Positions 1 to 64,000 of a DNA stretch of 64,000 bases are shown here, piece by piece. Source of the stretch: Mariniphaga sediminis. GTDB lineage: Bacteria; Bacteroidota; Bacteroidia; Bacteroidales; Prolixibacteraceae. How positions within the stretch are numbered: the first letter of the stretch is position 1; the number at the start of each line of letters is the position of its first letter. The notes below the pieces were generated by a model. The model saw only the letters and a program-made list of their open reading frames with translations. It did no database searches and was not told where the DNA came from. Both the position numbers and the translations under genes were made by a program. Location: positions 1 through 64,000 of the forward strand of contig NZ_QWET01000013.1 of NCBI RefSeq assembly GCF_003573545.1, given 5' to 3'.

Positions 1-121
1 AAGTGACCTAATCAGTTAAGGACAAAAGAGTATTGCCTGGAGCATGAACATGAAAATTTCAATAACCTAACTGATTGAATTAAAATATTGATTATTAAAC
101 TTTATAGATAGATATATTAAC

Positions 122-910
122 ATGAAACTAACTCTTTATCAGGCCGACGCTTTTACGGAAAAGGTTTTCAGTGGGAACCCGGCTGCAGTTGTACCGTTAC
201 AGGAATGGCTCCCGGATCAAACCATGCAAAACATTGCGGAAGAAAACAACCTTTCGGAAACCGCCTTTTTTATTCCGGACAACCAAGATTTTCACATTCG
301 GTGGTTCACCCCAACCACTGAGGTAAACCTCTGTGGGCACGCTACATTAGCATCGGCACATGTTCTTTTTAATCATTTGGGTTACCCGGAGCCGCAAATC
401 AGGTTTCAGTCGAAAAGCGGCCTGTTAAAAGTTAAAAAGGCGGGCGACCTCCTTGTACTCGATTTCCCTGTCTCTGAATTAAAGGAAACTGACCTTCCTG
501 AGAAAACACTAAAAGCGTTCAACATCAAACCGAAAAAATGTTATAAAGGCCGCGAAGACTTGCTTTTCGTTTACCACGAGGAAAAAGAAATCCAATCCCT
601 CCAACCGGATTTCCTTTCTCTGAAAACTCTGGGTTCGCGGGGTGTTATAGCCACCGCGCCGGCTTCAAACTCAGCGTTTGATTTTGTATCCCGTTTTTTT
701 GCCCCCGGAGCAGGAATTGACGAAGACCCTGTTACCGGATCGGCACACACCATGTTAATTCCCTATTGGGCTAAAAAACTTGGAAAAAATGAAATGGTGG
801 CCAGGCAAATTTCAAAACGGGGCGGCATTATTTATTGTAAGAATTTAGGACAACGGGTAGAAATTGGAGGAAAAGCTGTAACGTTTCTGAAAGGAGAAAT
901 TGTAATCTGA
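122..910 (+). CDS. PhzF family isomerase-like protein
   Basis: This 262-residue protein belongs to the PhzF / diaminopimelate-epimerase-like fold family, cytoplasmic enzymes that isomerise small acids; the true substrate of most members is unknown. The family's N-terminal half is clear: the SGNPAAVV segment near residue 18, the catalytic glutamate in NLSETAFF (Glu46) and the VNLCGHATLASAH loop near residue 68. The second half has the DPVTGSAH loop near residue 200. Length is normal for the family. The ATG follows an A/T-rich leader. It stands alone, co-directional with nothing nearby and convergent with the redox cluster. Family call is firm; substrate is unknown. Confidence 0.9.
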   Translation: MKLTLYQADAFTEKVFSGNPAAVVPLQEWLPDQTMQNIAEENNLSETAFFIPDNQDFHIRWFTPTTEVNLCGHATLASAHVLFNHLGYPEPQIRFQSKSGLLKVKKAGDLLVLDFPVSELKETDLPEKTLKAFNIKPKKCYKGREDLLFVYHEEKEIQSLQPDFLSLKTLGSRGVIATAPASNSAFDFVSRFFAPGAGIDEDPVTGSAHTMLIPYWAKKLGKNEMVARQISKRGGIIYCKNLGQRVEIGGKAVTFLKGEIVI

Positions 911-922
911 GGTATTCTTAAA

Positions 923-937
923 AAACCTTCAAGGTTT
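923..937 (+). terminator. Short palindrome after the PhzF-like gene
   Basis: AAACCTT and AAGGTTT are separated by one base, 13 bases after the stop codon. A 7-bp stem with a run of A before it and only TTT after it could act as a weak terminator, or could be one of the short palindromes common between Bacteroidota genes. Confidence 0.35.
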
Positions 938-964
938 GACCCAAATTGTGAAATACAAAAACAG

Positions 965-1109
965 ATAGGACTCCCTTCGGAATCCTATTCTCTATCACGA
1001 CCAGCGCCAAAATGGCGAAGGCTGTCTCTCCCCACTGTTCGTTGTTATACTTATATAATTTTTCTGAAAATCAGCACATAACCATTTAGTGAAGATAATT
1101 TTCAGAAAA
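965..1109. other. Three successive hairpins in the gap between convergent genes
   Basis: This non-coding stretch holds three inverted repeats: ATAGGACTCC with GGAATCCTAT (965-988, one mismatch, 4-nt loop), CGCCA with TGGCG (1005-1017), and a 12-bp perfect pair TTTTCTGAAAAT with ATTTTCAGAAAA (1060-1071 and 1098-1109). The gap lies between the ends of two convergent genes, so transcription termination from both sides is the simplest reading. None has a clear T-tract. Confidence 0.4.
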
Positions 1110-1146
1110 TGTTGTTTTAACACGTTCTCAAAAAAAAGCAAAAAAA

Positions 1147-1566
1147 CTAACCTAACTCTGATGCAATTTCCTTCTCCAAAAACTTTTTGGTTTTAACGCC
1201 TACGTAACGATTTACTTCTTTTCCGTCGCGAAACATAATGAGTGTAGGGATGTTACGCACTTTAAACCTTTGTGCCAGTTGCTGTTGCTGATCTACATTT
1301 ACTTTAGCTATGGTTACACGATCTTCTGCTTCAGCAATTTCGTTCAAAACGGGCGCTACCATTTTACAAGGGGCACACCACGGCGCCCAGAAATCCACCA
1401 GGGTAATTCCCCGGCGGATAACAGGCTTGAAATTTTTATTTCCCAACACTTTTATTTTGTTACTGTCGGCCACTGGTTTCATGTTTTTCATGCGGTAATA
1501 ATTGAACGTTATTAACCCGACCAGCGCCGCCAGAGATGCAAGAATAATGATTAAGGTAGTTGACAT
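1147..1566 (-). CDS. Membrane-anchored thioredoxin
   Basis: A 139-residue thioredoxin with an extra N-terminal hydrophobic helix (about residues 4-23) that should anchor it in the inner membrane; which side the domain faces cannot be read directly. The redox centre is WCAPC (Cys64 and Cys67), a variant of WCGPC, and the cis-proline is in NIPTLIMF. It would reduce disulfides on partner proteins. It is the last gene of a minus-strand redox cluster, 5 bp after the OsmC gene, so probably co-transcribed with it and with the reductase. The fold is certain; the partner reductase is inferred from the neighbourhood. Confidence 0.9.
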   Translation of the reverse strand: MSTTLIIILASLAALVGLITFNYYRMKNMKPVADSNKIKVLGNKNFKPVIRRGITLVDFWAPWCAPCKMVAPVLNEIAEAEDRVTIAKVNVDQQQQLAQRFKVRNIPTLIMFRDGKEVNRYVGVKTKKFLEKEIASELG

Positions 1567-1571
1567 ACTTT

Positions 1572-1994
1572 CTAGTTTTCAATGATTCTAATTTCGGAAG
1601 TGAGTCCAATTGCTTTGCGGTACATCGCGCTCACTCCACAATAACGTTCTTCTGAAAGGGTTACTGCTTTTTGGATTTTTTCCACCGGGAGGTTTTTTCC
1701 TTTAAATTCATAAATCACATGCATTTGGGTAAATTGTTTGGGATGCTCTTCGGTAAGATCACCTTCAACATATACGTTGAAACCATCTACATCCACCCGC
1801 ATTTTTTTCAGGATTGAAACCACGTCCATGCCCGTGCAACCCGCCAGTGCTGTTAGCATAAGCGGTTTCGGGCGCGGGCCACGATTCTCGCCACCCACAT
1901 TTTCTGTGGCATCCAATATAATTTTATGTCCGTTCACCTCGGCTGAAAAAGCCATATTTTCCAGCCAGTTTATTTTAACTTGTTGTTTTGCCAT
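1572..1994 (-). CDS. OsmC family peroxide-reducing protein
   Basis: A 140-residue OsmC/Ohr-fold protein. Members reduce organic hydroperoxides through two conserved cysteines, here Cys53 (AGCTGMD) and Cys119 (RYCGVSAMY). Size and both cysteine contexts fit the YhfA-like OsmC subgroup. It lies between the membrane thioredoxin and the thioredoxin reductase-like gene, which suggests that it draws electrons from a dithiol donor encoded beside it. The start is an ATG followed by an Ala-Lys-rich N-terminus; no signal peptide is present, so it is cytoplasmic. Confidence 0.88.
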   Translation of the reverse strand: MAKQQVKINWLENMAFSAEVNGHKIILDATENVGGENRGPRPKPLMLTALAGCTGMDVVSILKKMRVDVDGFNVYVEGDLTEEHPKQFTQMHVIYEFKGKNLPVEKIQKAVTLSEERYCGVSAMYRKAIGLTSEIRIIEN

Positions 1995-2060
1995 AATACT
2001 TTCTTTTTTGGATTAACGTTAATATCTTCCCGACAACGCCGGGATTAACAATCGGATTTC

Positions 2061-2981
2061 TCAATTTCTTAAATACTCTGCTGCGCTTAACGCTGCAACG
2101 GTTCCCTCTGCCACGGCAGTAGTAACCTGGCGGTAGCGCTTGGCAATGCAGTCACCCGCAGCAAAAATACCATCCACATTGGTTTTCATGGCAGTGTCTA
2201 CTGCAATTTCATTCCGCTCATTCAATTGTATCAACCCTTTCAGGTTTTCGGTGTTGGGCTGGTAACCCACAAAAATAAATGTTCCGTCGGTTTTTAACTC
2301 GCTTCTCTTTCCGGTAGGTAAATGTTCAATTTCCACTTTTTGCAAGACACCGTTTCCGGAAAAACCGCGCAATTCCGATTCCATAATAAAATTGATTTTG
2401 GGATTCCCCTGCGCTTCTTCCACCGCATGTTTAAATGCCTGAAAATGATCGAACTGGTGCACAATAGTCACTTTGGTTGCATATTGTGTTAAAGCTATCG
2501 CCTCTTCCAAAGCCGAATTTCCACCTCCTACCACAACTACTTCTTTCCCGGTAAAAAAATCACCGTCGCAGGTAGCGCAGTACGAAATCCCCTTTCCTTT
2601 AAACTGCTCTTCTCCTTCAACATTCAAAGAACGTGGCCTTCCTCCGGGAGTGAGGATTACCGTTTTTGCCCGGAAACTCCTGCCATCTTCCAACTCTACC
2701 GTTTTTACTTTTCCTTCAAACTGGTAGCGGGCTATTTTTATATTCGACTTTATTTTACACCCGAAACTTTTGGCCTGCTGTTTCATGGTGTTGGCCAGCA
2801 TGTATCCTTTTGTGGCAGGCACTCCGGGATAATTAGCTATTTCTTCGGTAAGCACCATTTGCCCTCCAACTGCCCCTTCGTTTAAAATGAGCGTGGAGAG
2901 TTTGGCGCGCGAGGCGTAAATGCCGGCTGTTAAGCCGGCCGCCCCCGCGCCAATCACCATTACATCAAACACATCCTCCAT
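2061..2981 (-). CDS. Thioredoxin reductase-like flavoprotein with atypical pyridine-nucleotide site
   Basis: A 306-residue low-molecular-weight thioredoxin reductase homologue. The FAD motif GAGAAG is at residues 11-16, the redox-active CATC at 135-138, the second dinucleotide motif GGGNSA at about 152-157, and the C-terminal FAD motif at GIFAAGDC. The HRRxxxR motif that binds the 2'-phosphate of NADPH in classic enzymes is replaced by HQFDHFQ (175-181), so all three arginines are gone. Similar loss is known in NADH-dependent or ferredoxin-dependent relatives. It sits 4 bp after a thioredoxin-like gene. I infer a thioredoxin reductase whose donor is probably not NADPH. Confidence 0.88.
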   Translation of the reverse strand: MEDVFDVMVIGAGAAGLTAGIYASRAKLSTLILNEGAVGGQMVLTEEIANYPGVPATKGYMLANTMKQQAKSFGCKIKSNIKIARYQFEGKVKTVELEDGRSFRAKTVILTPGGRPRSLNVEGEEQFKGKGISYCATCDGDFFTGKEVVVVGGGNSALEEAIALTQYATKVTIVHQFDHFQAFKHAVEEAQGNPKINFIMESELRGFSGNGVLQKVEIEHLPTGKRSELKTDGTFIFVGYQPNTENLKGLIQLNERNEIAVDTAMKTNVDGIFAAGDCIAKRYRQVTTAVAEGTVAALSAAEYLRN

Positions 2982-2985
2982 TTAC

Positions 2986-3342
2986 TTATACTTTTTCTGC
3001 AAACTGTTCGTCTAAAATAGCAGATACCTGCTGCATATTCTGGATGCTACTGGTTGCGTGGGCCACTTTTCCACCTTTGTAGTACATGGTGAACGGTAAT
3101 CCCATAAAACCGCTGCATTCCGGCGCATTGCGAATAACGGCTGCCTCCGGATTATCAAATGCCATAACCGCAAATTTGATATTGGAGCGTTCTTCCTCCA
3201 GCTCTTCCATTACATCGTAAACCGGCATACACATGGGGCCCATCCGCCCGCAACATACCATCACATTCTCGTTTTCTTCTATCATCTTTTTCAGCTCGGA
3301 AGCTGTTTCAATTTCCTGGAGATTTGTTTGTAACAATTTCAT
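2986..3342 (-). CDS. Atypical thioredoxin-fold protein lacking CxxC
   Basis: A 118-residue protein with a thioredoxin-like layout: an N-terminal helix, the strand and active-site segment at residues 27-42, and a cis-proline in GLPFTMYYKGGKV (Pro83). Where thioredoxin has WCGPC, this protein reads CCGRMGPMC: the two redox positions are Met34 and Met37, while cysteines lie at 30, 31, 38 and 76. It is probably co-translated with the reductase-like gene, which starts 4 bp downstream. It may be a dedicated redox or metal-binding partner of that flavoprotein. The family call rests on pattern, not a search. Confidence 0.72.
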   Translation of the reverse strand: MKLLQTNLQEIETASELKKMIEENENVMVCCGRMGPMCMPVYDVMEELEEERSNIKFAVMAFDNPEAAVIRNAPECSGFMGLPFTMYYKGGKVAHATSSIQNMQQVSAILDEQFAEKV

Positions 3343-3372
3343 AATTAATTTATTAAAATTTTAACAATAAGA

Positions 3373-3741
3373 TTAAACATCTATTTTTTTTGTTGAATAC
3401 GTAATTTCCCTAATAATTTTTTCATCCGATTCCAGTTTTCCCTGCAGGTACTCTTCAATTAACACTTCAGGTGAATTCACGGGCACTCCCACAAAAAGAT
3501 TCACTTTTTTGGAAGCGAAAAGATGTATAATTTTCGGGTTTACCCTGAATGTAATTACATCGGTAATCCCCATCTCTTCCAACCACCCGGGAAGTTCGGA
3601 GGTAGTAGTCCCGGCAGGAAGACTCATTCTTTCCCTGTCGACGATTTTCCCGTCGATTCCGAAAATTTCGTAGTGATTGCACTCTCCGAAAAATTCGCTT
3701 AACTGTTCATTTGTCACCGGAATGGCTACCCGTTTTTTCAT
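3373..3741 (-). CDS. NifX/NifB-type FeMo-cofactor-domain protein
   Basis: A 122-residue stand-alone domain of the dinitrogenase iron-molybdenum cofactor family (NifX, NafY, C-terminal NifB), whose members bind Fe-S or Mo clusters in many anaerobes that do not fix nitrogen. The N-terminal pattern MKKRVAIPVTNEQLSEFFGECNH with a ligand-like Glu-Cys-Asn-His, and the middle AGTTTSELPGWLEEMGITDVI segment, fit the family. The frame is open upstream to a TTG at 3765, but the ATG at 3741 starts exactly where homologues begin. It heads the minus-strand redox cluster, divergent from the Crp/Fnr gene. Function in this cell is unknown. Confidence 0.8.
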   Translation of the reverse strand: MKKRVAIPVTNEQLSEFFGECNHYEIFGIDGKIVDRERMSLPAGTTTSELPGWLEEMGITDVITFRVNPKIIHLFASKKVNLFVGVPVNSPEVLIEEYLQGKLESDEKIIREITYSTKKIDV

Positions 3742-3774
3742 ACTATTAAAGTTGTTTGTTTTCAAAAGTATTGT

Positions 3775-3807
3775 ATGCCTGCCCGGCTTTGGCGGTCAGA
3801 CGGGAAA
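3775..3807 (-). repeat. Dispersed intergenic repeat, copy 1 (reverse orientation)
   Basis: Read on the minus strand this contains TTCCCGTCTG, a GCC-rich centre and GGGCAGGCAT. The same scaffold occurs at 15813-15873 and 55644-55703. It lies in the divergent promoter region between the NifX-like and Crp/Fnr genes. Confidence 0.55.
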
Positions 3808-3939
3808 CTTGCATGTATTTTATCATGCTCCTGGACGTAAATATTTTACATGCTCGTTTCATATTCAAAACTTTTCGACAAAAATAGTCCGGACCTCCTT
3901 TCAGGGCAAGAAAAGCGCACTGGCTTATAAAAGGACAGG

Positions 3940-3957
3940 AACTGAAATATTTCAGTT
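3940..3957. promoter_or_regulatory. Perfect 18-bp palindrome upstream of the Crp/Fnr gene
   Basis: AACTGAAATATTTCAGTT is a perfect dyad. It is framed by GACAGGA (3934-3940) and TCCTGTC (3962-3968), a second, offset inverted pair. It lies in the divergent gap between the redox cluster and the regulator, 66 bases before the regulator start codon. Crp/Fnr dimers bind such dyads, so it is a good candidate operator for autoregulation or for the redox cluster. The half-site is not the FNR consensus TTGAT. Confidence 0.55.
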
Positions 3958-3992
3958 TTTTTCCTGTCGCCAGACAGATTGGATTGTTTTTA

Positions 3993-4000
3993 TACATTTG
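3993..4000 (+). promoter_or_regulatory. Bacteroidota-type -7 box for the Crp/Fnr gene
   Basis: TACATTTG matches the TAnnTTTG -7 element of Bacteroidota housekeeping promoters and lies 23 bases before the ATG at 4023. No convincing -33 element was seen. Confidence 0.5.
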
Positions 4001-4022
4001 TAATGATTTCAGAAAGCGAAAG

Positions 4023-4712
4023 ATGAATAACGAACAATCACAAAAAACAGGGCAACCGGGAGCAATCGAGGGGCTTTTTCAACACCTCCCGGAGGCATTG
4101 GCCCAGCTGGCCCAAAACAAAACCCGGATTACTTACCTGAAAGGGGAAACTATTTTCAAACAGGGAGCCTTTGCCCCTTACGTACTTTTTGTGGTGCGTG
4201 GTCTGGTAAAAGTTTACCTTCAAACCGGGTTTGAAAAACAGGTAAATATCAGCCTGGAAAAAACCGGCAATTTCCTGGCGTTCTCTTCCATTTTTGGAGA
4301 AAACATTCACACCTATTCCACACAGGCGCTGAAAGATTCTGAAATTTGTATGATTGAAAAGGAAAGCCTGAAAGAAGTTCTGCTTGAAAATCCACAGTTT
4401 GCGCTGGAAGTCACCTCTAAAAACTACCGAAACGAACGCCACTTACTGGAAATCATAAAAAACCTTTCGTACAAGCAAATGCGTGGAAAGTTGGCTTCCA
4501 GCCTGCTCTACCTTTCGCAGGAAGATTTTTTGAAAGAGAATGTATTTGAATTTCTCACCCGGCAGGAAATTGCCGATTTTGCTTCTGTTTCTACCGAAAG
4601 TGCTATTAAATTCCTGAAAGAATTTGAGAAGGAAAAAATTATCCGACTCAAAGGAAAAGACATTCTTATTACTGACAGGAAAAAGCTGGAGATAATCAGT
4701 AAAACCAGTTAA
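4023..4712 (+). CDS. Crp/Fnr family transcriptional regulator
   Basis: A 229-residue regulator with an N-terminal cyclic-nucleotide-binding-like beta-barrel (about residues 25-145, with the GETIFKQGAFAPYVLFVVRGLVKVYL segment) and a C-terminal winged helix (FLTRQEIADFASVSTESAIKFLKEFEKEKII). The frame extends upstream to a TTG at 3984, but the ATG at 4023 has a GAAAG leader and follows a TAnnTTTG box. No cysteine cluster for an Fe-S centre is seen at the N-terminus, so the signal is unclear. It is divergent from the thioredoxin/OsmC/NifX-like cluster, which it probably controls. ArfB follows 6 bp downstream. Confidence 0.9.
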   Translation: MNNEQSQKTGQPGAIEGLFQHLPEALAQLAQNKTRITYLKGETIFKQGAFAPYVLFVVRGLVKVYLQTGFEKQVNISLEKTGNFLAFSSIFGENIHTYSTQALKDSEICMIEKESLKEVLLENPQFALEVTSKNYRNERHLLEIIKNLSYKQMRGKLASSLLYLSQEDFLKENVFEFLTRQEIADFASVSTESAIKFLKEFEKEKIIRLKGKDILITDRKKLEIISKTS

Positions 4713-4718
4713 GAATTT

Positions 4719-5135
4719 ATGATACTTTCCGACTCAAAAAAAGAAAAGCTTTTAACCGAAGTGCAGGTTTCAGCCAGCAGGAGTAGCGGGCCGGGCGGAC
4801 AGAATGTAAACAAGGTAAATACAAAGATTGAGTTGCGGTTCCCAGTCAGTAAATCGGAAGTATTGAATGAAACCGAAAAAAGGCTTATTCTTTCAAAACT
4901 AAACAGCAGAATCAATCTCCAGGGTGAACTTTTGATAACAGCCAGCTCGGAACGCAGCCAATGGCAAAACAGGGAACAAGCCACCCAAAAATTTTTTGAA
5001 CTCATTGAAAAAGCGCTGACCAGACCGCGCAAAAGAAAAAAAACACAGCCCACTATAGCCTCCCGGCTAAAACGGCTGGAAAGTAAAAAGAAGCGGGGAC
5101 AAAAAAAACAGTTACGTAAACCACCCGATCTATAG
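4719..5135 (+). CDS. arfB: Peptidyl-tRNA hydrolase ArfB (YaeJ)
   Basis: A 138-residue stand-alone release-factor-like protein that rescues stalled ribosomes by hydrolysing peptidyl-tRNA. The catalytic GGQ is at residues 26-28 within SSGPGGQNVNKVNT, and the basic C-terminal tail (KRKKTQP...KKKRGQKKQLRK) that enters the empty mRNA channel is present. Length is typical. It starts 6 bp after the Crp/Fnr gene and probably shares its transcript, although a functional link is not implied. Confidence 0.93.
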   Translation: MILSDSKKEKLLTEVQVSASRSSGPGGQNVNKVNTKIELRFPVSKSEVLNETEKRLILSKLNSRINLQGELLITASSERSQWQNREQATQKFFELIEKALTRPRKRKKTQPTIASRLKRLESKKKRGQKKQLRKPPDL

Positions 5136-5195
5136 CAAATTGGATATTTCGGATGAATATTGTTTCTTTGCTGTAATTAGGGATAAGTTCAATTT

Positions 5196-5705
5196 ATGAG
5201 GAATATTTTACATTTTTTTCGTGTACTCATTATCCGGGTTGTTGACAGCTTTTACTTTCCTTTTCTGAGGTTTGTCCCCATCGAGATTTTCAGGTATGGA
5301 GTTACGGGAGGCGCCAATACGGCTTTCGATATTTTTCTCTATTTTATTTTTTACAGGTATATTCTCGACCGTCAAATTCTCGATCTCGGTTTTGTTGCTA
5401 TCAGCCCGCATATAGCGGCATTCTTAATGGTTTTTCCCATTACCTTTATTACAGGTTTTATTTTGGCCAAATATGTTACTTTCACTGCCTCTGAGCTGCG
5501 CGGGCGCATTCAGCTATTTCGCTACGGAGTTACCGTACTGGCATCAATTCTGCTCAATTATGTTTTTTTGAAATTTTTTGTGGAATATGTGGGTCTTTAC
5601 GCCACTTTATCAAAAATGCTGACTACTGTTATCGTCGTTGCATTTAGTTACCTTTCGCAACGCTATTTCTCTTTCAAAACGGCCACAATTTACAAGACTA
5701 CTTAA
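5196..5705 (+). CDS. GtrA family membrane protein
   Basis: A 169-residue integral membrane protein with four predicted helices (about residues 32-52, 65-90, 102-122 and 128-148) and the GtrA-type motif FRYGVTGGANTAFDIFLYFIFYRY. GtrA-like proteins are thought to help move lipid-linked sugars across the inner membrane or to assist glycosyltransferases. No glycosyltransferase gene is adjacent, so the substrate cannot be suggested. The CPBP protease gene begins 37 bp downstream. Confidence 0.85.
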   Translation: MRNILHFFRVLIIRVVDSFYFPFLRFVPIEIFRYGVTGGANTAFDIFLYFIFYRYILDRQILDLGFVAISPHIAAFLMVFPITFITGFILAKYVTFTASELRGRIQLFRYGVTVLASILLNYVFLKFFVEYVGLYATLSKMLTTVIVVAFSYLSQRYFSFKTATIYKTT

Positions 5706-5742
5706 CCAAAAAAATGTTTATCTTGTATTGAATATTTGGAGC

Positions 5743-6564
5743 ATGCAGCTATTGAAGCAAACATATTATCCAACCATTATGCAGGCCATTCACCTGCTGA
5801 TTCTTTATCTGTTTATTCAAACGGTTGTTGATTTCCCCCTGGCTCTGATCGATTATTACCATGGCACCGATTATCTCTACAATCCCGTAAAAAAAATTAT
5901 TTTAAATACAGGTTCCACATTATTTATCCTTCTGTACGGTTTCCGCAAATCGAAGTCGCCATTGAAGGAAGTTTTTCCTCTCAAGTTTTTTAACCCCCTT
6001 GTTTTGATTCCCCTAATTACTTTTTTCTGGGGCGCCCATAATTTACTGGATGAGTTAAACCTAGTCATTGAAAAGGTACTCCCCGCCCCTCCCTGGTTTT
6101 GGGAACTGTTTGGCAAAATTTTCGACAGCGATTTTGGCTGGTGGGGTGCTTTTATGAAAGTAGCGGTTATTGCTCCGGTTGTAGAAGAACTGATTTTCAG
6201 GGGACTTATCCTGCACGGACTCCGGAAAAACTACCATGCGTTTACGGCAGTTTTTATGTCAGCCCTGCTGTTTTCGTTATTTCATTTAAACCCCTGGCAA
6301 ATGCCCGCAACCTTTGTTTTGGGCTTGTTGCTGGGCTGGATTATGATTCGTACCCGAAGCATCTTGCTTGCCATACTTGGCCATTCAATTAACAACCTAA
6401 TGGTTTTGCTTACCATTACCTATTGGCAACAAATTAATACTTATGCACTTTTTCTGATGGAGAAAAATGAAAAGCTCATGGTAAGCAGCCTGCTCGTTCT
6501 CCTCTCTTTAATCCTGATTTACTTCTCTTCCTTATGGCCTTCAGGAAAGAAGAAAACAAAATAA
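5743..6564 (+). CDS. CPBP family intramembrane metalloprotease
   Basis: A 273-residue multi-pass membrane protein of the CPBP/Abi (CAAX prenyl protease-like) family. The catalytic motifs are visible: EELIFRG with preceding APVV (near residue 150), the histidine in SLFHLNPWQ (near 185) and GHSINN (near 220). The frame is open from a TTG at 5638, overlapping the GtrA gene, but the ATG at 5743 has a TTTGGAG ribosome-binding site and starts the protein where the first hydrophobic region begins. Substrate is unknown; members act in prenyl processing, bacteriocin immunity or membrane proteolysis. Confidence 0.86.
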   Translation: MQLLKQTYYPTIMQAIHLLILYLFIQTVVDFPLALIDYYHGTDYLYNPVKKIILNTGSTLFILLYGFRKSKSPLKEVFPLKFFNPLVLIPLITFFWGAHNLLDELNLVIEKVLPAPPWFWELFGKIFDSDFGWWGAFMKVAVIAPVVEELIFRGLILHGLRKNYHAFTAVFMSALLFSLFHLNPWQMPATFVLGLLLGWIMIRTRSILLAILGHSINNLMVLLTITYWQQINTYALFLMEKNEKLMVSSLLVLLSLILIYFSSLWPSGKKKTK

Positions 6565-6702
6565 TCCATTTTGATAAACATTCCGGTTGTTCCTCTGTTA
6601 TTTTTCTTATATTGACCAAAGCTTTTATTTGAACTTATTCTCATAAAAAAACGTTTAGACAATAAAAAAATAAATTCAATAACAATTTAAATTACTAAAA
6701 TC

Positions 6703-7350
6703 ATGGAAGAAGAAAAAGTAATGACAATGCCACGTATTGGCGACAAAGCACCTGACTTTAGTGCCAACACCACTTGGGGACCTATTCAGTTTTCAGAATA
6801 TAACAAAGGAAGTTGGGTGGTTTTATTTTCTCACCCAGCCGACTTTACACCCGTATGTACTACAGAGATGAGTGGTTTTGCCGTTCGCAGCAAAGAGTTT
6901 GAAGAAAAAAATACCAAACTCATGGGATTAAGTATCGACAGTATTCATGCGCACGTTGCCTGGGTAAACAATGTTAAGAAAAACACAGGCGTGCTGTTTA
7001 ACTTCCCGATTATTGCCGACATTGACATGAAGGTTTCAAAATTATATGGAATGTTGCAGCCCAACGAAAGTGAAACTGCCGCTGTAAGAGCCGTATTTTT
7101 TATTGACCCACAAGGGAAAATCAGACTGATTATGTACTACCCGCTGAATGTGGGAAGGAATATGGATGAAATCATCAGGGTGTTGACTGCTTTGCAGACA
7201 GCCGACAAACACAGCGTTGCCCTGCCACTTGACTGGAAGCCAGGCGAAAAAGTGATCGTACCTCCGCCAAAAACGGTTGCCGAGATGGAAGAACGTGAAA
7301 AGAGCGACTATGAAATGGTGGACTTTTATCTCGCCAAAAAAAGTTTATAA
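6703..7350 (+). CDS. 1-Cys peroxiredoxin (Prx6 type)
   Basis: A 215-residue peroxiredoxin that reduces hydrogen peroxide and organic peroxides. The peroxidatic cysteine lies in HPADFTPVCTTEM (Cys53); it is the only cysteine in the protein, so there is no resolving cysteine and an external thiol must regenerate it. Length and the long C-terminal dimerisation domain (from about residue 160) fit Prx6. Expression is probably independent: a gap of about 140 bp precedes it and a strong hairpin follows. It complements the redox cluster 3 kb upstream. Confidence 0.93.
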   Translation: MEEEKVMTMPRIGDKAPDFSANTTWGPIQFSEYNKGSWVVLFSHPADFTPVCTTEMSGFAVRSKEFEEKNTKLMGLSIDSIHAHVAWVNNVKKNTGVLFNFPIIADIDMKVSKLYGMLQPNESETAAVRAVFFIDPQGKIRLIMYYPLNVGRNMDEIIRVLTALQTADKHSVALPLDWKPGEKVIVPPPKTVAEMEEREKSDYEMVDFYLAKKSL

Positions 7351-7367
7351 CGCAAATAATTTCCTGG

Positions 7368-7400
7368 AAAGGGTTGCAGCAATGCAGCCCTTTTTATTTT
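7368..7400 (+). terminator. Rho-independent terminator of the peroxiredoxin gene
   Basis: AAAGGGTTGCA and TGCAGCCCTTT pair (one G-T wobble) around a GCAA loop, followed by TTATTTT. It begins 18 bases after the stop codon. Confidence 0.8.
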
Positions 7401-7604
7401 GCCCAAACAGAGCCATGTCCAGGAACTATCGTTCCATAAAACAATCCCAGAAAAAACAACTACTCCCTCTACAATTCATTTTTCAGCCTCTTGAAATTAC
7501 GCTAAACTACCATTGACAGAATATTTCTTTCTTCGCTAAAATTCATCTAAATAGAAGCTATTATTGGTCAAAATCAATTACATTGCAGAAACTAAACTGC
7601 ATGT

Positions 7605-8921
7605 ATGAAAGAAATAACACATAAACTTAAGTTGCTTTTATACGATTCGAAAAAAGGTATTTTTGAAAATAAAGTCTTTAGTATTGTTACCCTTGTGGGA
7701 GCAATCACCTGTTTCGTCACATTCGTCATCAACATAAATATTCTTACCGAAAATTATCTCCTGATAAATTGGGTGATTGCCTTATTAGGAATTACACTAA
7801 GTATTTTTTTCTATTTATCTGCTTTTAAGGGCATAACCCAACCTTTGATCTTCCCATTTCAAATATTGGTTTCTCTCATTCTGGTATTCAGTTGGTTCTA
7901 TTTTCAGGGAATAGAAGGATCAGCTCCCCTGTTTTTCTTTTTAGCCATATTTCTGCTCATCTACAGCGATAACAGAAAAAGATATTGGACTATATCAGTC
8001 AGTTTCATTTTTCTTGCCGTTGTGTTAGTCGGCTTATACTTTATTAAGCATGAATGGTTTTTGGATTACATTGATGATGAATCGCGAATAATTGACTTAT
8101 CTACCAGCTTTATTATTTCCTTTACTGCTTTTAGCTTTACCGTTGTCTGGCTCAAAAAGAAGTTTGATCTCGAACGGGCAAGAACTCAACAAAAAAATAT
8201 TGAATTAAAAAAATCTAAAACTGAACTTCAGGAACTCATTGCCACTAAAGACAAATTCTTCTCCATCATTTCACACGATCTAAAAATTCCGTTTAGCGGG
8301 GTAATCGGTTTTAGCGAGCTTTTGATAGAAAAGGTTCAGGAAAAGAACTATGAAAAAATTGAAAGCTATGCCCGAAACATATACAACTCTTCGCAACAGG
8401 CAATGGAGTTGCTTTTAAACCTGCTCGACTGGTCGCGTTCGCAAACCGGAAAAATAAAATTTACCCCAATACCTTTTGAAATGGCCGGGCTGATTGATGA
8501 AGTTACTGAGTTGTTTACCGAAACAGCCAAATACAAGTCGATAACCATTTCGAAGGAATTACCGGAAAACACAAACTGCGTGGCCGACCGGGTAATGATT
8601 GCCACGGTGCTGCGAAATCTTATTTCAAATGCCATTAAATTTACCTGGCCCGGGGGAAAAATTGTTATTTCGGCCCAACCGAACGATGGCGGGCTGGAAA
8701 TTTCAGTATCAGATAACGGAGTGGGAATGAAAAGCAGCGATATAGAGAAACTATTCCGGATTGAAGAAAATTTCTCTACTCCGGGAACTCGGGATGAAGG
8801 AGGAACCGGACTGGGACTACTGATTTCCAAAGAATTTATATCGAAACACCGAACAAATATCCGGATCGAAAGCCAGCCCGGAAAAGGAAGCAAATTTTAT
8901 TTTACGGTACCTGTTCGCTAA
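7605..8921 (+). CDS. Membrane sensor histidine kinase
   Basis: A 438-residue histidine kinase. The first 185 residues are six hydrophobic segments with little outside the membrane, followed by a coiled coil (about 186-215). The HisKA phospho-acceptor is in IISHDLKIPFSG (His224). The ATPase domain shows the N-box (NLISNAIKFT), G1 (DNGVGM) and G2 (GGTGLGL) motifs. There is no receiver domain and no adjacent response regulator, so its partner must be elsewhere. The compact sensor suggests a membrane or intramembrane signal. Confidence 0.9.
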   Translation: MKEITHKLKLLLYDSKKGIFENKVFSIVTLVGAITCFVTFVININILTENYLLINWVIALLGITLSIFFYLSAFKGITQPLIFPFQILVSLILVFSWFYFQGIEGSAPLFFFLAIFLLIYSDNRKRYWTISVSFIFLAVVLVGLYFIKHEWFLDYIDDESRIIDLSTSFIISFTAFSFTVVWLKKKFDLERARTQQKNIELKKSKTELQELIATKDKFFSIISHDLKIPFSGVIGFSELLIEKVQEKNYEKIESYARNIYNSSQQAMELLLNLLDWSRSQTGKIKFTPIPFEMAGLIDEVTELFTETAKYKSITISKELPENTNCVADRVMIATVLRNLISNAIKFTWPGGKIVISAQPNDGGLEISVSDNGVGMKSSDIEKLFRIEENFSTPGTRDEGGTGLGLLISKEFISKHRTNIRIESQPGKGSKFYFTVPVR

Positions 8922-9025
8922 AAATACGGATAGAGCTGAAATAATCTGCGACAAAGAAAAATAGGCAGATTGCCCATTAATCATCCATTCCCCACCGTTT
9001 TGCAGCACAAACTTCCCCGGTAAAT

Positions 9026-10438
9026 CTACCCTATTTTAATTACGTCGATTTTCAAAATCCTCCCCAGCTTTTCAATTTTATTGGCAATATGCCCCACTCC
9101 AATAGCGCAATGATGTGCCGGTCCTTGTTTCGACCATTGATTCATAAATTCTTTTGCGCTTAATGCGAATTTATACCTGCTGTTGGTATTTCCAATCTGA
9201 AGAATCGGTCCCGCGACTGATTCCCCTTCGGCCACCAATAAAAAAATACCATCTTTCCCCTCAACCACTGAAAGTAACGTAACAGGTCCCTGTTTTACAT
9301 TCATCTGAATGGAAAGGCCTTTGCCGGGTTTCCCGTGGTAAACAGACAAAGGAACCAGTTTTACTCGCTCTTCGGAAATGGCAAAATGAGCAGGGCCGTC
9401 GTGTCCCAGATAAACCACATCATCGGTAAAATCCATCAGGTAAAATTCAGAAAACGATCCTCCGGCGCCAAATTCAGCCATTATTTTCATTGCCTGTGCA
9501 TTTTTCACTTCACACTCCCCTGCTACCGGAATATCTTTCCCTGTAAGCAGCGTATTTCCTGCAATTACAGAAGTTACAATATGTTCGTAATCATTGCCCG
9601 GTTCACCTTCATAATAATAAGCCATGGCGCCCAGGTTGTGGGCTTCTATTAATTTATCAAGCGCGACTGATGTTCGTGCAGCCCGTTCCAACTCTGCCCG
9701 TTCACATTCGGGAGACACCTCAAATGTGCTGTTAAACTCTTCTATTTTTGCTACCACTTCGGACTCCTTTATCTCATCCCGGTATCTTTTTAATTCACAC
9801 ATTTCCAGCAATTCAATGTGCGTTCCAAATACGGCGGATTGTTTGGTAATGTCCGTATAAACATCCAGCATTCCGTTATAAAAGTGCCCCAAAATTCCCA
9901 ACCGGTTATTTCGCATAGCTGCGGCAACTGTTGCTGCTTCCGTCCAGGCTTTAATGTCGGCCCAGGCATCATCGTCCTGCAGGTATCCGGTTACAACATC
10001 GTACGGGATTCCCGAACGGTTAAACACACTTGCAATTTCTGGAACTGAACATGCCTGACAATGCTCCAGCCACACTCCGGTCATTTTTCCGCGGTCGCCC
10101 AGTTGATTAAAAGCTTCATAATCCAATTGAGCCACCGGCTGAAGATTTAATAATACAATGGGAACTTTTACCTTTTGAGCCACCGGCAAAACGGTTGAAG
10201 ACAGTGCATAAGTTGAAACATACAGAAATACAATTTCAACATCTTCTGACTTTAAATAATCAGCCGCTTCCCGCGCTTTCACCGGATTATCCACCACTCC
10301 GGCATCAACCACATCCACACCAAACCCACCCATTCTGTTTTTAATCTGGCGTTGGTATCCTTCCAGGTTGTTGAGCAACCCTTCAAACTGAGGCCAGTAG
10401 GTATCAAGGCCTATTCCAAATAATCCAACTTTAGTCAT
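9026..10438 (-). CDS. L-arabinose/L-fucose isomerase family protein
   Basis: A 470-residue cytoplasmic protein of the L-fucose/L-arabinose isomerase fold, enzymes that convert aldoses to ketoses with a divalent metal. The N-terminal Rossmann-like domain (KVGLFGIGLDTYWPQ) and the C-terminal domain with likely metal-site stretches (YYYEGEPGNDYEH, AGECEVKNAQAM, GPAHHCAIGVGH) are present. An upstream GTG at 10447 is possible, but the ATG at 10438 matches where relatives start. It is co-directional with a GH106-like hydrolase 100 bp upstream, so it may process the sugar released by that enzyme. The sugar is not identifiable. Confidence 0.82.
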   Translation of the reverse strand: MTKVGLFGIGLDTYWPQFEGLLNNLEGYQRQIKNRMGGFGVDVVDAGVVDNPVKAREAADYLKSEDVEIVFLYVSTYALSSTVLPVAQKVKVPIVLLNLQPVAQLDYEAFNQLGDRGKMTGVWLEHCQACSVPEIASVFNRSGIPYDVVTGYLQDDDAWADIKAWTEAATVAAAMRNNRLGILGHFYNGMLDVYTDITKQSAVFGTHIELLEMCELKRYRDEIKESEVVAKIEEFNSTFEVSPECERAELERAARTSVALDKLIEAHNLGAMAYYYEGEPGNDYEHIVTSVIAGNTLLTGKDIPVAGECEVKNAQAMKIMAEFGAGGSFSEFYLMDFTDDVVYLGHDGPAHFAISEERVKLVPLSVYHGKPGKGLSIQMNVKQGPVTLLSVVEGKDGIFLLVAEGESVAGPILQIGNTNSRYKFALSAKEFMNQWSKQGPAHHCAIGVGHIANKIEKLGRILKIDVIKIG

Positions 10439-10538
10439 AGTACGCACTTTACTTAATCGGGTAGTTTTTTAGAATTTCTTTCAAACAATCACCGGAGGCA
10501 GGGGCACAATCTGAGGTGCCTTATATTTTTATGCACTG

Positions 10539-13500
10539 TTAATTCCTCAAGAGTTTAAAAGGTTCCATCAATCCGTAATCATCTATAAAATATTTATCGA
10601 AAGTAGGTTGATGCTCCGGCGCATTGTTCCAGCCATGAGGCCCGTAAATCCAGTTTTTATCTTTGCGATAAAATTCGCCGAAGGTATTTTTCAGGCTTCC
10701 GACAACCCGGACCGAAATTTCGTTCTCCCCTTCTTTTAACAGCTCTGTTACATTCAGTTCATCGGGCGCCCAGGCAATAATTCCCGCCTTTTTATTATTT
10801 ACCAGCACCTCGGCCACAGTTCCTTGCCAGTTATTGAGTTTTACCTTAAAATCGGCTGTTCCTTTTTCGATATTGAATTTTTGCGAATAAGACACTTTGT
10901 CTGAATAAAAAATATACCCGGAATCTTTCCACGATCCCAGACCGCTGAGGGTTCCGTTTATTATCTCGAAACCTGCTTCCCGCGGCTGAACCTTAAAGTT
11001 GCCAAGAATATAAACCGGCATCAGCTCGGCAAATACCGACATACGATTTGCTTTGAGCGAGAGGGTATTTTTACCTGGTTTTAAATGGTTTCCCACTCGA
11101 AATACAGGAAAATCTTTGTCAATCCAATATTCTCCGTCCTCCTTTTCAACAGCAGTCCCGTTAATGTGAACCGACCAAAGTTCAGGACGTTCAACCACTG
11201 CCTGAACCTCTGAAAACCCGGAAACATCAGCCCCATCTGCCATGTAAAAATGATAGTCAACGGTAAACCCCGAACTCTCCGGGAACTGGTCGAGATCCAG
11301 GTAATTCTTTTTGTACTGAATTTTATGCTGCCACGGGTTCCCAAACTCTACACCGTTTTCCTGAAACAGGGAAATCAGTGCAGTCATAAAATAAGTATTC
11401 TCCCTGGTTGTTTGAGCGGTTTTCAAATCCAGGTAGTTCAGCACCAAAATATTTTTGGATTCAGCATGTACCTTCATTTCGCCTGCTGCTTCAACCAGCT
11501 TCCAATCTGATTTTTCAATAATCGCTTCCGGTTCCTCTTCTTCTTTTTCTGAAACAAAATACAACGCACTTCCTACCGGCTCAAGCTGCAAATCAAAAAT
11601 AACATGGCCCTTCTCCCTGGTAGACGGAACCAGATGCGTTTGCCCGTTTTCCAAATTCATTTTTACCACACTTTTCCCGGAAGCAGAAATGGTAGCGGCT
11701 GCTGCATCTTGTTCATCCGAATTTACAAAAAACAACAACTGGCCGTCCTGTAAAATCCGGCGTTGAAAATACAATTCGCCTGCTTCATCCTTTTCGTCAA
11801 CTGAAAAATCATTTGTAAAAAACAACGACCGGCATTGCGCGTCATCCATATTTTCAGCCACAATCCATTGCTCCGGATAATCCTGCTGCAACCTGGCGCA
11901 TGCATCGCTTTCACTTCCATCCACTCTTACAATTTCTTTTCTGAAAGACAATACTTCTCCACCGGAATGTAAAAACGCTTTTAGCAGGTTGAATGTACTG
12001 GCATCAATATTCTCCATGGTTTCCGGAATAACCACCAATGTGTAGGCCCTCTCCCCCACAATTAAATTTCCACCGGAAACACTTCCCAGTGTTTTCAATA
12101 CATTCTCCGATCCCAAATCATATTCCACATGCCTCCTTTCCAGCTGATACACAAAATCCTTAAAGCGGTACTTAATTGTGTCCAGCACCGGATGTTTTTT
12201 GGTGCGCGAAAAGTACATCCAGGCTGTGGTGTTGGGCTGAAGAACCAACGTGGAATTAATTTGCTCTCCCGACGACATTGCCAGACTAACACGTCCGATG
12301 TAATCGCCCATTTTTGAATAATTTTTCCACCAGGGTTCGTGATACGAAAATGAAGGAGGATAGTCAAATTTCCGGACCCCTTTTAATGTATAATAAGAAA
12401 GATGCTGGTTTACAAAATTAACCCCCAAAACGCACTGCCAGTCAACAAGCTGTTTGTATTTTTCAAAATCCATATTCCAGCCTCCGCCGCCATATGTTTC
12501 GCTTAATGTTCTGTTACGTCCGGCCTGATTTGCAGCGCTCCTTAATTCACGTACGGCACGGGTATTTCCGAATTGCCCGCCCTGTCCATCATCCACAAAC
12601 TCGTTGCCCAACATATCAACCCCCGGCATTTGATGCCAGATGTAAAATGCAGATTCATCCATCCCGTCGGTTGGAACAGGCCACCCATGCTCCCAATAAT
12701 GTCCGGTCCATACCAGATTTTTTTCTTCGCAATATTCCGACCATGGTTTTGCCCACCGTTCAACAAAAAGCTCAACCAGGGTTTCATAATAATCGTGTCG
12801 TACTTTTTTCCAGTCTCCTGTTTCTTCTACCAGGGAAGGCAGGTTCACCTTTAAATCATACCCCCAGCGCTGCTCAAAAACGTCCCATAAATCAGGGGTC
12901 CAGCGTAAATGTGTACCTCTTGACATGGCTGCTTCCAAATTCGGCTCGTCGGTAAAAATGCCCGGAAGTGTTTTTCCAAAATCAGCACTGTTTCTTTCAT
13001 ACCCTTTGGTCATGGTAAGCTCCATAAACTTTTCGGTTACCCCTTTGTGCAATAAATCAACATAGGTATATCCGCCATACCAAAGCGACCTCGCAGGATA
13101 GGTCTTCCTGAATATATAATAGGTTCCCTTTTCTGTTTCTTCCTGCCCCAGCCGGGCGGTAATATTAGTAAACCCGGAATCGGTTTTCTTTAAAACGACA
13201 GCAATAGTATCAGAAGGAACAATGTTCAGTTCCTGGCTGATTTCCATTTTTAAACCCGTTCCATTTTGGTAAGAATCGGGCATTTCTGCCGGAACATGTC
13301 CCCCTGCAAAACCCGAAGGATACGAATTTTCATCATAAATCCATACTTTCATTCCCAGCTCTTTCCCTTTCTGAACTGTATAATCGAACAAATGAAACCA
13401 ATCCTCCGAGAGGTATTCAGTAACCAGTCCGGGACGCGGATGCACAAAAACACCCCCAATACCCGCCTTTTTAAACTCTTCCATCTGAAATGAAATTCCT

Positions 13501-13682
13501 TCTTCCGTAATTAAATCATTCCAATCCCAAAGCGGAGCGCTGCGGTATTCCGGGGGAGGATTAACAAAAAGACTTTTAAGCTGGGAGTAATTGCTGACTG
13601 AAGATACTGTTTCTCCTTCGTTAAAAGATGTACAACGTACAAAAAGGAGAGGTAAGATAACCGCTATCAAAAAAATTTTCAT
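10539..13682 (-). CDS. GH106-like glycoside hydrolase, secreted lipoprotein
   Basis: A 1047-residue hydrolase. The N-terminus is a lipoprotein-type signal (hydrophobic stretch then FVRC, Cys17), so it is probably anchored in the outer membrane or periplasm. The catalytic region opens with FVNPPPEYRSAPLWDWND and GIGGVFVHPRPGL, hallmarks of the GH106 (alpha-L-rhamnosidase) family, and the C-terminal 250 residues look like beta-sandwich domains with a galactose-binding-like LNVTELLKEGENEISV segment. GH106 members cut L-rhamnose from plant pectin. It pairs with an isomerase gene and is divergent from an AraC regulator. Exact linkage is unproven. Confidence 0.78.
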   Translation of the reverse strand: MKIFLIAVILPLLFVRCTSFNEGETVSSVSNYSQLKSLFVNPPPEYRSAPLWDWNDLITEEGISFQMEEFKKAGIGGVFVHPRPGLVTEYLSEDWFHLFDYTVQKGKELGMKVWIYDENSYPSGFAGGHVPAEMPDSYQNGTGLKMEISQELNIVPSDTIAVVLKKTDSGFTNITARLGQEETEKGTYYIFRKTYPARSLWYGGYTYVDLLHKGVTEKFMELTMTKGYERNSADFGKTLPGIFTDEPNLEAAMSRGTHLRWTPDLWDVFEQRWGYDLKVNLPSLVEETGDWKKVRHDYYETLVELFVERWAKPWSEYCEEKNLVWTGHYWEHGWPVPTDGMDESAFYIWHQMPGVDMLGNEFVDDGQGGQFGNTRAVRELRSAANQAGRNRTLSETYGGGGWNMDFEKYKQLVDWQCVLGVNFVNQHLSYYTLKGVRKFDYPPSFSYHEPWWKNYSKMGDYIGRVSLAMSSGEQINSTLVLQPNTTAWMYFSRTKKHPVLDTIKYRFKDFVYQLERRHVEYDLGSENVLKTLGSVSGGNLIVGERAYTLVVIPETMENIDASTFNLLKAFLHSGGEVLSFRKEIVRVDGSESDACARLQQDYPEQWIVAENMDDAQCRSLFFTNDFSVDEKDEAGELYFQRRILQDGQLLFFVNSDEQDAAAATISASGKSVVKMNLENGQTHLVPSTREKGHVIFDLQLEPVGSALYFVSEKEEEEPEAIIEKSDWKLVEAAGEMKVHAESKNILVLNYLDLKTAQTTRENTYFMTALISLFQENGVEFGNPWQHKIQYKKNYLDLDQFPESSGFTVDYHFYMADGADVSGFSEVQAVVERPELWSVHINGTAVEKEDGEYWIDKDFPVFRVGNHLKPGKNTLSLKANRMSVFAELMPVYILGNFKVQPREAGFEIINGTLSGLGSWKDSGYIFYSDKVSYSQKFNIEKGTADFKVKLNNWQGTVAEVLVNNKKAGIIAWAPDELNVTELLKEGENEISVRVVGSLKNTFGEFYRKDKNWIYGPHGWNNAPEHQPTFDKYFIDDYGLMEPFKLLRN

Positions 13683-13851
13683 CCGGATGTAAGTTTATGG
13701 TTTATAATTATTTTTTATCGTAATGCCCTGGTTAAAATTCCCTGGTAACGAGGAGTAACAGAAGAAAACAAGCATTATAATTCCACGCCAACATCAAAAA
13801 TCATAGCCAAACCAAAATTTTACGTCAATACTATTTGATTTATATTTTTTA

Positions 13852-13859
13852 TAATTTTG
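13852..13859 (+). promoter_or_regulatory. -7 box upstream of the AraC gene
   Basis: TAATTTTG fits TAnnTTTG and ends 24 bases before the AraC start codon. The divergent gap of about 200 bp to the hydrolase gene should hold both promoters. Confidence 0.4.
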
Positions 13860-13883
13860 AAAACAAATCTACACTACTAATCA

Positions 13884-14822
13884 ATGCATTTAAATAGAGA
13901 AAGTGACAAATTCATTGCACAAAATGACATATCAAAAGCCAACTTTAAAAAATACCTTATTATTTCAGAACTGGACCAAAAATGGGGTTTTATTGTCAAT
14001 GATGCAGGGTACACTATAATACCCAAAGGGTCAGAATATCCTCCCAAAGGACATCCGGGAACCCATATGTTCTCCTGGAAAACCGGGCGCATTATCAACG
14101 AATTTCACCTTGTTCTTATTTCTGAAGGAGAAGGACTATTTGAAAGCAAAACGGCAGGAAAACAGAAGATACACGGAGGAGATGCATTTTTAGTATTCCC
14201 GGGAGAATGGCATCGTTACAAGCCCAATAAAAAAACAGGATGGACAGAACACTGGGTAGGTTTTTCGGGAGAAATTGCCCATTTAATGATAAAGGAATAC
14301 TTTTTTAAAAAAGAGAATCCAGTTGCAGGTAAATTTAATAACCAGTTGGTGACAAAACTCTTCCGCTCCATTCACCAGCTCATTAAAGAAGAGCCTTTTG
14401 GTTTTCAGCGAATAGCCTCCGGGGTTTGCATGCAACTGATGGCAGAATTTTGTAACACACAACATGGTTCAGGCTTGAAAAATGAATCGCCTGTTTCACG
14501 GGCAAAACATATTATGAATGAAAAGATTGGCGAAGACATTAACTTTAAAACACTGGCCCAAAACCTTGGGGTAAGCTACTCAAAATTCAGAAGTGATTTT
14601 AAACGCCAAACAGGGCTGCCACCATTACAGTACTTTCTGCTTTTAAAAATAGAAAAAGCAAAAAACCTGCTACTAAATTCGAATACTAACTCTCAACAAA
14701 TTGCCTACGAACTGGGCTTTGAATCCGATTTTTACTTTTGTCGGTTGTTCAAAATGAAAACAGGTTTTTCGCCTCAAACATTTCGAAAAAATGAATGGGC
14801 AAAATTAAATAAGCTGAAATAA
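13884..14822 (+). CDS. AraC family transcriptional regulator
   Basis: A 312-residue regulator. Residues about 60-170 form the cupin-type sugar-binding domain (GDAFLVFPGEWHRYKPNKKTGWTEHWVGFSG) and residues about 210-305 the double helix-turn-helix (INFKTLAQNLGVSYSKFRSDFKRQTG and SQQIAYELGFESDFYFCRLFKMKTGFSP). It is divergent from the GH106-like hydrolase, so it is the likely activator of that gene and the isomerase in response to a released sugar. The domain call is firm; the inducer is not known. Confidence 0.92.
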   Translation: MHLNRESDKFIAQNDISKANFKKYLIISELDQKWGFIVNDAGYTIIPKGSEYPPKGHPGTHMFSWKTGRIINEFHLVLISEGEGLFESKTAGKQKIHGGDAFLVFPGEWHRYKPNKKTGWTEHWVGFSGEIAHLMIKEYFFKKENPVAGKFNNQLVTKLFRSIHQLIKEEPFGFQRIASGVCMQLMAEFCNTQHGSGLKNESPVSRAKHIMNEKIGEDINFKTLAQNLGVSYSKFRSDFKRQTGLPPLQYFLLLKIEKAKNLLLNSNTNSQQIAYELGFESDFYFCRLFKMKTGFSPQTFRKNEWAKLNKLK

Positions 14823-14941
14823 TAATATAAAAGTTGATGATTCAGGTAGATCCTGAGTCTCCTAAACTTCCCGGTAATCTTATCCGCAGGCATAAAAAGA
14901 AAATGTTAAACAAGCAAACGTCCGGCTACTTAAATTTGGAC

Positions 14942-14949
14942 TAACTTTG
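14942..14949 (+). promoter_or_regulatory. -7 box for rsmE
   Basis: TAACTTTG, matching TAnnTTTG, lies 22 bases before the rsmE ATG. Confidence 0.55.
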
Positions 14950-14971
14950 CAAACAAGAAAAATACGTTACC

Positions 14972-15673
14972 ATGCAGATATTCTATATGCCCGTTGTTTT
15001 GGGTAATGAAATTACGCTAGACGAAACGGAATCAAAACATGTTGTAAAATCGATGCGCCTCGGCAAAGGCGACAAGGTACAGGTAGTAGACGGGAAAGGT
15101 GGTTTTTATACGGCAGAAATAACAGAGCCCCTTCCCAAAAAATGTAGGCTCACCGTATTGGAAGCACAACAGGAATTTAACAAAAGGGATTTTTGGTTGC
15201 ATATTGCCATCGCCCCCACCAAAAATATCGATCGGTTGGAATGGTTTTTAGAAAAAGCAACGGAAATAGGAATCGATGAAATTACGCCATTCCTGAGTGA
15301 GCACAGCGAACGGAAAACCATAAAACCGGAACGTCTGGAAAAAATAGTAATTTCAGCCATGAAACAATCGGTCAAAGCTTATCTTCCCAAATTAAACCCC
15401 CTAACCTCATTTAATGCACTCATTCAAAAAGAAATAGCTTCTCAAAAATTTATTGCTCATTGTCAACAGGGCGAAAAACCGCATTTAAAGGAAGAAATAG
15501 AAAGGAAAAACAGCACGTTGATTTTAATCGGGCCTGAAGGTGATTTCAGCCCGGGAGAAGTAGAGCAGGCAAAAGCGCACAACTTCAAAGAAATATCGCT
15601 TGGAAATTCGCGTTTGCGCACCGAAACGGCAGGAGTCGTTGCCTGTCATATTGTAAACCTGGCCAACGAATAA
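14972..15673 (+). CDS. rsmE: 16S rRNA m3U1498 methyltransferase
   Basis: A 233-residue SPOUT-class methyltransferase that methylates N3 of U1498 in 16S rRNA. The N-terminal PUA-like domain (MQIFYMPVVLGN...SKHVVKSMRLGKGDKVQVVDGKG) and the C-terminal knot are clear, with the SAM-binding IGPEGDFSPGEVEQA segment near residue 188 and the LGNSRLRTETAG knot near 209. Length is standard. A DUF4159 gene follows on the same strand after a short palindrome. Confidence 0.95.
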   Translation: MQIFYMPVVLGNEITLDETESKHVVKSMRLGKGDKVQVVDGKGGFYTAEITEPLPKKCRLTVLEAQQEFNKRDFWLHIAIAPTKNIDRLEWFLEKATEIGIDEITPFLSEHSERKTIKPERLEKIVISAMKQSVKAYLPKLNPLTSFNALIQKEIASQKFIAHCQQGEKPHLKEEIERKNSTLILIGPEGDFSPGEVEQAKAHNFKEISLGNSRLRTETAGVVACHIVNLANE

Positions 15674-15700
15674 TGTAAGCTCTGGCCTGTTTAATTTTTT

Positions 15701-15724
15701 CAATTCCCCGCGGAATTGTATTTT
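15701..15724. terminator. Hairpin after rsmE
   Basis: CAATTCC and GGAATTG pair around CCGC, with TTTTTT before it and TATTTT after it, so it could terminate in either direction. It is 28 bases after the rsmE stop codon. Confidence 0.5.
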
Positions 15725-15781
15725 CGCCATAATTGTTGCCATGAAATGACCATAAATAAAAAATATTCATACAAAAGTTTG

Positions 15782-16531
15782 ATGAATCCCGGTAGCTATC
15801 AGAAACCGGGAGTTCCCTGTCTTACGACACCGCGCAGACAGGCATCTGTTGCCATTCAAAAAAAGAACAATTTTAATTATATAAAATTCTTTTTATTCTT
15901 TTTCATGTTGCTGGCAGGCTGGACCAATGCCCGGTCGCAATCCGTAAAAATTGCACTGCTTAAATACGGTGGCGGTGGCGACTGGTATGCCGATCCGACG
16001 GCCCTGCCTAACTTAATTGCCTATTGCAATCAAGAATTGCACACCAACATCCACCCCGAACCATCCACCGTAGAAATTGGCAGCACCGAAATCTTCCACT
16101 TTCCGTTTGTACATCTCACCGGTCACGGCAACATTGTGCTTTCGGAAAACGAAGCCCTCAACCTGAAAACTTACCTGGAAGCCGGTGGCTTTTTGCATGT
16201 GGACGACAACTACGGGTTAGATGAATTTTTCCGCCGGGAAATCAAAAAAGTATTCCCCAATAGAGAATTAGTGGAATTGCCTCCTTCCCACCCGCTCTTT
16301 CATAAAAAATATAATTTCAGCGAAGGATTACCAAAAATTCATGAGCACGCCAATAAACAACCGCAGGCATTCGGAATTTTTATCGAAGAACGTATGGTAT
16401 GTCTTTACACCTATGAATCAGACCTTGGAGATGGATGGGAGGATCCGGCCGTGCATAACGACCCGCCCGAGGTCCGGGAGAGGGCATTAAAAATGGGAGC
16501 GAATATTATTTCCTATGTTTTCAGCCAGTAG
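15782..16531 (+). CDS. DUF4159 domain secreted protein, start uncertain
   Basis: A DUF4159 protein (domain from about residue 45: VKIALLKYGGGGDWYADPTALPNL and FVHLTGHGNIVLSENEALNLKTYLEAGGFLHVDDNYG). Members are exported proteins of unknown function with a class I glutamine amidotransferase-like fold. A signal peptide is evident (KFFLFFFMLLAGWTNARSQS), but no ATG immediately precedes it. In-frame ATGs lie at 15716, 15746 and 15782, and the stretch from 15782 to the signal peptide is largely a copy of an intergenic repeat. The coordinates use the nearest usable ATG; the true start may be a non-ATG codon near 15860. Confidence 0.75.
   Translation: MNPGSYQKPGVPCLTTPRRQASVAIQKKNNFNYIKFFLFFFMLLAGWTNARSQSVKIALLKYGGGGDWYADPTALPNLIAYCNQELHTNIHPEPSTVEIGSTEIFHFPFVHLTGHGNIVLSENEALNLKTYLEAGGFLHVDDNYGLDEFFRREIKKVFPNRELVELPPSHPLFHKKYNFSEGLPKIHEHANKQPQAFGIFIEERMVCLYTYESDLGDGWEDPAVHNDPPEVRERALKMGANIISYVFSQ
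15813..15873 (+). repeat. Dispersed intergenic repeat, copy 2, inside the apparent 5' end of the DUF4159 gene
   Basis: TTCCCTGTCTTACGACAC leads to CAGGCATCTGTTGCCATT and an A-rich tail with AAGAACAATT. This is the same element as at 55644-55703, with about four-fifths of bases matching by eye. If the upstream ATG is used, the repeat is translated. Confidence 0.75.
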
Positions 16532-16563
16532 TTAAATCCCGTCCTCCCAATAAATATTACAAC

Positions 16564-16571
16564 TAAATTTG
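16564..16571 (+). promoter_or_regulatory. -7 box for the small envelope protein gene
   Basis: TAAATTTG matches TAnnTTTG exactly, 47 bases before the ATG at 16619. Confidence 0.5.
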
Positions 16572-16618
16572 CATTTTAAACGTTATAAACGAACACTAGT
16601 ATTAATTAAAAACAGAAA

Positions 16619-17095
16619 ATGATGAAAAAAGTATTTCTTGCATCCACACTATTTCTTCTTGTTGTGTTGTCAGCCAATGCGCAGGATTATAACACAGGGA
16701 TTGGTGTAAGGGGTGGCTTGTCAAATGGATTAACCGTTAAACATTTTATCGAAAGCGACAGGGCCATTGAAGGCTTGTTGTCAAGCCGCTGGCGGGGCTT
16801 TAACATTACAGGTCTGTATGAAATCCATGCCCAGGCCTTTGACACACCCAGACTGAACTGGTATTATGGTTTTGGTGGTCACATCGGCTTTTGGGATGGA
16901 TATGATGATCACCCCTGGTTTGATGATAATGACAATTATACCGTTGTCGGTATCGATGGAATTATCGGTATTGAATACAACATTGAACCCATTCCGTTCA
17001 ACATCAGTCTGGATTGGAAACCGGGATTTAATATTATCGGCTATACCGGCTTCTGGGGCGATGAAATAGCCCTGTCAGTACGTTTTATCTGGTAA
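16619..17095 (+). CDS. Small secreted protein, likely outer-membrane beta-barrel
   Basis: A 158-residue protein with a clear signal peptide (MMKKVFLASTLFLLVVLSANAQ, cleavage after AQ). The mature part alternates polar and aromatic residues (ITGLYEIHAQAF, LNWYYGFGGHIGFW, GIIGIEYNIEPIPFNISLDWKPGF) and ends SVRFIW, a terminal aromatic as in outer-membrane barrels. I do not recognise a named family. It has its own TAnnTTTG box and a strong terminator, so it is a separate transcription unit. Confidence 0.75.
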   Translation: MMKKVFLASTLFLLVVLSANAQDYNTGIGVRGGLSNGLTVKHFIESDRAIEGLLSSRWRGFNITGLYEIHAQAFDTPRLNWYYGFGGHIGFWDGYDDHPWFDDNDNYTVVGIDGIIGIEYNIEPIPFNISLDWKPGFNIIGYTGFWGDEIALSVRFIW

Positions 17096-17113
17096 ATAAA
17101 GAATTACAAATAC

Positions 17114-17150
17114 AAAAGCCTTTCTGTTATTATGCAGAAGGGCTTTTTTT
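17114..17150. terminator. Terminator between convergent genes
   Basis: AAAAGCCTTTCTG pairs with CAGAAGGGCTTTT (one wobble) around an 8-nt loop, followed by a T-run. The flanking A-run would serve the gamma-glutamyltransferase gene on the other strand. Confidence 0.85.
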
Positions 17151-17180
17151 ATTGAAAAATATCCCCTGCCATTCGGGCAT

Positions 17181-18872
17181 TTAAAACCCGGCAGCCTGAC
17201 CGTCCTTTCTTGACTCCGAGGCGCCATAATATACTTTATTCTTACTATCCCAAAGAATAGCCTGATACCCGCCATAAGCCCCATAGCCAAAACCAATCCG
17301 GTGCCCTTTCTGCATCAGTTTACGAATGCTTTGGTATGAAAAACCTGATTCCAAAGTCACATTTCCGCCATCTGTCATTTTACTGCCCGTGGGCTTACTG
17401 GAACCGGTGTGCTGAATCCTGGGGGCATCGCCTGCTTCCTGCAGGTTCATCCCAAAGTCTATGATATTACAAATTATCTGAACATGTCCCTGCGGTTGCA
17501 TATCACCTCCCATAACACCAAAACTGATAAACGGCTTGCCGTCCTGAGTTATAAATGCCGGAATAATGGTATGGAACGGACGTTTGTGTGGCTCATACAC
17601 ATTAAAGTGCCCTTCCTCTAAAGAAAACAGTTCGCCCCGATCCTGCAAAATAAACCCCAGCTTCCCGGGAGTCATTCCGGAACCCAACCCCCTAAAATTA
17701 CTTTGAATGAGCGAAACCATGTTTCCTTCCTTATCGGCCGTAGTCAGGTAAATGGTATTCCCGCGCTCCATTTCCCATGCCGGGTACGTGTTGGCCGCCC
17801 GGTCCGGGTTAATCATCCCGGCTTGTTTTTTTCCATATTCTTTGGAAATAAGTTCTTCGATGGGCAAATTGTTAAAATCCGGGTCGGAATAATATTTGGC
17901 GCGATCTTCAAACGCCAGTTTTTTCGCCTCTATAAAAAGATGCATATATTCCGGCGACCCAAACCCCATTTCTGCAATGTCATAATTTTCAAGAATGTTA
18001 AGCATTTGCAGCACCGCAGTTCCCTGGCCGTTGGGTGGAAGCTCCCACACATCGTATCCGCGGTAGTTTACCGAAACTGGGTCCACCCACTCAGAAGTGT
18101 GATCTTCAAAGTCTTTCATACTCAGAAAGCCACCCTGCTCCTGCACATATTTTACGATCTTTTGTGCTATTTCGCCCTTATAAAAAACATCACGACCTTC
18201 GCGGGCAATATGCTCCAAAGTACCTGCCAGAAAAGGATTTTTGAAAATTTCTCCTTTCCCCGGAGCTTTTCCGCCGGGCATAAAAACTTCGGCAAAGCCA
18301 GGGTATTCCTTCAGTATCTCAGCATTCCTCTGCCAGGCGTAGGCAATCACCTCTGAAAGCGGGAAGCCATCACGGGCGTACTGAATGGCAGGTGAAAAAA
18401 TTTTTTCCATCGGAAGGGTTCCAAATTTAGTGTGCAACTCAAACCACCCGTCCACACAACCAGGCACCGACACAGGAAGCGGTCCAAATGCAGGAATTTT
18501 CTCGTAGTTATTTTCCTTAAAATACTCAAGTGTAAGATCGTATGGCGATCGTCCGCTGGCATTCAGCCCATACAACCTTTGGGTTTTGGCATCCCACACA
18601 ATAGCAAACAAGTCGCCGCCCATTCCACAGCCGGTGGGCTCAACAAGCCCCAGCACAGCATTAGCTGCAATGGCAGCATCAACAGCATTCCCGCCTGACT
18701 TTAAAATATCGATTGCAACCTGGGTAGCTAATGGCTGACTGGTGCAGGCCATTCCGTTTTGGGCAATTACTTCGCTGCGGGTGGCAAAATCCCTACCTGT
18801 AACCCGATCCTGTGCAACAAGCTGGAAAGTTGTCCAAAACAAAACCATAACAGAAACGGAAATTCTTTTCAT
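17181..18872 (-). CDS. ggt: Gamma-glutamyltransferase
   Basis: A 563-residue periplasmic or secreted enzyme that cleaves gamma-glutamyl bonds of glutathione and related compounds. It has a signal peptide (VLFWTTFQLVAQ) and the family motifs GMACTSQPLATQVAIDILKSGGNAVDAAIAANAVLGLVEP near the start and the autoprocessing/nucleophile site in GNTIYLTTADKEGN, where the first Thr aligns with the catalytic Thr of Escherichia coli GGT. The substrate-binding PGKLGFILQDRG and GVMGGDMQPQGHVQ segments follow. Length is normal and the reading frame intact. It is convergent with the small envelope protein gene. Confidence 0.94.
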   Translation of the reverse strand: MKRISVSVMVLFWTTFQLVAQDRVTGRDFATRSEVIAQNGMACTSQPLATQVAIDILKSGGNAVDAAIAANAVLGLVEPTGCGMGGDLFAIVWDAKTQRLYGLNASGRSPYDLTLEYFKENNYEKIPAFGPLPVSVPGCVDGWFELHTKFGTLPMEKIFSPAIQYARDGFPLSEVIAYAWQRNAEILKEYPGFAEVFMPGGKAPGKGEIFKNPFLAGTLEHIAREGRDVFYKGEIAQKIVKYVQEQGGFLSMKDFEDHTSEWVDPVSVNYRGYDVWELPPNGQGTAVLQMLNILENYDIAEMGFGSPEYMHLFIEAKKLAFEDRAKYYSDPDFNNLPIEELISKEYGKKQAGMINPDRAANTYPAWEMERGNTIYLTTADKEGNMVSLIQSNFRGLGSGMTPGKLGFILQDRGELFSLEEGHFNVYEPHKRPFHTIIPAFITQDGKPFISFGVMGGDMQPQGHVQIICNIIDFGMNLQEAGDAPRIQHTGSSKPTGSKMTDGGNVTLESGFSYQSIRKLMQKGHRIGFGYGAYGGYQAILWDSKNKVYYGASESRKDGQAAGF

Positions 18873-19063
18873 CAGATTTGATTTAGATTATTTCCTCTAA
18901 AATACGAAAACAGCTTCTTCCATCAAAAACGATGGTGTCCATTTAGATCAACAAAAACAAAATCCGGTCGGTATTTATCTCTTCTTTTATTAAATATTTA
19001 GAAGAGAAAGTTCATTGGTTGCTGCGTCTATCTATCATATTGATAATAAAATTTCAAAATGAC

Positions 19064-19095
19064 AAAAAAAATGCCCGCACATGGCAGGCATTTTC
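19064..19095 (-). terminator. Terminator of the PorT-like barrel gene
   Basis: On the minus strand AAAATGCC and GGCATTTT form an 8-bp stem with an 11-nt loop, followed by a long T-run. It lies just after the stop codon of the barrel gene. Confidence 0.75.
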
Positions 19096-19121
19096 TTAAT
19101 GGTTGGGTTTGTATTTTATAT

Positions 19122-19712
19122 TTAAAGAATTTTAAATCCGACAGTAATCATGAAGGTCTGGTTTTTCCCGTCGATATCCAGCGTGGGATGTTTATACAGT
19201 TCCCCTCCATGTTCCATACGGGCATCGATGAAAAAATTTGACACATCCACACCGATACCGTACTGGTAACCAAAATAATTATCTTCATAATACTGTTTAT
19301 TTAAAAGATCGTTACCATCAATTTTATTCGAAGTCATGACGCTGAACACCGGTCCGGCCATCACCCTGACATTGGCCATTCCTCCATTAATCACCTTCAC
19401 ACCCAGCAATACCGGAATATCAATGTTGTTATAATCGAACCGCCCGGCTCTTTCAGAAGGGGTGCCCTCTTCAAATACCTCGCCTCCTTTGGAACTAAAA
19501 TAAGCTTCAGGCTGCACATAAATCCTTCCCCAGCCAAGGCGGCCAAAGGCGCCAAAATGCGCTTTTACTATCGACTCAGAGTTATACTCACTTGCCCTAA
19601 ACGTAACTTTTGAATTGTTTATCCCGGCTTTGATACCTAAATCAAATGTTGGCTGGGCTACCAAAACAACCGAAGACATTAAAAAAAACGTGATAATAAT
19701 TAACTGTTTCAT
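19122..19712 (-). CDS. PorT-like outer-membrane beta-barrel protein
   Basis: A 196-residue protein with a signal peptide (MKQLIIITFFLMSSVVLVAQ) and the layout of the outer-membrane beta-barrel domain common in Bacteroidota: FDLGIKAGINNSKVTF at the start of the barrel, GAFGRLGWGRIYVQPEAYFSSKGG in the second hairpin, and a final FMITVGFKIL strand. No function is known for most members. It has its own terminator. A promoter is not obvious on this strand. Confidence 0.82.
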   Translation of the reverse strand: MKQLIIITFFLMSSVVLVAQPTFDLGIKAGINNSKVTFRASEYNSESIVKAHFGAFGRLGWGRIYVQPEAYFSSKGGEVFEEGTPSERAGRFDYNNIDIPVLLGVKVINGGMANVRVMAGPVFSVMTSNKIDGNDLLNKQYYEDNYFGYQYGIGVDVSNFFIDARMEHGGELYKHPTLDIDGKNQTFMITVGFKIL

Positions 19713-20046
19713 GGCATAAAATTTTATTCTAAACGTTCACATTATCTATCTAAGTATAATTTCCCGGCATTTTTTCTGCCTGCGTGAAACGTTCTCTGTT
19801 TTACTGCCCGTAACCCAATTATTATGCCAACCCGTTTTTCTTCTGCTCGTAACAGGCCTTAAATGAAGCCTTACTTTTGCATCACTGAAAAGAGTATGTC
19901 TCCTCCTGGTTAAAAGGTTTGGAAAAAATATGTTTCCTTCCAAAATATATAATAACATGCAGGCATTACCCCAAAATATTGAAAGTTTATAAGGCTGGTT
20001 TGCAAAGCAATAATTTGTATATTGGCAGGAATAAAAAACCACAGAA
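19713..20046. other. Intergenic gap between divergent genes
   Basis: This 334-bp stretch has no credible gene. It holds a TACTTTTG box (19872-19879) facing the NIPSNAP gene, which would give a 5' leader of about 160 nt. Two similar CGTAAC-containing segments (CTGCCCGTAAC near 19804 and CTGCTCGTAAC near 19843) lie between the box and the barrel gene and could be protein-binding direct repeats. Confidence 0.4.
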
Positions 20047-20823
20047 ATGGAAAGAAGATCGTTTTTGAAAAAATCGGCAGCATTTGCAGGAACGGCAGTT
20101 GTATCAAGCAATTTAAGCGCCCGTAATATTCCTGCTGAAGAAAAAAACCTGTATGAACTGAAGGTGTATCAATTCGCCCGGAGAGGCGGAATCAGTCAGT
20201 TGAAAGAGTATTACACACAGGCTGTGATTCCTTTCCTTAACAGCAGAGGGGCAACAGTTGGCGCCTTTGGTGAATACAGCATGGAAGAGCCTCCACGGGT
20301 ATACATTCTACACATCCACAAAAGCCCTTCCGATTACTGGAATACCGTTCAGGAAATGAAAACCAGCAAAACCTACCTCGAAGCGGCAAAGAGTTATTTC
20401 GATCTTCCTGCCAACCAACCGGTTTTTGAACGGCATGAAACTTTTTTAATGGATGCATTCAAGAGCATTCCCCAATTTAAAATGCCGGCCAAAAACCGGG
20501 GGTTGTTCGAGCTACGCACCTATGAAAGTTATAACGAAGATGCATTCAGGCGAAAAGTGAAAATGTTCGATACAGAAGAACTGCCGCTTTTTGAAAAAGT
20601 AGGACTGCATCCCGTATTCTTTGGAGAAATTCTGGCCGGAAGATTTATGCCGGCACTCATGTACATGCTGTGGTTTAAAGGCATGGAAGAGCGGGATGCC
20701 AACTGGGATAAATTCCGTGAAAGCGACGAATGGAATGTTATGCGGGTAAAAGAGGAATACGCAGACACCGTGAGTAAAGTAAAAAAGATATTTCTTACCC
20801 CTCTGGAATTTAGCCAGGTTTAA
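20047..20823 (+). CDS. NIPSNAP family protein with Tat-type signal
   Basis: A 258-residue protein with an N-terminal twin-arginine signal (MERRSFLKKSAAFAGTAVVSSNLSA), so exported folded. Two ferredoxin-like NIPSNAP repeats follow: LYELKVYQFARRGGISQLKEYYTQAVIPFLNSRG from about residue 37, and GLFELRTYESYNEDAFRRKVKMF from about 150. NIPSNAP proteins have unknown biochemical roles; in Bacteroidota, exported versions often accompany sugar oxidoreductases. The giant CHU_C protein starts 28 bp downstream and may be co-transcribed. Confidence 0.87.
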   Translation: MERRSFLKKSAAFAGTAVVSSNLSARNIPAEEKNLYELKVYQFARRGGISQLKEYYTQAVIPFLNSRGATVGAFGEYSMEEPPRVYILHIHKSPSDYWNTVQEMKTSKTYLEAAKSYFDLPANQPVFERHETFLMDAFKSIPQFKMPAKNRGLFELRTYESYNEDAFRRKVKMFDTEELPLFEKVGLHPVFFGEILAGRFMPALMYMLWFKGMEERDANWDKFRESDEWNVMRVKEEYADTVSKVKKIFLTPLEFSQV

Positions 20824-20850
20824 ACTTTTACCAGCGAGGCAAATTAAGTA

Positions 20851-23800
20851 TTGAAGAGGGTTTTCTTATTTATAGTATTTTTTAGTTTGGCAGCCAGCCT
20901 ATTGGCGCAGGATGATCTTTGCCGTAAATCAACAGAAGGCACGGAGTTTTGGTTCGGCTTCATGGAAAGCAGGAACTACCATAATCAGCATTTTGTTGAA
21001 ATTACGGTAACAGCGCGTGAAACCACAAATTTCCAGGTTTTTACTGGGAAAGATGAAACGCAGTTTAACGGAACATATACTGTTCAGGCAAATAACAGAG
21101 TCCGTATTGAAATCCCCTGGCAACTGGTTGAAGCGACCGGCTCTGAGGAGATACAAGACAAAGGAATTCGACTGGTTTCGGAAAAGTCGGTAAATGTATA
21201 TGCACTGAACTGGGATCGAAACTCAGCAGACGTTGCAGTGATCTACCCGGTAGCTTCGCTGGGCAACGAATACTTTGCAATATGCTATGAACCGCACATT
21301 CATGAAAATAATGGTAATTACGGCAATGGAAGAAACAGCCAGTTTCTGATTGTTGCCACAACCGACTTAACTAAGGTGCTGATTGTTCCTTCCAAAGTGA
21401 CAGATAAACAGGTAAGCGCTGGCGACACCATTGAAGTTGTACTGAATAAAGGGGAAGTATTTCAGGTGCAATCTATGAACCGCGACAACCTTCCTGGGCA
21501 GGGAGACTTAACCGGAAGTTACATTCTAGCTGATAAACCGGTGGCATTTTATTCCGGTTCTCTTGCAACTACGGTTCCTGCACAGACAGGGGTTTCGGCA
21601 TGGGATCATTTGTATGAACAAATTCCCCCCATCCATTCCTGGGGCCGGGAATACTATGTTGTTCCCCTAAAATCGCGTGAGCAGGATCTATACCGCATCA
21701 TGGCCGCACACGACAATACGATTGTTTATATTGATGGGCTTTCCCCTTTTGAATTAAACCGCGGAGAGTTTAAGGAACTGGTTCTTTATCACAATCAGCC
21801 CAAAAGAATATTCTCCGAAAAACCGCTTCTGGTGGTTCAATACAGTCAGTCACAATCGGTTGACAAAGAATACACTGGAGGTAACGGAGACCCGTTTATG
21901 ATTGTTCTGAGTTCTGTTACGCAGTCAAAAAATGATGTCACTTTTGTTGCATACGACTCGGATCAGATTCAAAAATACTATGTAAATATTGTTACACTAA
22001 CCGAAGAAACCGGCAATATTTTATTTGACGGAGACCACATCCAAAACGAGTTTACACCATTTTCCGGAAGTAATTATTCATGGGCACAACTTTCGATCGG
22101 ACCGGGAACTTACCGGATTTTCAATACGAAGGAAGATCGTGGTTTCCTTGCCTATGTTTACGGATTTGGAGGGGTTGAGTCGTATGGCTATGGGGTTGGA
22201 TTCAATCTCAATCTGGTACTTGATCTTGGTAAAAGTATCGATTTCAACGGAGACACCCTCCTACTCTGCCACGGCGATTCACGGACACTTGACGCAGGCC
22301 CTTATTTCGACACGTACACCTGGAATACAGGAGATTCCGGACAAACATTAACCGTAAACCAACCCGGAAGGTATCGTGTAAAAGTGACGACTATAGACGG
22401 GTGCGAACTGGAAGATTCCATATACCTTTATGTCAGCCACCCGGAAACAGAGCTGGGTATTGAAACCGATCAAGGGTGCGAACCTTACTCCGTAGAACTT
22501 GATGCCAACGATGGGTTTACCGGTTACCTGTGGCAAAATGAACAGGGCGATACCCTTTCTACCTTCCAAAAATTTACCGCGGCGCAAACGGGTGAATTCC
22601 GCGTTACCGTTTGGGATCAGTACGGCTGTCCTGCCCGGGACACCATGCAGATGGAGGTTTTTCCGGTTCCCGGCACAGAAATATCCGGCCCGGCGCTGGT
22701 GTGCGGAGAAAAATCAGCACACCTTTCAGTTTCAATTTCCGGAGCTCCTAAATCTGTATGGAATTACCCAGGCAGTTTTGAATGGAATACAGACAAAGCT
22801 TCACCCCTTATATTTTCCAATGAATCCCACACTTCTGTAAATATTGAAGCAAAAGAATGGGGCAGTTACAAAGTATACTACCAGCTTAAAACAACTGACG
22901 GATGTATAAAAAGAGACACCTTTTTTATCCGGTTCCATCCGCAACCCAATTCTGATTTTACTTTTGAAAACGATGAAAAATGTGAAGGTTACAGTAAAAA
23001 GCTGCGCTTTAGCGGAGCGGCAACTGACAGTGCCACTTTTTTCTGGGATTTGGATGGCTGTCGGTTCGTTGACACCTTGGGGTGGCAGAATTACCAGGTT
23101 TCATTGGGAGCCTTTCTCGAAAATCCACCTCACATCAGTCTTTTTATTAACGACAACGGCTGTTACAGCGACACGACAATAAAACCATTGGGAGCCAAAC
23201 CCAACTTTACAATGATGGCAAGTCCAACCCGTGGTTGCGATGAGCTGACCGTCGGGTTCTCGGGCAAACTCCTGGTAGAAGACAACGTTGAATTCAACTG
23301 GGAATTTGACGACGGCACATCCTCGCAAAACCAGAATGTAACAAAATATTATACGGAAACCGGATTTTACAGCGCAAGCCTGACCATCACCAATCCTGTC
23401 ACGCAGTGTCAGAACAGCTTTACTATCGACAGTATGGTGAAGGTATTCCCAACACCTGTTGCCACAATATCTGCCGACCCCAGGTTTTGTTATACCGATT
23501 CCATCCTCATTTATTATCCGCAAAATACCGACTCTTCCTTTTGTTCCTGGGAATTTGACGGCATGTACCAAACCGGTACGGGAAACGATTCCATCAACGT
23601 AATCATTGAAAAACCAGTTGGTACAGTCAGGCTGGTAGTAAACGAATTCGGGTGCCTGAGCAATCCGCTGGAAATGCAACTGAAACGGAAACCACATTTC
23701 GATTTTTCCGCAGAGCATTTAGAAGATTGCCAGCCTTTTGTCACAGAAGTTTTTGCTGATCCTGAAGATGAGCACCTTGATTTTTATTGGATTGCCGACA

Positions 23801-24468
23801 GTATCTCCTCTGCCACCGGACAATCAGGCCTCATTGTTTTTCCTGATTCAGGAAGATTTGATGTGGGTTTAATTACCATTTCTTCAGAAACCGGATGCAC
23901 CGACACACTCATCAAAGAGGACTGGATTTGGGTTCATCCCAAACCTGAAGCCGTCTTTGATGTGGACTATCCTGTTGCCTTAATAGAAAATGCCCGTATT
24001 ACATTTACCAATCAATCAGAAAGCGCCGATATTTTCTTCTGGAATTTTGGCGATGGGAACTCGTCCTCAGGTCGGGATGCTGTCCATACCTACACCGAAT
24101 TGGGCGAATACACCTCATCCCTTTTCGCAGAATCGGAATATGGCTGTAAAGACACTACCGCCACACTGATCACAATACTCCCCTTTTCCGTTTATACTCC
24201 CAATGCATTTCGTCCGGACAGTCCCATCGAAAAAAACCGGACCTTCATGCCGGTTGGCGCCGGTGCCGACCTTTCGCGCTTCAAGCTGGAAATTTTTGAC
24301 CGAAACGGGCACCGGGTATTTCAAACCCATTCGCCCGAAGAAGCATGGGATGGAACCACACCCAACGGAAGCCCCGCCCCCATGGGAAATTACGTGTGGA
24401 TTTCCCGCTATTTCGACATCCAGGGTTTTAAACACGAACAAAAAGGACAGGTTCTTTTAATCCGGTAA
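20851..24468 (+). CDS. Giant surface protein: IgGFc-binding-like domain, PKD repeats, type IX sorting domain
   Basis: A 1205-residue secreted protein. It starts with a good signal peptide (KRVFLFIVFFSLAASLLAQ) whose only available start is TTG at 20851. Residues about 25-440 resemble the IgGFc-binding N-terminal domain (GTEFWFGFMESRNY, VYALNWDRNSADVAVIYPVASLGNEYF). Several PKD-like domains follow (for example VEFNWEFDDGTSSQNQNVTKYYTETGFYSASLTI and DIFFWNFGDGNSSSGRDAVHTYTELGEY). The end (VYTPNAFRPDSP...FKLEIFDRNGHRVFQT...WDGTTPNG) is the CHU_C / gliding-motility C-terminal sorting domain for type IX secretion. It is convergent with a PorP/SprF gene 10 bp away. A surface adhesin is likely. Confidence 0.88.
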   Translation: MKRVFLFIVFFSLAASLLAQDDLCRKSTEGTEFWFGFMESRNYHNQHFVEITVTARETTNFQVFTGKDETQFNGTYTVQANNRVRIEIPWQLVEATGSEEIQDKGIRLVSEKSVNVYALNWDRNSADVAVIYPVASLGNEYFAICYEPHIHENNGNYGNGRNSQFLIVATTDLTKVLIVPSKVTDKQVSAGDTIEVVLNKGEVFQVQSMNRDNLPGQGDLTGSYILADKPVAFYSGSLATTVPAQTGVSAWDHLYEQIPPIHSWGREYYVVPLKSREQDLYRIMAAHDNTIVYIDGLSPFELNRGEFKELVLYHNQPKRIFSEKPLLVVQYSQSQSVDKEYTGGNGDPFMIVLSSVTQSKNDVTFVAYDSDQIQKYYVNIVTLTEETGNILFDGDHIQNEFTPFSGSNYSWAQLSIGPGTYRIFNTKEDRGFLAYVYGFGGVESYGYGVGFNLNLVLDLGKSIDFNGDTLLLCHGDSRTLDAGPYFDTYTWNTGDSGQTLTVNQPGRYRVKVTTIDGCELEDSIYLYVSHPETELGIETDQGCEPYSVELDANDGFTGYLWQNEQGDTLSTFQKFTAAQTGEFRVTVWDQYGCPARDTMQMEVFPVPGTEISGPALVCGEKSAHLSVSISGAPKSVWNYPGSFEWNTDKASPLIFSNESHTSVNIEAKEWGSYKVYYQLKTTDGCIKRDTFFIRFHPQPNSDFTFENDEKCEGYSKKLRFSGAATDSATFFWDLDGCRFVDTLGWQNYQVSLGAFLENPPHISLFINDNGCYSDTTIKPLGAKPNFTMMASPTRGCDELTVGFSGKLLVEDNVEFNWEFDDGTSSQNQNVTKYYTETGFYSASLTITNPVTQCQNSFTIDSMVKVFPTPVATISADPRFCYTDSILIYYPQNTDSSFCSWEFDGMYQTGTGNDSINVIIEKPVGTVRLVVNEFGCLSNPLEMQLKRKPHFDFSAEHLEDCQPFVTEVFADPEDEHLDFYWIADSISSATGQSGLIVFPDSGRFDVGLITISSETGCTDTLIKEDWIWVHPKPEAVFDVDYPVALIENARITFTNQSESADIFFWNFGDGNSSSGRDAVHTYTELGEYTSSLFAESEYGCKDTTATLITILPFSVYTPNAFRPDSPIEKNRTFMPVGAGADLSRFKLEIFDRNGHRVFQTHSPEEAWDGTTPNGSPAPMGNYVWISRYFDIQGFKHEQKGQVLLIR

Positions 24469-24478
24469 GTTAGAAAAA

Positions 24479-25501
24479 TCACTGAAACCCGAATTTGTCG
24501 TCATGAACCTGGTGAAAAGGAAGGTAGCTCCCCAGATCAATCTCTTTAAATAGAAAAACCAGGCTGATTTCACTTGTACCACCTGCTTCTCCGTAAACTC
24601 CGGAAACAGCCATATCGTAAGTATAAGTTAACTGCCAGTTCTTTTTCATGAACCCCGCAAGGAGAATCAAGGCATCGTACTTCAGCCCAAAATTTTGCCG
24701 GAACCATGTACCGGTTGTAACCCCCCATTTCGAAACCAAAAGCCCGTAATTCATCTGTCCTGAATTTCCCTGATATTGCATAATCATTTGCGGGGAAATA
24801 TCAAATTTTTTCCGATGCTGCCCATTAAGGTAAACCGGAAGCCGGGCTCCCAGATGAGCAGTATATTTACGATAGAGTTTATTACTATCGTCCTCTTTGC
24901 TGGTGTAAAACGACTGGCGCGGTTCTGCCAGATGGTGTGCCGCAACGCCTCCAAAAAATCGTTGACTGTAGAGCAAAACTCCGGTAGAAAAGTCGGCAAA
25001 GGAAAAACCGGCATCGGAAAAATATTCCAGCTCTCCCGAAATTCCATGGTTCCCAAAACTGGGGTCCACATTATCCGGAAAAACCAACTTGTTAACATCG
25101 AGGGAATGGCGCTTAAAGCCCGCCTGGATTCCCCCATGCATACGAAACCTTTCACTTAACTTTATAAAAACCGAGTAAACTGCGCTGGCCTCAATCGATC
25201 GGTAACTGTTACCGGCCTGCGCATCATTCAAAAGAAAAAAACCAACGCCTCCCTTCAATTTTTTCACCGGAAAATCAGCGGCAGCGCTATAAGTGTTGAA
25301 CGCATTGCTGAAACTGTGCCACTGGTTACGATACTGAAGCGCTATTCTTGGAACCTCCATCGAACCGGCAAAGGCAGGATTTAAATAAAGCGGGTTGGTA
25401 TAAAATTGAGAAAAAGACACATCCTGCCCGTGTGCACACAACACAGAAATCAGTAATAAGATTACAAACCTTATACGGACGGCAGACTTTTGGCTTTTCA
25501 T
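24479..25501 (-). CDS. PorP/SprF family type IX secretion membrane protein
   Basis: A 340-residue outer-membrane protein of the PorP/SprF family, which anchors or helps deliver CHU_C-tailed proteins through the type IX secretion system. The signal peptide is followed by the family signature DVSFSQFYTNPLYLNPAFAGS and QYRNQWHSFSNAFNTYSAAADFPVKKLKGGVGFFLLNDAQAG. The frame is open to a TTG at 25516; the ATG at 25501 is preferred. Genes of this family are commonly found beside their CHU_C client, and here the 1205-residue surface protein ends 10 bp away on the opposite strand. Confidence 0.92.
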   Translation of the reverse strand: MKSQKSAVRIRFVILLLISVLCAHGQDVSFSQFYTNPLYLNPAFAGSMEVPRIALQYRNQWHSFSNAFNTYSAAADFPVKKLKGGVGFFLLNDAQAGNSYRSIEASAVYSVFIKLSERFRMHGGIQAGFKRHSLDVNKLVFPDNVDPSFGNHGISGELEYFSDAGFSFADFSTGVLLYSQRFFGGVAAHHLAEPRQSFYTSKEDDSNKLYRKYTAHLGARLPVYLNGQHRKKFDISPQMIMQYQGNSGQMNYGLLVSKWGVTTGTWFRQNFGLKYDALILLAGFMKKNWQLTYTYDMAVSGVYGEAGGTSEISLVFLFKEIDLGSYLPFHQVHDDKFGFQ

Positions 25502-25565
25502 ACGGTTTTTTGACAACGCGTAAATATAACATTATACTGAAAGGCACATTCCCGTTTATTAACAT

Positions 25566-25573
25566 TATTTTTG
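25566..25573 (+). promoter_or_regulatory. -7 box for the alcohol dehydrogenase-like gene
   Basis: TATTTTTG matches TAnnTTTG and lies 28 bases before the ATG at 25602. Confidence 0.5.
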
Positions 25574-25601
25574 TATGAATTGAGACCGAAAAAACAGAAT
25601 A

Positions 25602-26639
25602 ATGAAAGCGCTTGTACTGGACGAATACAACCAATTGAATTACCGTGATTTTCCCGAACCGGAAATACATTCCGGAGAGGTTTTAATAGAAATTAAAGCA
25701 TGCGGAATATGTGGCAGTGACGTGCATGGAATGGATGGCAGCACCGGGCGCCGGAAACCACCGCTGGTAATGGGACATGAAGCGTCAGGTGTGATTATTG
25801 AAACGGGAAGTGATGTAAAAAACTGGAAAACCGGTGATCGTGTAACCTTTGACTCCACTGTTTACCCGCTCAACGACTGGTTCACACTGAAAGGGCATTA
25901 TAACCTGAGCAACAACCGGCAGGTACTGGGAGTCTCGCCCGGAGAATACCGCCGTCACGGGGCTTTTGCTGAAAGGCTGGCCGTACCCCAACATATTCTT
26001 CATCGCATTCCGGAGAATGTTTCGTTTGTGGAGGCTGCCATGGTTGAACCCATTGCAGTGGCTGCCCATGCCGTGAATGTTTCCGGGCTGAAACCCGGCA
26101 ACAGTGCGATGGTTGCCGGCGCAGGAATGGTAGGGGTTTTTGTGGTCCAACTGCTCAAACTTTTTGGCGCCAACCCGGTGGTTGTTATCGATATCGACCA
26201 TAAAAAACTCAAGCTGGCACATGAATTCGGTGCCGATTTTACTTTCAACCCAAAAGAAAAAGATATAGATGAACGTATCCTGCAACTTACCAAAAGCCGT
26301 GGTTTCGATCTGACTTTTGAGGTAGTAGGAATTACAGAAACCGTTCAAACCTGCATTACAAATACACGCAAAGGGGGTACTGTCGTTCTTGTTGGGAACC
26401 TCTCCCCGGAAATTCAGTTTCCGCTTCAAAAAGTGGTTACAAGTGAAATTACAGTGCAGGGAAGCTGCGCCATTAAAGGAGAATACGAGCTGGCGCTCGA
26501 CTTGCTGGCAGCAAAAAAAGTGGACGTTTCAAAACTGGTTTCTGCTGTAGCCCCGCTCTCCGAAGGAGCTGAATGGTTTAAGCGGCTTTACGAAAAAGAA
26601 CCTGGCCTCAATAAAGTGATACTTATCCCGGACAAATAG
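25602..26639 (+). CDS. Medium-chain (zinc) alcohol dehydrogenase lacking the structural zinc site
   Basis: A 345-residue MDR-family dehydrogenase, probably of a polyol or sugar. The catalytic zinc ligands are kept: Cys37 in CGICGSD, His59-Glu60 in GHEASG, and a later Glu. The NAD(P) fold has GAGMVG near residue 170 and an Asp at the end of the second strand (VVVIDID), favouring NAD. The lobe that normally holds the second, structural zinc is present, but its four cysteines are Pro89, Asp92, Thr95 and Ser103, in exact register with YCxxCxxCxxGxxNLC. It precedes a SUMF1-like lipoprotein gene and an oxidoreductase gene on the same strand. Confidence 0.88.
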   Translation: MKALVLDEYNQLNYRDFPEPEIHSGEVLIEIKACGICGSDVHGMDGSTGRRKPPLVMGHEASGVIIETGSDVKNWKTGDRVTFDSTVYPLNDWFTLKGHYNLSNNRQVLGVSPGEYRRHGAFAERLAVPQHILHRIPENVSFVEAAMVEPIAVAAHAVNVSGLKPGNSAMVAGAGMVGVFVVQLLKLFGANPVVVIDIDHKKLKLAHEFGADFTFNPKEKDIDERILQLTKSRGFDLTFEVVGITETVQTCITNTRKGGTVVLVGNLSPEIQFPLQKVVTSEITVQGSCAIKGEYELALDLLAAKKVDVSKLVSAVAPLSEGAEWFKRLYEKEPGLNKVILIPDK

Positions 26640-26745
26640 CCAAAAAATGCCGTATTTATTCGTTTATAAAATTACAAGGAATGTTCCCTTTCGTTTTGAA
26701 AACAAAATAAAAACGGCCATTTTTACCAAAGAATAATTTTCAGGA

Positions 26746-27699
26746 ATGAGACAACTCTTCTATTTTACAGTTTTATTGATAATAACCGCTTGTTCTGGTC
26801 AGTCATCCCAAAAAGAAAAATCTACCGGAGGAGAGCAACAAAATGCTACACGGGTTCAAACGGAGACTGCGCCAAAAAAAAATAAAGAGATAGTTACCGG
26901 GGAAAAAAAAGTTTCGGAAAGTGAAATGATATTTTTGGAAGGTGGAACTTTTATGATGGGGTCGGAAGACGGACTGCCCAACGAGCGGCCTGTTCATGAG
27001 AAAAAAGTTGACCCTTTTTATATGGACAAATCGCCGGTTACTGCGGCACAATTCCGTGAATTTATTGAAGCTACCGGACATAAAACAGAGGCAGAGAAAT
27101 TTGGAGACTCGGGTGTTTTCAACCTCGACAAGCAGGCCTGGGAGCTTCTGCCCGGGGCTACCTGGCAAAAACCATTTGGTCCGGCAGGCCCTATGGCAGA
27201 AGATAGTCATCCGGTTACGCATGTTAGCTGGAACGATGCCATGGCCTATGCAAGTTGGGCCGGCAAGCGGCTGCCTACCGAAGCAGAATGGGAGTTTGCC
27301 GCCCGGAGTGGAAAAAACAGCGGACAAAAATTTAGCTGGGGGAACGAAATTTCGGTAAACGGCCAATACTTTGCCAATACATGGCAGGGCCCCATCAATG
27401 CTCCGGAGACGAAGGACGGATACCTGTTTACCTCACCGGTGGGAGCATTCGGAGAAAACGAAGCCGGATTAACGGATATGGGAGGGAATGTGTGGCAATG
27501 GTGTGCCGACATTTACAAACCCTACCCCGGAAGCAGTGAATCTTACCCTGTTCAATCAAACGTGAAAGTGATTCGCGGCGGATCGTTCTTTTTTGATCAA
27601 AATGGAGAAGATAGTTTTTCTGTAAGCGGACGTTCAATGAACTCGCATGAAACTTCGCTATTCAACACCGGTTTCAGATGTACTAAAGATGTAAAATAA
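26746..27699 (+). CDS. SUMF1/formylglycine-generating-enzyme-fold lipoprotein without catalytic cysteines
   Basis: A 317-residue lipoprotein (lipobox IITAC, Cys16) with a low-complexity Lys/Thr/Glu linker to about residue 60 and then a full SUMF1 domain: FLEGGTFMMGSEDGLPNERPVHEKKVDPFYMDKSPVTAAQFREFI, PVTHVSWNDAMAYASWAGKRLPTEAEWEFAAR, and a C-terminal VIRGGSFFFDQNGED. True formylglycine-generating enzymes have RGGSxxC and a second Cys five residues later; here those positions are Phe and Glu. It is therefore unlikely to activate sulfatases, and no sulfatase is in the window. SUMF1-fold proteins without the cysteines often serve as binding or gliding-associated lipoproteins. Confidence 0.87.
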   Translation: MRQLFYFTVLLIITACSGQSSQKEKSTGGEQQNATRVQTETAPKKNKEIVTGEKKVSESEMIFLEGGTFMMGSEDGLPNERPVHEKKVDPFYMDKSPVTAAQFREFIEATGHKTEAEKFGDSGVFNLDKQAWELLPGATWQKPFGPAGPMAEDSHPVTHVSWNDAMAYASWAGKRLPTEAEWEFAARSGKNSGQKFSWGNEISVNGQYFANTWQGPINAPETKDGYLFTSPVGAFGENEAGLTDMGGNVWQWCADIYKPYPGSSESYPVQSNVKVIRGGSFFFDQNGEDSFSVSGRSMNSHETSLFNTGFRCTKDVK

Positions 27700-27726
27700 C
27701 TATAAACCAATTAAAGAGTGAATAAA

Positions 27727-29022
27727 ATGAATCGTAGAAATTTTATTGGAAAAGCAGCCGCAGGCGCTGCTGCTGTTACCATTATCCCGAGGCACGTGAT
27801 GGGAGGAAATGGTTTTGTTGCTGCCAACGACCGGATTAATCTGGGATACATTGGCGTTGGGAAACAGGTTACTACCTTGCTGAAAGGCATTGGTAAATGT
27901 GAAGGAACTGCAGTGGTTGCAGCCTGTGATGTATTCAAAAACAAACTTGATTTGTTTGTTGAAAAGGCCAATAAAAACAATTCCGGTAATGGCCTGAATG
28001 TAAAAGTGGACGGATACCATTTTTACCGTGAGTTACTCGAACGCAGTGACATCGATGCGGTAGTAATAGCTTCTCCCGACCACTGGCACGCTCAAATGGT
28101 AGTTGACGCGGCCAAAGCCGGTAAAGATATTTATTGCGAAAAACCATTATCGCTTACCGTTGCCGAAGGACGGGCTATGGTTGATGCCACCCGAAAATAC
28201 GACCGTGTATTTCAAACCGGCAATATGCAGCGTTCGTGGCGCGATTTCCGCCATGCTGTGGAACTGGCCCGAAATGGTTACATCGGCGAAATCAAGGAGA
28301 TTAACGTGAGCGTAGGCGAGCCGGTAAAACAATGCGACCTGCCCACCCAACCGGTACCGGAAGGTCTCGACTGGAACGAATGGATAGGCCCTTCGCTTTA
28401 CCGGGGCTACAACGAAATACTGGCACCGCCTGATGTAAACGGTCCCTGGGCATGGTGGCGCGGATACCGCGATTTTGGCGGCGGCCTTATTACCGACTGG
28501 GGAGCCCACATGTTTGATATAGCACAATGGGCTTTGAACATGGACGAATCAGGGCCGGTACAGTTTCTTCCACCCGAAGAGCCAGCTCAGACGCATGGTT
28601 TAACAATGATTTATGAAAATGGGGTGCGCCTGAACCATAAACTTTGGGGAGGAGAAGATGATGGAAATGGTGTACAGATAATTGGAACGGAAGGAAGAAT
28701 TGAAGTAAGTAGAAGTTTTCTGCGTACCTATCCCAATGAAAAACTGGCCCAAACCGATCTGAAAGAAACCGACAAACGGGTTTATGTCAGCGACAATCAT
28801 TACCAGGATTGGATTGACGCCATGAGAAACCGTACCAAACCGGTTTCAGATGTAGAAACAGGGCACCGGACCGCTTCGGTTTGTAACCTTACCAACATTG
28901 CTTACGAATTACAGCGCCCGTTGCTATGGGACCCGGCAGCCGAAAAATTTAAAGGCGACGATTACGCCAACCTGATGGTAGGCCGTCCTTACCGCGGTAA
29001 GTGGGATTATACCGATTTTTAA
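27727..29022 (+). CDS. Exported Gfo/Idh/MocA family oxidoreductase
   Basis: A 431-residue oxidoreductase with a Tat signal (NRRNFIGKAAAGAAAVTIIP), so it is a periplasmic member of the Gfo/Idh/MocA family. The Rossmann fold shows LGYIGVGKQ near residue 38, and the catalytic-region motif CEKPLSLTVAEGRAMVDA gives the Glu-Lys-Pro typical of the family. The C-terminal half has DWGAHMFDIAQWAL and the Bacteroidota-type ending DWIDAMRNRTKPVSDVETGHRTASVCNL. A GTG at 27718 is in frame, but the ATG at 27727 directly precedes the twin-arginine motif. It follows the SUMF1-like gene by 27 bp. The substrate is probably a sugar derivative. Confidence 0.9.
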   Translation: MNRRNFIGKAAAGAAAVTIIPRHVMGGNGFVAANDRINLGYIGVGKQVTTLLKGIGKCEGTAVVAACDVFKNKLDLFVEKANKNNSGNGLNVKVDGYHFYRELLERSDIDAVVIASPDHWHAQMVVDAAKAGKDIYCEKPLSLTVAEGRAMVDATRKYDRVFQTGNMQRSWRDFRHAVELARNGYIGEIKEINVSVGEPVKQCDLPTQPVPEGLDWNEWIGPSLYRGYNEILAPPDVNGPWAWWRGYRDFGGGLITDWGAHMFDIAQWALNMDESGPVQFLPPEEPAQTHGLTMIYENGVRLNHKLWGGEDDGNGVQIIGTEGRIEVSRSFLRTYPNEKLAQTDLKETDKRVYVSDNHYQDWIDAMRNRTKPVSDVETGHRTASVCNLTNIAYELQRPLLWDPAAEKFKGDDYANLMVGRPYRGKWDYTDF

Positions 29023-29038
29023 TCCACCTTTTTAATTT

Positions 29039-29070
29039 AAACCTGACAGGATTTAAATCCTGTCAGGTTT
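29039..29070. repeat. Perfect 32-bp palindrome, probable terminator or REP-like element
   Basis: AAACCTGACAGGATTT is followed at once by its exact reverse complement. It lies 17 bases after the oxidoreductase stop codon. The perfect long stem could end transcription in both directions, but no T-run follows; sequence of the AACCTGACAGG type recurs as palindromic repeats in Bacteroidota genomes. Confidence 0.7.
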
Positions 29071-29270
29071 AACCATCCTTTAACCACAGCCTGACTTTAT
29101 ACTTCATTTCACTTTTCAGACTCCCCCACCCAACTGTCCAGGTCCCAATACAAGCGGATTACATAAGAATACAAAAACACCTTTCAGGAAAATCAGCCAC
29201 CATAAAGTAATTATTGTGAATCTTGTCCTACCTATGGAATTAAATTAATTCTCCATTATTACAGTACAAC

Positions 29271-29795
29271 GTGAAAATAACAGAACCCGAATTCAGGAAA
29301 GCATACTTTAAATACTTCAAAGCGCTTTGCCTTGTTTCTTACCGGTGTTTAAATAACATGGATGATGCAGAGGACGTGGTGCAACAGGTATTTCTGGAGC
29401 TTTATGAACACCTTGATACAAAATCGATTCAGGGAGATGTATACCCCTATCTAAAGAAAGCGGTCTACTACAAAAGTATTGATCTCATAAAAAAAGAAAA
29501 GTCGCAAAAAAAATACATTGAGTCGCTGACAACAGCAGACCAGACTGGTCAGATGGAAAACCTGTTTGATCGCACGGAGCTTGAAAAAACAATATATGAA
29601 ATTGTTGACACCTTGCCCGGGCAATGCCGGCATATTTTTATAAAAAGCCGGAATGAAGGTAAATCAAATAAAGAAATTGCAGCAGAGCTTAATATTTCTG
29701 TCAGAACAGTAGAAGCCCATATTTTCAAGGCTTTAAAGAAGTTAAAGACCGCTTTAAAAGACCACCTGCTACACATTCTATTTTCGTTTTTGTAA
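29271..29795 (+). CDS. ECF-type RNA polymerase sigma factor
   Basis: A 174-residue sigma-70 family factor of the ECF class. Region 2 is at about residues 10-75 (YFKALCLVSYRCLNNMDDAEDVVQQVFLELYEHL) and region 4 at about 115-165 (LPGQCRHIFIKSRNEGKSNKEIAAELNISVRTVEAHIFKALKKLK). The start is GTG; no in-frame ATG fits region 2. It is followed 58 bp later by a FecR anti-sigma gene and then a TonB receptor gene with an STN domain, the classic cell-surface-signalling order, so it should drive transcription of that locus when substrate binds. Confidence 0.9.
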   Translation: MKITEPEFRKAYFKYFKALCLVSYRCLNNMDDAEDVVQQVFLELYEHLDTKSIQGDVYPYLKKAVYYKSIDLIKKEKSQKKYIESLTTADQTGQMENLFDRTELEKTIYEIVDTLPGQCRHIFIKSRNEGKSNKEIAAELNISVRTVEAHIFKALKKLKTALKDHLLHILFSFL

Positions 29796-29853
29796 AAAAA
29801 ATCATTTCGCAGGTAAGTAGTACCTGCATTTAATCCGACTAATAATTGAAAGC

Positions 29854-30828
29854 ATGAACAAAAATCATTTAAATATTAGCGATCGTCAGTTATTTAACTA
29901 TTTAAATAACACAGCTGATGAAAATGAAATCCGTCAGGTAGAAAAATGGATTCAGGAAAGTAACGAACACAGATCTTACTTCAGGAAATTCAAAAAAGCA
30001 TTCGAAGCTGCCGATTCATACCCGTTATACAACTCTATTGATGTAGAAAAAAAATGGGAAGAATTGAAGTCATCCGGCAAAAAACAACCGGCCAAAGCCA
30101 CCGTCTTTTTGCGGATGCAACCCCTGGTAAAAATTGCTGCATCTATCCTGTTGATTTTAGCCTCTGCCTATTTGGTTTATTTTTATTCGAGCTCAGCAAA
30201 AATTATTTATGATTACACCGAAGCCGGGCCGGTTATACATTTACCCGACTCATCAACCATTTACCTGCAGCCTGGCGCCATGCTTACTGCAAAAAAAAGG
30301 TTTAACCGGGAAGTCCACCTGGAGGGGGAAGCATTTTTCGATATCAGCAATGACCCGCAACAACCTTTTACGGTTCATTCGAACCAATCGCAGATCCAGG
30401 TACTGGGAACTTCTTTCAATCTAAAATCCGGGATGGAGGTTGATGTAAAACTCTACGAAGGGAAAATCCGGTTTTTGAATCAATCCGAAACGATCATCCT
30501 TCAACCCGGGGATGAGATTACCTACAACACAAAAACAAAATTAACGGAGAGCAAACAATTCAGCGATACCGTTACGAAACTTCAGTTCAACGGCACCCCA
30601 TTTAAAAAGGTCTGTGAGTTACTGGAGAAAAAATACCTGTACAAAATTCAGGTGCCACAGGAAATTGCCGGTGAGGAGGTAACAGGACAGTTTAAAGCGG
30701 ATGCAACCATTTCCGAAATCCTTCACATTTTAGGCAGTCCCCTTGAATTCAATTACACCATAAACAACCGCTATATCACAATTAAAACAGAAACAATAAA
30801 AAATAAAAGTCCGGACGAAAACAATTAA
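29854..30828 (+). CDS. FecR family anti-sigma factor
   Basis: A 324-residue single-pass inner-membrane protein. The cytoplasmic N-terminal part (residues 1-85, DRQLFNYLNNTADENEIRQVEKWIQESNEHRSYF) binds sigma; a membrane helix lies at about 93-112; the periplasmic FecR domain follows (VIHLPDSSTIYLQPGAMLTAKKRFN, VHLEGEAFFDIS, TVHSNQSQIQVLGTSFNLKS), and the end is a DUF4974/STN-like domain (LQFNGTPFKKVCELLEKKY...ITIK). It relays the signal from the TonB receptor to the ECF sigma factor. The receptor gene starts 4 bp downstream. Confidence 0.93.
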   Translation: MNKNHLNISDRQLFNYLNNTADENEIRQVEKWIQESNEHRSYFRKFKKAFEAADSYPLYNSIDVEKKWEELKSSGKKQPAKATVFLRMQPLVKIAASILLILASAYLVYFYSSSAKIIYDYTEAGPVIHLPDSSTIYLQPGAMLTAKKRFNREVHLEGEAFFDISNDPQQPFTVHSNQSQIQVLGTSFNLKSGMEVDVKLYEGKIRFLNQSETIILQPGDEITYNTKTKLTESKQFSDTVTKLQFNGTPFKKVCELLEKKYLYKIQVPQEIAGEEVTGQFKADATISEILHILGSPLEFNYTINNRYITIKTETIKNKSPDENN

Positions 30829-30831
30829 ACA

Positions 30832-33444
30832 ATGATGAAAACAGATTACATGAAAACAATGCTACTCTTGTTCCTTTTTTACCTGTCGGCGAAAGTGCAT
30901 GCACAACCTGACAGTATTGAAATAAGACTAAAAAACTCAACCAACAGCATCGAAGACATTTTAAATGCCGTACAAAAACAGACAGATTATTCTTTCATTT
31001 ACAAGACGTCTGACATTGCTACGGATCGGGAGGTTCAACTTTCTTCCGGCAAAATTAGTTTATCACAACTTTTAAAAGAGGTGTTTCCTGAAAGTATGTT
31101 CACGGTTGATATTGAAAGCCATTCGATTATAATAAAAAGAAAAAAAGGAAACTCCTCAAAAACAGAGCACAAAGGTACCTATACAGTAAATGGGTATGTA
31201 ACCAGTTCTCAAACCGGAGAGGCGCTTGTTGGGGCAACGGTAGCCATACCCGGAACCTACAAAGGAACAGTAACCAACGCTTACGGATTCTATTCCCTCA
31301 CACTGGAAAACACGGAAAAACAGCTTACCGCAAGCAACATGGGGTATAAAAGTCAAAAAGTTGTCGTTGTTCAGACAGAAGATCAGACACTCAATATTGA
31401 ACTGGAAGAAAAGGCCATTACCATCAATGAAATTGAGATAACAGCTGAAGACAACACCAGGGCATTAAGGTCGGTTAACATGAATACCAAACGTTTAACC
31501 GCGCTCGATATCAAGCAGGTGCCAACTCTTGCCGGCGAATCCGACTTAATAAAAACGGTTCAACTTTTACCGGGCGTATCCACAAAAGGGGAAGGTGCAA
31601 CCAGTTTTAATGTGCGGGGCGGGGCCGCAGGGCAAAACCTTATTTTGCTCGATGAAGCCACAGTTTACAACCCATCGCACCTGATGGGATTTTTTTCGGT
31701 GTTTAACTCCGATGCCATTAACAGCCTGACATTTTACCGAAACGATTTTCCTGCCAATTACGGCAGCCGCCTTTCATCGGTACTGGATATTCAAATGAAA
31801 GAAGGAAATATGGAACGGTTTTCTGTATCGGGAGGGGTAGGAACCGTCTCTAGCCGGTTAATGCTCGAAGGTCCTTTGGCAAAAGACAAATCTTCCTTTC
31901 TGATAACAGGACGACGAACTTACGCTGACCTGGCATTTAAGCTTTCGGCAGATGAATACACCAGAAAATCAAAACTCTATTTTTACGATTTCAACCTGAA
32001 AACAAACTATAAATTCAACGACAGAAACAGGTTATTCCTTTCCGGTTATTTTGGGCAGGATGCCATAAAAATCACCCCGCTTAACTATCACATTTTTTGG
32101 GGAAATGCAACCGGAACACTCCGCTGGAACCACATTTTCAACAGTCGCCTTTTTTCAAATACCACACTGATTTACAGCAATTATAATTACGAAATAAACT
32201 TTCCAAGGGCAACAAGCCCGGTTAACTGGGAAGCCGGTGTCACTGATTTAAAAGCGAAAGTTGATTTTACCTGGTATCCTAATTCTAATAATACCATAAA
32301 ATTTGGGATTCAGTCTTCGTTCAAAAAATTAAACCCCGGCAAGCCTTTCGATAAAAATTCAGTATTTAAAGAAGTGCCGCAGGCTAATACCAACCTGAAC
32401 AGTTTTTATGTTTCCAACGAGCAAAGGGTAATGCAAAAACTTACGCTAAGTTACGGACTAAGATGGAACCTGTATCATTTATTGGCACCCTACGAAGAAT
32501 TAAATTTTAACGGCAATGAAGTTACATCGACACAACACAACCAGGGTATTGTAACGACTAAATTCGGGCTTGAACCCCGATTGGGATTAAGTTATCTGAC
32601 CGGAAAAAATGCTTCATTAAAATTCAATTTCACCCGCACCCTGCAATACCTGCACCTGTTATCAAATTCTGCGACTTCGTTTAGTGTACTTGATGTATGG
32701 TATCCAACCAATAATAATATTGCCCCGGCGTCCAGTACCAATTTCAGTATGGGTTGGTTTTTGAAATTTGCCCAAAACAGATACCGTTTCTCCAGCGAGG
32801 TTTATTACCGGAAATTAAACAATCAGCTCGAATATGCCGACCATTCATTGCTGACGATGAACCGCAATGTGGAAAAGTTACTTAAACCGGGAAAAGGTGA
32901 AGCTTACGGCTTAGAGCTTTCGCTGGAAAAAAACAGCGGAAGATTAAACGGGGCAGTATCCTATTCCTATTCCCGGATATTCTATAAAATTCCCGGAATA
33001 AACAACGGCAAACGGTATCCGGCTGCACACGACCAACCCCACCGGATTACATTTAATGGCAGCTATCAACTTTCCAGGCGTAGCTCATTTTCGGCAAACT
33101 GGATTTACAGCAGTGGTTATGCAACCACATTGCCCGTGGAAACATTTGTTTTCGATAAATACATTGTCCCGGTATATGGCGAAAAAAACAGCGACCGTAT
33201 TCCCGATTACCATCGTTTGGATTTGGCATTTACGCTAAAAAACAAGGAAAAACCCAACCGGAATTGGGAAGGGAGTTGGGTATTCTCCCTTTACAATGCT
33301 TACGGACGTTTGAATGCCCTTACCGTATTTGTTGGTCCTCAAATGCAGGATATTAATGTGGTTCAAGACCCCAATAAAATTGCGTATCAGAAATTCTCTT
33401 TGTTCTCGGTACTGCCAAGTGTAACCTATAATTTTAAATTTTAA
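30832..33444 (+). CDS. TonB-dependent receptor with STN signalling domain
   Basis: An 870-residue outer-membrane receptor. After the signal peptide (LLFLFYLSAKVHA) comes the STN signalling domain (about residues 24-105), a carboxypeptidase-regulatory-like beta-sandwich (YTVNGYVTSSQTGEALVGATVAIPGTYKGTVTNAYGFYSL), a plug (IKTVQLLPGVSTKGEGATSFNVRGGAAGQNLILLDEATVYNPSHLMGFFSVFN) and a 22-strand barrel. It lacks a SusD partner; instead a DUF4249 gene follows by 5 bp. The STN domain should contact the FecR protein encoded upstream. This pairing is usual for small-molecule or metal-complex uptake, but the ligand is unknown. Confidence 0.93.
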   Translation: MMKTDYMKTMLLLFLFYLSAKVHAQPDSIEIRLKNSTNSIEDILNAVQKQTDYSFIYKTSDIATDREVQLSSGKISLSQLLKEVFPESMFTVDIESHSIIIKRKKGNSSKTEHKGTYTVNGYVTSSQTGEALVGATVAIPGTYKGTVTNAYGFYSLTLENTEKQLTASNMGYKSQKVVVVQTEDQTLNIELEEKAITINEIEITAEDNTRALRSVNMNTKRLTALDIKQVPTLAGESDLIKTVQLLPGVSTKGEGATSFNVRGGAAGQNLILLDEATVYNPSHLMGFFSVFNSDAINSLTFYRNDFPANYGSRLSSVLDIQMKEGNMERFSVSGGVGTVSSRLMLEGPLAKDKSSFLITGRRTYADLAFKLSADEYTRKSKLYFYDFNLKTNYKFNDRNRLFLSGYFGQDAIKITPLNYHIFWGNATGTLRWNHIFNSRLFSNTTLIYSNYNYEINFPRATSPVNWEAGVTDLKAKVDFTWYPNSNNTIKFGIQSSFKKLNPGKPFDKNSVFKEVPQANTNLNSFYVSNEQRVMQKLTLSYGLRWNLYHLLAPYEELNFNGNEVTSTQHNQGIVTTKFGLEPRLGLSYLTGKNASLKFNFTRTLQYLHLLSNSATSFSVLDVWYPTNNNIAPASSTNFSMGWFLKFAQNRYRFSSEVYYRKLNNQLEYADHSLLTMNRNVEKLLKPGKGEAYGLELSLEKNSGRLNGAVSYSYSRIFYKIPGINNGKRYPAAHDQPHRITFNGSYQLSRRSSFSANWIYSSGYATTLPVETFVFDKYIVPVYGEKNSDRIPDYHRLDLAFTLKNKEKPNRNWEGSWVFSLYNAYGRLNALTVFVGPQMQDINVVQDPNKIAYQKFSLFSVLPSVTYNFKF

Positions 33445-33448
33445 AGTC

Positions 33449-34318
33449 ATGATAAGAATACCCTATATATTTCTTTCTTTACTAATGCTCACTCAAATTT
33501 CATGTATAACTGAAATAAAATGGGAAGGCGCGGATACATCAACCCACAACCTGGTTGTGGAAGGGTTGTTAACCGATGTTGAGCAGGAACATATTGTAAA
33601 ATTAAGCCGCACATTACCTGTGGTAGGAAATAAAAACCCCGAAACTGTTTCCGGTGCACAAGTAACCATAAACGATGGAACAACAACCTTTGAATTAGCA
33701 GAAAAAGAACCGGGTATTTACGCAACAAATAATAATGTCAAAGGCGAGATTGGGAAAAAATATACGTTACATATTCGTCTGGAAGGAAAGGATTATTACG
33801 CTTCCGATTCCCTGGTAGCTGCTCCGTCAATTGAACCCGTTGAATACACCACATCCCAGTTTAACGATGATTTTTACATGTTTACTTTGCGAGGTAATTT
33901 TGGTTCGGCAGTGCCATACAAATACCGGATGGTTTACCAGATTCCGGATGATGCATCTGAATATTACCCTCCGGGCTGGGAAGCGCCTGACTGGTACACC
34001 AGAAGAATTTCAGAAAATGACCGGATTCTGTTAGACTCCACATTTTTTATTCATGGCGCAGTAGAACCCGCTGCCCTGCTAATTTATGGCGAATACACCC
34101 GCAACGGAATTTTAAGAGGAACAATGATTACTGAATATGTACATTCGATGAGCAATTCCTATTATCAGTTTATCAGAGCCATGATGTCGGAAACCGAATG
34201 GCGGGGAGTTGGCGTAGTTGGAAGTATTCCGGCCAATGTACCGGGCAACATCTCAAATGGAGCTTATGGCTTTTTTGCCGTCTCTTCCATAAAAATAACA
34301 GAAACACTCATAGAATAA
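33449..34318 (+). CDS. DUF4249 lipoprotein, TonB-receptor partner
   Basis: A 289-residue lipoprotein (lipobox QISC, Cys19) of the DUF4249 family: NLVVEGLLTDVEQEHIVKLSRTLPV with PETVSGAQVTINDGTTTFELAEKEPGIYATN, then an Ig-like and C-terminal domain. Such proteins are encoded beside TonB receptors and are thought to help capture the ligand at the cell surface. It is the last gene of the sigma/anti-sigma/receptor unit. Biochemical role is unproven. Confidence 0.86.
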   Translation: MIRIPYIFLSLLMLTQISCITEIKWEGADTSTHNLVVEGLLTDVEQEHIVKLSRTLPVVGNKNPETVSGAQVTINDGTTTFELAEKEPGIYATNNNVKGEIGKKYTLHIRLEGKDYYASDSLVAAPSIEPVEYTTSQFNDDFYMFTLRGNFGSAVPYKYRMVYQIPDDASEYYPPGWEAPDWYTRRISENDRILLDSTFFIHGAVEPAALLIYGEYTRNGILRGTMITEYVHSMSNSYYQFIRAMMSETEWRGVGVVGSIPANVPGNISNGAYGFFAVSSIKITETLIE

Positions 34319-34477
34319 CCATGCCCATTACCAAACCACCCATTCATAAAGATTTGCATTTGGGGAGAACAGATTAAACAACCTAAGTTAGCGCGAGTTT
34401 GGCACAAAAAATATTTCCCGCGATCCATATCCCTGAACAAATCAGGTTTTTCCCTTTCCGTTGCCTATATTTGAAAC

Positions 34478-35686
34478 ATGAAACTTGGAATTTTACGGGA
34501 AGGGAAACTCCCTCGGGACAGGCGGGTACCGCTAACACCCGACCAGTGTGTGGAAGTACAGGAAAAATTTCCTGGAGTGCAGGTAATAGCGCAGTCAAGT
34601 ACAGTAAGATGTTTCAGCGATGAAGCATATCGTCTGGCAGGTATCCCGGTTCAGGAAGACGTAACGGATTGCGACATACTGCTGGGAGTAAAAGAAGTGC
34701 CGGTACCGGATTTGGTTCCCGGGAAAATCTGTTTTTTCTTTTCGCATACCATTAAAAAGCAGGAGTACAACAGGAAACTGCTTCAGGCCGTACTTCAAAA
34801 AAATATCCAGCTGGTAGACTACGAAGTGCTTACCGACCGGAACGGGTTCCGCATCATCGGGTTTGGTCGCTTTGCCGGATTGGTCGGCGCATACAACGGC
34901 CTCCGGGCATTGGGGCTGCGTAACCGCATCTTTGAACTGAAACCGGCGCACCAATGTGAAGGGCTGGAAGAAATGCTGCATCAGTTAACTGAAATAAACC
35001 TGCCTCCAACGAAAATAGCGCTTACCGGCGACGGGCGGGTGGCCGCCGGGGCGGTAGAAGTACTTGATTTTATGAAAATCCAACGGCTTTCTCCAGAAGA
35101 TTTCCTGGAAACGGAAAAACCGTCCCAACCTGTTTACACACAGCTTTTACCCGGGGATTACGCAAAGCGGAAGGATGGAAATATTTTTGACCTGATGCAC
35201 TTTTTTAATCACCCGGAAATGTATGAGAATGCATTTTTACCCTTTGCACGTTCCGCTGACCTGCTAATCGCCGCTGCCTTTTGGGACCCCAAAGCGCCGG
35301 TCCTTTTTACGGCAGAGGAGATGAAACGCCGGGATTTTCGTATCCGTGTCATTTCCGACATTACCTGCGATATTGAAGGTTCCATCCCTTCTACCAAAAG
35401 GGCAGCAACTATCGACAATCCGTTTTATGACTACAATCCCGAAACCGGGGAAACTGCGCCACCCTTTTCTTCCGGAAAGAATGTGACGGTGCAGGCTGTA
35501 GATAATCTACCCTGCGAATTGCCCAAAGATGCCTCATTTGACTTTGGCCGAAATCTTATCGATAAAGTGTTTCCCCACCTTTTGGGAGAAGATCCGGATG
35601 GCGTTATTGACCGCGCTTCCATTACAAAAAACGGAAAGTTGACCGAACGTTTTTCTTATTTACAGGACTTTGCTGAAGGGAAATAA
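34478..35686 (+). CDS. AlaDH/PNT-fold dehydrogenase (saccharopine-dehydrogenase-like)
   Basis: A 402-residue NAD(P)-dependent dehydrogenase with an alanine dehydrogenase/transhydrogenase N-terminal domain (KLGILREGKLPRDRRVPLTPDQC) and a Rossmann domain containing KIALTGDGRVAAGAVEVLDFM. The overall pattern (DYEVLTDRNGFRIIGFGRFAGLVGAYNGLRALG, ISDITCDIEGSIPST) resembles lysine-forming saccharopine dehydrogenase more than alanine dehydrogenase, so an amino-acid-type substrate is likely. It stands alone between the TonB locus and bipA. Family call good; substrate uncertain. Confidence 0.75.
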   Translation: MKLGILREGKLPRDRRVPLTPDQCVEVQEKFPGVQVIAQSSTVRCFSDEAYRLAGIPVQEDVTDCDILLGVKEVPVPDLVPGKICFFFSHTIKKQEYNRKLLQAVLQKNIQLVDYEVLTDRNGFRIIGFGRFAGLVGAYNGLRALGLRNRIFELKPAHQCEGLEEMLHQLTEINLPPTKIALTGDGRVAAGAVEVLDFMKIQRLSPEDFLETEKPSQPVYTQLLPGDYAKRKDGNIFDLMHFFNHPEMYENAFLPFARSADLLIAAAFWDPKAPVLFTAEEMKRRDFRIRVISDITCDIEGSIPSTKRAATIDNPFYDYNPETGETAPPFSSGKNVTVQAVDNLPCELPKDASFDFGRNLIDKVFPHLLGEDPDGVIDRASITKNGKLTERFSYLQDFAEGK

Positions 35687-35802
35687 CCAACAATACATAT
35701 TTACAGATTCCCGGATTCAGTTTGATACTGACTGGAATAAAGTGTAATAATAATTACATGCGGATATTAATTTTTTTACCAGGTTCTGCAATTTAACTTT
35801 CT

Positions 35803-35826
35803 GTTTCTCTGTCAGAAACTTTTCTT
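35803..35826 (+). terminator. Weak hairpin before bipA
   Basis: GTTTCT and AGAAAC pair around CTGTC, followed by TTTTCTTTTTT. It is 120 bases after the dehydrogenase gene and just before a promoter box, so it could insulate bipA. Confidence 0.45.
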
Positions 35827-35829
35827 TTT

Positions 35830-35837
35830 TACTTTTG
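35830..35837 (+). promoter_or_regulatory. -7 box for bipA
   Basis: TACTTTTG matches TAnnTTTG and gives a 5' leader of about 85 nt before the bipA ATG at 35929. Confidence 0.5.
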
Positions 35838-35928
35838 CACGCCACTTTCACAGTCCTCCATAACCTCTCTGCAAGAGATGAAAGAGGAAAAAGGAGAAGC
35901 AGGAAATAACAACTAAAATGGATTAAAA

Positions 35929-37743
35929 ATGACTGAAATACGAAATATAGCTATCATCGCCCACGTTGATCACGGGAAAACCACACTGGTTGACCGTATG
36001 TTGCACCAGGTGAAATTGTTCAGGGAAAACCAGGATATAGGGGAACTAATTCTCGATAACAATGATCTGGAAAGGGAGCGTGGAATTACCATTCTATCCA
36101 AAAATGTATCCATTCGGTACAAGGAAACTAAAATAAATATCATAGATACTCCCGGTCACTCCGATTTTGGCGGTGAGGTGGAACGAGTACTCAATATGGC
36201 AGATGGGGTGTTGCTCATCGTTGATGCGTTTGAAGGCCCCATGCCGCAAACCCGGTTTGTGCTGCAAAAAGCCCTGGAGTTGGGACTGAAACCCATCGTG
36301 GTAGTGAATAAAGTGGACAAACCCAATTGTACGCCCGATATCGCACAGGAAAAAGTGTTCGACCTTATGTTCAGCCTTGATGCCACCGAAGAGCAACTTG
36401 ATTTTCCAACAGTTTACGGTTCCGCAAAAGCCGGGTGGATGGGCCCAGACTGGAAAGAAGAAGCCCAAGACATCAGCCATTTACTTGATGTGATTCTGGA
36501 ACACATTCCCCCGGCCAGCCACAAAGAGGGTACTTTACAAATGCGCATCACCTCACTTGACTATTCGTCTTACACAGGAAGGATTGCTGTAGGGAAAATA
36601 ACCCGGGGACAACTGATTCCAGGCTCACCGGTTTCACTGGTAAAACGCGACAGAAGTACGGTAAAATCAGTTGCCAAAGAGGTATATCTTTTTGAAGGGC
36701 TTGGCAAGGAAAAAACCAAAGAACCGGTTCCATCCGGAGAAATATGTGCCGTGCTGGGCCTTGAAGGGTTCGATATTGGCGACACCATTGCCGACGCGCT
36801 GGAGCCCGAAGGCCTGGAGCCTATCCGGGTAGATGAACCTACTATGAGTATGCTGTTTGTGGCCAACAATTCTCCTTTCTTTGGAAAGGATGGAAAGTTT
36901 GTTACTTCCCGTCAATTACGCGAACGGTTGTTCAAAGAAACAGAAAAAAACCTGGCATTGCGGGTGCAAGAAACCAACTCGGCCGATTCGTTTCTTGTGT
37001 TCGGTCGCGGAATTCTGCACCTTTCCATCTTAGTGGAAACCATGCGTCGCGAAGGATATGAAATGCAATTGGGACAACCCAAAGTTATCATAAAGGAAAT
37101 CGACGGTGTTAAAAACGAGCCGGTGGAATATTTGACGGTTCAGGTTCCCGAAGAATTTTCGGGGAAAGTGATTGAGCAGGTTACCCAGCGCAAAGGTGAA
37201 ATTATAAACATCGACATGAAAGGAGACCGGGCACATCTGGAATTCTCCATTCCCGCACGCGGTATTATCGGGTTACGAAACCAGATGCTTACCGCCACGG
37301 AAGGAGAAGCGATTATGGCCCACCGGTTCAAAGGATATGAACCCTGGAAAGGAAACCTGGGTGTGCATCGTAACGGGGCGCTTATTTCTCTGGAGACGGG
37401 AACAGCCATCGCCTATTCCATCGACAAAATGCAGGATCGCGGTCGCTTTTTTGTTGACCCTGGTCAAGATGTGTATGCAGGTCAGGTAATTGGCGAAAAC
37501 ACTCGGCAGGACGACCTGACCATCAATATTATCCGTACGAAAAAGCTCACCAACATGCGGGCGGCCGGATCTGATGACAAAACGAGTATTGCTCCGGCCA
37601 TCAAATTTTCGCTTGAGGAAGCCATGGAATATATCCGAAATGACGAATACCTCGAGGTAACTCCAAAATTTATGCGTATCCGAAAAATTCTGCTGAATGA
37701 GCACGACCGGAAACGGCAGGCAAAAACATTGACGGATGAATAA
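35929..37743 (+). CDS. bipA: Ribosome-associated GTPase BipA (TypA)
   Basis: A 604-residue translational GTPase related to EF-G that acts in ribosome assembly and stress adaptation. G1 is AHVDHGKTT (residues 11-19), the switch region has ERGITI, G3 is DTPGHSDF and G4 NKVDK. The beta-barrel domain, EF-G-like domains and the BipA-specific C-terminal domain (LRNQMLTATEGEAIMAHRFKGYEPW) follow. Length is typical and the frame intact. It stands alone with its own promoter. Confidence 0.97.
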   Translation: MTEIRNIAIIAHVDHGKTTLVDRMLHQVKLFRENQDIGELILDNNDLERERGITILSKNVSIRYKETKINIIDTPGHSDFGGEVERVLNMADGVLLIVDAFEGPMPQTRFVLQKALELGLKPIVVVNKVDKPNCTPDIAQEKVFDLMFSLDATEEQLDFPTVYGSAKAGWMGPDWKEEAQDISHLLDVILEHIPPASHKEGTLQMRITSLDYSSYTGRIAVGKITRGQLIPGSPVSLVKRDRSTVKSVAKEVYLFEGLGKEKTKEPVPSGEICAVLGLEGFDIGDTIADALEPEGLEPIRVDEPTMSMLFVANNSPFFGKDGKFVTSRQLRERLFKETEKNLALRVQETNSADSFLVFGRGILHLSILVETMRREGYEMQLGQPKVIIKEIDGVKNEPVEYLTVQVPEEFSGKVIEQVTQRKGEIINIDMKGDRAHLEFSIPARGIIGLRNQMLTATEGEAIMAHRFKGYEPWKGNLGVHRNGALISLETGTAIAYSIDKMQDRGRFFVDPGQDVYAGQVIGENTRQDDLTINIIRTKKLTNMRAAGSDDKTSIAPAIKFSLEEAMEYIRNDEYLEVTPKFMRIRKILLNEHDRKRQAKTLTDE

Positions 37744-38239
37744 TTATATGATCTGACATATCATATTCTGAATCCCCCAAAAAAGTTTTACCATACATCC
37801 GGTATAGCTTAAAATTATTCATGATGGCCCCGCAAACTTGCCAAATATGGGGCTGAATCAATTTTTAATAATACACAGGGAACAAACTTTCTTTTTCTCA
37901 AAGTGTCTTTGCATGGAAATCAAAAAGCATTATTAAACGGAATGTTAAATTCGTTTCAAAAAAAGTTCCGGATACATATTAAAAAATATTATCCCAAAAA
38001 ATATGATGATTGGCTGTAAAAAGTAGTTAATCAACTCTTTTGAAAAATCAGCTCAACTACACTAAATAATTCTTCTGTAAAGAAGAAGGTTTAACACAGT
38101 AAAAAAACGGTTGCGATAATTTAATGTGCCATTTTTTTCTTAAGTTTACGCCTGTTAAAAACCAAGTCTCCTGAAACTTACAATATGTAGCCCGTAGCAG
38201 GATACAAACGGTAACCTTTATAGACATAAAAAAACCAAT
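37744..38239. other. Non-coding gap of about 500 bp
   Basis: No credible gene, RNA or repeat was recognised. The stretch is A/T-rich; short open frames on the minus strand (for example 37670-37861) lack coding character and overlap bipA. A promoter for the following gene should lie here, but I cannot place a convincing box. Confidence 0.4.
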
Positions 38240-38950
38240 ATGAAAAGACTGATGACTAACAGCTGCATGAAAGAGGTAGATACTGTGGCTACACGTATTT
38301 GCAAGGTGTATGAAAAAACCGGTATAAAAAACGATATATATCTGGATGATATGATAACCGGTCTCAGGGAAAAAAGGACACTGCTGTCGAAAGCCATTAA
38401 GTATGCAAAATCAAAATTCTATCTCAAAGAAAAAGTCGAGATGCGCAACTATTACCTTCGGTCGCTCATTTATCTCGCACAGGGTTACTCCCGCCACCCT
38501 GACCCAACGGTAAAGCTCGCTGCGCAAAAAATAGAAAATGTAATTAACCGTTACGGATTGTCTGTAACCGGTGAAAGTTACCCAACCAAACCGTCCTTAT
38601 TTAATTCCATGCTGGCCGATTTGGTTCAATCCGACATGCAGGATGCCGTGTTGTCGCTTTCAGGATGTATTGAGCTGATTGCCTCGCTTCATGCAGCACA
38701 GGAGGAACTCGAACAAGCCCAGATTGATTATGAAAAGGAAAAATCCCAGGAAAGGATTGATGCGAAGGTCACGGACTTAAAGGAAGAAGTAACAAACATA
38801 ATCAATAACCAACTGGTGGTGTACCTTAACGCCATGATGTTGGTGGATGAGGCCACTTACAGCGACTTTGGCCATATTGTAGCAGAAATTATTGAAGACA
38901 ACAACGAGGCGGAGAAGAAACGCCAGAAAGAACCGGAATTTGCTGAATAG
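38240..38950 (+). CDS. DUF6261-like helical protein
   Basis: A 236-residue, almost entirely alpha-helical cytoplasmic protein with a central coiled coil (about residues 150-195) and an acidic end. The sequence LMLADLVQSDMQDAVLSLSGCIELIASLHAAQEELE and TNIINNQLVVYLNAMMLVDEATYSDFGHIVAEIIEDNNE recall DUF6261 proteins of Bacteroidota, which are of unknown function; this is from memory, not a search. No signal peptide. It stands alone. Confidence 0.65.
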   Translation: MKRLMTNSCMKEVDTVATRICKVYEKTGIKNDIYLDDMITGLREKRTLLSKAIKYAKSKFYLKEKVEMRNYYLRSLIYLAQGYSRHPDPTVKLAAQKIENVINRYGLSVTGESYPTKPSLFNSMLADLVQSDMQDAVLSLSGCIELIASLHAAQEELEQAQIDYEKEKSQERIDAKVTDLKEEVTNIINNQLVVYLNAMMLVDEATYSDFGHIVAEIIEDNNEAEKKRQKEPEFAE

Positions 38951-39137
38951 GCTGTAAATGCAATATGGAAGCGGTTCGGGAACTGCCACTTTTGCCGATT
39001 TATTCAGAGTTTTCCATCCTCAGGAGCAGGTCCTTGATTCTTTGTTCGCACTCTTGAAAAATCCAGGTTGAGTTTCTTGCCTCCAATTTCCAGTAACCAA
39101 TAAAAATTCACCGGATGGAGATGTATTCCGGTAAAAA

Positions 39138-40331
39138 TCAATCCGAACCGGCCCTTTTGGATTTCTCCCAGCTTGCCGGCTGCTTTCCTCTAAAATATCT
39201 GAAAATACCCTGAATGGCGGCATAATGAATGGAAACAAAATAGTAAGGAACGAAAAGTATCTTCAACCGGAGCCTGCGGTTTTCCAGATACCAGCCCATT
39301 GCGGCGAAGAGGTAAAATAAAAGCTGAAGGCCAAAAAAAGTAAGATAAAAATCCATCAGGCCGGAAAATCCGTTTTCCCAAACAATGATTCCGTTAACCA
39401 GTACCAAAAGAAAAAGTGAAACCGGTGCCAGTGTCCAGCGCAGTACTTTATGCGAAAAATACTGCCAGGTAAGCACCCCGTAGCGAAAAGGGTTCAGCAA
39501 TTTTCTCAAACGGAACAGCGCCTGCATTCCTCCGGCAGCAATCCTGACCTTTCGTTTCAACTCCTCCTTCACATTCAGGGAAGCGGTTTCTTCAGCATAA
39601 GCATTGGGGGTATAGGCAATTTTATATCCTCTTTGGGCTATCCGGAGAGAAATAATAAAATCGTCGAGAATTGTATCAGGTTCCACCTCTTCAAAAAGTT
39701 CACGACGAATGGCAAACAACTCCCCCACCGCTCCCACTGCCGAGTTGAGTTCTGCATCCATCTTTTTTACCCAAGATTCAAATTTCCAGTAGAACCCTTC
39801 ACCGGCGGCAGCAGCCGAGTCGGCTTTGTGCTCTACAATACGCTTCTCCCCTGCCACGCATCCGATACGGGGATCGCTGAAACAGGCCACAATCTCCCGA
39901 ATAGCTTTTTTATTCAAAAAAGTATTGGTATCGGAAAAAATAACAACAGGTGCTTTTACAAACTGTATTCCCCGGTTCATTGCATGCATTTTACCCTTTC
40001 GGGCAGCTTCATGAAATACTTCCAAATGTTCGTACTTCTGTAATAAATCCGGGGTTCCGTCGTCTGAACCGTCGGTTACCCAAATATACTGCACCTTTTC
40101 CTTCGGATAATCCAGTTGGAACGAGTTCTCCACCTTTCCCCGGATAAAATCCTTTTCATTGTAAGCTGTCACAAAAAGACAAACTTCCGGTTCATATTCG
40201 GTAACTACATCCTTTTTGTCCATCCGGAAAAACTTTTTAATTCCGGTAATCAGAAATAAAATAAAAGGGTATCCAAAATATGTATAAACAAGAATAAAAA
40301 GGAATATCCAGAAAAAAAGCTTCAAAATCAT
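39138..40331 (-). CDS. Membrane glycosyltransferase family 2
   Basis: A 397-residue processive-type GT2 with an N-terminal membrane helix (residues about 2-22) and three C-terminal helices (about 300-375). The GT-A core shows YNEKDFIRGKVEN, the nucleotide-sugar aspartates in VTDGSDDGTPDLL and FSDTNTFLN, and the acceptor-side DDFIISLRIAQRGYKIAY. It should build or extend a membrane-bound glycan. Its ATG overlaps the stop of the GT4 gene by 4 bp (ATGA), so translation is coupled. Confidence 0.9.
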   Translation of the reverse strand: MILKLFFWIFLFILVYTYFGYPFILFLITGIKKFFRMDKKDVVTEYEPEVCLFVTAYNEKDFIRGKVENSFQLDYPKEKVQYIWVTDGSDDGTPDLLQKYEHLEVFHEAARKGKMHAMNRGIQFVKAPVVIFSDTNTFLNKKAIREIVACFSDPRIGCVAGEKRIVEHKADSAAAAGEGFYWKFESWVKKMDAELNSAVGAVGELFAIRRELFEEVEPDTILDDFIISLRIAQRGYKIAYTPNAYAEETASLNVKEELKRKVRIAAGGMQALFRLRKLLNPFRYGVLTWQYFSHKVLRWTLAPVSLFLLVLVNGIIVWENGFSGLMDFYLTFFGLQLLFYLFAAMGWYLENRRLRLKILFVPYYFVSIHYAAIQGIFRYFRGKQPASWEKSKRAGSD

Positions 40332-41530
40332 TCAATATGTTTTTTGTAAAAACCGGTAAGCGCACCGGCCAGGGCTAAGTTATCAAATTTTTCCTGGATA
40401 TACTCAATGGCATTTCGCCCGATATTATGAAAAAGCTCTTTGTCGGTAATCAGCCGTCCGATGTCTGAAATAAATTCCTGTTCATTGTCGGCAATCAGAA
40501 TATTCTTCCCCGACTGGGTTGCAATTCCTTCCGTACCGATAGGGGTTGAAACAATGGGTTTCCCCAGCGCCATTCCTTCAATAATTTTGATACGCATACC
40601 ACTCCCTGAAAACAAGGGAACTACCATGATTGATTTGGAGTTCATAAACTCGTAGGCATCAGGAATTTCGCCCATAAAAACAATGTTTGGTGCCCTAAAC
40701 CGGCGCACCAGCCACTCGGGCGCTTTTCGTCCGGCAATATAAAATTTCAGTTCAGGAAACTTTTTTAAAATCTTCGGCCAACATTTTTCTACAAACCAAA
40801 GCAATCCTTCCTGGTTAGGCGCCCACTCCAACGAACCAATATGAAACAGCGACGGATGTTCCAGGTTTTTCGCATGAGGAATCAATACCTGTGAGTCAAT
40901 CCCGGTTGGTGATACATGGGCCGGACGGGAATTCCCCATTTTATTAAGAAGCATTCCGTCACGCTCTGTAATAGGGACGAGTAAATCATACTGATTGAGG
41001 AAACTCTTCTCGAAAGCTCGTATACGTCTGGTGAGAACCTTCAGGTAAAACTTTTTTAATCCTTTTGACAAGGCAGCACTTCTATCCCATATTTCATGCT
41101 CAATATTATGCGCCCGGTAAACAATTTTTGCTTTTGAATATTTCCGGATAAGCGGAATATAGGGGCAAACATACAATCCTTCCAATTGTACAATGTCGAA
41201 ATTTTTTTCAGTCAGCAACCTTTGAAGCTCCCGGGCAAACTGTTTTGAAATAAACCGGACGGCATTGTATGGTTTTCCTGAAAATAAAAAATTTACGATA
41301 GCGGCATAGAATGTAATACGCGCAGGCACTCCCACCAGTCTGAATTCCGCCCAGTCCTTTACAAATTCCGGGATGTCCGAAAGGTCGGTATGATGTTTTT
41401 TTGTGTTCATTGCAAGGACAGTAACTTCATGGCCCAGCAAAGCAAACCCCCGGGTCAGGTTCATACAAGCAATAGCGCCTCCATCGTTGGCAGGATAAGG
41501 AACTTTATTTGTAACCTGCAAAATTCTCAT
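40328..41530 (-). CDS. Glycosyltransferase family 4
   Basis: A 400-residue GT-B enzyme. The N-terminal domain opens RILQVTNKVPYPANDGGAIACMNLTRGFALLGHEVTVLAM, and the C-terminal donor site has GSGMRIKIIEGMALGKPIVSTPIGTEGI, the E-x7-E-like signature of retaining GT4 enzymes. The domain swap near HIGSLEWAPNQEG is normal. It overlaps the genes on both sides by 4 bp, in one operon with a GT2 and an LptF/G-like permease. It probably adds a sugar to a lipid-linked or LPS-type glycan. Confidence 0.92.
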   Translation of the reverse strand: MRILQVTNKVPYPANDGGAIACMNLTRGFALLGHEVTVLAMNTKKHHTDLSDIPEFVKDWAEFRLVGVPARITFYAAIVNFLFSGKPYNAVRFISKQFARELQRLLTEKNFDIVQLEGLYVCPYIPLIRKYSKAKIVYRAHNIEHEIWDRSAALSKGLKKFYLKVLTRRIRAFEKSFLNQYDLLVPITERDGMLLNKMGNSRPAHVSPTGIDSQVLIPHAKNLEHPSLFHIGSLEWAPNQEGLLWFVEKCWPKILKKFPELKFYIAGRKAPEWLVRRFRAPNIVFMGEIPDAYEFMNSKSIMVVPLFSGSGMRIKIIEGMALGKPIVSTPIGTEGIATQSGKNILIADNEQEFISDIGRLITDKELFHNIGRNAIEYIQEKFDNLALAGALTGFYKKHIE

Positions 41531-43008
41531 TTTCGCTTTTTTAATTTATTGTTCAACTTTTCAATGCCCAGTTTTTCCAGCAACTTACTATAGGTTTCAG
41601 CACTCATCAATGCTGCGTCAGTTGCAGCCTTGTATGAAAGCCAGATTCCCACCGGTAAAAAGATAAAGGATGAAAACCACATTCCGGCAAACATATCCCA
41701 AACATCTTCACGGGCCGATTTTTCTCCGGTCATGGAAACGATATAATATGCAATGAACAATAAAATAGATACAACTACCGGCATACCCAGCCCGCCTTTC
41801 CTGATAATAGCCCCCAAAGGCGCTCCGATAAAAAAGAAAATAAGCACGGCCAGCGAGAGGGTGTATTTCCGGTGCCGTTCCATTGTGTATTTGTTCAGGT
41901 GTTTTTTCCGGTTATACAACTCATCGTCATACATATTGAGTGTTTGAACATTGTTGCGGGCATCCTCCAAAGCAGCCTGGGTAATCTCTGCCTTTACCCA
42001 TTTATCCTGCACGTCAAAATACTGATCAAAACTAAACAACGAATCGGGCTGAATGTCCACTTCCCGTTTCAGGGAATCATGCGGAGCTGTAAGATTGTGT
42101 ATCCTCCTGGTTATGGGATAATTCAACTTTATCTGAACCATAAAATCCCGGAGCCGGATATGATAGTCCGCCCCCAGCGAATCCTCCATAAAACGAAGTT
42201 GTTCCGTATTCAGCATCCGGTAAGTATTGCGAAAAATATTCTCATCTCTGCGGTTAAAATCAAATCCCCGCACCTTTGCTCTGATAACCTGTTCATCAAA
42301 ATTATCGCGCTGAAAAGGATATGTCTGGTCCTTCGATCTCCGGGATTGTTCAGTTCCTTCCGAGTAATTTACACCATTGTACAGATTTAAAACCATATAC
42401 TTTTTATCTTCTGTAATACGAAGAAGGCCTGAATCAGCCACTGTCACTATCTCATTGGTTTTATTCCGGGTATGATCATAAATAAGCAAGTCGTAAAGAA
42501 CGTTGGTCTTTTTATTTTTACGGCCAATCCGGATACTATATCCGTCAATTTCATTCGTAAATACTCCTTCCTGTAAAACCAATTCGGGACGCTGTTGCTT
42601 TACACTCCAAAGCAAAGTTGTAAACCGGAGGTTGGTATGCGGCAGGATATAATTGGCAAAATAAAAAGCTGTAAACGTTACCAGTATCGCGATAAACATA
42701 AGAGGTTTCATAATACGGTAAAGCGAAATTCCGGAAGACTTCATCGCCACTAACTCGTAGTTTTCACCGAAAGAACCAAAAGTCATAATGGAGGCCAGCA
42801 GCATGGCCAATGGGAAAGCATAAGGCAACAAACCGAAGGAGGCGTAAAACAACATTTCACCCAGCACTTTAATGTCGAGTCCCTTGCCTACTAAATCATC
42901 TACATACTTCCACAGAAACTGCATAAGCAAAACGAACACAACAATAAAAAAGGTCATAAAAAATGGCCCTAAAAACGATTTTATAATATACCAATGCAAC
43001 TTCCTCAT
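41527..43008 (-). CDS. LptF/LptG family permease
   Basis: A 493-residue member of the YjgP/YjgQ family, the membrane subunits that pass lipopolysaccharide from the LptB ATPase to the periplasmic bridge. It opens KLHWYIIKSFLGPFFMTFFIVVFVLLMQFLW, has three N-terminal helices, a large periplasmic domain (about residues 120-360) and three C-terminal helices (SLAVLIFFFIGAPLGAIIRKGGLGMPVVVSILLFIAYYIV). It is longer than the usual 360 residues because the periplasmic part is enlarged. The frame is open to a TTG at 43020; the ATG at 43008 is used. Two glycosyltransferases are translationally coupled behind it. Confidence 0.9.
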   Translation of the reverse strand: MRKLHWYIIKSFLGPFFMTFFIVVFVLLMQFLWKYVDDLVGKGLDIKVLGEMLFYASFGLLPYAFPLAMLLASIMTFGSFGENYELVAMKSSGISLYRIMKPLMFIAILVTFTAFYFANYILPHTNLRFTTLLWSVKQQRPELVLQEGVFTNEIDGYSIRIGRKNKKTNVLYDLLIYDHTRNKTNEIVTVADSGLLRITEDKKYMVLNLYNGVNYSEGTEQSRRSKDQTYPFQRDNFDEQVIRAKVRGFDFNRRDENIFRNTYRMLNTEQLRFMEDSLGADYHIRLRDFMVQIKLNYPITRRIHNLTAPHDSLKREVDIQPDSLFSFDQYFDVQDKWVKAEITQAALEDARNNVQTLNMYDDELYNRKKHLNKYTMERHRKYTLSLAVLIFFFIGAPLGAIIRKGGLGMPVVVSILLFIAYYIVSMTGEKSAREDVWDMFAGMWFSSFIFLPVGIWLSYKAATDAALMSAETYSKLLEKLGIEKLNNKLKKRK

Positions 43009-43152
43009 TGACAGCCCCAATTATTTAGACAGATACAAAACTAAATTATTTTAAAGATTTGTAAAGCAAAAAAAGGTTAAGAAGCTCATTTAGAACCTCC
43101 AAATTTATTATTAAATAAAGAAATGGAAAGAGTACCACAGAAAAATATGGCA

Positions 43153-43530
43153 TCAGGAACCAAGAACATGTTTCAGATCAGCAATTTGTGTATTCCAAAG
43201 CTCACGCGCTTCGTCGGTTTCATCTTCTTCGGCAAAATCAATTATAATGAGCGAGACATCACCGGTAAGTTCATCCTGCGTAATTTTAAACTCAAAATAG
43301 AGGTCTTCATCCTCAAGCCAGTTAAAACGAACCAGGCGATTTTCTTTACGCAACGTCATTTCAGCAACCTGCTCCGAATCTTCCCAAATAAAAGTAAACC
43401 GTTTTCCCTGAACACGTACATCGTCGGCAAACCACTCTGCCAAACCAGAAGCAGAACTGAGCCTGTTATATAAAACCTTTGGTGAGCAGTTAATTACATA
43501 CTCGAACTGGACTTTTACCTTCTCTGACAT
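43153..43530 (-). CDS. START-like domain protein
   Basis: A 125-residue single-domain protein of the SRPBCC/START-like superfamily typical of Bacteroidota: VKVQFEYVINCSPKVLYNRLSSASGLAEWFADDVRVQG, TFIWEDSEQVAEM and the C-terminal helix ELWNTQIADLKHVLG. Such proteins have a hydrophobic pocket and no known ligand. It is cytoplasmic and stands alone between the LPS-type operon and the tRNA gene. Confidence 0.86.
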   Translation of the reverse strand: MSEKVKVQFEYVINCSPKVLYNRLSSASGLAEWFADDVRVQGKRFTFIWEDSEQVAEMTLRKENRLVRFNWLEDEDLYFEFKITQDELTGDVSLIIIDFAEEDETDEARELWNTQIADLKHVLGS

Positions 43531-43619
43531 ATTCTGTTTTTCGGCAATATAGGTATTCTGTTTTTAACTTACAACAAGTTTCAAAAAACCACTGCAACTT
43601 TCAGCCAAATTTTTCACGA

Positions 43620-43633
43620 TTCAGCATGCTGAA
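43620..43633. promoter_or_regulatory. Palindrome TTCAGCATGCTGAA over the tRNA promoter
   Basis: TTCAGCATGCTGAA is a perfect 14-bp dyad lying 14 bases upstream of the -7 box of the tRNA gene, where RNA polymerase would contact the -33 region. It may be a regulator site or chance. Confidence 0.35.
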
Positions 43634-43646
43634 AAAAAATAAATAC

Positions 43647-43654
43647 TATATTTG
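43647..43654 (+). promoter_or_regulatory. -7 box of the tRNA-Met gene
   Basis: TATATTTG matches TAnnTTTG. Transcription would begin about 85 nt before the mature tRNA 5' end. Confidence 0.55.
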
Positions 43655-43745
43655 CACCTCGAATTTCAAAGGGTATAGAGAAAAGCTCTGACGGAAAACG
43701 TTCTGACAGATTATTGAGGAGGTTACAAAAAGAAATTGAAATAAT

Positions 43746-43819
43746 GGCGAGGTAGCTCAGCTGGTTAGAGCGCATGATTCATAATCATGAGGTCGGCGGT
43801 TCAAGCCCGCCTCTCGCTA
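43746..43819 (+). tRNA. tRNA-Met (CAT anticodon)
   Basis: A full cloverleaf can be drawn: acceptor arms GGCGAGG and TCTCGCT, D arm GCTC with GAGC, anticodon stem CATGA/TCATG around loop TTCATAA with anticodon CAT, and T arm GGCGG/CCGCC with loop TTCAAGC. Discriminator is A and the CCA end is not encoded. The anticodon could also belong to a tRNA-Ile read after lysidine modification; the elongator Met call is the simpler one. The 3' end is the attachment site of the island that follows. Confidence 0.9.
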
Positions 43820-43820
43820 C
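43807..43820 (+). repeat. Left attachment repeat (tRNA 3' end)
   Basis: CCGCCTCTCGCTAC, the last 13 bases of the tRNA plus one, is repeated exactly at 51658-51671. This is the pattern left by site-specific integration into a tRNA gene. Confidence 0.75.
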
Positions 43821-43827
43821 TTAAAAT

Positions 43828-43866
43828 AAAGGAGTTACAAAGTTTAAATTTGTAGCTCCTTTTTAT
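43828..43866 (+). terminator. Terminator following the tRNA (island side)
   Basis: AAAGGAGTTACAAA pairs with TTTGTAGCTCCTTT (one wobble) around a 7-nt loop, followed by TTTTATTT. It lies just inside the island, so it was probably delivered with it. Confidence 0.82.
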
Positions 43867-43908
43867 TTGCATGTAACTGTTTAGCCCATTTCCCACGCTA
43901 TATTCCAA

Positions 43909-44196
43909 TTAAGGATCAACAGAGAGGTGATTAGAATTCGCCTTGGTATACTGAAACACAAGAGATTGAAAAAATATAATGTTATCCCATTCTATTTTAG
44001 AGTATGGTTCCCCATGCATAAATTGAATATAGCGGAAAGCTATTGAGAGAAGATGTGGTGTCCAAACTGCCAAAGGCCTGTTTAATTGAACGCGTAGGTA
44101 CCATCCAAGTTTAGGGGTTGAGCCAGACAAAAGGAAACGGAATATAAATAATGATTGAAAAAATGGCTTTGTGCAGTAGTCTTTTTGCGGCTTCAC
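43909..44196 (-). CDS. Doubtful small ORF at the island's left end
   Basis: A 95-codon frame with a GTG start. The translation (for example LGWYLRVQLNRPLAVWTPHLLSIAFRYIQF) is aromatic-rich and not recognised as any family, with no ribosome-binding site seen. It may be a decayed fragment or no gene at all. Confidence 0.2.
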   Translation of the reverse strand: MKPQKDYCTKPFFQSLFIFRFLLSGSTPKLGWYLRVQLNRPLAVWTPHLLSIAFRYIQFMHGEPYSKIEWDNIIFFQSLVFQYTKANSNHLSVDP

Positions 44197-44426
44197 TCCC
44201 CGAGACTTATATTTCGGAAGCGGGCAAATAGCCGTCTTGTCTATTAAACTTTATTGGTCAGTTAATCAGCGGATTTGCAACTTAAATCTAGGGGGGGGCA
44301 AATGAATTATCGAAAGTTATTCTGGATGTGCGATTTTCATGTTATGTGCAACTGAAAGCTATCCTGTTGTTCCTCCTGAGATGTTGCAATTGAGGTCACA
44401 TTGAGAAATATATTGCGATGAATATT

Positions 44427-44558
44427 TTAGGATTTCTGGGGCATACTCAGTATCAATGCCTTTATGAGGTAGGTTTCGTTAGGAAATTCGTAGCTGGCCG
44501 CTATTTGAATGAGTCTCTTGACTTTTTTTTGTAATAATTGTTTATTAGTAAGGATCAT
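44427..44558 (-). CDS. Possible 43-residue small protein
   Basis: An ATG-started frame: MILTNKQLLQKKVKRLIQIAAS followed by YEFPNETYLIKALILSMPQKS. It is lysine/leucine-rich and helix-like and lies just upstream of and divergent from the island Crp/Fnr gene. No family is recognised; coding status is uncertain. Confidence 0.3.
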   Translation of the reverse strand: MILTNKQLLQKKVKRLIQIAASYEFPNETYLIKALILSMPQKS

Positions 44559-44570
44559 TATAAATAGAAA

Positions 44571-45164
44571 ATGGAAACCATGCAAGAAATCAAACCTCTG
44601 ATAGCATACATCAACCATTTTGTGGTGATGTCGCCAGAAGAAGAATTCATCCTATCTCAACATGTTACTGTCAGGAATTACCTCAAGAAGCAATATGTGT
44701 TGCAACAAGGGGACATATGTACACACGAGTCATTTGTGATTAAGGGATGTTTAAATACATTCTTTGTGAATAGTGAAGGTGATAATTTTGTTGGAAGTTT
44801 TGCCGTTGAAAACTGGTGGGTGGTCGATTTAGAAAGTTTTATTAACCAGACTCCCGCCGATTTCAACATTCAATGCCTGGAGAATTGTACACTGGCACAG
44901 ATAAGTCGTCAGAATTCACAACTGCTGTATGAGAAAATCCCAAAACTGGAGCGGGTTTTCAGGATGATGCTTCAGCAGGCATTTTGTTTTTCACAAAAGC
45001 GGATCGTTAATAACCTAAGTAAGGCTGCCAAAGACAGGTACTTAGACTTTAAAAATCAATTTCCTGAAATTGAGCGACGTGTTCCACAATATCTCATCGC
45101 CTCTTATTTAGGTATCACAAGGGAGTTCTTAAGTAAAATCAAGGCTCAAACGATTTTCGACTGA
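44571..45164 (+). CDS. Crp/Fnr family transcriptional regulator (island)
   Basis: A 197-residue regulator with a cyclic-nucleotide-binding-like domain (YVLQQGDICTHESFVIKGCLNTFFV, residues about 40-125) and a short C-terminal helix-turn-helix (RVPQYLIASYLGITREFLSKIKA). This short form without a cysteine cluster is common in Bacteroidota. A tandem pair of TGTGA-N6-TCA-type boxes lies directly downstream, before the hydrolase gene, so it probably regulates the hydrolase-RidA pair. The effector is unknown. It differs strongly from the other Crp/Fnr protein at 4023. Confidence 0.9.
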   Translation: METMQEIKPLIAYINHFVVMSPEEEFILSQHVTVRNYLKKQYVLQQGDICTHESFVIKGCLNTFFVNSEGDNFVGSFAVENWWVVDLESFINQTPADFNIQCLENCTLAQISRQNSQLLYEKIPKLERVFRMMLQQAFCFSQKRIVNNLSKAAKDRYLDFKNQFPEIERRVPQYLIASYLGITREFLSKIKAQTIFD

Positions 45165-45168
45165 CATG

Positions 45169-45206
45169 TGTGAACTAGTTCACTAATATTTTGTGAACCA
45201 CTTCAT
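45169..45206. promoter_or_regulatory. Tandem CRP-type operators before the metallo-hydrolase gene
   Basis: TGTGAACTAGTTCACT (perfect dyad GTGAACTAGTTCAC, 45170-45183) and TGTGAACCACTTCAT (dyad core 45193-45206) repeat the same GTGAA-N4-TTCA plan. The two centres are 23 bp apart, close to two helical turns. They fit the CRP consensus TGTGA-N6-TCACA and lie between the Crp/Fnr gene and the hydrolase gene. Confidence 0.65.
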
Positions 45207-45267
45207 TTTTTCACCTTGACTTATTGCGGAAATTTGTCCAGAGAAAGAGAATGAAGGTATTAAATGT

Positions 45268-46068
45268 ATGACACTGGAAATTATGGAAATACAACATATC
45301 AGAAATGCAACAATAAAGTTAAAGTACGGCGGAGCAACATTTCTTATTGATCCTTATTTTGCCGAAAAATACACGCAGTTATCATTTGCGGGTAGGTCAA
45401 ACAACCCAATATCTGATCTTCCTGTTAGTGTCGATTCGATATTAGAGGGGGTGGAGTACATCATGATCTCACATCTACATCCTGATCATTTTGACAATGC
45501 AGCCCAAAGTCTAGTTCCGAAAGATATGCCTATTTTCTGTCAGCCAGAAGATTGTCAGTCAATAGAAAGTGTTGGTTTTCAGAATGTGACACCTGTCGAA
45601 AGTGCAATAGTTGTAGGTAAAACCACAATTTATCGAACAAAAGGGCAGCATGGGAGTGGCTCTATTTTGAAATACATGGGGCCTGTGTCTGGTTATCTTT
45701 TTCAAAGTTCAGCAGAGAAAACACTTTATTGGTTGGGCGATACGATATATTGCCATTTGGTAAGAGAGTCCATTGATGTTCACCAGCCGGAAATAATGAT
45801 TTGTCATGCAGGCGGTAATAAGTTTTTTAAACAGCATGATGTTTTTTGCGCCGACTTGCAAGAAGATACAGAACCAGTAATCATGAATGCTGAACAAGTG
45901 CTGAGTTTACTTCAGTATTGGCCTGAAAGCAAGGTGATTGCGACACACTTAAACGCCCTGGATCATGAAACAGAAACCCGAGAGAGTATATTACGCGCGG
46001 CTATTCAGAATAATATTGGAGATGGTCAGCTATTCATTCCAAATAACGGAGATATTTTGAAATTTTAA
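45268..46068 (+). CDS. UlaG-like metallo-beta-lactamase-fold hydrolase
   Basis: A 266-residue cytoplasmic hydrolase of the MBL fold. The metal motif HxHxDH is at residues 69-74 (SHLHPDHFD); further ligands are likely His in KGQHGSG and Asp in WLGDTIY. The N-terminal MEIQHIRNATIKLKYGGATFLIDPYF is characteristic of the UlaG (L-ascorbate-6-phosphate lactonase)-like branch. An ATG at 45283 is an alternative start. The RidA gene follows 5 bp later, so they are co-translated, and tandem CRP-type sites precede them. Confidence 0.87.
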   Translation: MTLEIMEIQHIRNATIKLKYGGATFLIDPYFAEKYTQLSFAGRSNNPISDLPVSVDSILEGVEYIMISHLHPDHFDNAAQSLVPKDMPIFCQPEDCQSIESVGFQNVTPVESAIVVGKTTIYRTKGQHGSGSILKYMGPVSGYLFQSSAEKTLYWLGDTIYCHLVRESIDVHQPEIMICHAGGNKFFKQHDVFCADLQEDTEPVIMNAEQVLSLLQYWPESKVIATHLNALDHETETRESILRAAIQNNIGDGQLFIPNNGDILKF

Positions 46069-46073
46069 TTGAA

Positions 46074-46553
46074 ATGAAGAACAACCGCATGACCACGGAA
46101 ACAGTCATAAAACGGCTGAATCAACTGGGCTTTGCCTTGCCATCAGCATCCATTCCCGGAGGAAACTACGTTTCTGTAAACGTCAGGGGAAAGGTCGCTT
46201 ATATTTCCATTCAATTCCCAATTATTAATGGTGAATATTTTTACCAGGGTCGGTTGGGGGAAACTCTTTCTGCAGAAGACGGATACAAGGCCATGCAACT
46301 TTGCGGACTGAATGTACTCTCGCAAATCCAGCATAAGCTTGGCTTTCACAAGGTATTGGGATTAAATCATATTGATGCTTACTTCCAGTCCGGTGATAAT
46401 TGGGATAGTGCGCCCGAAGTCGTAAACGGCGCTTCCGACTTGTTCGTCAATGCCCTTGGTGATGCAGGATTACATTCCAGGTCTATATTGGGTGTTCAGC
46501 ACCTCTCGCGTAATTTTTCGGTTGGCCTATCTGCATCTTTAACGCTAATTTAA
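46074..46553 (+). CDS. RidA/YjgF family protein
   Basis: A 159-residue protein of the longer YjgF-like branch. RidA enzymes hydrolyse reactive imines or enamines such as 2-aminoacrylate. The conserved arginine context is HSRSILGVQHLSRNFSVGLSASL near residue 135, and the trimer-core segment AGLNVLSQIQHKLGFHKVLGLNHIDAYFQSG precedes it. It starts 5 bp after the metallo-hydrolase gene. Together these two suggest detoxification of a reactive small molecule under control of the adjacent Crp/Fnr protein; this is inference. Confidence 0.87.
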   Translation: MKNNRMTTETVIKRLNQLGFALPSASIPGGNYVSVNVRGKVAYISIQFPIINGEYFYQGRLGETLSAEDGYKAMQLCGLNVLSQIQHKLGFHKVLGLNHIDAYFQSGDNWDSAPEVVNGASDLFVNALGDAGLHSRSILGVQHLSRNFSVGLSASLTLI

Positions 46554-46640
46554 TTGGTTGTTTTGTATTCTTTCAAATTGGATGGTTTAAAAATCAAACG
46601 AGCTGCATATCAACTAGGTCACAAATAAATAAGCAAGCAT

Positions 46641-47132
46641 ATGGCAACAATCTTAAAAAGAGACAAAAGGGATTTTAAAGAGGATCCAAATAAAATCGAT
46701 AATTTCAGATTGTTTTCGGACATTTCAAGGGTTAAAATGGGCATTAGGCCACAGAACTTGAATTTTGATTTGAGGTTATTAAATCCCGGGCAATTTTCCG
46801 CTCCGTATCATTTTCATCGACATGCCGAAGAATTATTCATGGTTGTGTCTGGGACGATGACGCTAAGAACCCCAGAGAGACTTGAGATCGTAAATCGTGG
46901 CGATATCATATTTTTCGAGATGGGCGTGACTGGTGCCCATCAATTTTATAATCATGGCTCAGAGCCTTGTATTATTTGGATGTTCGAACCTTCATCGGCT
47001 ATGATGTGTGCGAATACCCTGATTCCGGGAAACTGTTGTTGGCTCCTTCGTATGAGATATTCCACAAAGGATCCGAATTGAAATTATTCGACGGAGAAGA
47101 GAATTTCATGAAAAAATGGCATCAAATAGAAA
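46641..47132 (+). pseudogene. Cupin-domain gene broken by a frameshift
   Basis: The first frame encodes a cupin barrel (PYHFHRHAEELFMVVSGTMTLRTPERLEIVNRGDIIFFEMGVTGAHQFYNHGSEPCI). Near 46970 the meaningful sequence shifts to the next frame, where YLDVRTFIGYDVCEYPDSGKLLLAPSYEIF continues the family pattern as far as FMKKWHQIENGN. One missing T in TGTATTATTTGG would explain it. The unshifted frame ends in unrelated residues at 47081. The end merges into a serine-hydrolase fragment. Confidence 0.78.
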
Positions 47133-47425
47133 ATGGAAACGTTTCATATTCCGGCTTCGTCGGTCGCTATTATCGAAGATGGTCAGGTTGCGATGATGAA
47201 AGCTTATGGTTTGGCCAGCGTTGAGCATCAAATCCTCAATACCAAAGAAACGGCTTTTCAGCTGGCATCAGCAACTAAATTAATTTCGGCTACTGCCATC
47301 ATGACCTTGGTGCAGGAGGGGCGGCTTGACCTTAACCAAAAAATAAGACACTATCTTCCTGAACTGCCTGAGAGGCGGAACGATATGGAAGTACTGGATC
47401 TGCTTGCTCACCAGTCTGGAATTGT
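47133..47425 (+). pseudogene. Fragment of a serine beta-lactamase-like hydrolase
   Basis: The frame encodes the start of the catalytic domain: SVAIIEDGQVAMMKAYGLASVEHQ, then QLASATKLISATAIMTLVQEGRLDLNQKIRHYLPELPE with the SxxK nucleophile motif (SATK), and DLLAHQSGIV. The signal peptide and everything after HQSGI are missing, including the YxN and C-terminal motifs. At about 47425 the sequence turns into an amidohydrolase in another frame. Confidence 0.75.
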
Positions 47426-47976
47426 TGGCAGCACATCAGTGCAGCATTTCGGTAACTCCGGAAGTCGAGCTACAGATGGGATTAGGCTTGCCGGTAACTG
47501 GGAAAGCTTTGAAATACGGAATCGCTTGTGGTTTAGGGGTTGATGTGGTGTCGGCAACATCAGGAAGCCTGTTTGACCAGATGAAAGTGGCGTTGCAAGC
47601 CGAACGCGCCATACAAAATGAGCGACTGTATCAATCAGGTAGCATGCCTGAAAAGTTGACGATCCACGATTCGGACATCCTGAAAGTGGCAACCATTGGT
47701 GGGGCAAAAACATTGGGGCTGGACCGTACGACCGGATCACTGGAAGTAGGAAAACAAGCCGATCTAATTTTGATCGACATCAAAAATATTTCCTTATCAC
47801 CTTCCATTAACCCGGTCTCTTCAGTGGTCTTGTATGCCAACGAAAACCATGTTGATACAGTGATGATTGCCGGGAAGATATTGAAACGCCAAGGGAAACT
47901 CTTGGATGCAAACCTTGAGAATTTGATAGAAAGAGCACATAGGTCGATTGAGCGGATCCTAAAAGAAAGGCGATAA
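47426..47976 (+). pseudogene. C-terminal fragment of an amidohydrolase
   Basis: Only the last 180 or so residues of a cytosine-deaminase/TrzN-type amidohydrolase are present: VSVTPEVELQ-like ISVTPEVELQMGLGLPV, GLGVDVVSATSGSLFDQMKVALQAERAIQN (with the catalytic Asp), and the closing beta-sandwich VATIGGAKTLGLDRTTGSLEVGKQADLILIDIKN. The N-terminal metal-binding HxH and the middle of the barrel are gone. It is joined at about 47425 to the serine hydrolase fragment. Confidence 0.78.
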
Positions 47977-48012
47977 CGACTATCCCTTAAATTTCAGGAT
48001 AGCCAAAAAGCA

Positions 48013-48052
48013 GGGATCCGATCTTCAAAATTAGAAGATCGGATCCCTTTTT
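48013..48052. terminator. Strong bidirectional terminator
   Basis: GGGATCCGATCTTC and GAAGATCGGATCCC form a perfect 14-bp stem around a 7-nt loop, with TTTTTG after it on the plus strand and CTGCTTTTT after it on the minus strand. It separates the fragment mosaic from the convergent beta-helix operon. Confidence 0.88.
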
Positions 48053-48078
48053 GTTTCCTGGCTTGCAAAAACAATATG

Positions 48079-50139
48079 TTACCAGGCGTAAATTGTACTG
48101 CCCGGAATTGAAGTAAAACTAATATTGTCATCAGCCAGGTTTTCGCGTTTATCGTTGACAACCGAAATCCCATGCTGTCCGCTGTAACCGACAACTGAAT
48201 TAAGGATCGTCAGTTTACCTTCGGGACTATTGTCGACCACAATGTTGGCCGAAAAGCTGTTGTCAACAGTTTTGCCACCGTGTAACACCTGGACATGATC
48301 GAAATAGTTTTTGGTATTCAAACTGGAAAAGGTAATCCCGTGCCATGAACCGGGCACCTCATCAACAGCCTTAAAGACAATGTTTTTAGCATCATTTCCT
48401 ATGGCGTACAGGTAGCCCTGCCTGTTGTTGGCATCTTCGACCACAATTCGCGAACCGGGCTCCATTTCCAGGACGACCCCTTCGTTCAGCTTCAAGCCAG
48501 ACCAAACAACCAGGTCGTTGCTTAATCCGCGGACATGATAACTGAAATCTGTCTGGCGGAAGCCTTTCCAAATGGTTTCCTGATCGTTGGCAATGGGAAA
48601 GTTCCCGTCAATCCGGACCTGACTTTTTCCATTGTTTACAAAATGGCTCCATTCGTCAATCACAGCAACATTTTGGGTTGAAACAGCCAGCGGATATCCC
48701 TGGTGTTCACGCACAACGTTCGAACTAAAACTTAACAAGGTAGCTCCGTCCGATGTTGCCTCTATGCCATCCCCAGCTCCCAAACCAAGCGAAGTGTTGT
48801 CAATGGCTGCCTTGCCGTTAACACCCAGATGGATCGTTGCCGGCTGGTCACCTGCCAGCGGTGTACTGCCTGCATACCGGATATTGACATACTGAAACTT
48901 GCTGGGATTATTGCCACTGTTTTCAATAAAAATACCTTTCCAATAGCCAGGGGTTTCTCCCAGGCCTGAAATAACAATGGGATTGGCGTCACGACTAACT
49001 GCTGTGATTGAACCGCCGGAAAGCGCAGCAATCCTTTCGTTTTCGTTGACATAGATGCGGGCCTGTTCAGCAATTTTCAGCCGGGTGCCGTGGGTCACTT
49101 CCAGCCCGCTGAGCAGTGTGTAATTATATGACCCCCATTCGATGGTAGCTCCGTTGTTCAGATCAGCAGTCAACACGGCAATCCCGGCATTCCAAAACTG
49201 ACAATCGGGTGCGATCTTGCCAACTTCCGAAGCGGGAAGGGCAATAACGAAATTGTCTTCTTCATTCCCCATCATGTAGTTGGATGAAAAACCGGCCAGT
49301 TCGCTCCCCGGCGCAGCAAAAAGTCCCATCCCGGCATTCTTGGTGAACGACGAGTGGCTGATGCTGATCTTGCTTCCACTGTCAAGGTACATGCCGGCCG
49401 AAAAAGCATTTTGATCCGGGTTTGCACCAGCGCACGAAAGTGAAGTGTAATTCATCTTGTTGTCGACATCAGCCGACTGCAAAAGCAAACCGCCCCAAAA
49501 TCCGATGGTTTCGGTTTCACCCGTCAGGTAGATCCGGTCTCCTTCAGCCTCGCCTCCCTCCGATACGAACGAGCCGGTTGATGAGATCATCAAACCAGTA
49601 TTTTCAGCAAAAGCGACTTTCACACCAGGTTTGATCGTTAGGCGGGCATCAACATTGATCACGTTTGTCACCAGATAATCGACTTTGGTCCAGTCTTCAG
49701 TAAAAATATCTTCCAGAACCAGATCCACGACAATATCTTCCGATATCTCCACCATTTGGGGACCGCTTGCTTCCGAAACGGCAATTTTTACTTCATCTTT
49801 TGCAGTCCATTGATCTTTGCTGATGATGAGCTCAATCAAAAATACACCAGCTTTATCGGCAACAAAACCGGGAGTTGCGCTGCTTCCATCGTCGAGCGAT
49901 GCCGCACTTCCGGCAGGTTTACTTTTGATACTCCATGAATAGTTGAATGTTCCGCCTTCAGCATCTGTTGAGGCGCTGCCATCCAGGACAACGGCAGAGC
50001 CGGTTGTAGTTTGTTTGTCCTCGCCGGCATTGGCAGTTAACGGATTAACCGCCGGGATCGAATCGTCTTCTTCGTCACACGAGAAGATGACCAGGGATGA
50101 CACGATTAGGATCATCCAGATCAGGTATTGTTTTTTCAT
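48079..50139 (-). CDS. PKD plus right-handed beta-helix lipoprotein
   Basis: A 686-residue surface or periplasmic lipoprotein (lipobox VIFSC, Cys21). Residues about 35-120 form a PKD/Ig-like domain (ANAGEDKQTTTGSAVVLDGSASTDAEGGTFNYSWSI). The rest repeats short strands typical of a parallel beta-helix (ARLTIKPGVKVAFAENTGLMISSTGSF, GFWGGLLLQSADVDNKMNYTSLSCAGA, IVISGLGETPGYWKGIFIENSGNNPSKFQYVNIRYAG, WHGITFSSLNTKNYFDHVQVLHGG). Such folds often bind or cleave polysaccharides, but no catalytic residues can be named. It is the second gene of a two-gene unit, 23 bp after a small lipoprotein gene. Confidence 0.83.
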   Translation of the reverse strand: MKKQYLIWMILIVSSLVIFSCDEEDDSIPAVNPLTANAGEDKQTTTGSAVVLDGSASTDAEGGTFNYSWSIKSKPAGSAASLDDGSSATPGFVADKAGVFLIELIISKDQWTAKDEVKIAVSEASGPQMVEISEDIVVDLVLEDIFTEDWTKVDYLVTNVINVDARLTIKPGVKVAFAENTGLMISSTGSFVSEGGEAEGDRIYLTGETETIGFWGGLLLQSADVDNKMNYTSLSCAGANPDQNAFSAGMYLDSGSKISISHSSFTKNAGMGLFAAPGSELAGFSSNYMMGNEEDNFVIALPASEVGKIAPDCQFWNAGIAVLTADLNNGATIEWGSYNYTLLSGLEVTHGTRLKIAEQARIYVNENERIAALSGGSITAVSRDANPIVISGLGETPGYWKGIFIENSGNNPSKFQYVNIRYAGSTPLAGDQPATIHLGVNGKAAIDNTSLGLGAGDGIEATSDGATLLSFSSNVVREHQGYPLAVSTQNVAVIDEWSHFVNNGKSQVRIDGNFPIANDQETIWKGFRQTDFSYHVRGLSNDLVVWSGLKLNEGVVLEMEPGSRIVVEDANNRQGYLYAIGNDAKNIVFKAVDEVPGSWHGITFSSLNTKNYFDHVQVLHGGKTVDNSFSANIVVDNSPEGKLTILNSVVGYSGQHGISVVNDKRENLADDNISFTSIPGSTIYAW

Positions 50140-50162
50140 TTTTATACTAATTTTTGAATTGG

Positions 50163-50759
50163 TTAATTGTATTTGTTTCTCATATATTGGGTTTGCGACC
50201 CGTCTGGAGCAGTTAGTGTCAGCACTTCAAACGCTTGTCCGGCGTTGTTACTGGTTGACGACAAAGCATAAGAGAGGCTGAAGCTGTTTTGATCTTCACT
50301 CCGGTCGAAATTATTCCCCGGATTGCATACACTGTGGTATTTCATCTGGTGGGTTGCTGTTGAAAAGATCAGCGAGTCACCCTCGCTTTTGACTTCTCCT
50401 TTCAGATACCGGGCAGTGTATATCTGGCATCCGCCCGTGCTTGTGCTGGCAACAACTGCCCAGATGAAGCTACCGTCCTGCCTAAGTTGAATCCCAAAGC
50501 CAGGAACCGGGTCCATCGACCACGGATCATAACTTCCTCTGAACCAAACATGGGTTTGCGGATTATAGAGTAGCGAATCAAACTCATGCGCCATAGACAG
50601 GCTCCAGCTTTCTAGCCAGTTTCCGGCAAGATGGCCTGGCAGCTTGCTTTCCGGTTCCGGCGGATCAACGCCAGGCTCAATCTCCCGGCAACTTAAAAGA
50701 ACACAGCCCAGAAGCACAAACATCAAGGCTGGTTTGAAATTGTTGTTCTCTGTTTTCAT
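50163..50759 (-). CDS. Small lipoprotein of unknown function
   Basis: A 198-residue lipoprotein (lipobox VLLSC, Cys24). The mature part looks like a small beta-barrel, lipocalin-like (GNWLESWSLSMAHEFDSLLYNPQTHVWFRGSYDPW, GFGIQLRQDGSFIWAVVAS), with a final LTAPDGSQTQYMRNKYN. I recognise no named family. An upstream ATG at 50780 is possible but would put seven extra residues before the signal. It shares a transcript with the beta-helix gene and lies behind a perfect FNR-type box. Confidence 0.7.
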   Translation of the reverse strand: MKTENNNFKPALMFVLLGCVLLSCREIEPGVDPPEPESKLPGHLAGNWLESWSLSMAHEFDSLLYNPQTHVWFRGSYDPWSMDPVPGFGIQLRQDGSFIWAVVASTSTGGCQIYTARYLKGEVKSEGDSLIFSTATHQMKYHSVCNPGNNFDRSEDQNSFSLSYALSSTSNNAGQAFEVLTLTAPDGSQTQYMRNKYN

Positions 50760-50780
50760 AACATTGTAAATTAAATTCAT

Positions 50781-51085
50781 AGATGGCTATTAAAATTCAA
50801 TAATGGCGCAAAGTAAGGGGGAATTCGGGCTTATTAACTTGATTCAAATCAAGATCGGATCAAGGCGCGAATGAAAAGCATATAAAGGAAATGCCAGAGA
50901 TTTTTCAAGAGCCTGATTTCAACAATAATGATGGACAGATTTGCTTGGCTATTGGTGCGGCATCTGCTTGGTCGTATGGTCCGCTGATTCGTGTCTGAAA
51001 AGACAATCCTTTAAAGATATAATTGAAAACTATATATTTCTAACTCCGCAGAAGTAGTAAAAAAGGAAATGAAGCTTGGGGTTCT
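50781..51085. other. Non-coding gap in the island with an FNR-type box
   Basis: No credible gene was found. A 50-codon plus-strand frame (EMPEIFQEPDFNNNDGQICL and following, ending at a TGA near 50998) has a protein-like look but no start or family. The stretch should hold the promoter of the lipoprotein/beta-helix operon. Confidence 0.4.
50839..50852. promoter_or_regulatory. Perfect FNR-type box
   Basis: TTGATTCAAATCAA is an exact match to TTGAT-N4-ATCAA, the FNR consensus. It lies about 80 bases upstream of the start codon of the minus-strand lipoprotein/beta-helix operon. Both Crp/Fnr proteins of the window, or another, could bind it. Confidence 0.6.
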
Positions 51086-51668
51086 CTAGTCTTCATTCTC
51101 TTGATCCATCTTGCTTTCATACTTGCCCATCCGCTTCCGAATTTCTCTAATCAACTCTTTGTCCTTATCCTAGTGAAAAATATCTTCCAATTTGGAAAGC
51201 TCCTCAGCGTTAATCCCACCGACCATTTTGATGTACCGGTACTTGAGATCATTATCGCTCACGCGCGTTAGTTCATTTCTTTGATAAATATTCCCGATTA
51301 GCGAAACAGTAAATAAGAGGAAAAGGAAGACGAAAGCCATGATCACATTCCTTGATTTTAGTTTAAGCTGGCGCTTGTGGCGGGCGATTCGCTCGTTTTC
51401 CTGGTCTTTTAAAGTTGAAAGAACGCTTTCAAACCCTGAACGAATTTGATCTTCTGACTCTTGAACAGATACTGAGAGCTGGTTAAGTTTTTGATCCAAG
51501 ACCGATAAATTACGGGATGTTTGCAGGAAAGCCTTTTCAATGGCAATCTTTTCGCTTGTAAGGTCTGCTTTGGTGGCAGCATCTTCCAGCTTTTGGTGCT
51601 GAGCGTTGATTTTCTGGTCAATGGTCTTCAGTAGGGTGTTGACCTCTTCAAACAGGACCGCCTCTCGC
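51086..51668 (-). pseudogene. Remnant of a coiled-coil membrane protein cut at the island border
   Basis: The minus-strand frame is open from the right repeat without an ATG: AVLFEEVNTLLKTIDQKINA, QHQKLEDAATKADLTSEKIAIEKAFL, LDQKLNQLSVSVQESEDQIRSGFESVLSTLK, then a basic stretch and a membrane helix (NVIMAFVFLFLLFTVSLIGNI). A TAG at 51170-51172 interrupts it, but the same frame then continues sensibly (DKDKELIREIRKRMGKYESK) to a TAG at 51086. Both a missing start and an internal stop mark it as broken. The pattern resembles accessory proteins near relaxase genes of Bacteroidota mobile elements; that is recalled, not searched. Confidence 0.65.
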
Positions 51669-51671
51669 TAC
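51658..51671 (+). repeat. Right attachment repeat
   Basis: CCGCCTCTCGCTAC, identical to 43807-43820, the 3' end of tRNA-Met. The bases before it do not match the rest of the tRNA, so it is a border copy and not a second tRNA. Confidence 0.75.
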
Positions 51672-51672
51672 G

Positions 51673-51708
51673 AAAAGGGAGAGTAATTCAGGTTACTTTC
51701 CCTTTTTT
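51673..51708 (+). terminator. Probable original terminator of the tRNA gene
   Basis: AAAAGGGAGAGTAA pairs with TTACTTTCCCTTTT (one wobble) around TTCAGG, followed by TTAATTT. It begins two bases after the right repeat, at the distance where a tRNA terminator would stand before the island came in. Confidence 0.8.
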
Positions 51709-51798
51709 AATTTGCTTTTTTCTGACCACAAACCAATTTGCAGCATAACTCAGACTTCCCCTGAAAGCCAGAAAAACTGACATTCGTCATTTTTTTTC

Positions 51799-51806
51799 TA
51801 TATTTG
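51799..51806 (+). promoter_or_regulatory. -7 box for the TCA cluster
   Basis: TATATTTG matches TAnnTTTG and gives a 5' leader of about 100 nt before the aconitase ATG. Confidence 0.55.
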
Positions 51807-51915
51807 AACTCGCCAAAAAAAAACTATTCAAAGATTGGAACTTTTGCTGATTTTTATTGTTAATTTTTGTGAGATTTTTAGGTAAGGTAAAATTCATAAA
51901 AAAAAATATATAAAC

Positions 51916-54177
51916 ATGTTTGATGCGGACTTAATTAAAAAAGTTTATGAGCAAATGCCCAATCGGGTAGAAAAAGCCAAAAAAAAATTGAAACGACCCC
52001 TTACATACGCGGAAAAGATTTTATATGCCCATCTGTTTGAGACTCAAACACTGGAGACATTTGGACGTGGGAAAGACTATGTTGATTTTGCCCCGGACCG
52101 TGTTGCCATGCAGGATGCCACCGCCCAGATGGCGCTGCTTCAGTTTATGAATTCGGGAAAGGAGACTACATCAGTTCCATCCACGGTACATTGCGACCAC
52201 CTGATTCAGGCGCATATTGATGGTAAAACAGACCTCAGCACCTCATTCAATGTAAACAGGGAAGTGTTTGATTTTTTAGAATCAGTTTCGAATAAATATG
52301 GTATCGGATTCTGGAAACCCGGCGCCGGAATTATTCACCAGGTTGTACTGGAGAATTATGCTTTTCCCGGAGGAATGATGATTGGTACCGACTCGCACAC
52401 TCCGAATGCCGGAGGATTGGGAATGATAGCCATTGGTGTGGGTGGAGCCGATGCAGTAGATGTAATGGCCGGGATGCCCTGGGAACTGAAAATGCCCAAG
52501 CTGATTGGAGTTAAACTTACCGGAAAGCTGAATGGCTGGACCGCCCCAAAAGATATTATACTGAAAGTGGCCGGTATTCTCACAGTAAAAGGAGGTACAG
52601 GAGCCATTGTAGAGTACTTTGGTGAAGGAGCTGAATCACTTTCGGCCACCGGAAAAGGTACCATATGTAATATGGGAGCCGAGGTGGGAGCCACCACCAG
52701 TATTTTTGCTTATGACGACAGCATGGAACGTTACCTGCAAGCTACCGGCAGGGCGGAAGTAGCTGAAATGGCCAAAGAATTGAAAGATGTTCTTTCTCCC
52801 GACCCGGAAGTTTATGAAAACCCTGAAAAATATTATGACCAGTTAATAGAGATTAATCTCTCTGAACTGGAACCACATATTAACGGACCATTTACCCCCG
52901 ACCTGGCAACCCCGGTTTCTGAAATGAAAAAAGTAGCAGAAAAGAACGGCTGGCCTCTTGATGTTTCGGTAGGACTCATCGGAAGTTGTACAAATTCATC
53001 TTACGAAGATATTTCACGTGCATCGTCTATTGCCAAACAGGCAGTTGACAAAGGATTGAAAGTTAAATCAGAGTTTACCATTACTCCCGGGTCCGAACAA
53101 GTGCGTTATACCATCGAACGCGACGGATATATCAATACTTTTGAACAAATGGGTGGTAAAGTATTTGCCAATGCCTGTGGTCCGTGTATCGGACAATGGG
53201 CGCGGCCTGGTGCCGAAAAAAACGAGAAGAACACCATTGTACATTCATTCAACCGGAACTTCTCAAAAAGAAACGATGGCAATCCAAATACCCATGCGTT
53301 TGTAACGTCGCCTGAGCTGGTTACTGCCCTGGCAATTTCCGGAAGGCTTGATTTTAACCCGATAGAAGATACGCTTGTTAACGATAAAGGAGAAAAAGTA
53401 AAACTTGATCCCCCAACGGGTTTTGAATTACCTGTAAACGGGTTTGAAGTAAAAGATGCCGGTTATCAGGCTCCGGCCAAAGACGGGTCCCAGGTTAATG
53501 TTTCGGTTGAGCCTGACTCAAAAAGGTTACAATTGCTTGAGCCTTTTGCCGCATGGAACGGTAAAAATATAAGTGGGGCCAAACTGCTCATCAAAGCTCT
53601 TGGGAAATGTACTACCGACCACATTTCGATGGCCGGACCATGGCTTCGTTTCCGGGGACACTTAGACAATATTTCGAATAATCTGCTCATAGGTGCTGTA
53701 AACGCTTTCAATAATGAAAGCAATAAAGTAAAAAACCAACTTACAGGGGAATATGGTGAAGTGCCTGCGGTTCAGCGCGACTATAAGGCGAACAATATTC
53801 CCACAGTCATTGTGGGCGATCATAATTATGGAGAAGGTTCTTCCCGCGAGCATGCTGCAATGGAGCCCCGGCATCTTGGTGTGAAGGCTGTGATTGTAAA
53901 ATCATTTGCGCGCATTCATGAAACAAACCTGAAAAAGCAGGGAATGCTTGGGCTTACCTTCGCCAATGAAGCGGATTATGATCTGATTCAGGAAAATGAC
54001 ACATTCAATTTTGTTGACTTAGAGTCATTTGCTCCGGAAAAACAACTTACAGTTGAAGTCGTTCATGCAGATGGTTCCAAAGATGCCATCAAATTGAACC
54101 ACACATATAATGCGCAGCAAATTGAATGGTTTAAGGCCGGATCAGCCCTGAATCTGATTAGAAAACAAAATATTTGA
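51916..54177 (+). CDS. Aconitate hydratase (mitochondrial type)
   Basis: A 753-residue aconitase that converts citrate to isocitrate with a 4Fe-4S cluster. Cluster cysteines are in [17 protein letters not shown] and [12 protein letters not shown]; substrate residues include [12 protein letters not shown] and the C-terminal swivel [22 protein letters not shown]. The length and sequence follow the mitochondrial aconitase branch, not AcnB. It opens a same-strand row with two isocitrate dehydrogenases and citrate synthase, so the path from acetyl-CoA to 2-oxoglutarate is encoded together. Confidence 0.96.
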
Positions 54178-54358
54178 ATACAGCCGGGATTTCATTCCGG
54201 CAAAATGACAATCCCGAATTTTTATTTACAAAAATTACAGGACTGACCTTTTTATATAGAGTCGAACTGTACCTGATTCTTACCTCCCTTAATTGACAGG
54301 CAAAGACGGGCGTAGCTCAACAAAGAATTATAATATGTAAAAAATAAAAAATAGTTTC

Positions 54359-55588
54359 ATGCAAAAAATCAAAGTTCAAAATCCTGTGGTAGAACTCGAC
54401 GGAGACGAGATGACCCGGGTAATCTGGGATTTTATTAAACAAAAGCTGATCTTACCTTACCTTGATATCGAATTAAAATATTTCGATTTGGGTATGGAGC
54501 ACCGGGATGCAACGGACGATCAGGTTACGGTTGACGCCGCACACGCCATACAAAAATACGGTGTGGGTGTAAAATGCGCCACCATTACCCCCGACGAAGT
54601 GCGCCTGGAAGAATTCGGGTTGAAACACATGTGGAAATCACCCAATGGTACTATCCGTAATATTTTGGGAGGAACGGTTTTTCGTGAACCCATTCTCATC
54701 AAAAATATTCCCCGTTTAGTGCCGGGCTGGAAGCAACCGATTTGTATCGGGAGGCATGCTTTTGGAGACCAGTATCGTGCTACAGACTTTGTGACCAAAG
54801 GCAAAGGTAAACTGACCATCACATACACTCCTGACGATGGCAGCGAACCTATTTCACACGAAGTGTATCATTTTGAAGGAGATGGCGTGGCAATGGCGAT
54901 GTACAATACCGACGAGTCTATCCGCGGTTTTGCACGTTCCTGCATGAACCAGGCCATTCTAAAAAAATGGCCGCTTTACATGTCGACAAAAAATACGATT
55001 CTGAAAAAATATGATGGCCGTTTTAAAGATATTTTCCAGGAAATTTACGAGAACGAATACAAAGACAAGTTTGAAGAAGTTGGGATTACTTACGAACACC
55101 GTCTGATTGATGACATGGTGGCCGCTGCATTGAAATGGGAAGGGGGCTTTGTGTGGGCCTGCAAAAACTACGACGGAGATGTGCAGAGCGACACCGTAGC
55201 ACAGGGTTTCGGTTCGTTGGGACTGATGACTTCAACGCTGGTTACTCCTGACGGCAAAACGATGGAAGCCGAAGCGGCTCACGGAACCGTTACGCGCCAC
55301 TTCCGACAGCACCAAAAGGGAAATCCCACATCAACCAACCCCATTGCCTCCATTTTTGCGTGGACACGTGGCCTCGAATTCAGGGGGAAACTAGATGAAA
55401 ATGAAGATCTCATCAATTTTGCCAATACACTGGAACAAGTGTGTATAGAAACCGTAGAATCTGGAAAAATGACAAAGGATCTGGCGCTTATCATTCATGG
55501 TAAAGGTCTGAAAGAAGAACATTACCTTACCACTCAGGGATTCCTGGAAGCATTGGATCAAAATCTGCAAAAGAAACTCGGCGTATGA
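54359..55588 (+). CDS. NADP-dependent isocitrate dehydrogenase, eukaryotic (IDH1) type
   Basis: A 409-residue homodimeric-type isocitrate dehydrogenase (decarboxylating) that yields 2-oxoglutarate. The substrate segment [20 protein letters not shown] and the metal-site [28 protein letters not shown] are clear. The cofactor loop reads [14 protein letters not shown], with the Arg-His pair that binds the 2'-phosphate of NADP in human IDH1. Start is an ATG after an A-rich leader, 180 bp after aconitase. A second, bacterial-type enzyme follows. Confidence 0.95.
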
Positions 55589-55643
55589 AACGATCATGCA
55601 TAAATATATTTACGCAAAAGCATGGTTATGATTTTTATGAAAA

Positions 55644-55703
55644 TTCCCTGCCTTCCTACATGGGCGGGCAGGCATCTGTTACCATTAAAAAAGAACAATT
55701 GTA
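55644..55703 (+). repeat. Dispersed intergenic repeat, copy 3
   Basis: TTCCCTGCCTTCCTACATG leads to GGGCAGGCATCTGTTACCATT and an A-rich tail with AAGAACAATT. It closely matches 15813-15873 and lies between the two isocitrate dehydrogenase genes, 12 bases before the second ATG. Confidence 0.75.
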
Positions 55704-55715
55704 AACAGATGAAAA

Positions 55716-56978
55716 ATGGATAAAATAAAAAACATAAACGGAAAGCTACAGGTACCCGACAATCCGGTCATTCCATTCATTGAAGGAGACGGTATTGGGC
55801 GGGATATTACCGGCCCTTCCCAAAAGGTAGTTGATGCCGCAGTGGTGAAAGCTTACGGAAAAAGCCGTAAAATTACCTGGAAAGAAGTTCTGGCTGGTGA
55901 CAAAGCCTTTCGAAAAACCGGGAATTACCTTCCGGATGAAACGATCAATGCTTTTAAAGAATATCTCGTGGGAATAAAAGGGCCGTTGCAAACGCCCGTA
56001 GGTGAAGGAATCCGCTCACTTAATGTAGCACTGCGACAATCCCTCGACCTGTTCGTATGTCTCCGTCCGGTACGCTGGTTTAAAGGAGTCCCCTCGCCTA
56101 TCCGGTATCCGTCGCTGGTGGACATGCATATTTTCCGCGAAAACACGGAAGATATTTATGCAGGAATAGAATACATGGCCGGCGAGTTGGATGCTCAGAA
56201 ACTGTGTGATTTCCTTGTAAAAGAAATGGGGGTAGACAAAATCCGATTCCCCGAATCTTCATCTTTTGGTATTAAACCAGTGTCAAAAGAAGGTTCTGAA
56301 AGGTTAATCCGGGCTGCCATTAAATATGCAATCCAAAGAGGATTGCCTTCTGTTACGCTGGTGCACAAGGGAAACATCATGAAATTTACAGAAGGAGCTT
56401 TCAAAAACTGGGGATACGACCTGGCCGAAAGTGATTTTGCTGAAAAAACCTTCACATGGAGGCAATTCGAAAAAATAAAAACGGAAAAAGGCCGTCTTGA
56501 TGCAGAAAGCGCTCTGGAGAACGCGCAAAAAGAAGGAAAGGTTATTATAAAAGATGTTATAACCGATGCCTTTTTGCAGGAATCGCTTTTAAAGCCTTAT
56601 GATCATTCGGTAATTGCCACGATGAACCTGAACGGTGACTACATTTCCGATCAGTTGGCAGCAATGGTTGGCGGCATAGGAATCTCGCCCGGAGCCAATA
56701 TCAACTTCATGAATGGCTACGCAATTTTCGAAGCAACCCATGGTACAGCTCCGGATATTGCAGGTTCCGGAAAAGCAAACCCCAGTTCGCTTATCCTTTC
56801 CGCCGTAATGATGCTCGAATATATGGGATGGTACGAAGCAGCTGAGCACGTTTACGATGCTATGGAGCACGTGTTTGCCAAACGTAAAGTTACATCTGAC
56901 CTTTATGCGCAGATGGAGGGAGCCAGACTGCTCACCACTTCAGCTTTTGCAGATGAGATAATTAAAAACATTCATTGA
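55716..56978 (+). CDS. icd: Isocitrate dehydrogenase, E. coli Icd type, predicted NAD-dependent
   Basis: A 420-residue enzyme of the bacterial Icd subfamily ([34 protein letters not shown], with the substrate Ser at 101; [51 protein letters not shown]). The cofactor determinants differ from the NADP enzyme: E. coli Lys344-Tyr345 are Asp347-Ile348 here (HGTAPDIAG), and Tyr391 and Arg395 are Ser394 and Ala398. Asp-Ile is the NAD-type pair. The enzyme is thus predicted to make NADH, unlike the IDH1-type enzyme upstream. The start ATG follows an intergenic repeat. Confidence 0.94.
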
Positions 56979-57002
56979 TAAAAAACTAAAAAACATAAAG
57001 AA

Positions 57003-58334
57003 ATGGAATACATTAAGTACCGGTTTTTTCAAAAAGCAAGTAAATGCTCCAAAGAATTTCAGCGGATAAAAAATGAACACGCTGATAAAGTCATAGCAAA
57101 GGTTACTTTGGGACAGGTGTTTTCAGGAATGAAAGGCATCCCGTTATTGGTAACCGACACTTCGAAACTAGACCCCAACGAAGGCATTCGGTTTAAAGGA
57201 TACTCTATCCCGGAGCTGCGGGAGAAGCTGCCTAAAATTTCTCCGGAAGGAGAACCTTTACCAGAAGGTCTTTTTTATTTAATGCTGATTGGGGAGATTC
57301 CCACGCAGGATGATGTGAATAACCTGTCGAAAGATTTTGCCACCCGGGCGCATGTACCGCAGCATGTTTTCGACGTTATTGATGCCATGCCAAAAAATTC
57401 GCGGCCGATGACACAATTCAGTGCTGCCATTTTATCGTTGGCTACTGAATCCATCTTCCAAAAGGCTTACCGTGCAGGAGTAAACAAAAAATATTTCTGG
57501 GATTCGACGTACGAAGATGTAATGAACCTGATTGCCCGGTTACCGCATATTGCAGCATACATTTACAGGCGCAATTTTTACAATGAACAACATATTGAGC
57601 CCAACCCACGTCTCGACTGGGCCGGAAACCTGGCACACATGATGGGATTCGACTCCGAAGACATCCGCCGGTTATTTCGTCTTTACATGGTAATTCATGC
57701 TGACCACGAAGGAGGAAATGTTTCTGCACATACCGCCCACCTCGTAGGTTCGGCATTAAGTAATCCTTACTATGCTTACGCCGCTGCGATGACTGGTCTG
57801 GCCGGACCGTTACATGGCTTTGCCAACCAGGATGTTATTCACTGGATGTTCCAGATGATTGAAGACCTTGATACGGATACGCCTACCGACGAACAGGTAG
57901 CAGCCTATATTAAACAAACACTGGAAGAAGGCCGTGTGATACCGGGATACGGGCATGCCGTACTGCGCAAAACCGACCCGCGGTTTACAGCCCAGCAGGA
58001 ATTCGCCGATAAATACATTAAAGACGATTTCATGATAAATCTTGTGAATCAGTTGTACCGCGTAGTACCACCCATTCTTTCGAGCATCGGCAAAATTAAA
58101 AACCCGTGGCCGAACGTGGATGCTTTCAGTGGTTCGCTGCTTTATCACTACGGAATTAAGGAATATACTTTCTACACTGTTTTATTTGGAGTTTCAAGGG
58201 CATTGGGTGTACTTGCGTCGCTTGTAAATGACCGTGTTTACGGAATGCCTATTGAGCGGCCTACCTCTCACCCACTCCAATGGTTTCGTGACCAGGTAGA
58301 TAAAGAAAATGAAGGAACTGAAAAAAAATGCTGA
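57003..58334 (+). CDS. Citrate synthase, eukaryotic (mitochondrial) type
   Basis: A 443-residue citrate synthase. It resembles the mitochondrial homodimeric enzyme and not the shorter bacterial hexameric form: GPLHGFANQDVIHWMFQM with the first catalytic His, and GRVIPGYGHAVLRKTDPRFTAQQEFADKY with the second His; the catalytic Asp is in NVDAFSGSLLYHYGI. It starts 24 bp after icd and ends the TCA row, so oxaloacetate plus acetyl-CoA to 2-oxoglutarate can be made from one transcript. A long inverted repeat follows. Confidence 0.95.
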   Translation: MEYIKYRFFQKASKCSKEFQRIKNEHADKVIAKVTLGQVFSGMKGIPLLVTDTSKLDPNEGIRFKGYSIPELREKLPKISPEGEPLPEGLFYLMLIGEIPTQDDVNNLSKDFATRAHVPQHVFDVIDAMPKNSRPMTQFSAAILSLATESIFQKAYRAGVNKKYFWDSTYEDVMNLIARLPHIAAYIYRRNFYNEQHIEPNPRLDWAGNLAHMMGFDSEDIRRLFRLYMVIHADHEGGNVSAHTAHLVGSALSNPYYAYAAAMTGLAGPLHGFANQDVIHWMFQMIEDLDTDTPTDEQVAAYIKQTLEEGRVIPGYGHAVLRKTDPRFTAQQEFADKYIKDDFMINLVNQLYRVVPPILSSIGKIKNPWPNVDAFSGSLLYHYGIKEYTFYTVLFGVSRALGVLASLVNDRVYGMPIERPTSHPLQWFRDQVDKENEGTEKKC

Positions 58335-58365
58335 TGAATATATACCGTACTTAATTTATTAGCCT

Positions 58366-58462
58366 GTTGGCGGAATTATCTTTCAATACATTGAAATACA
58401 TCTGACTTTGGCTGCGGAGATCAAAATCAGAATTTCAAGTAAAAAGAAATAATTCCGCCAAC
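58366..58462. repeat. 97-bp element bounded by 14-bp perfect inverted repeats
   Basis: GTTGGCGGAATTAT at 58366-58379 is the exact reverse complement of 58449-58462. Between them lies a 69-nt A/T-rich interior with a further partial TTTCAA/TTGAAAT pairing. It begins 31 bases after the citrate synthase stop codon. It could be a structured 3' end, or a small MITE-like insertion; no target-site duplication is obvious. Confidence 0.55.
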
Positions 58463-58697
58463 TCATTTAACTCCTTCTGTAAATATATCCTTCCTCCAAA
58501 TTTGGAACATACCCCAAAATGCATTTCATCTAACATCAAAGATTAAACGCACCCTACAAAAAAATAATACAAGTGATTGTTTAATCTTAATCATCATTTG
58601 GAATTCATTTTCTTCTCTCTATCAATCATTTATCGATATCAAACCACTGGTTTTCCCTATAAATTAGCAGCCCGATAATATAAGAATCAAATCGCAT

Positions 58698-58715
58698 TTT
58701 AACCAAAAGGTTAAA
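58698..58715. promoter_or_regulatory. Candidate TetR operator, TTTAACC-AAAA-GGTTAAA
   Basis: A perfect 7-bp dyad with a 4-bp spacer. The same GGTTAAA motif recurs at 58771-58777 and 58784-58790, and GTTAAA at 58723-58728, so it looks like a repressor-binding cluster. Confidence 0.6.
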
Positions 58716-58755
58716 CTTTTCAGTTAAAATGTTTGGCCAATAATTTTATTTACCA

Positions 58756-58763
58756 TACTTTTG
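58756..58763 (+). promoter_or_regulatory. -7 box for the TetR operon
   Basis: TACTTTTG matches TAnnTTTG. It lies between the dyad operator and the two downstream GGTTAAA copies, so repressor bound there would cover the promoter. Confidence 0.55.
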
Positions 58764-58770
58764 ACCGCAT

Positions 58771-58790
58771 GGTTAAATCGAATGGTTAAA
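58771..58790. promoter_or_regulatory. Direct repeat of ATGGTTAAA downstream of the TetR promoter
   Basis: ATGGTTAAA occurs twice, 13 bp apart (starts at 58769 and 58782), at the expected transcription start. Together with the upstream dyad it forms a compact operator region. Confidence 0.5.
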
Positions 58791-58854
58791 ATTTAATTTT
58801 CCACATCTTCCTGAGAGAAAGAATAAAATGAAGCACTAAATAATTTATTGGATA

Positions 58855-59469
58855 ATGACTGAAATAAAGAAAGACAATACCGAGGAAAAAATTTTGAATG
58901 CCGCAAAAAAGGTTTTCACACACAAAGGAATGGATGGTGCACGGATGCAGGAAATTGCAAACGAAGCTGGGATCAACAAAGCGCTGCTTCACTACTATTT
59001 CCGGACAAAGGAAAAGTTGTTCGAAGCTATTTTCAGAAAAGTATTTCGCCAGGTTTTTCCCAACATCAACACATTGATAAACTCCGATCTTCCCTTCGAA
59101 GAAAAACTGGGGACTTTCATCGACAAATACATCGAACTGCTGATAAAAAATCCATTTCTACCTTCCTTCATTTTAAAAGAAATTCATCGCGATCCTGAAT
59201 TCCTGGCTTCGGTAATAAAAAGTTCGGGGGTAAAACCACAGGAAATTTTCGGCATGTTTGAGAGGGAAATAGAAGCAGGCAAAATCCGCAAAGCCAACCC
59301 AAAAGATTTATTAATCAACATGCTTGCCCTGAGTATTTTCCCGGTTGCGGCCAAACCTCTCATGAAAATAATGTTTTTTGAAAATGACAATAAAGCCTAC
59401 AACGATTTTCTTCTCGAAAGAAAAAAAACAGTGAAAGAATTCATTCTAAATTCAATTCTGATAAAATGA
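58855..59469 (+). CDS. TetR/AcrR family regulator of the exporter operon
   Basis: A 204-residue repressor. The helix-turn-helix is at residues about 10-55 (EEKILNAAKKVFTHKGMDGARMQEIANEAGINKALLHYYFRTKEKLFEAIF); the remainder is the ligand-binding helical domain. Its stop codon overlaps the ATG of the TolC gene by 4 bases (ATGA), so it is the first gene of the exporter operon and should repress it until a ligand binds. Repeated GGTTAAA motifs around its promoter are the likely operators. Confidence 0.93.
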   Translation: MTEIKKDNTEEKILNAAKKVFTHKGMDGARMQEIANEAGINKALLHYYFRTKEKLFEAIFRKVFRQVFPNINTLINSDLPFEEKLGTFIDKYIELLIKNPFLPSFILKEIHRDPEFLASVIKSSGVKPQEIFGMFEREIEAGKIRKANPKDLLINMLALSIFPVAAKPLMKIMFFENDNKAYNDFLLERKKTVKEFILNSILIK

Positions 59470-60731
59470 AAACAGTACTGCTGCTAATTTTACTTTTGAA
59501 TGTCACAACCATTTTTGCCCAGCCTGCGGTTTCTCTTGATGACTGCTATACCTGGGCGCGTGAGAATTACCCCAACCTGAAACAGGTGGAAATTTGGCAG
59601 GAAATAACATCCCTAAAAATGGAAAACATTCAGACCAATTACCTGCCGCAGGTAATGCTAAATGGGCAGGCCACCTATCAGTCTGATGTTACCAAAGTGG
59701 ACATTTCCATGCCGGGGATTTCAATTCCGTCGGTTTCAAATGATCAATATAAAGCATACGCCGAGCTGAAACAAAGTATTTGGGATGGCGGTATTACGGC
59801 AGCAAGCGCCAAAATGGAAGAGGCTGTTTTGCAAAGCACTCTCTGCCAGGTGGAGGTAGAATTGTATAAATTAAATGAACAGGTTTCCCAGGCTTTTTTT
59901 ACCGCGCTTGCCATGGATAAACAAAAAGAGGTTTTAGCCGCCCAGAAAAAAGTATTGCTGGAAAAACTAAAAGCCGTTCAGTCGGGTGTCGAAAACCAGA
60001 TGCTGGAAAAAACGTCTGTACTGGTACTGGAGGCAGAAATACTGAACCTGGAACAAAATGAACTGCAGTTGGAAGCGGGGAAAAGAACAGCCATCCAAAT
60101 GCTCTCTATTCTGACCGGAATAACCATTGACAAAAGCACAGAATTAAAATATAATACAACACAAATAAACGCACAGAGTCAACTTTCGCGTCCTGAACTG
60201 GAGCTTTTTGAAGCTCAAAAAACAACATTGGAAAAGCAAAACGACTTACTGACCAAAAGTCGTAATCCAAAGATATTTGGCTTTGGGCAGGCAGGCTACG
60301 GACGCCCCGGTTTAAACATGTTAAATGAAAACTTTGACGCCTACTATGTGGTTGGGCTTGGGGTTTCATGGAATGCTTTCGACTGGAAAAAAACCAGCCG
60401 GCAAAAACAGGTACTCCGGCTGCAATCGGAAATGATTTCAAAACAGGAAGAAACATTCAATCAAAATATAAGCCTGTTGCTGGCACAACAAAACGAACAA
60501 ATTGGAAAACTGGAAGAACTATTGAAAACAGATTCAAGAATGGTAACCCTACGTACTGAAATTGCCCAATCATCCGCCTCAAAGCTTGAAAACGAAACCA
60601 TTACAACAACAGACTACATTCAGGATGTGCAGGCAGAAACCATTGCGAAACTCAATGCCGAACTACACCGGATTCAACTGAATGAAGCAAAAGAGAAATA
60701 CAACCTCATTAAAGGAAAAGGTGTGCAGTAG
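59466..60731 (+). CDS. TolC family outer-membrane efflux protein
   Basis: A 421-residue outer-membrane factor with a signal peptide (TVLLLILLLNVTTIFAQ). The two long coiled-coil repeats of the TolC family are visible (LDDCYTWARENYPNLKQVEIWQEITSLKMENIQTNYLPQVMLNGQATY in the first half, and TTLEKQNDLLTKSRNPKIFGFGQAGYGRPG in the second). It forms the exit duct for the adaptor and ABC transporter encoded next. Translation is coupled to the TetR gene. Confidence 0.92.
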   Translation: MKTVLLLILLLNVTTIFAQPAVSLDDCYTWARENYPNLKQVEIWQEITSLKMENIQTNYLPQVMLNGQATYQSDVTKVDISMPGISIPSVSNDQYKAYAELKQSIWDGGITAASAKMEEAVLQSTLCQVEVELYKLNEQVSQAFFTALAMDKQKEVLAAQKKVLLEKLKAVQSGVENQMLEKTSVLVLEAEILNLEQNELQLEAGKRTAIQMLSILTGITIDKSTELKYNTTQINAQSQLSRPELELFEAQKTTLEKQNDLLTKSRNPKIFGFGQAGYGRPGLNMLNENFDAYYVVGLGVSWNAFDWKKTSRQKQVLRLQSEMISKQEETFNQNISLLLAQQNEQIGKLEELLKTDSRMVTLRTEIAQSSASKLENETITTTDYIQDVQAETIAKLNAELHRIQLNEAKEKYNLIKGKGVQ

Positions 60732-60782
60732 GCAGTTTAAACGGACAGTCCATGTATTCAGAAAACAAAAAAACAAGAAACT

Positions 60783-61661
60783 ATGAGAAAAAATTTATTT
60801 GTCGCAGCGCTGGCAGTTTTATTTTTTAGCTGTAATAACAACGATGAAAAATCGGATGCTTATGGAAATTTTGAAGCCGATCCGGTCATCGTTTCTTCCG
60901 AATCGTCGGGAAAAATCCTTCAGCTAAATATTGAAAAGGGGGGGAAAGTCGATGCAGGCTTTGTGGCGTTGATAACAGACACAGTTCAATGGAACCTGAA
61001 ACTGAAGCAGATTGAAGCACAAAAAGCGGCAATTGTTGCCAAACGTCAGGCCATTCAGTCGCAGGTTGTGGTTTTCGAGGAACAGATAAAAAACCTGAGA
61101 ACCAATGAAAAAAGAATAGCCCGAATGGTAAAGGATCAGGCGGCAACCCAAAAACAACTGGACGACATTACCGGGCAAATCAATGTTATTGAAAAACAGA
61201 TTGAAAGTACCAAAACACAATTTACATCTGTGAACAGGGAACTGGATGTGCTGGAAACCCAAAAAGAAACCACTGAAGACTTACTGAGACGCTGTACGAT
61301 AAAATCTCCCGCGAACGGAACTATTCTGGAAACATATATTGAACAGGGTGAACTGGCAACACCCGGTAAACCGCTCTTCAAAATGGCAAATCTGGAGGAA
61401 CTGATACTCAAAGTTTACGTAAGCGGGGCACAACTTCCCCACATTAAAATCGGGCAGCAGGTGGACGTTCTTATCGACAAAACGGCCACTGAGAACCAGA
61501 CACTCCGGGGAAAGGTAACCTGGATTTCGCCGGAAGCGGAGTTTACGCCCAAAATCATTCAAACAAAGGAAGAACGGGTAAAACTTGTGTATGCAGTGAA
61601 AGTAGCGGTTAAAAACGACGGCACACTGAAAATCGGAATGCCGGGTGAGATTAGCTGGTAG
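60783..61661 (+). CDS. HlyD family periplasmic adaptor lipoprotein
   Basis: A 292-residue membrane-fusion protein. It is a lipoprotein (lipobox FFSC, Cys17), with a barrel-sandwich first half (SSESSGKILQLNIEKGGKVDAGFVALITD), a coiled-coil hairpin at about residues 75-165, then ANGTILETYIEQGELATPGKPLFKMANLEELILKVYVSG. It links the TolC duct with the ABC transporter, as in YbhG. Co-directional with TolC; the 51-bp gap contains a short CAGTAGGCAGT-type repeat. Confidence 0.92.
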   Translation: MRKNLFVAALAVLFFSCNNNDEKSDAYGNFEADPVIVSSESSGKILQLNIEKGGKVDAGFVALITDTVQWNLKLKQIEAQKAAIVAKRQAIQSQVVVFEEQIKNLRTNEKRIARMVKDQAATQKQLDDITGQINVIEKQIESTKTQFTSVNRELDVLETQKETTEDLLRRCTIKSPANGTILETYIEQGELATPGKPLFKMANLEELILKVYVSGAQLPHIKIGQQVDVLIDKTATENQTLRGKVTWISPEAEFTPKIIQTKEERVKLVYAVKVAVKNDGTLKIGMPGEISW

Positions 61662-61669
61662 CAAGCCTA

Positions 61670-61709
61670 CAGTATTTAGTAGACAGTATTCAGTAAACGG
61701 TAATCAGTG
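61670..61709 (+). repeat. CAGTA-type degenerate repeat after the HlyD gene
   Basis: The stretch repeats CAGTATTTAGTAGACAGTATTCAGTA and similar words. The same kind of repeat occurs at 62776-62792 and 63833-63851, each time next to a four-helix-bundle gene or relic. Confidence 0.55.
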
Positions 61710-61746
61710 TATAGGTTGACAGTAACTTAATGGCAAAAGTATCACG

Positions 61747-61875
61747 ATGGTTTTTAGAGATCTACATATCAACAAGAAAGGATTTCAATGGAGAATTATA
61801 ACATCTCAGAAATACTCTCCCCTGAACCAAATCAAACGCTCATTGTATTCAACTTGCAGCAAAATAAATCACTAA
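61747..61875 (+). pseudogene. Relic of a four-helix-bundle (S23-like) gene
   Basis: A 42-codon frame with stop directly abutting the ABC ATPase ATG. It begins MVFRDLHINKKGF, like the family start YRDLxVYKKAF, and then jumps to QKYSPLNQIKRSLYSTCSKI, like KYSLTDQIRRSSRSVCANI. The 25 or so residues between and everything after the third helix are missing, so it is a deletion relic. Confidence 0.65.
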
Positions 61876-62793
61876 ATGATAGAAATTAGTCAAATATCAA
61901 AATCCTACGAGGATGTTCAGGCGCTAAAGGAAATCACACTTCAAGTAAATGAAGGGGAACTGTTTGGACTGATTGGCCCTGACGGGGCAGGAAAAACCAC
62001 GCTGATGCGGATTCTGATGACCCTGCTCCTTCCGGACACTGGTGAGGCTAAAATGAACGGATTTGATGTGATAAAGGATTTCAAAAAGATAAGGCATATT
62101 GTGGGTTACATGCCCGGACGGTTTTCATTATACCAGGATTTGAGCGTGGAGGAAAACCTGAACTTCTTCGCCACAGTTTTCGGAACTACAGTAGAAAAAA
62201 ACTACGACCTCATCCGCGACATTTATTACCAGATTGAACCGTTCAAAACGCGGCGTGCCGGGAAACTTTCAGGCGGGATGAAGCAAAAACTGGCGTTGTC
62301 TTGTGCACTCATTCACAAACCTAAAATCCTGGTGCTTGATGAGCCAACCACGGGTGTAGATGCAGTTTCAAGAAAAGAATTCTGGGAGATGCTGAAAAAA
62401 CTGCAAAAAAAAGAAATTACCATCCTGGTTTCAACACCTTACATGGACGAAGCCACCCTTTGCGACCGGGTGGCCCTGATTCAGAAAGGGAAAATACTGG
62501 ACGTGGATTCGCCCCGGCGGATTACCGAAAAATTCCCGCGAAAAATCATCCGGGCCCGTTCCGACGAAATGTACCGGTTAATTAATGATTTGCGGGCATT
62601 TAAAAAGGCAGAGTCTGTATTTGCATTCGGGCAGTATGCCCACTTCACAGGTATTGAGGATAATGTGGAAACGACAGAACTGGATATTTACCTCGAAAAA
62701 CTAAATCACAAAAATGTATTGGTGGAAGAGATTCCGCCTGGAATTGAGGATGTGTTCATGAGTATGCAGGAGCAGGCAGTGAGCAGTGAGTAA
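61876..62793 (+). CDS. ABC transporter ATP-binding protein (YbhF-like, first)
   Basis: A 305-residue ATPase: Walker A GPDGAGKTT (residues 34-42), signature KLSGGMKQK, Walker B ILVLDEPTTGVD. The C-terminal 80 residues form an extra domain as in YbhF/ABC-2 exporters. With the following ATPase it should power an ABC-2 permease pair expected beyond the window. The last residues EQAVSSE and the stop codon fall inside a GCAGTGAGCAGTGAGTAA repeat, so the C-terminus may have been changed by an insertion. Confidence 0.93.
   Translation: MIEISQISKSYEDVQALKEITLQVNEGELFGLIGPDGAGKTTLMRILMTLLLPDTGEAKMNGFDVIKDFKKIRHIVGYMPGRFSLYQDLSVEENLNFFATVFGTTVEKNYDLIRDIYYQIEPFKTRRAGKLSGGMKQKLALSCALIHKPKILVLDEPTTGVDAVSRKEFWEMLKKLQKKEITILVSTPYMDEATLCDRVALIQKGKILDVDSPRRITEKFPRKIIRARSDEMYRLINDLRAFKKAESVFAFGQYAHFTGIEDNVETTELDIYLEKLNHKNVLVEEIPPGIEDVFMSMQEQAVSSE
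62776..62792 (+). repeat. GCAGTGA-type repeat at the end of the first ABC ATPase gene
   Basis: GCAGTGAGCAGTGAGTA supplies the last five codons and most of the stop codon of the ATPase. It precedes the second four-helix-bundle relic by 38 bases. Confidence 0.6.
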
Positions 62794-62830
62794 GAAGAGT
62801 TGACAAAATAAAACGTAAAGACAAATTAAT

Positions 62831-63082
62831 ATGGATTATAGAGATTTGCATGTATACAGGAAAGCATTCAGCCTTGTAATGGAAGTTTATGAGATTTCAA
62901 AAAAATTTCTGAAAGAGGAAACATATTCACTCACGGGCCTGATGCGGAGATCGTCGTGGCCAACCTGTAGCAATGTGCAGAAGCGTATCGAAAGCGGAAT
63001 TATCCAAAGTACTTTGCCATGCAAGCTGATACATTTTATGATTTTGAATCCGGAAAAATTCGGTAGCAGCAAGATTCTGTAA
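62831..63082 (+). pseudogene. Frameshifted four-helix-bundle (S23-like) gene
   Basis: The frame starts well (MDYRDLHVYRKAFSLVMEVYEISKKFLKEETYSLTGLMRRSSWPTC). Near 62984 one base is missing: in the next frame the family sequence continues as EAYRKRNYPKYFAMQAD. The original frame then regains a family-like end (FMILNPEKFGSSKIL), so about 40 residues between are also lost. Intact members have about 115-120 residues. These small helical proteins resemble those encoded in 23S rRNA intervening sequences. Confidence 0.75.
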
Positions 63083-63100
63083 ACTGATCACTGACTCATC

Positions 63101-63820
63101 ATGGAAACTATTATTGCAGTAAAAAACCTGGTTAAAAAATTCGGAAACTTCATGGCCAACGACCACCTCACGTTTGATGTGCATAAAGGTGAAATTTTTG
63201 GGTTCCTTGGGGCAAATGGCGCCGGCAAAACAACGGCTATCCGCATTTTATGCGGACTCTCCTCTCCCACTTCGGGCGACGTGAATGTAGCTGGATTTGA
63301 TATTTACCGAGAGACGGAAAAAATCAAAAAAAACATCGGGTATATGAGCCAGAAATTTTCATTGTATGAAGATTTGACCGTTTCGGAAAACATTCAGCTT
63401 TATGCAGGAATTTATGGGATTTCAGCAAAAAAAAGAAAAGAAAAAGAAGCCGAACTGCTGAAAAAACTGGGAATGGGAGAAGCCCGCGGAAAACTAATTG
63501 CAGGACTTCCATTGGGATGGAAACAGAAACTGGCTTTTTCGGTAGCTATTTTTCATGATCCCAAAATCGTATTTCTTGATGAACCCACCGGCGGTGTTGA
63601 CCCTGTAACACGCCGAAAGTTTTGGGACCTCATTTACGAAGCAGCCAACAATGGTATTACGGTATTTGTAACGACCCATTATATGGACGAAGCCGAATAC
63701 TGCGACCGCGTTTCGATTATGGATGCCGGAAAAATAGAAGCGCTTGATACCCCGGCAAAGCTGAAAGAAAAGTACCAGGCCAGCAATATGGACGAAGTGT
63801 TTTTACAAATAGCAAGATAG
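63101..63820 (+). CDS. ABC transporter ATP-binding protein (YbhF-like, second)
   Basis: A 239-residue ATPase: Walker A GANGAGKTT, Walker B IVFLDEPTGGVDP, and in place of the usual LSGGQ the degenerate AGLPLGWKQK, which is normal for the second half of YbhF-type transporters. It is a stand-alone counterpart of the first ATPase, and the two would work as a heterodimer. The permeases should follow downstream of the window. It is separated from the first ATPase gene by a four-helix-bundle relic. Confidence 0.93.
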   Translation: METIIAVKNLVKKFGNFMANDHLTFDVHKGEIFGFLGANGAGKTTAIRILCGLSSPTSGDVNVAGFDIYRETEKIKKNIGYMSQKFSLYEDLTVSENIQLYAGIYGISAKKRKEKEAELLKKLGMGEARGKLIAGLPLGWKQKLAFSVAIFHDPKIVFLDEPTGGVDPVTRRKFWDLIYEAANNGITVFVTTHYMDEAEYCDRVSIMDAGKIEALDTPAKLKEKYQASNMDEVFLQIAR

Positions 63821-63832
63821 CTGCTAGTAACA

Positions 63833-63851
63833 AGTAGTGAGTAGTGAGTAG
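63833..63851 (+). repeat. AGTAGTG-type tandem repeat after the second ABC ATPase gene
   Basis: AGTAGTGAGTAGTGAGTAG repeats GAGTAGT in tandem between the ATPase gene and the third four-helix-bundle gene. Confidence 0.65.
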
Positions 63852-63912
63852 GAAAGATTCAGAAGTAAGATTCATCTCAAATAGCTGAAATGTTAAACTT
63901 AAATCAAGTATC

Positions 63913-64000
63913 ATGAACAAATTTAAAGAATTAAAAGTATGGCAAAAAGCAATTCAACTTGTAACAAAGATTTATTCTCGCACATCAAATTTTCCAAAAG
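63913..64000 (+). CDS. Four-helix-bundle (S23-like) protein, cut by the window end
   Basis: The first 29 codons (MNKFKELKVWQKAIQLVTKI, then YSRTSNFPK) match the start of the family: a short basic leader, FKELKVWQKA and a long first helix. The rest lies outside the window, so it cannot be told whether this copy is intact. It occupies the gap after the second ATPase gene. Confidence 0.8.
   Translation, partial: MNKFKELKVWQKAIQLVTKIYSRTSNFPK

Follow-up and report, generated by a model that had tools for sequence, protein, structure and literature searches.

Adjacent genes for isocitrate dehydrogenases of opposite predicted cofactor preference in Mariniphaga sediminis and the Prolixibacteraceae

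Introduction

Why would a bacterium keep two isocitrate dehydrogenases (IDHs) of different subfamilies side by side, and do the two enzymes divide NAD and NADP between them? The question is raised by a stretch of 64,000 nucleotides from Mariniphaga sediminis (Bacteroidales, Prolixibacteraceae; assembly GCF_003573545.1, contig NZ_QWET01000013.1, positions 1 to 64,000 of the forward strand), hereafter called the window. A preliminary description of this DNA had proposed that an IDH1-type enzyme with an NADP-binding loop and an Icd-type enzyme with the NAD pattern lie between aconitase and citrate synthase, and that the cell could set its NADPH/NADH balance at this one step.

Enzyme adaptation has a textbook example in isocitrate dehydrogenase, which may use either NAD or NADP. 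Mitochondria, like the predicted pair of the window, combine an NADP-dependent type II enzyme (IDH2) with an NAD-dependent one (IDH3) in a single compartment. IDH3 is a hetero-oligomer of the shorter type I branch, whereas the predicted NAD enzyme of the window is a member of the homodimeric Icd family of bacteria. In Bacteroides fragilis the genes for a mitochondrial-type aconitase, icd and citrate synthase are presumably clustered and the IDH is single; compared with that cluster, the row in the window contains an additional IDH of another subfamily. As far as the available text of two papers goes, the cofactor choice at IDH is usually tied to growth on acetate via the glyoxylate bypass (PMC3590139; PMC10574006).

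Results

Both IDH genes are found where they had been described, between aconitase and citrate synthase, and both lie on the plus strand. The row begins with an aconitase of the mitochondrial type (51916-54177; TIGR01340, 1179 bits, cut-off 825), followed by the type II IDH, predicted to be NADP-dependent (54359-55588; 409 aa), the type I IDH (Icd), predicted to prefer NAD (55716-56978; 420 aa), and citrate synthase (57003-58334; NF007128, 577 bits, cut-off 344). All four genes share the strand and are separated by short gaps of 181, 127 and 24 nt. The same gene order was seen in all 17 pair loci compared (L114-L130), one of which (L117) ends at a contig edge before citrate synthase. Judged by order, strand, gaps and conservation, acn, the type II idh gene, icd and the citrate synthase gene probably form one operon.

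Regulatory signals around the row were also analysed. A TANNTTTG element, which we take to be the Bacteroidetes -7 promoter consensus, lies on the plus strand at 51799-51806, 109 nt upstream of the aconitase start. It is the sole match within 316 nt upstream of aconitase and no clear TTTG -33 element accompanies it; of the 29 matches on the plus strand of the whole window, none falls into a gap of the four-gene row. Further upstream, a terminator-like hairpin on the plus strand (51672-51707; 16 pairs, of which 4 are G-C, with a T-rich tail) counts as weak, because the scan of the region returned 9 such sites where 7.2 are expected by chance. The same scan revealed no terminator-like hairpin, either in the three gaps or 3' of citrate synthase as far as position 58900. 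A sigma-70 consensus scan of the region gave 19 sites compared to 13.7 (sd 3.7) in shuffled sequence, including weak sites at 54083-54111, inside the end of the aconitase gene, and at 55699-55726, spanning the icd start codon, which may mark internal promoters. Owing to these weak sites near the gaps and the lack of a terminator-like site after citrate synthase, the limits of the operon are putative. Just downstream (58855-62793), genes for a TetR regulator, an outer-membrane efflux protein, a HlyD-type adaptor and an ABC ATPase form an ordinary export row.

The NCBIfam matches place the two IDHs in different subfamilies. The first protein matches the type II models NF006156 and TIGR00127 at 751 and 749 bits (cut-offs 335 and 397), and the NF006156 match covers residues 1-407. 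The loop HGTVTRHFR, expected from the preliminary description, is indeed present and begins at residue 308; the codons for Arg313-His314, the NADP determinants of type II enzymes, lie at 55295-55300 on the plus strand. This Arg-His pair is kept in all 26 aligned type II loops, the window included. Two NAD-specific type II enzymes, OlIDH and ClIDH, have Asp-Met and Asp-Leu instead of Arg-His, and introduction of Arg-His into both resulted in a preference for NADP, as reported in the accessible parts of the two studies (PMC4360740; PMC4420465). Comparison with two genomes of the same genus revealed 168 and 181 silent versus 33 and 36 coding codon changes in the type II gene, a ratio of about 5:1.

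The second protein matches the Icd models NF005425 and TIGR00183 at 634 and 598 bits (cut-offs 490 and 567). When aligned to Escherichia coli Icd, Lys344 corresponds to Asp347, Tyr345 to Ile348, Val351 to Ala354, Tyr391 to Ser394 and Arg395 to Ala398; E. coli numbering is used below. The Asp347-Ile348 codons are located at 56754-56759, the Ala354 codon at 56775-56777 and the codons from Ser394 to Ala398 at 56895-56909, all on the plus strand. Hence, the alignment agrees with the earlier reading of an Icd-type enzyme with Asp347-Ile348 and no equivalents of Tyr391 and Arg395. Ten positions, numbered 113, 115, 119, 129, 153, 160, 230, 283, 307 and 311 in E. coli Icd and taken here to be the substrate, metal and catalytic residues, are unchanged and read SNRRRYKDDD in both proteins. 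The window Icd thus carries Asp-Ile-Ala at positions 344, 345 and 351 and has lost the Tyr391 and Arg395 anchors, and the NADP-type combination of Lys-Tyr-Val with Tyr391 and Arg395 is absent. In the passages available, Asp-Ile(-Ala) is described as the mark of NAD-specific type I enzymes (PMC3590139; PMC5397045; PMC10380307).

Among solved structures, the best matches of the window Icd were 1hqs (575 bits) and then 2d4v (558 bits). The latter, the Acidithiobacillus thiooxidans enzyme, is referred to as an NAD-IDH in the accessible text of PMC10574006. Both 2d4v and the window Icd are type I enzymes with Asp-Ile-Ala and Ala at the place of Arg395; they differ at the place of Tyr391, which is Gly in the former and Ser in the latter. 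We infer that the window Icd is an NAD-preferring enzyme with a pocket that would lack the anchors for the 2'-phosphate of NADP+. The NCBIfam models label it, above their cut-offs, as NADP-dependent. Since the standard models call this Icd NADP-dependent, a systematic misannotation is likely. In comparison to the two same-genus genomes, 182 and 178 silent changes stand against 50 and 51 coding changes in icd (about 3.5:1). Since silent codon changes outnumber coding ones, neither of the two IDH genes looks decayed. Three lines of evidence support, as predictions, the opposite cofactor preferences suggested earlier: the residues themselves, published mutants altered at these positions, and the comparative pattern described below.

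The genome of M. sediminis (5.8 Mb, 70 contigs, 99.7% complete) contains four members of the Iso_dh family, namely the pair of the window and two on contig C26. One of the C26 genes was considered as a further IDH and rejected, being LeuB-like (NF002898, 497 bits, cut-off 393). It adjoins the strongest Iso_dh match of the genome, which is probably LeuB; the two genes lie at C26:17168-19269. A third, monomeric IDH was likewise discarded: no match was obtained in this genome and one of 35 genomes searched had a match, the control search being positive in 1 of 14 known genomes. No isocitrate dehydrogenase other than the type II enzyme and Icd of the window was found in the genome. Isocitrate lyase was found in none of 60 genomes searched, 36 of them from the Prolixibacteraceae and M. 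sediminis included (control positive in 8 of 14 known genomes). Hence, the glyoxylate bypass was rejected for this family as the reason for an NADP enzyme.

Full-length 2-oxoglutarate dehydrogenase E1, the transhydrogenase subunit PntB and G6PDH are all encoded in the M. sediminis genome. Across the family, PntB was present in 13 of 18 genomes with both IDHs and unbroken in 6 of 18 others, a weak difference that ignores kinship (p 0.044). For 2-oxoglutarate dehydrogenase the counts were 12 of 12 and 6 of 9 (p 0.063, likewise weak and ignoring kinship); the six include G017, where two pieces fall below the cut-off. In genome G023, in which no icd was found, PntB lies in three separate pieces (C6:26098-27000) and appears to be a broken gene.

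The distribution of both enzymes was analysed in 140 Prolixibacteraceae genomes, M. sediminis included, with matches accepted at E <= 1e-80. One further assembly, Maribellus sp. CM-23 (L034), is very probably the same as one already present (G104) and was removed from the counts. Icd was found in 84 genomes and type II in 128; among the 103 best genomes (>=90% complete, <=5% contamination) the numbers were 67 and 101. Both enzymes occur together in 81 of the 140 genomes and are same-strand neighbours in 80 of these 81, the remaining genome having the two genes on two contigs. The 80 neighbour pairs are spread over 13 of the 23 genera of the family. Reckoned from match ends, the gap between the two genes is roughly 1 to 588 nt (median 97). 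In three of these genomes (G070, G078 and G160) one gene of the pair is a fragment, and the catalytic positions are intact in 78 of 80 family Icd rows.

Single enzymes were found in both directions. Type II without Icd was observed in 47 of the 140 genomes, some of which are incomplete. Sixteen of these loci were read: in ten (G006, G008, G012, G023, G024, G027, G102, G107, G108 and G155) aconitase, type II and citrate synthase follow each other with no icd between, the aconitase gene running off the contig in some, and in six (G010, G013, G017, G032, G084 and G146) the type II gene alone is visible. Icd without type II was found in three genomes. Two of them (G062 and G103) were rejected as real cases, the Icd gene lying at or within about 400 nt of the contig end on the type II side. 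The third, G022, has an intact row of acn, icd and citrate synthase on one contig (L145) and is the only intact case. Taken together, the NADP-IDH appears to be the core enzyme of the family and the NAD-IDH a conserved, losable addition. One type II gene (G015, C147:14154-15359; genome 84% complete) contains an in-frame TAA stop.

The preliminary description needs one correction, as Asp at position 344 is not the rule for the family. Residues were counted in 79 Icds, leaving out one duplicate row and five fragmentary sequences of the 84 (G062, G070, G103, G141 and G160). Position 344 is Asn in 59, Asp in 8, Thr in 6, Ala in 3 and Lys, Gly or Ser in one each; the four genomes of the genus of the window all carry Asp. 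Ile345 and Ala351 are invariant (79/79), Arg395 is absent throughout (0/79), and Tyr391 is lost in 78 Icds and kept in one. The NADP pattern (Lys-Tyr) is not present in any of the 78 family Icds from genomes that also have type II. As no measured equivalent was seen for Asn, Thr, Ala, Gly or Ser at position 344, strict NAD specificity may fail family-wide.

The sole Lys at position 344 belongs to G022, the genome without type II, and gives the motif Lys-Ile-Ala; it represents a single event, seen in a draft genome that is 95% complete and in which no PntB was found. Lys-Ile-Ala is also the motif of the dual-specific IDH of Methylobacillus flagellatus (MfIDH), from which the window Icd differs by its Asp-Ile-Ala. 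According to the accessible text of the same paper (PMC5397045), MfIDH reaches 182 U/mg with NAD+ and 63 with NADP+, and Lys at this position in the NAD-IDH of Pyrococcus furiosus lowered the Km for NADP about 27-fold. Phylogenetic analysis with the cofactor columns left out did not reject a single origin of the Icds with Ile-Ala/Val (p-AU 0.388; 36 versus 42 rows), and the fewest changes on the Icd tree were three for three motif states. The tree is compatible both with a family enzyme that switched its motif and with one that inherited it.

To look outside the family, 247 genomes drawn over the order were searched (completeness limit 90%; Icd at E <= 1e-100, type II at E <= 1e-80), giving Icd in 83 and type II in 35. 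With four family members (G000, G004, G012 and G026) left out, 243 genomes remained. Icd is present in 80 of them and type II in 31; a single genome (G343) has both, compared to 10.2 expected if the two were independent (hypergeometric p 2.9e-5, kinship ignored). In G343, icd lies about 1.5 kb before type II and the motif is Asp-Ile-Ala. The motif was readable in 79 of the 80 Icds, the other (L282) being truncated before it. The NADP pattern, defined as Lys-Tyr or Arg-Tyr with Tyr391 and Arg395, was found in 62 and not in 17, which comprise 16 Icds with Asp/Asn-Ile-Val/Ala and one with Ser-Leu-Ala. None of the 62 genomes with an NADP-patterned Icd has type II; few genomes hold both enzymes, and this motif contrast is not significant alone (p 0.22). 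Among the 79 readable Icds, 16 have neither the NADP pattern nor a type II partner, which argues that an NADP partner is not obligatory. In Proteiniphilum (L056), an Icd with Asp-Ile-Ala has type II 1.5 kb downstream.

A third kind of motif was observed in Chitinophagaceae, Sphingobacterium and one unplaced Bacteroidetes (L042, L043, L047, L049, L078 and L108). Their Icds have Arg-Phe-Met at positions 344, 345 and 351, Ile or Val at 391 and Lys or Asn at 395, a combination that fits neither of the two cofactor patterns. Type II adjoins such an Icd in two Chitinophaga genomes.

Discussion

The genes, motifs, conservation and co-occurrence described here probably reflect a four-gene operon for the oxidative start of the Krebs cycle, in which type II would use NADP+ and the type I enzyme NAD+, with cofactor preference, co-transcription and physiological role predicted from these data. 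Aconitase and citrate synthase of the same row would deliver isocitrate to both IDHs. Type II would convert it to 2-oxoglutarate with NADP+, yielding NADPH, and Icd with NAD+, yielding NADH. If the enzymes are made together, isocitrate would be split between both routes by the available oxidised cofactor. Given a single transcript, the NADPH/NADH split would be set by kinetics, translation and cofactor ratios and not by separate transcript levels. The initial proposal, that the NADPH/NADH balance of the cell is set at the isocitrate dehydrogenase step, is plausible, and one step of metabolism could supply both biosynthesis and respiration. Lineages that have 2-oxoglutarate dehydrogenase and transhydrogenase may be the main ones to have retained the NAD-IDH.

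Other readings of the pair have to be weighed. The two enzymes might run in opposite directions, the NAD-IDH forward and the NADP-IDH in reverse with NADPH, a proton-driven transhydrogenase closing an isocitrate/2-oxoglutarate cycle that tunes the flux. Sazanov and Jackson reportedly proposed such a cycle for mitochondria. The M. sediminis genome holds the required parts (PntB, 2-oxoglutarate dehydrogenase and IDHs of opposite predicted cofactor), and PntB is more frequent in pair genomes than in other family genomes (13/18 versus 6/18). However, no PntB was seen in 5 of the 18 pair genomes and the association ignores kinship; we regard this cycle as rather unlikely. A similarly low probability is given to an Icd that is dual-specific or uses NADP weakly, the pair being mainly redundancy between enzymes that differ in affinity or stability. 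Asn, Thr, Ala, Gly or Ser removes the NAD-marking Asp in 70 of 79 family Icds, and natural enzymes with Arg-Leu-Val and Lys-Ile-Ala are dual, according to the accessible parts of two papers (PMC10380307; PMC5397045). Nevertheless, the window Icd itself has Asp, and within the family the invariant Ile345 and Ala351 and the general loss of Arg395 and Tyr391 argue against this reading.

Least probable, in our view, is that Icd survives from an older state and is being replaced by type II, so that the pair would represent a transition state. The near exclusion of Icd and type II across the order and the ten family genomes that keep aconitase, type II and citrate synthase without icd would fit a replacement. 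Yet the pair is retained in 80 genomes of 13 genera, the catalytic positions are intact in nearly all rows, codon changes are mostly silent, and the cofactor motif differs from that of most single Icds. The operon in which NADP-dependent type II and NAD-dependent Icd jointly oxidise isocitrate remains our preferred explanation.

We tentatively consider a further possibility, namely that complementarity of the cofactors itself is selected. Across the order, an Icd beside a type II NADP-IDH would always give up its NADP pocket, in the family mostly via Asn-Ile-Ala; where the NADP partner was lost (G022), one substitution to Lys-Ile-Ala would have made the enzyme dual-specific. The partner gene and not the glyoxylate bypass would then be the driver. 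If true, such complementarity would repeat in nature the NAD/NADP switch that engineering has produced in IDHs. No isocitrate lyase was detected in the 36 family genomes searched, yet 81 of 140 genomes keep both cofactor choices; other members keep one IDH, and the substitute carried by one lineage is predicted to be dual-specific. With this natural variation in the IDH set, a comparison of strains could test what drives the choice of cofactor.

Bacteria with NAD- and NADP-dependent IDHs together are already published (PMC4420465; PMC10574006, as far as their accessible text goes). Congregibacter litoralis KT71, like M. sediminis, has two IDHs with different coenzymes, and its crude extract showed activity with NAD+ as well as with NADP+; Xylella fastidiosa and Xanthomonas campestris are also named as such in the accessible text (PMC4420465). 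The roles in C. litoralis are the reverse of those predicted here, since type II uses NAD and the E. coli-like enzyme probably NADP, and the organism has a glyoxylate bypass; the same passages make no mention of adjacent genes (PMC4420465). In the family of the window, no isocitrate lyase was found in 36 genomes. Pseudomonas aeruginosa likewise combines IDHs from two subfamilies, but both are NADP-dependent and the second is a type III enzyme of 741 aa (PMC10574006, in the text available). In titles and abstracts of mostly open-access literature, no conserved tandem of adjacent NAD- and NADP-IDH genes was found. A search of mostly open-access literature returned nothing on the Asn-Ile-Ala motif, the partnerless Lys-Ile-Ala exception or IDH in Prolixibacteraceae.

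Two further observations concern related genes. Some family members contain a third isocitrate/homoisocitrate-like dehydrogenase of 409 aa, which stays under every NCBIfam cut-off. In L134 (G009, 789-7240) it sits between citrate lyase genes (citF, and citE with a citD-like start) and an aconitase-like gene, and similar ORFs were found in L135 and L139. In addition, the Icds of Zophobihabitans (a gammaproteobacterium, L044), Brachyspira (L085) and Mucispirillum (L088) group with Icds of gut Bacteroidales that lack the NADP pattern. In L044 and L088, icd has a Bacteroidales-like aconitase gene as its neighbour; in L085 this gene lies further upstream. These Icds may reflect transfer between phyla in guts.
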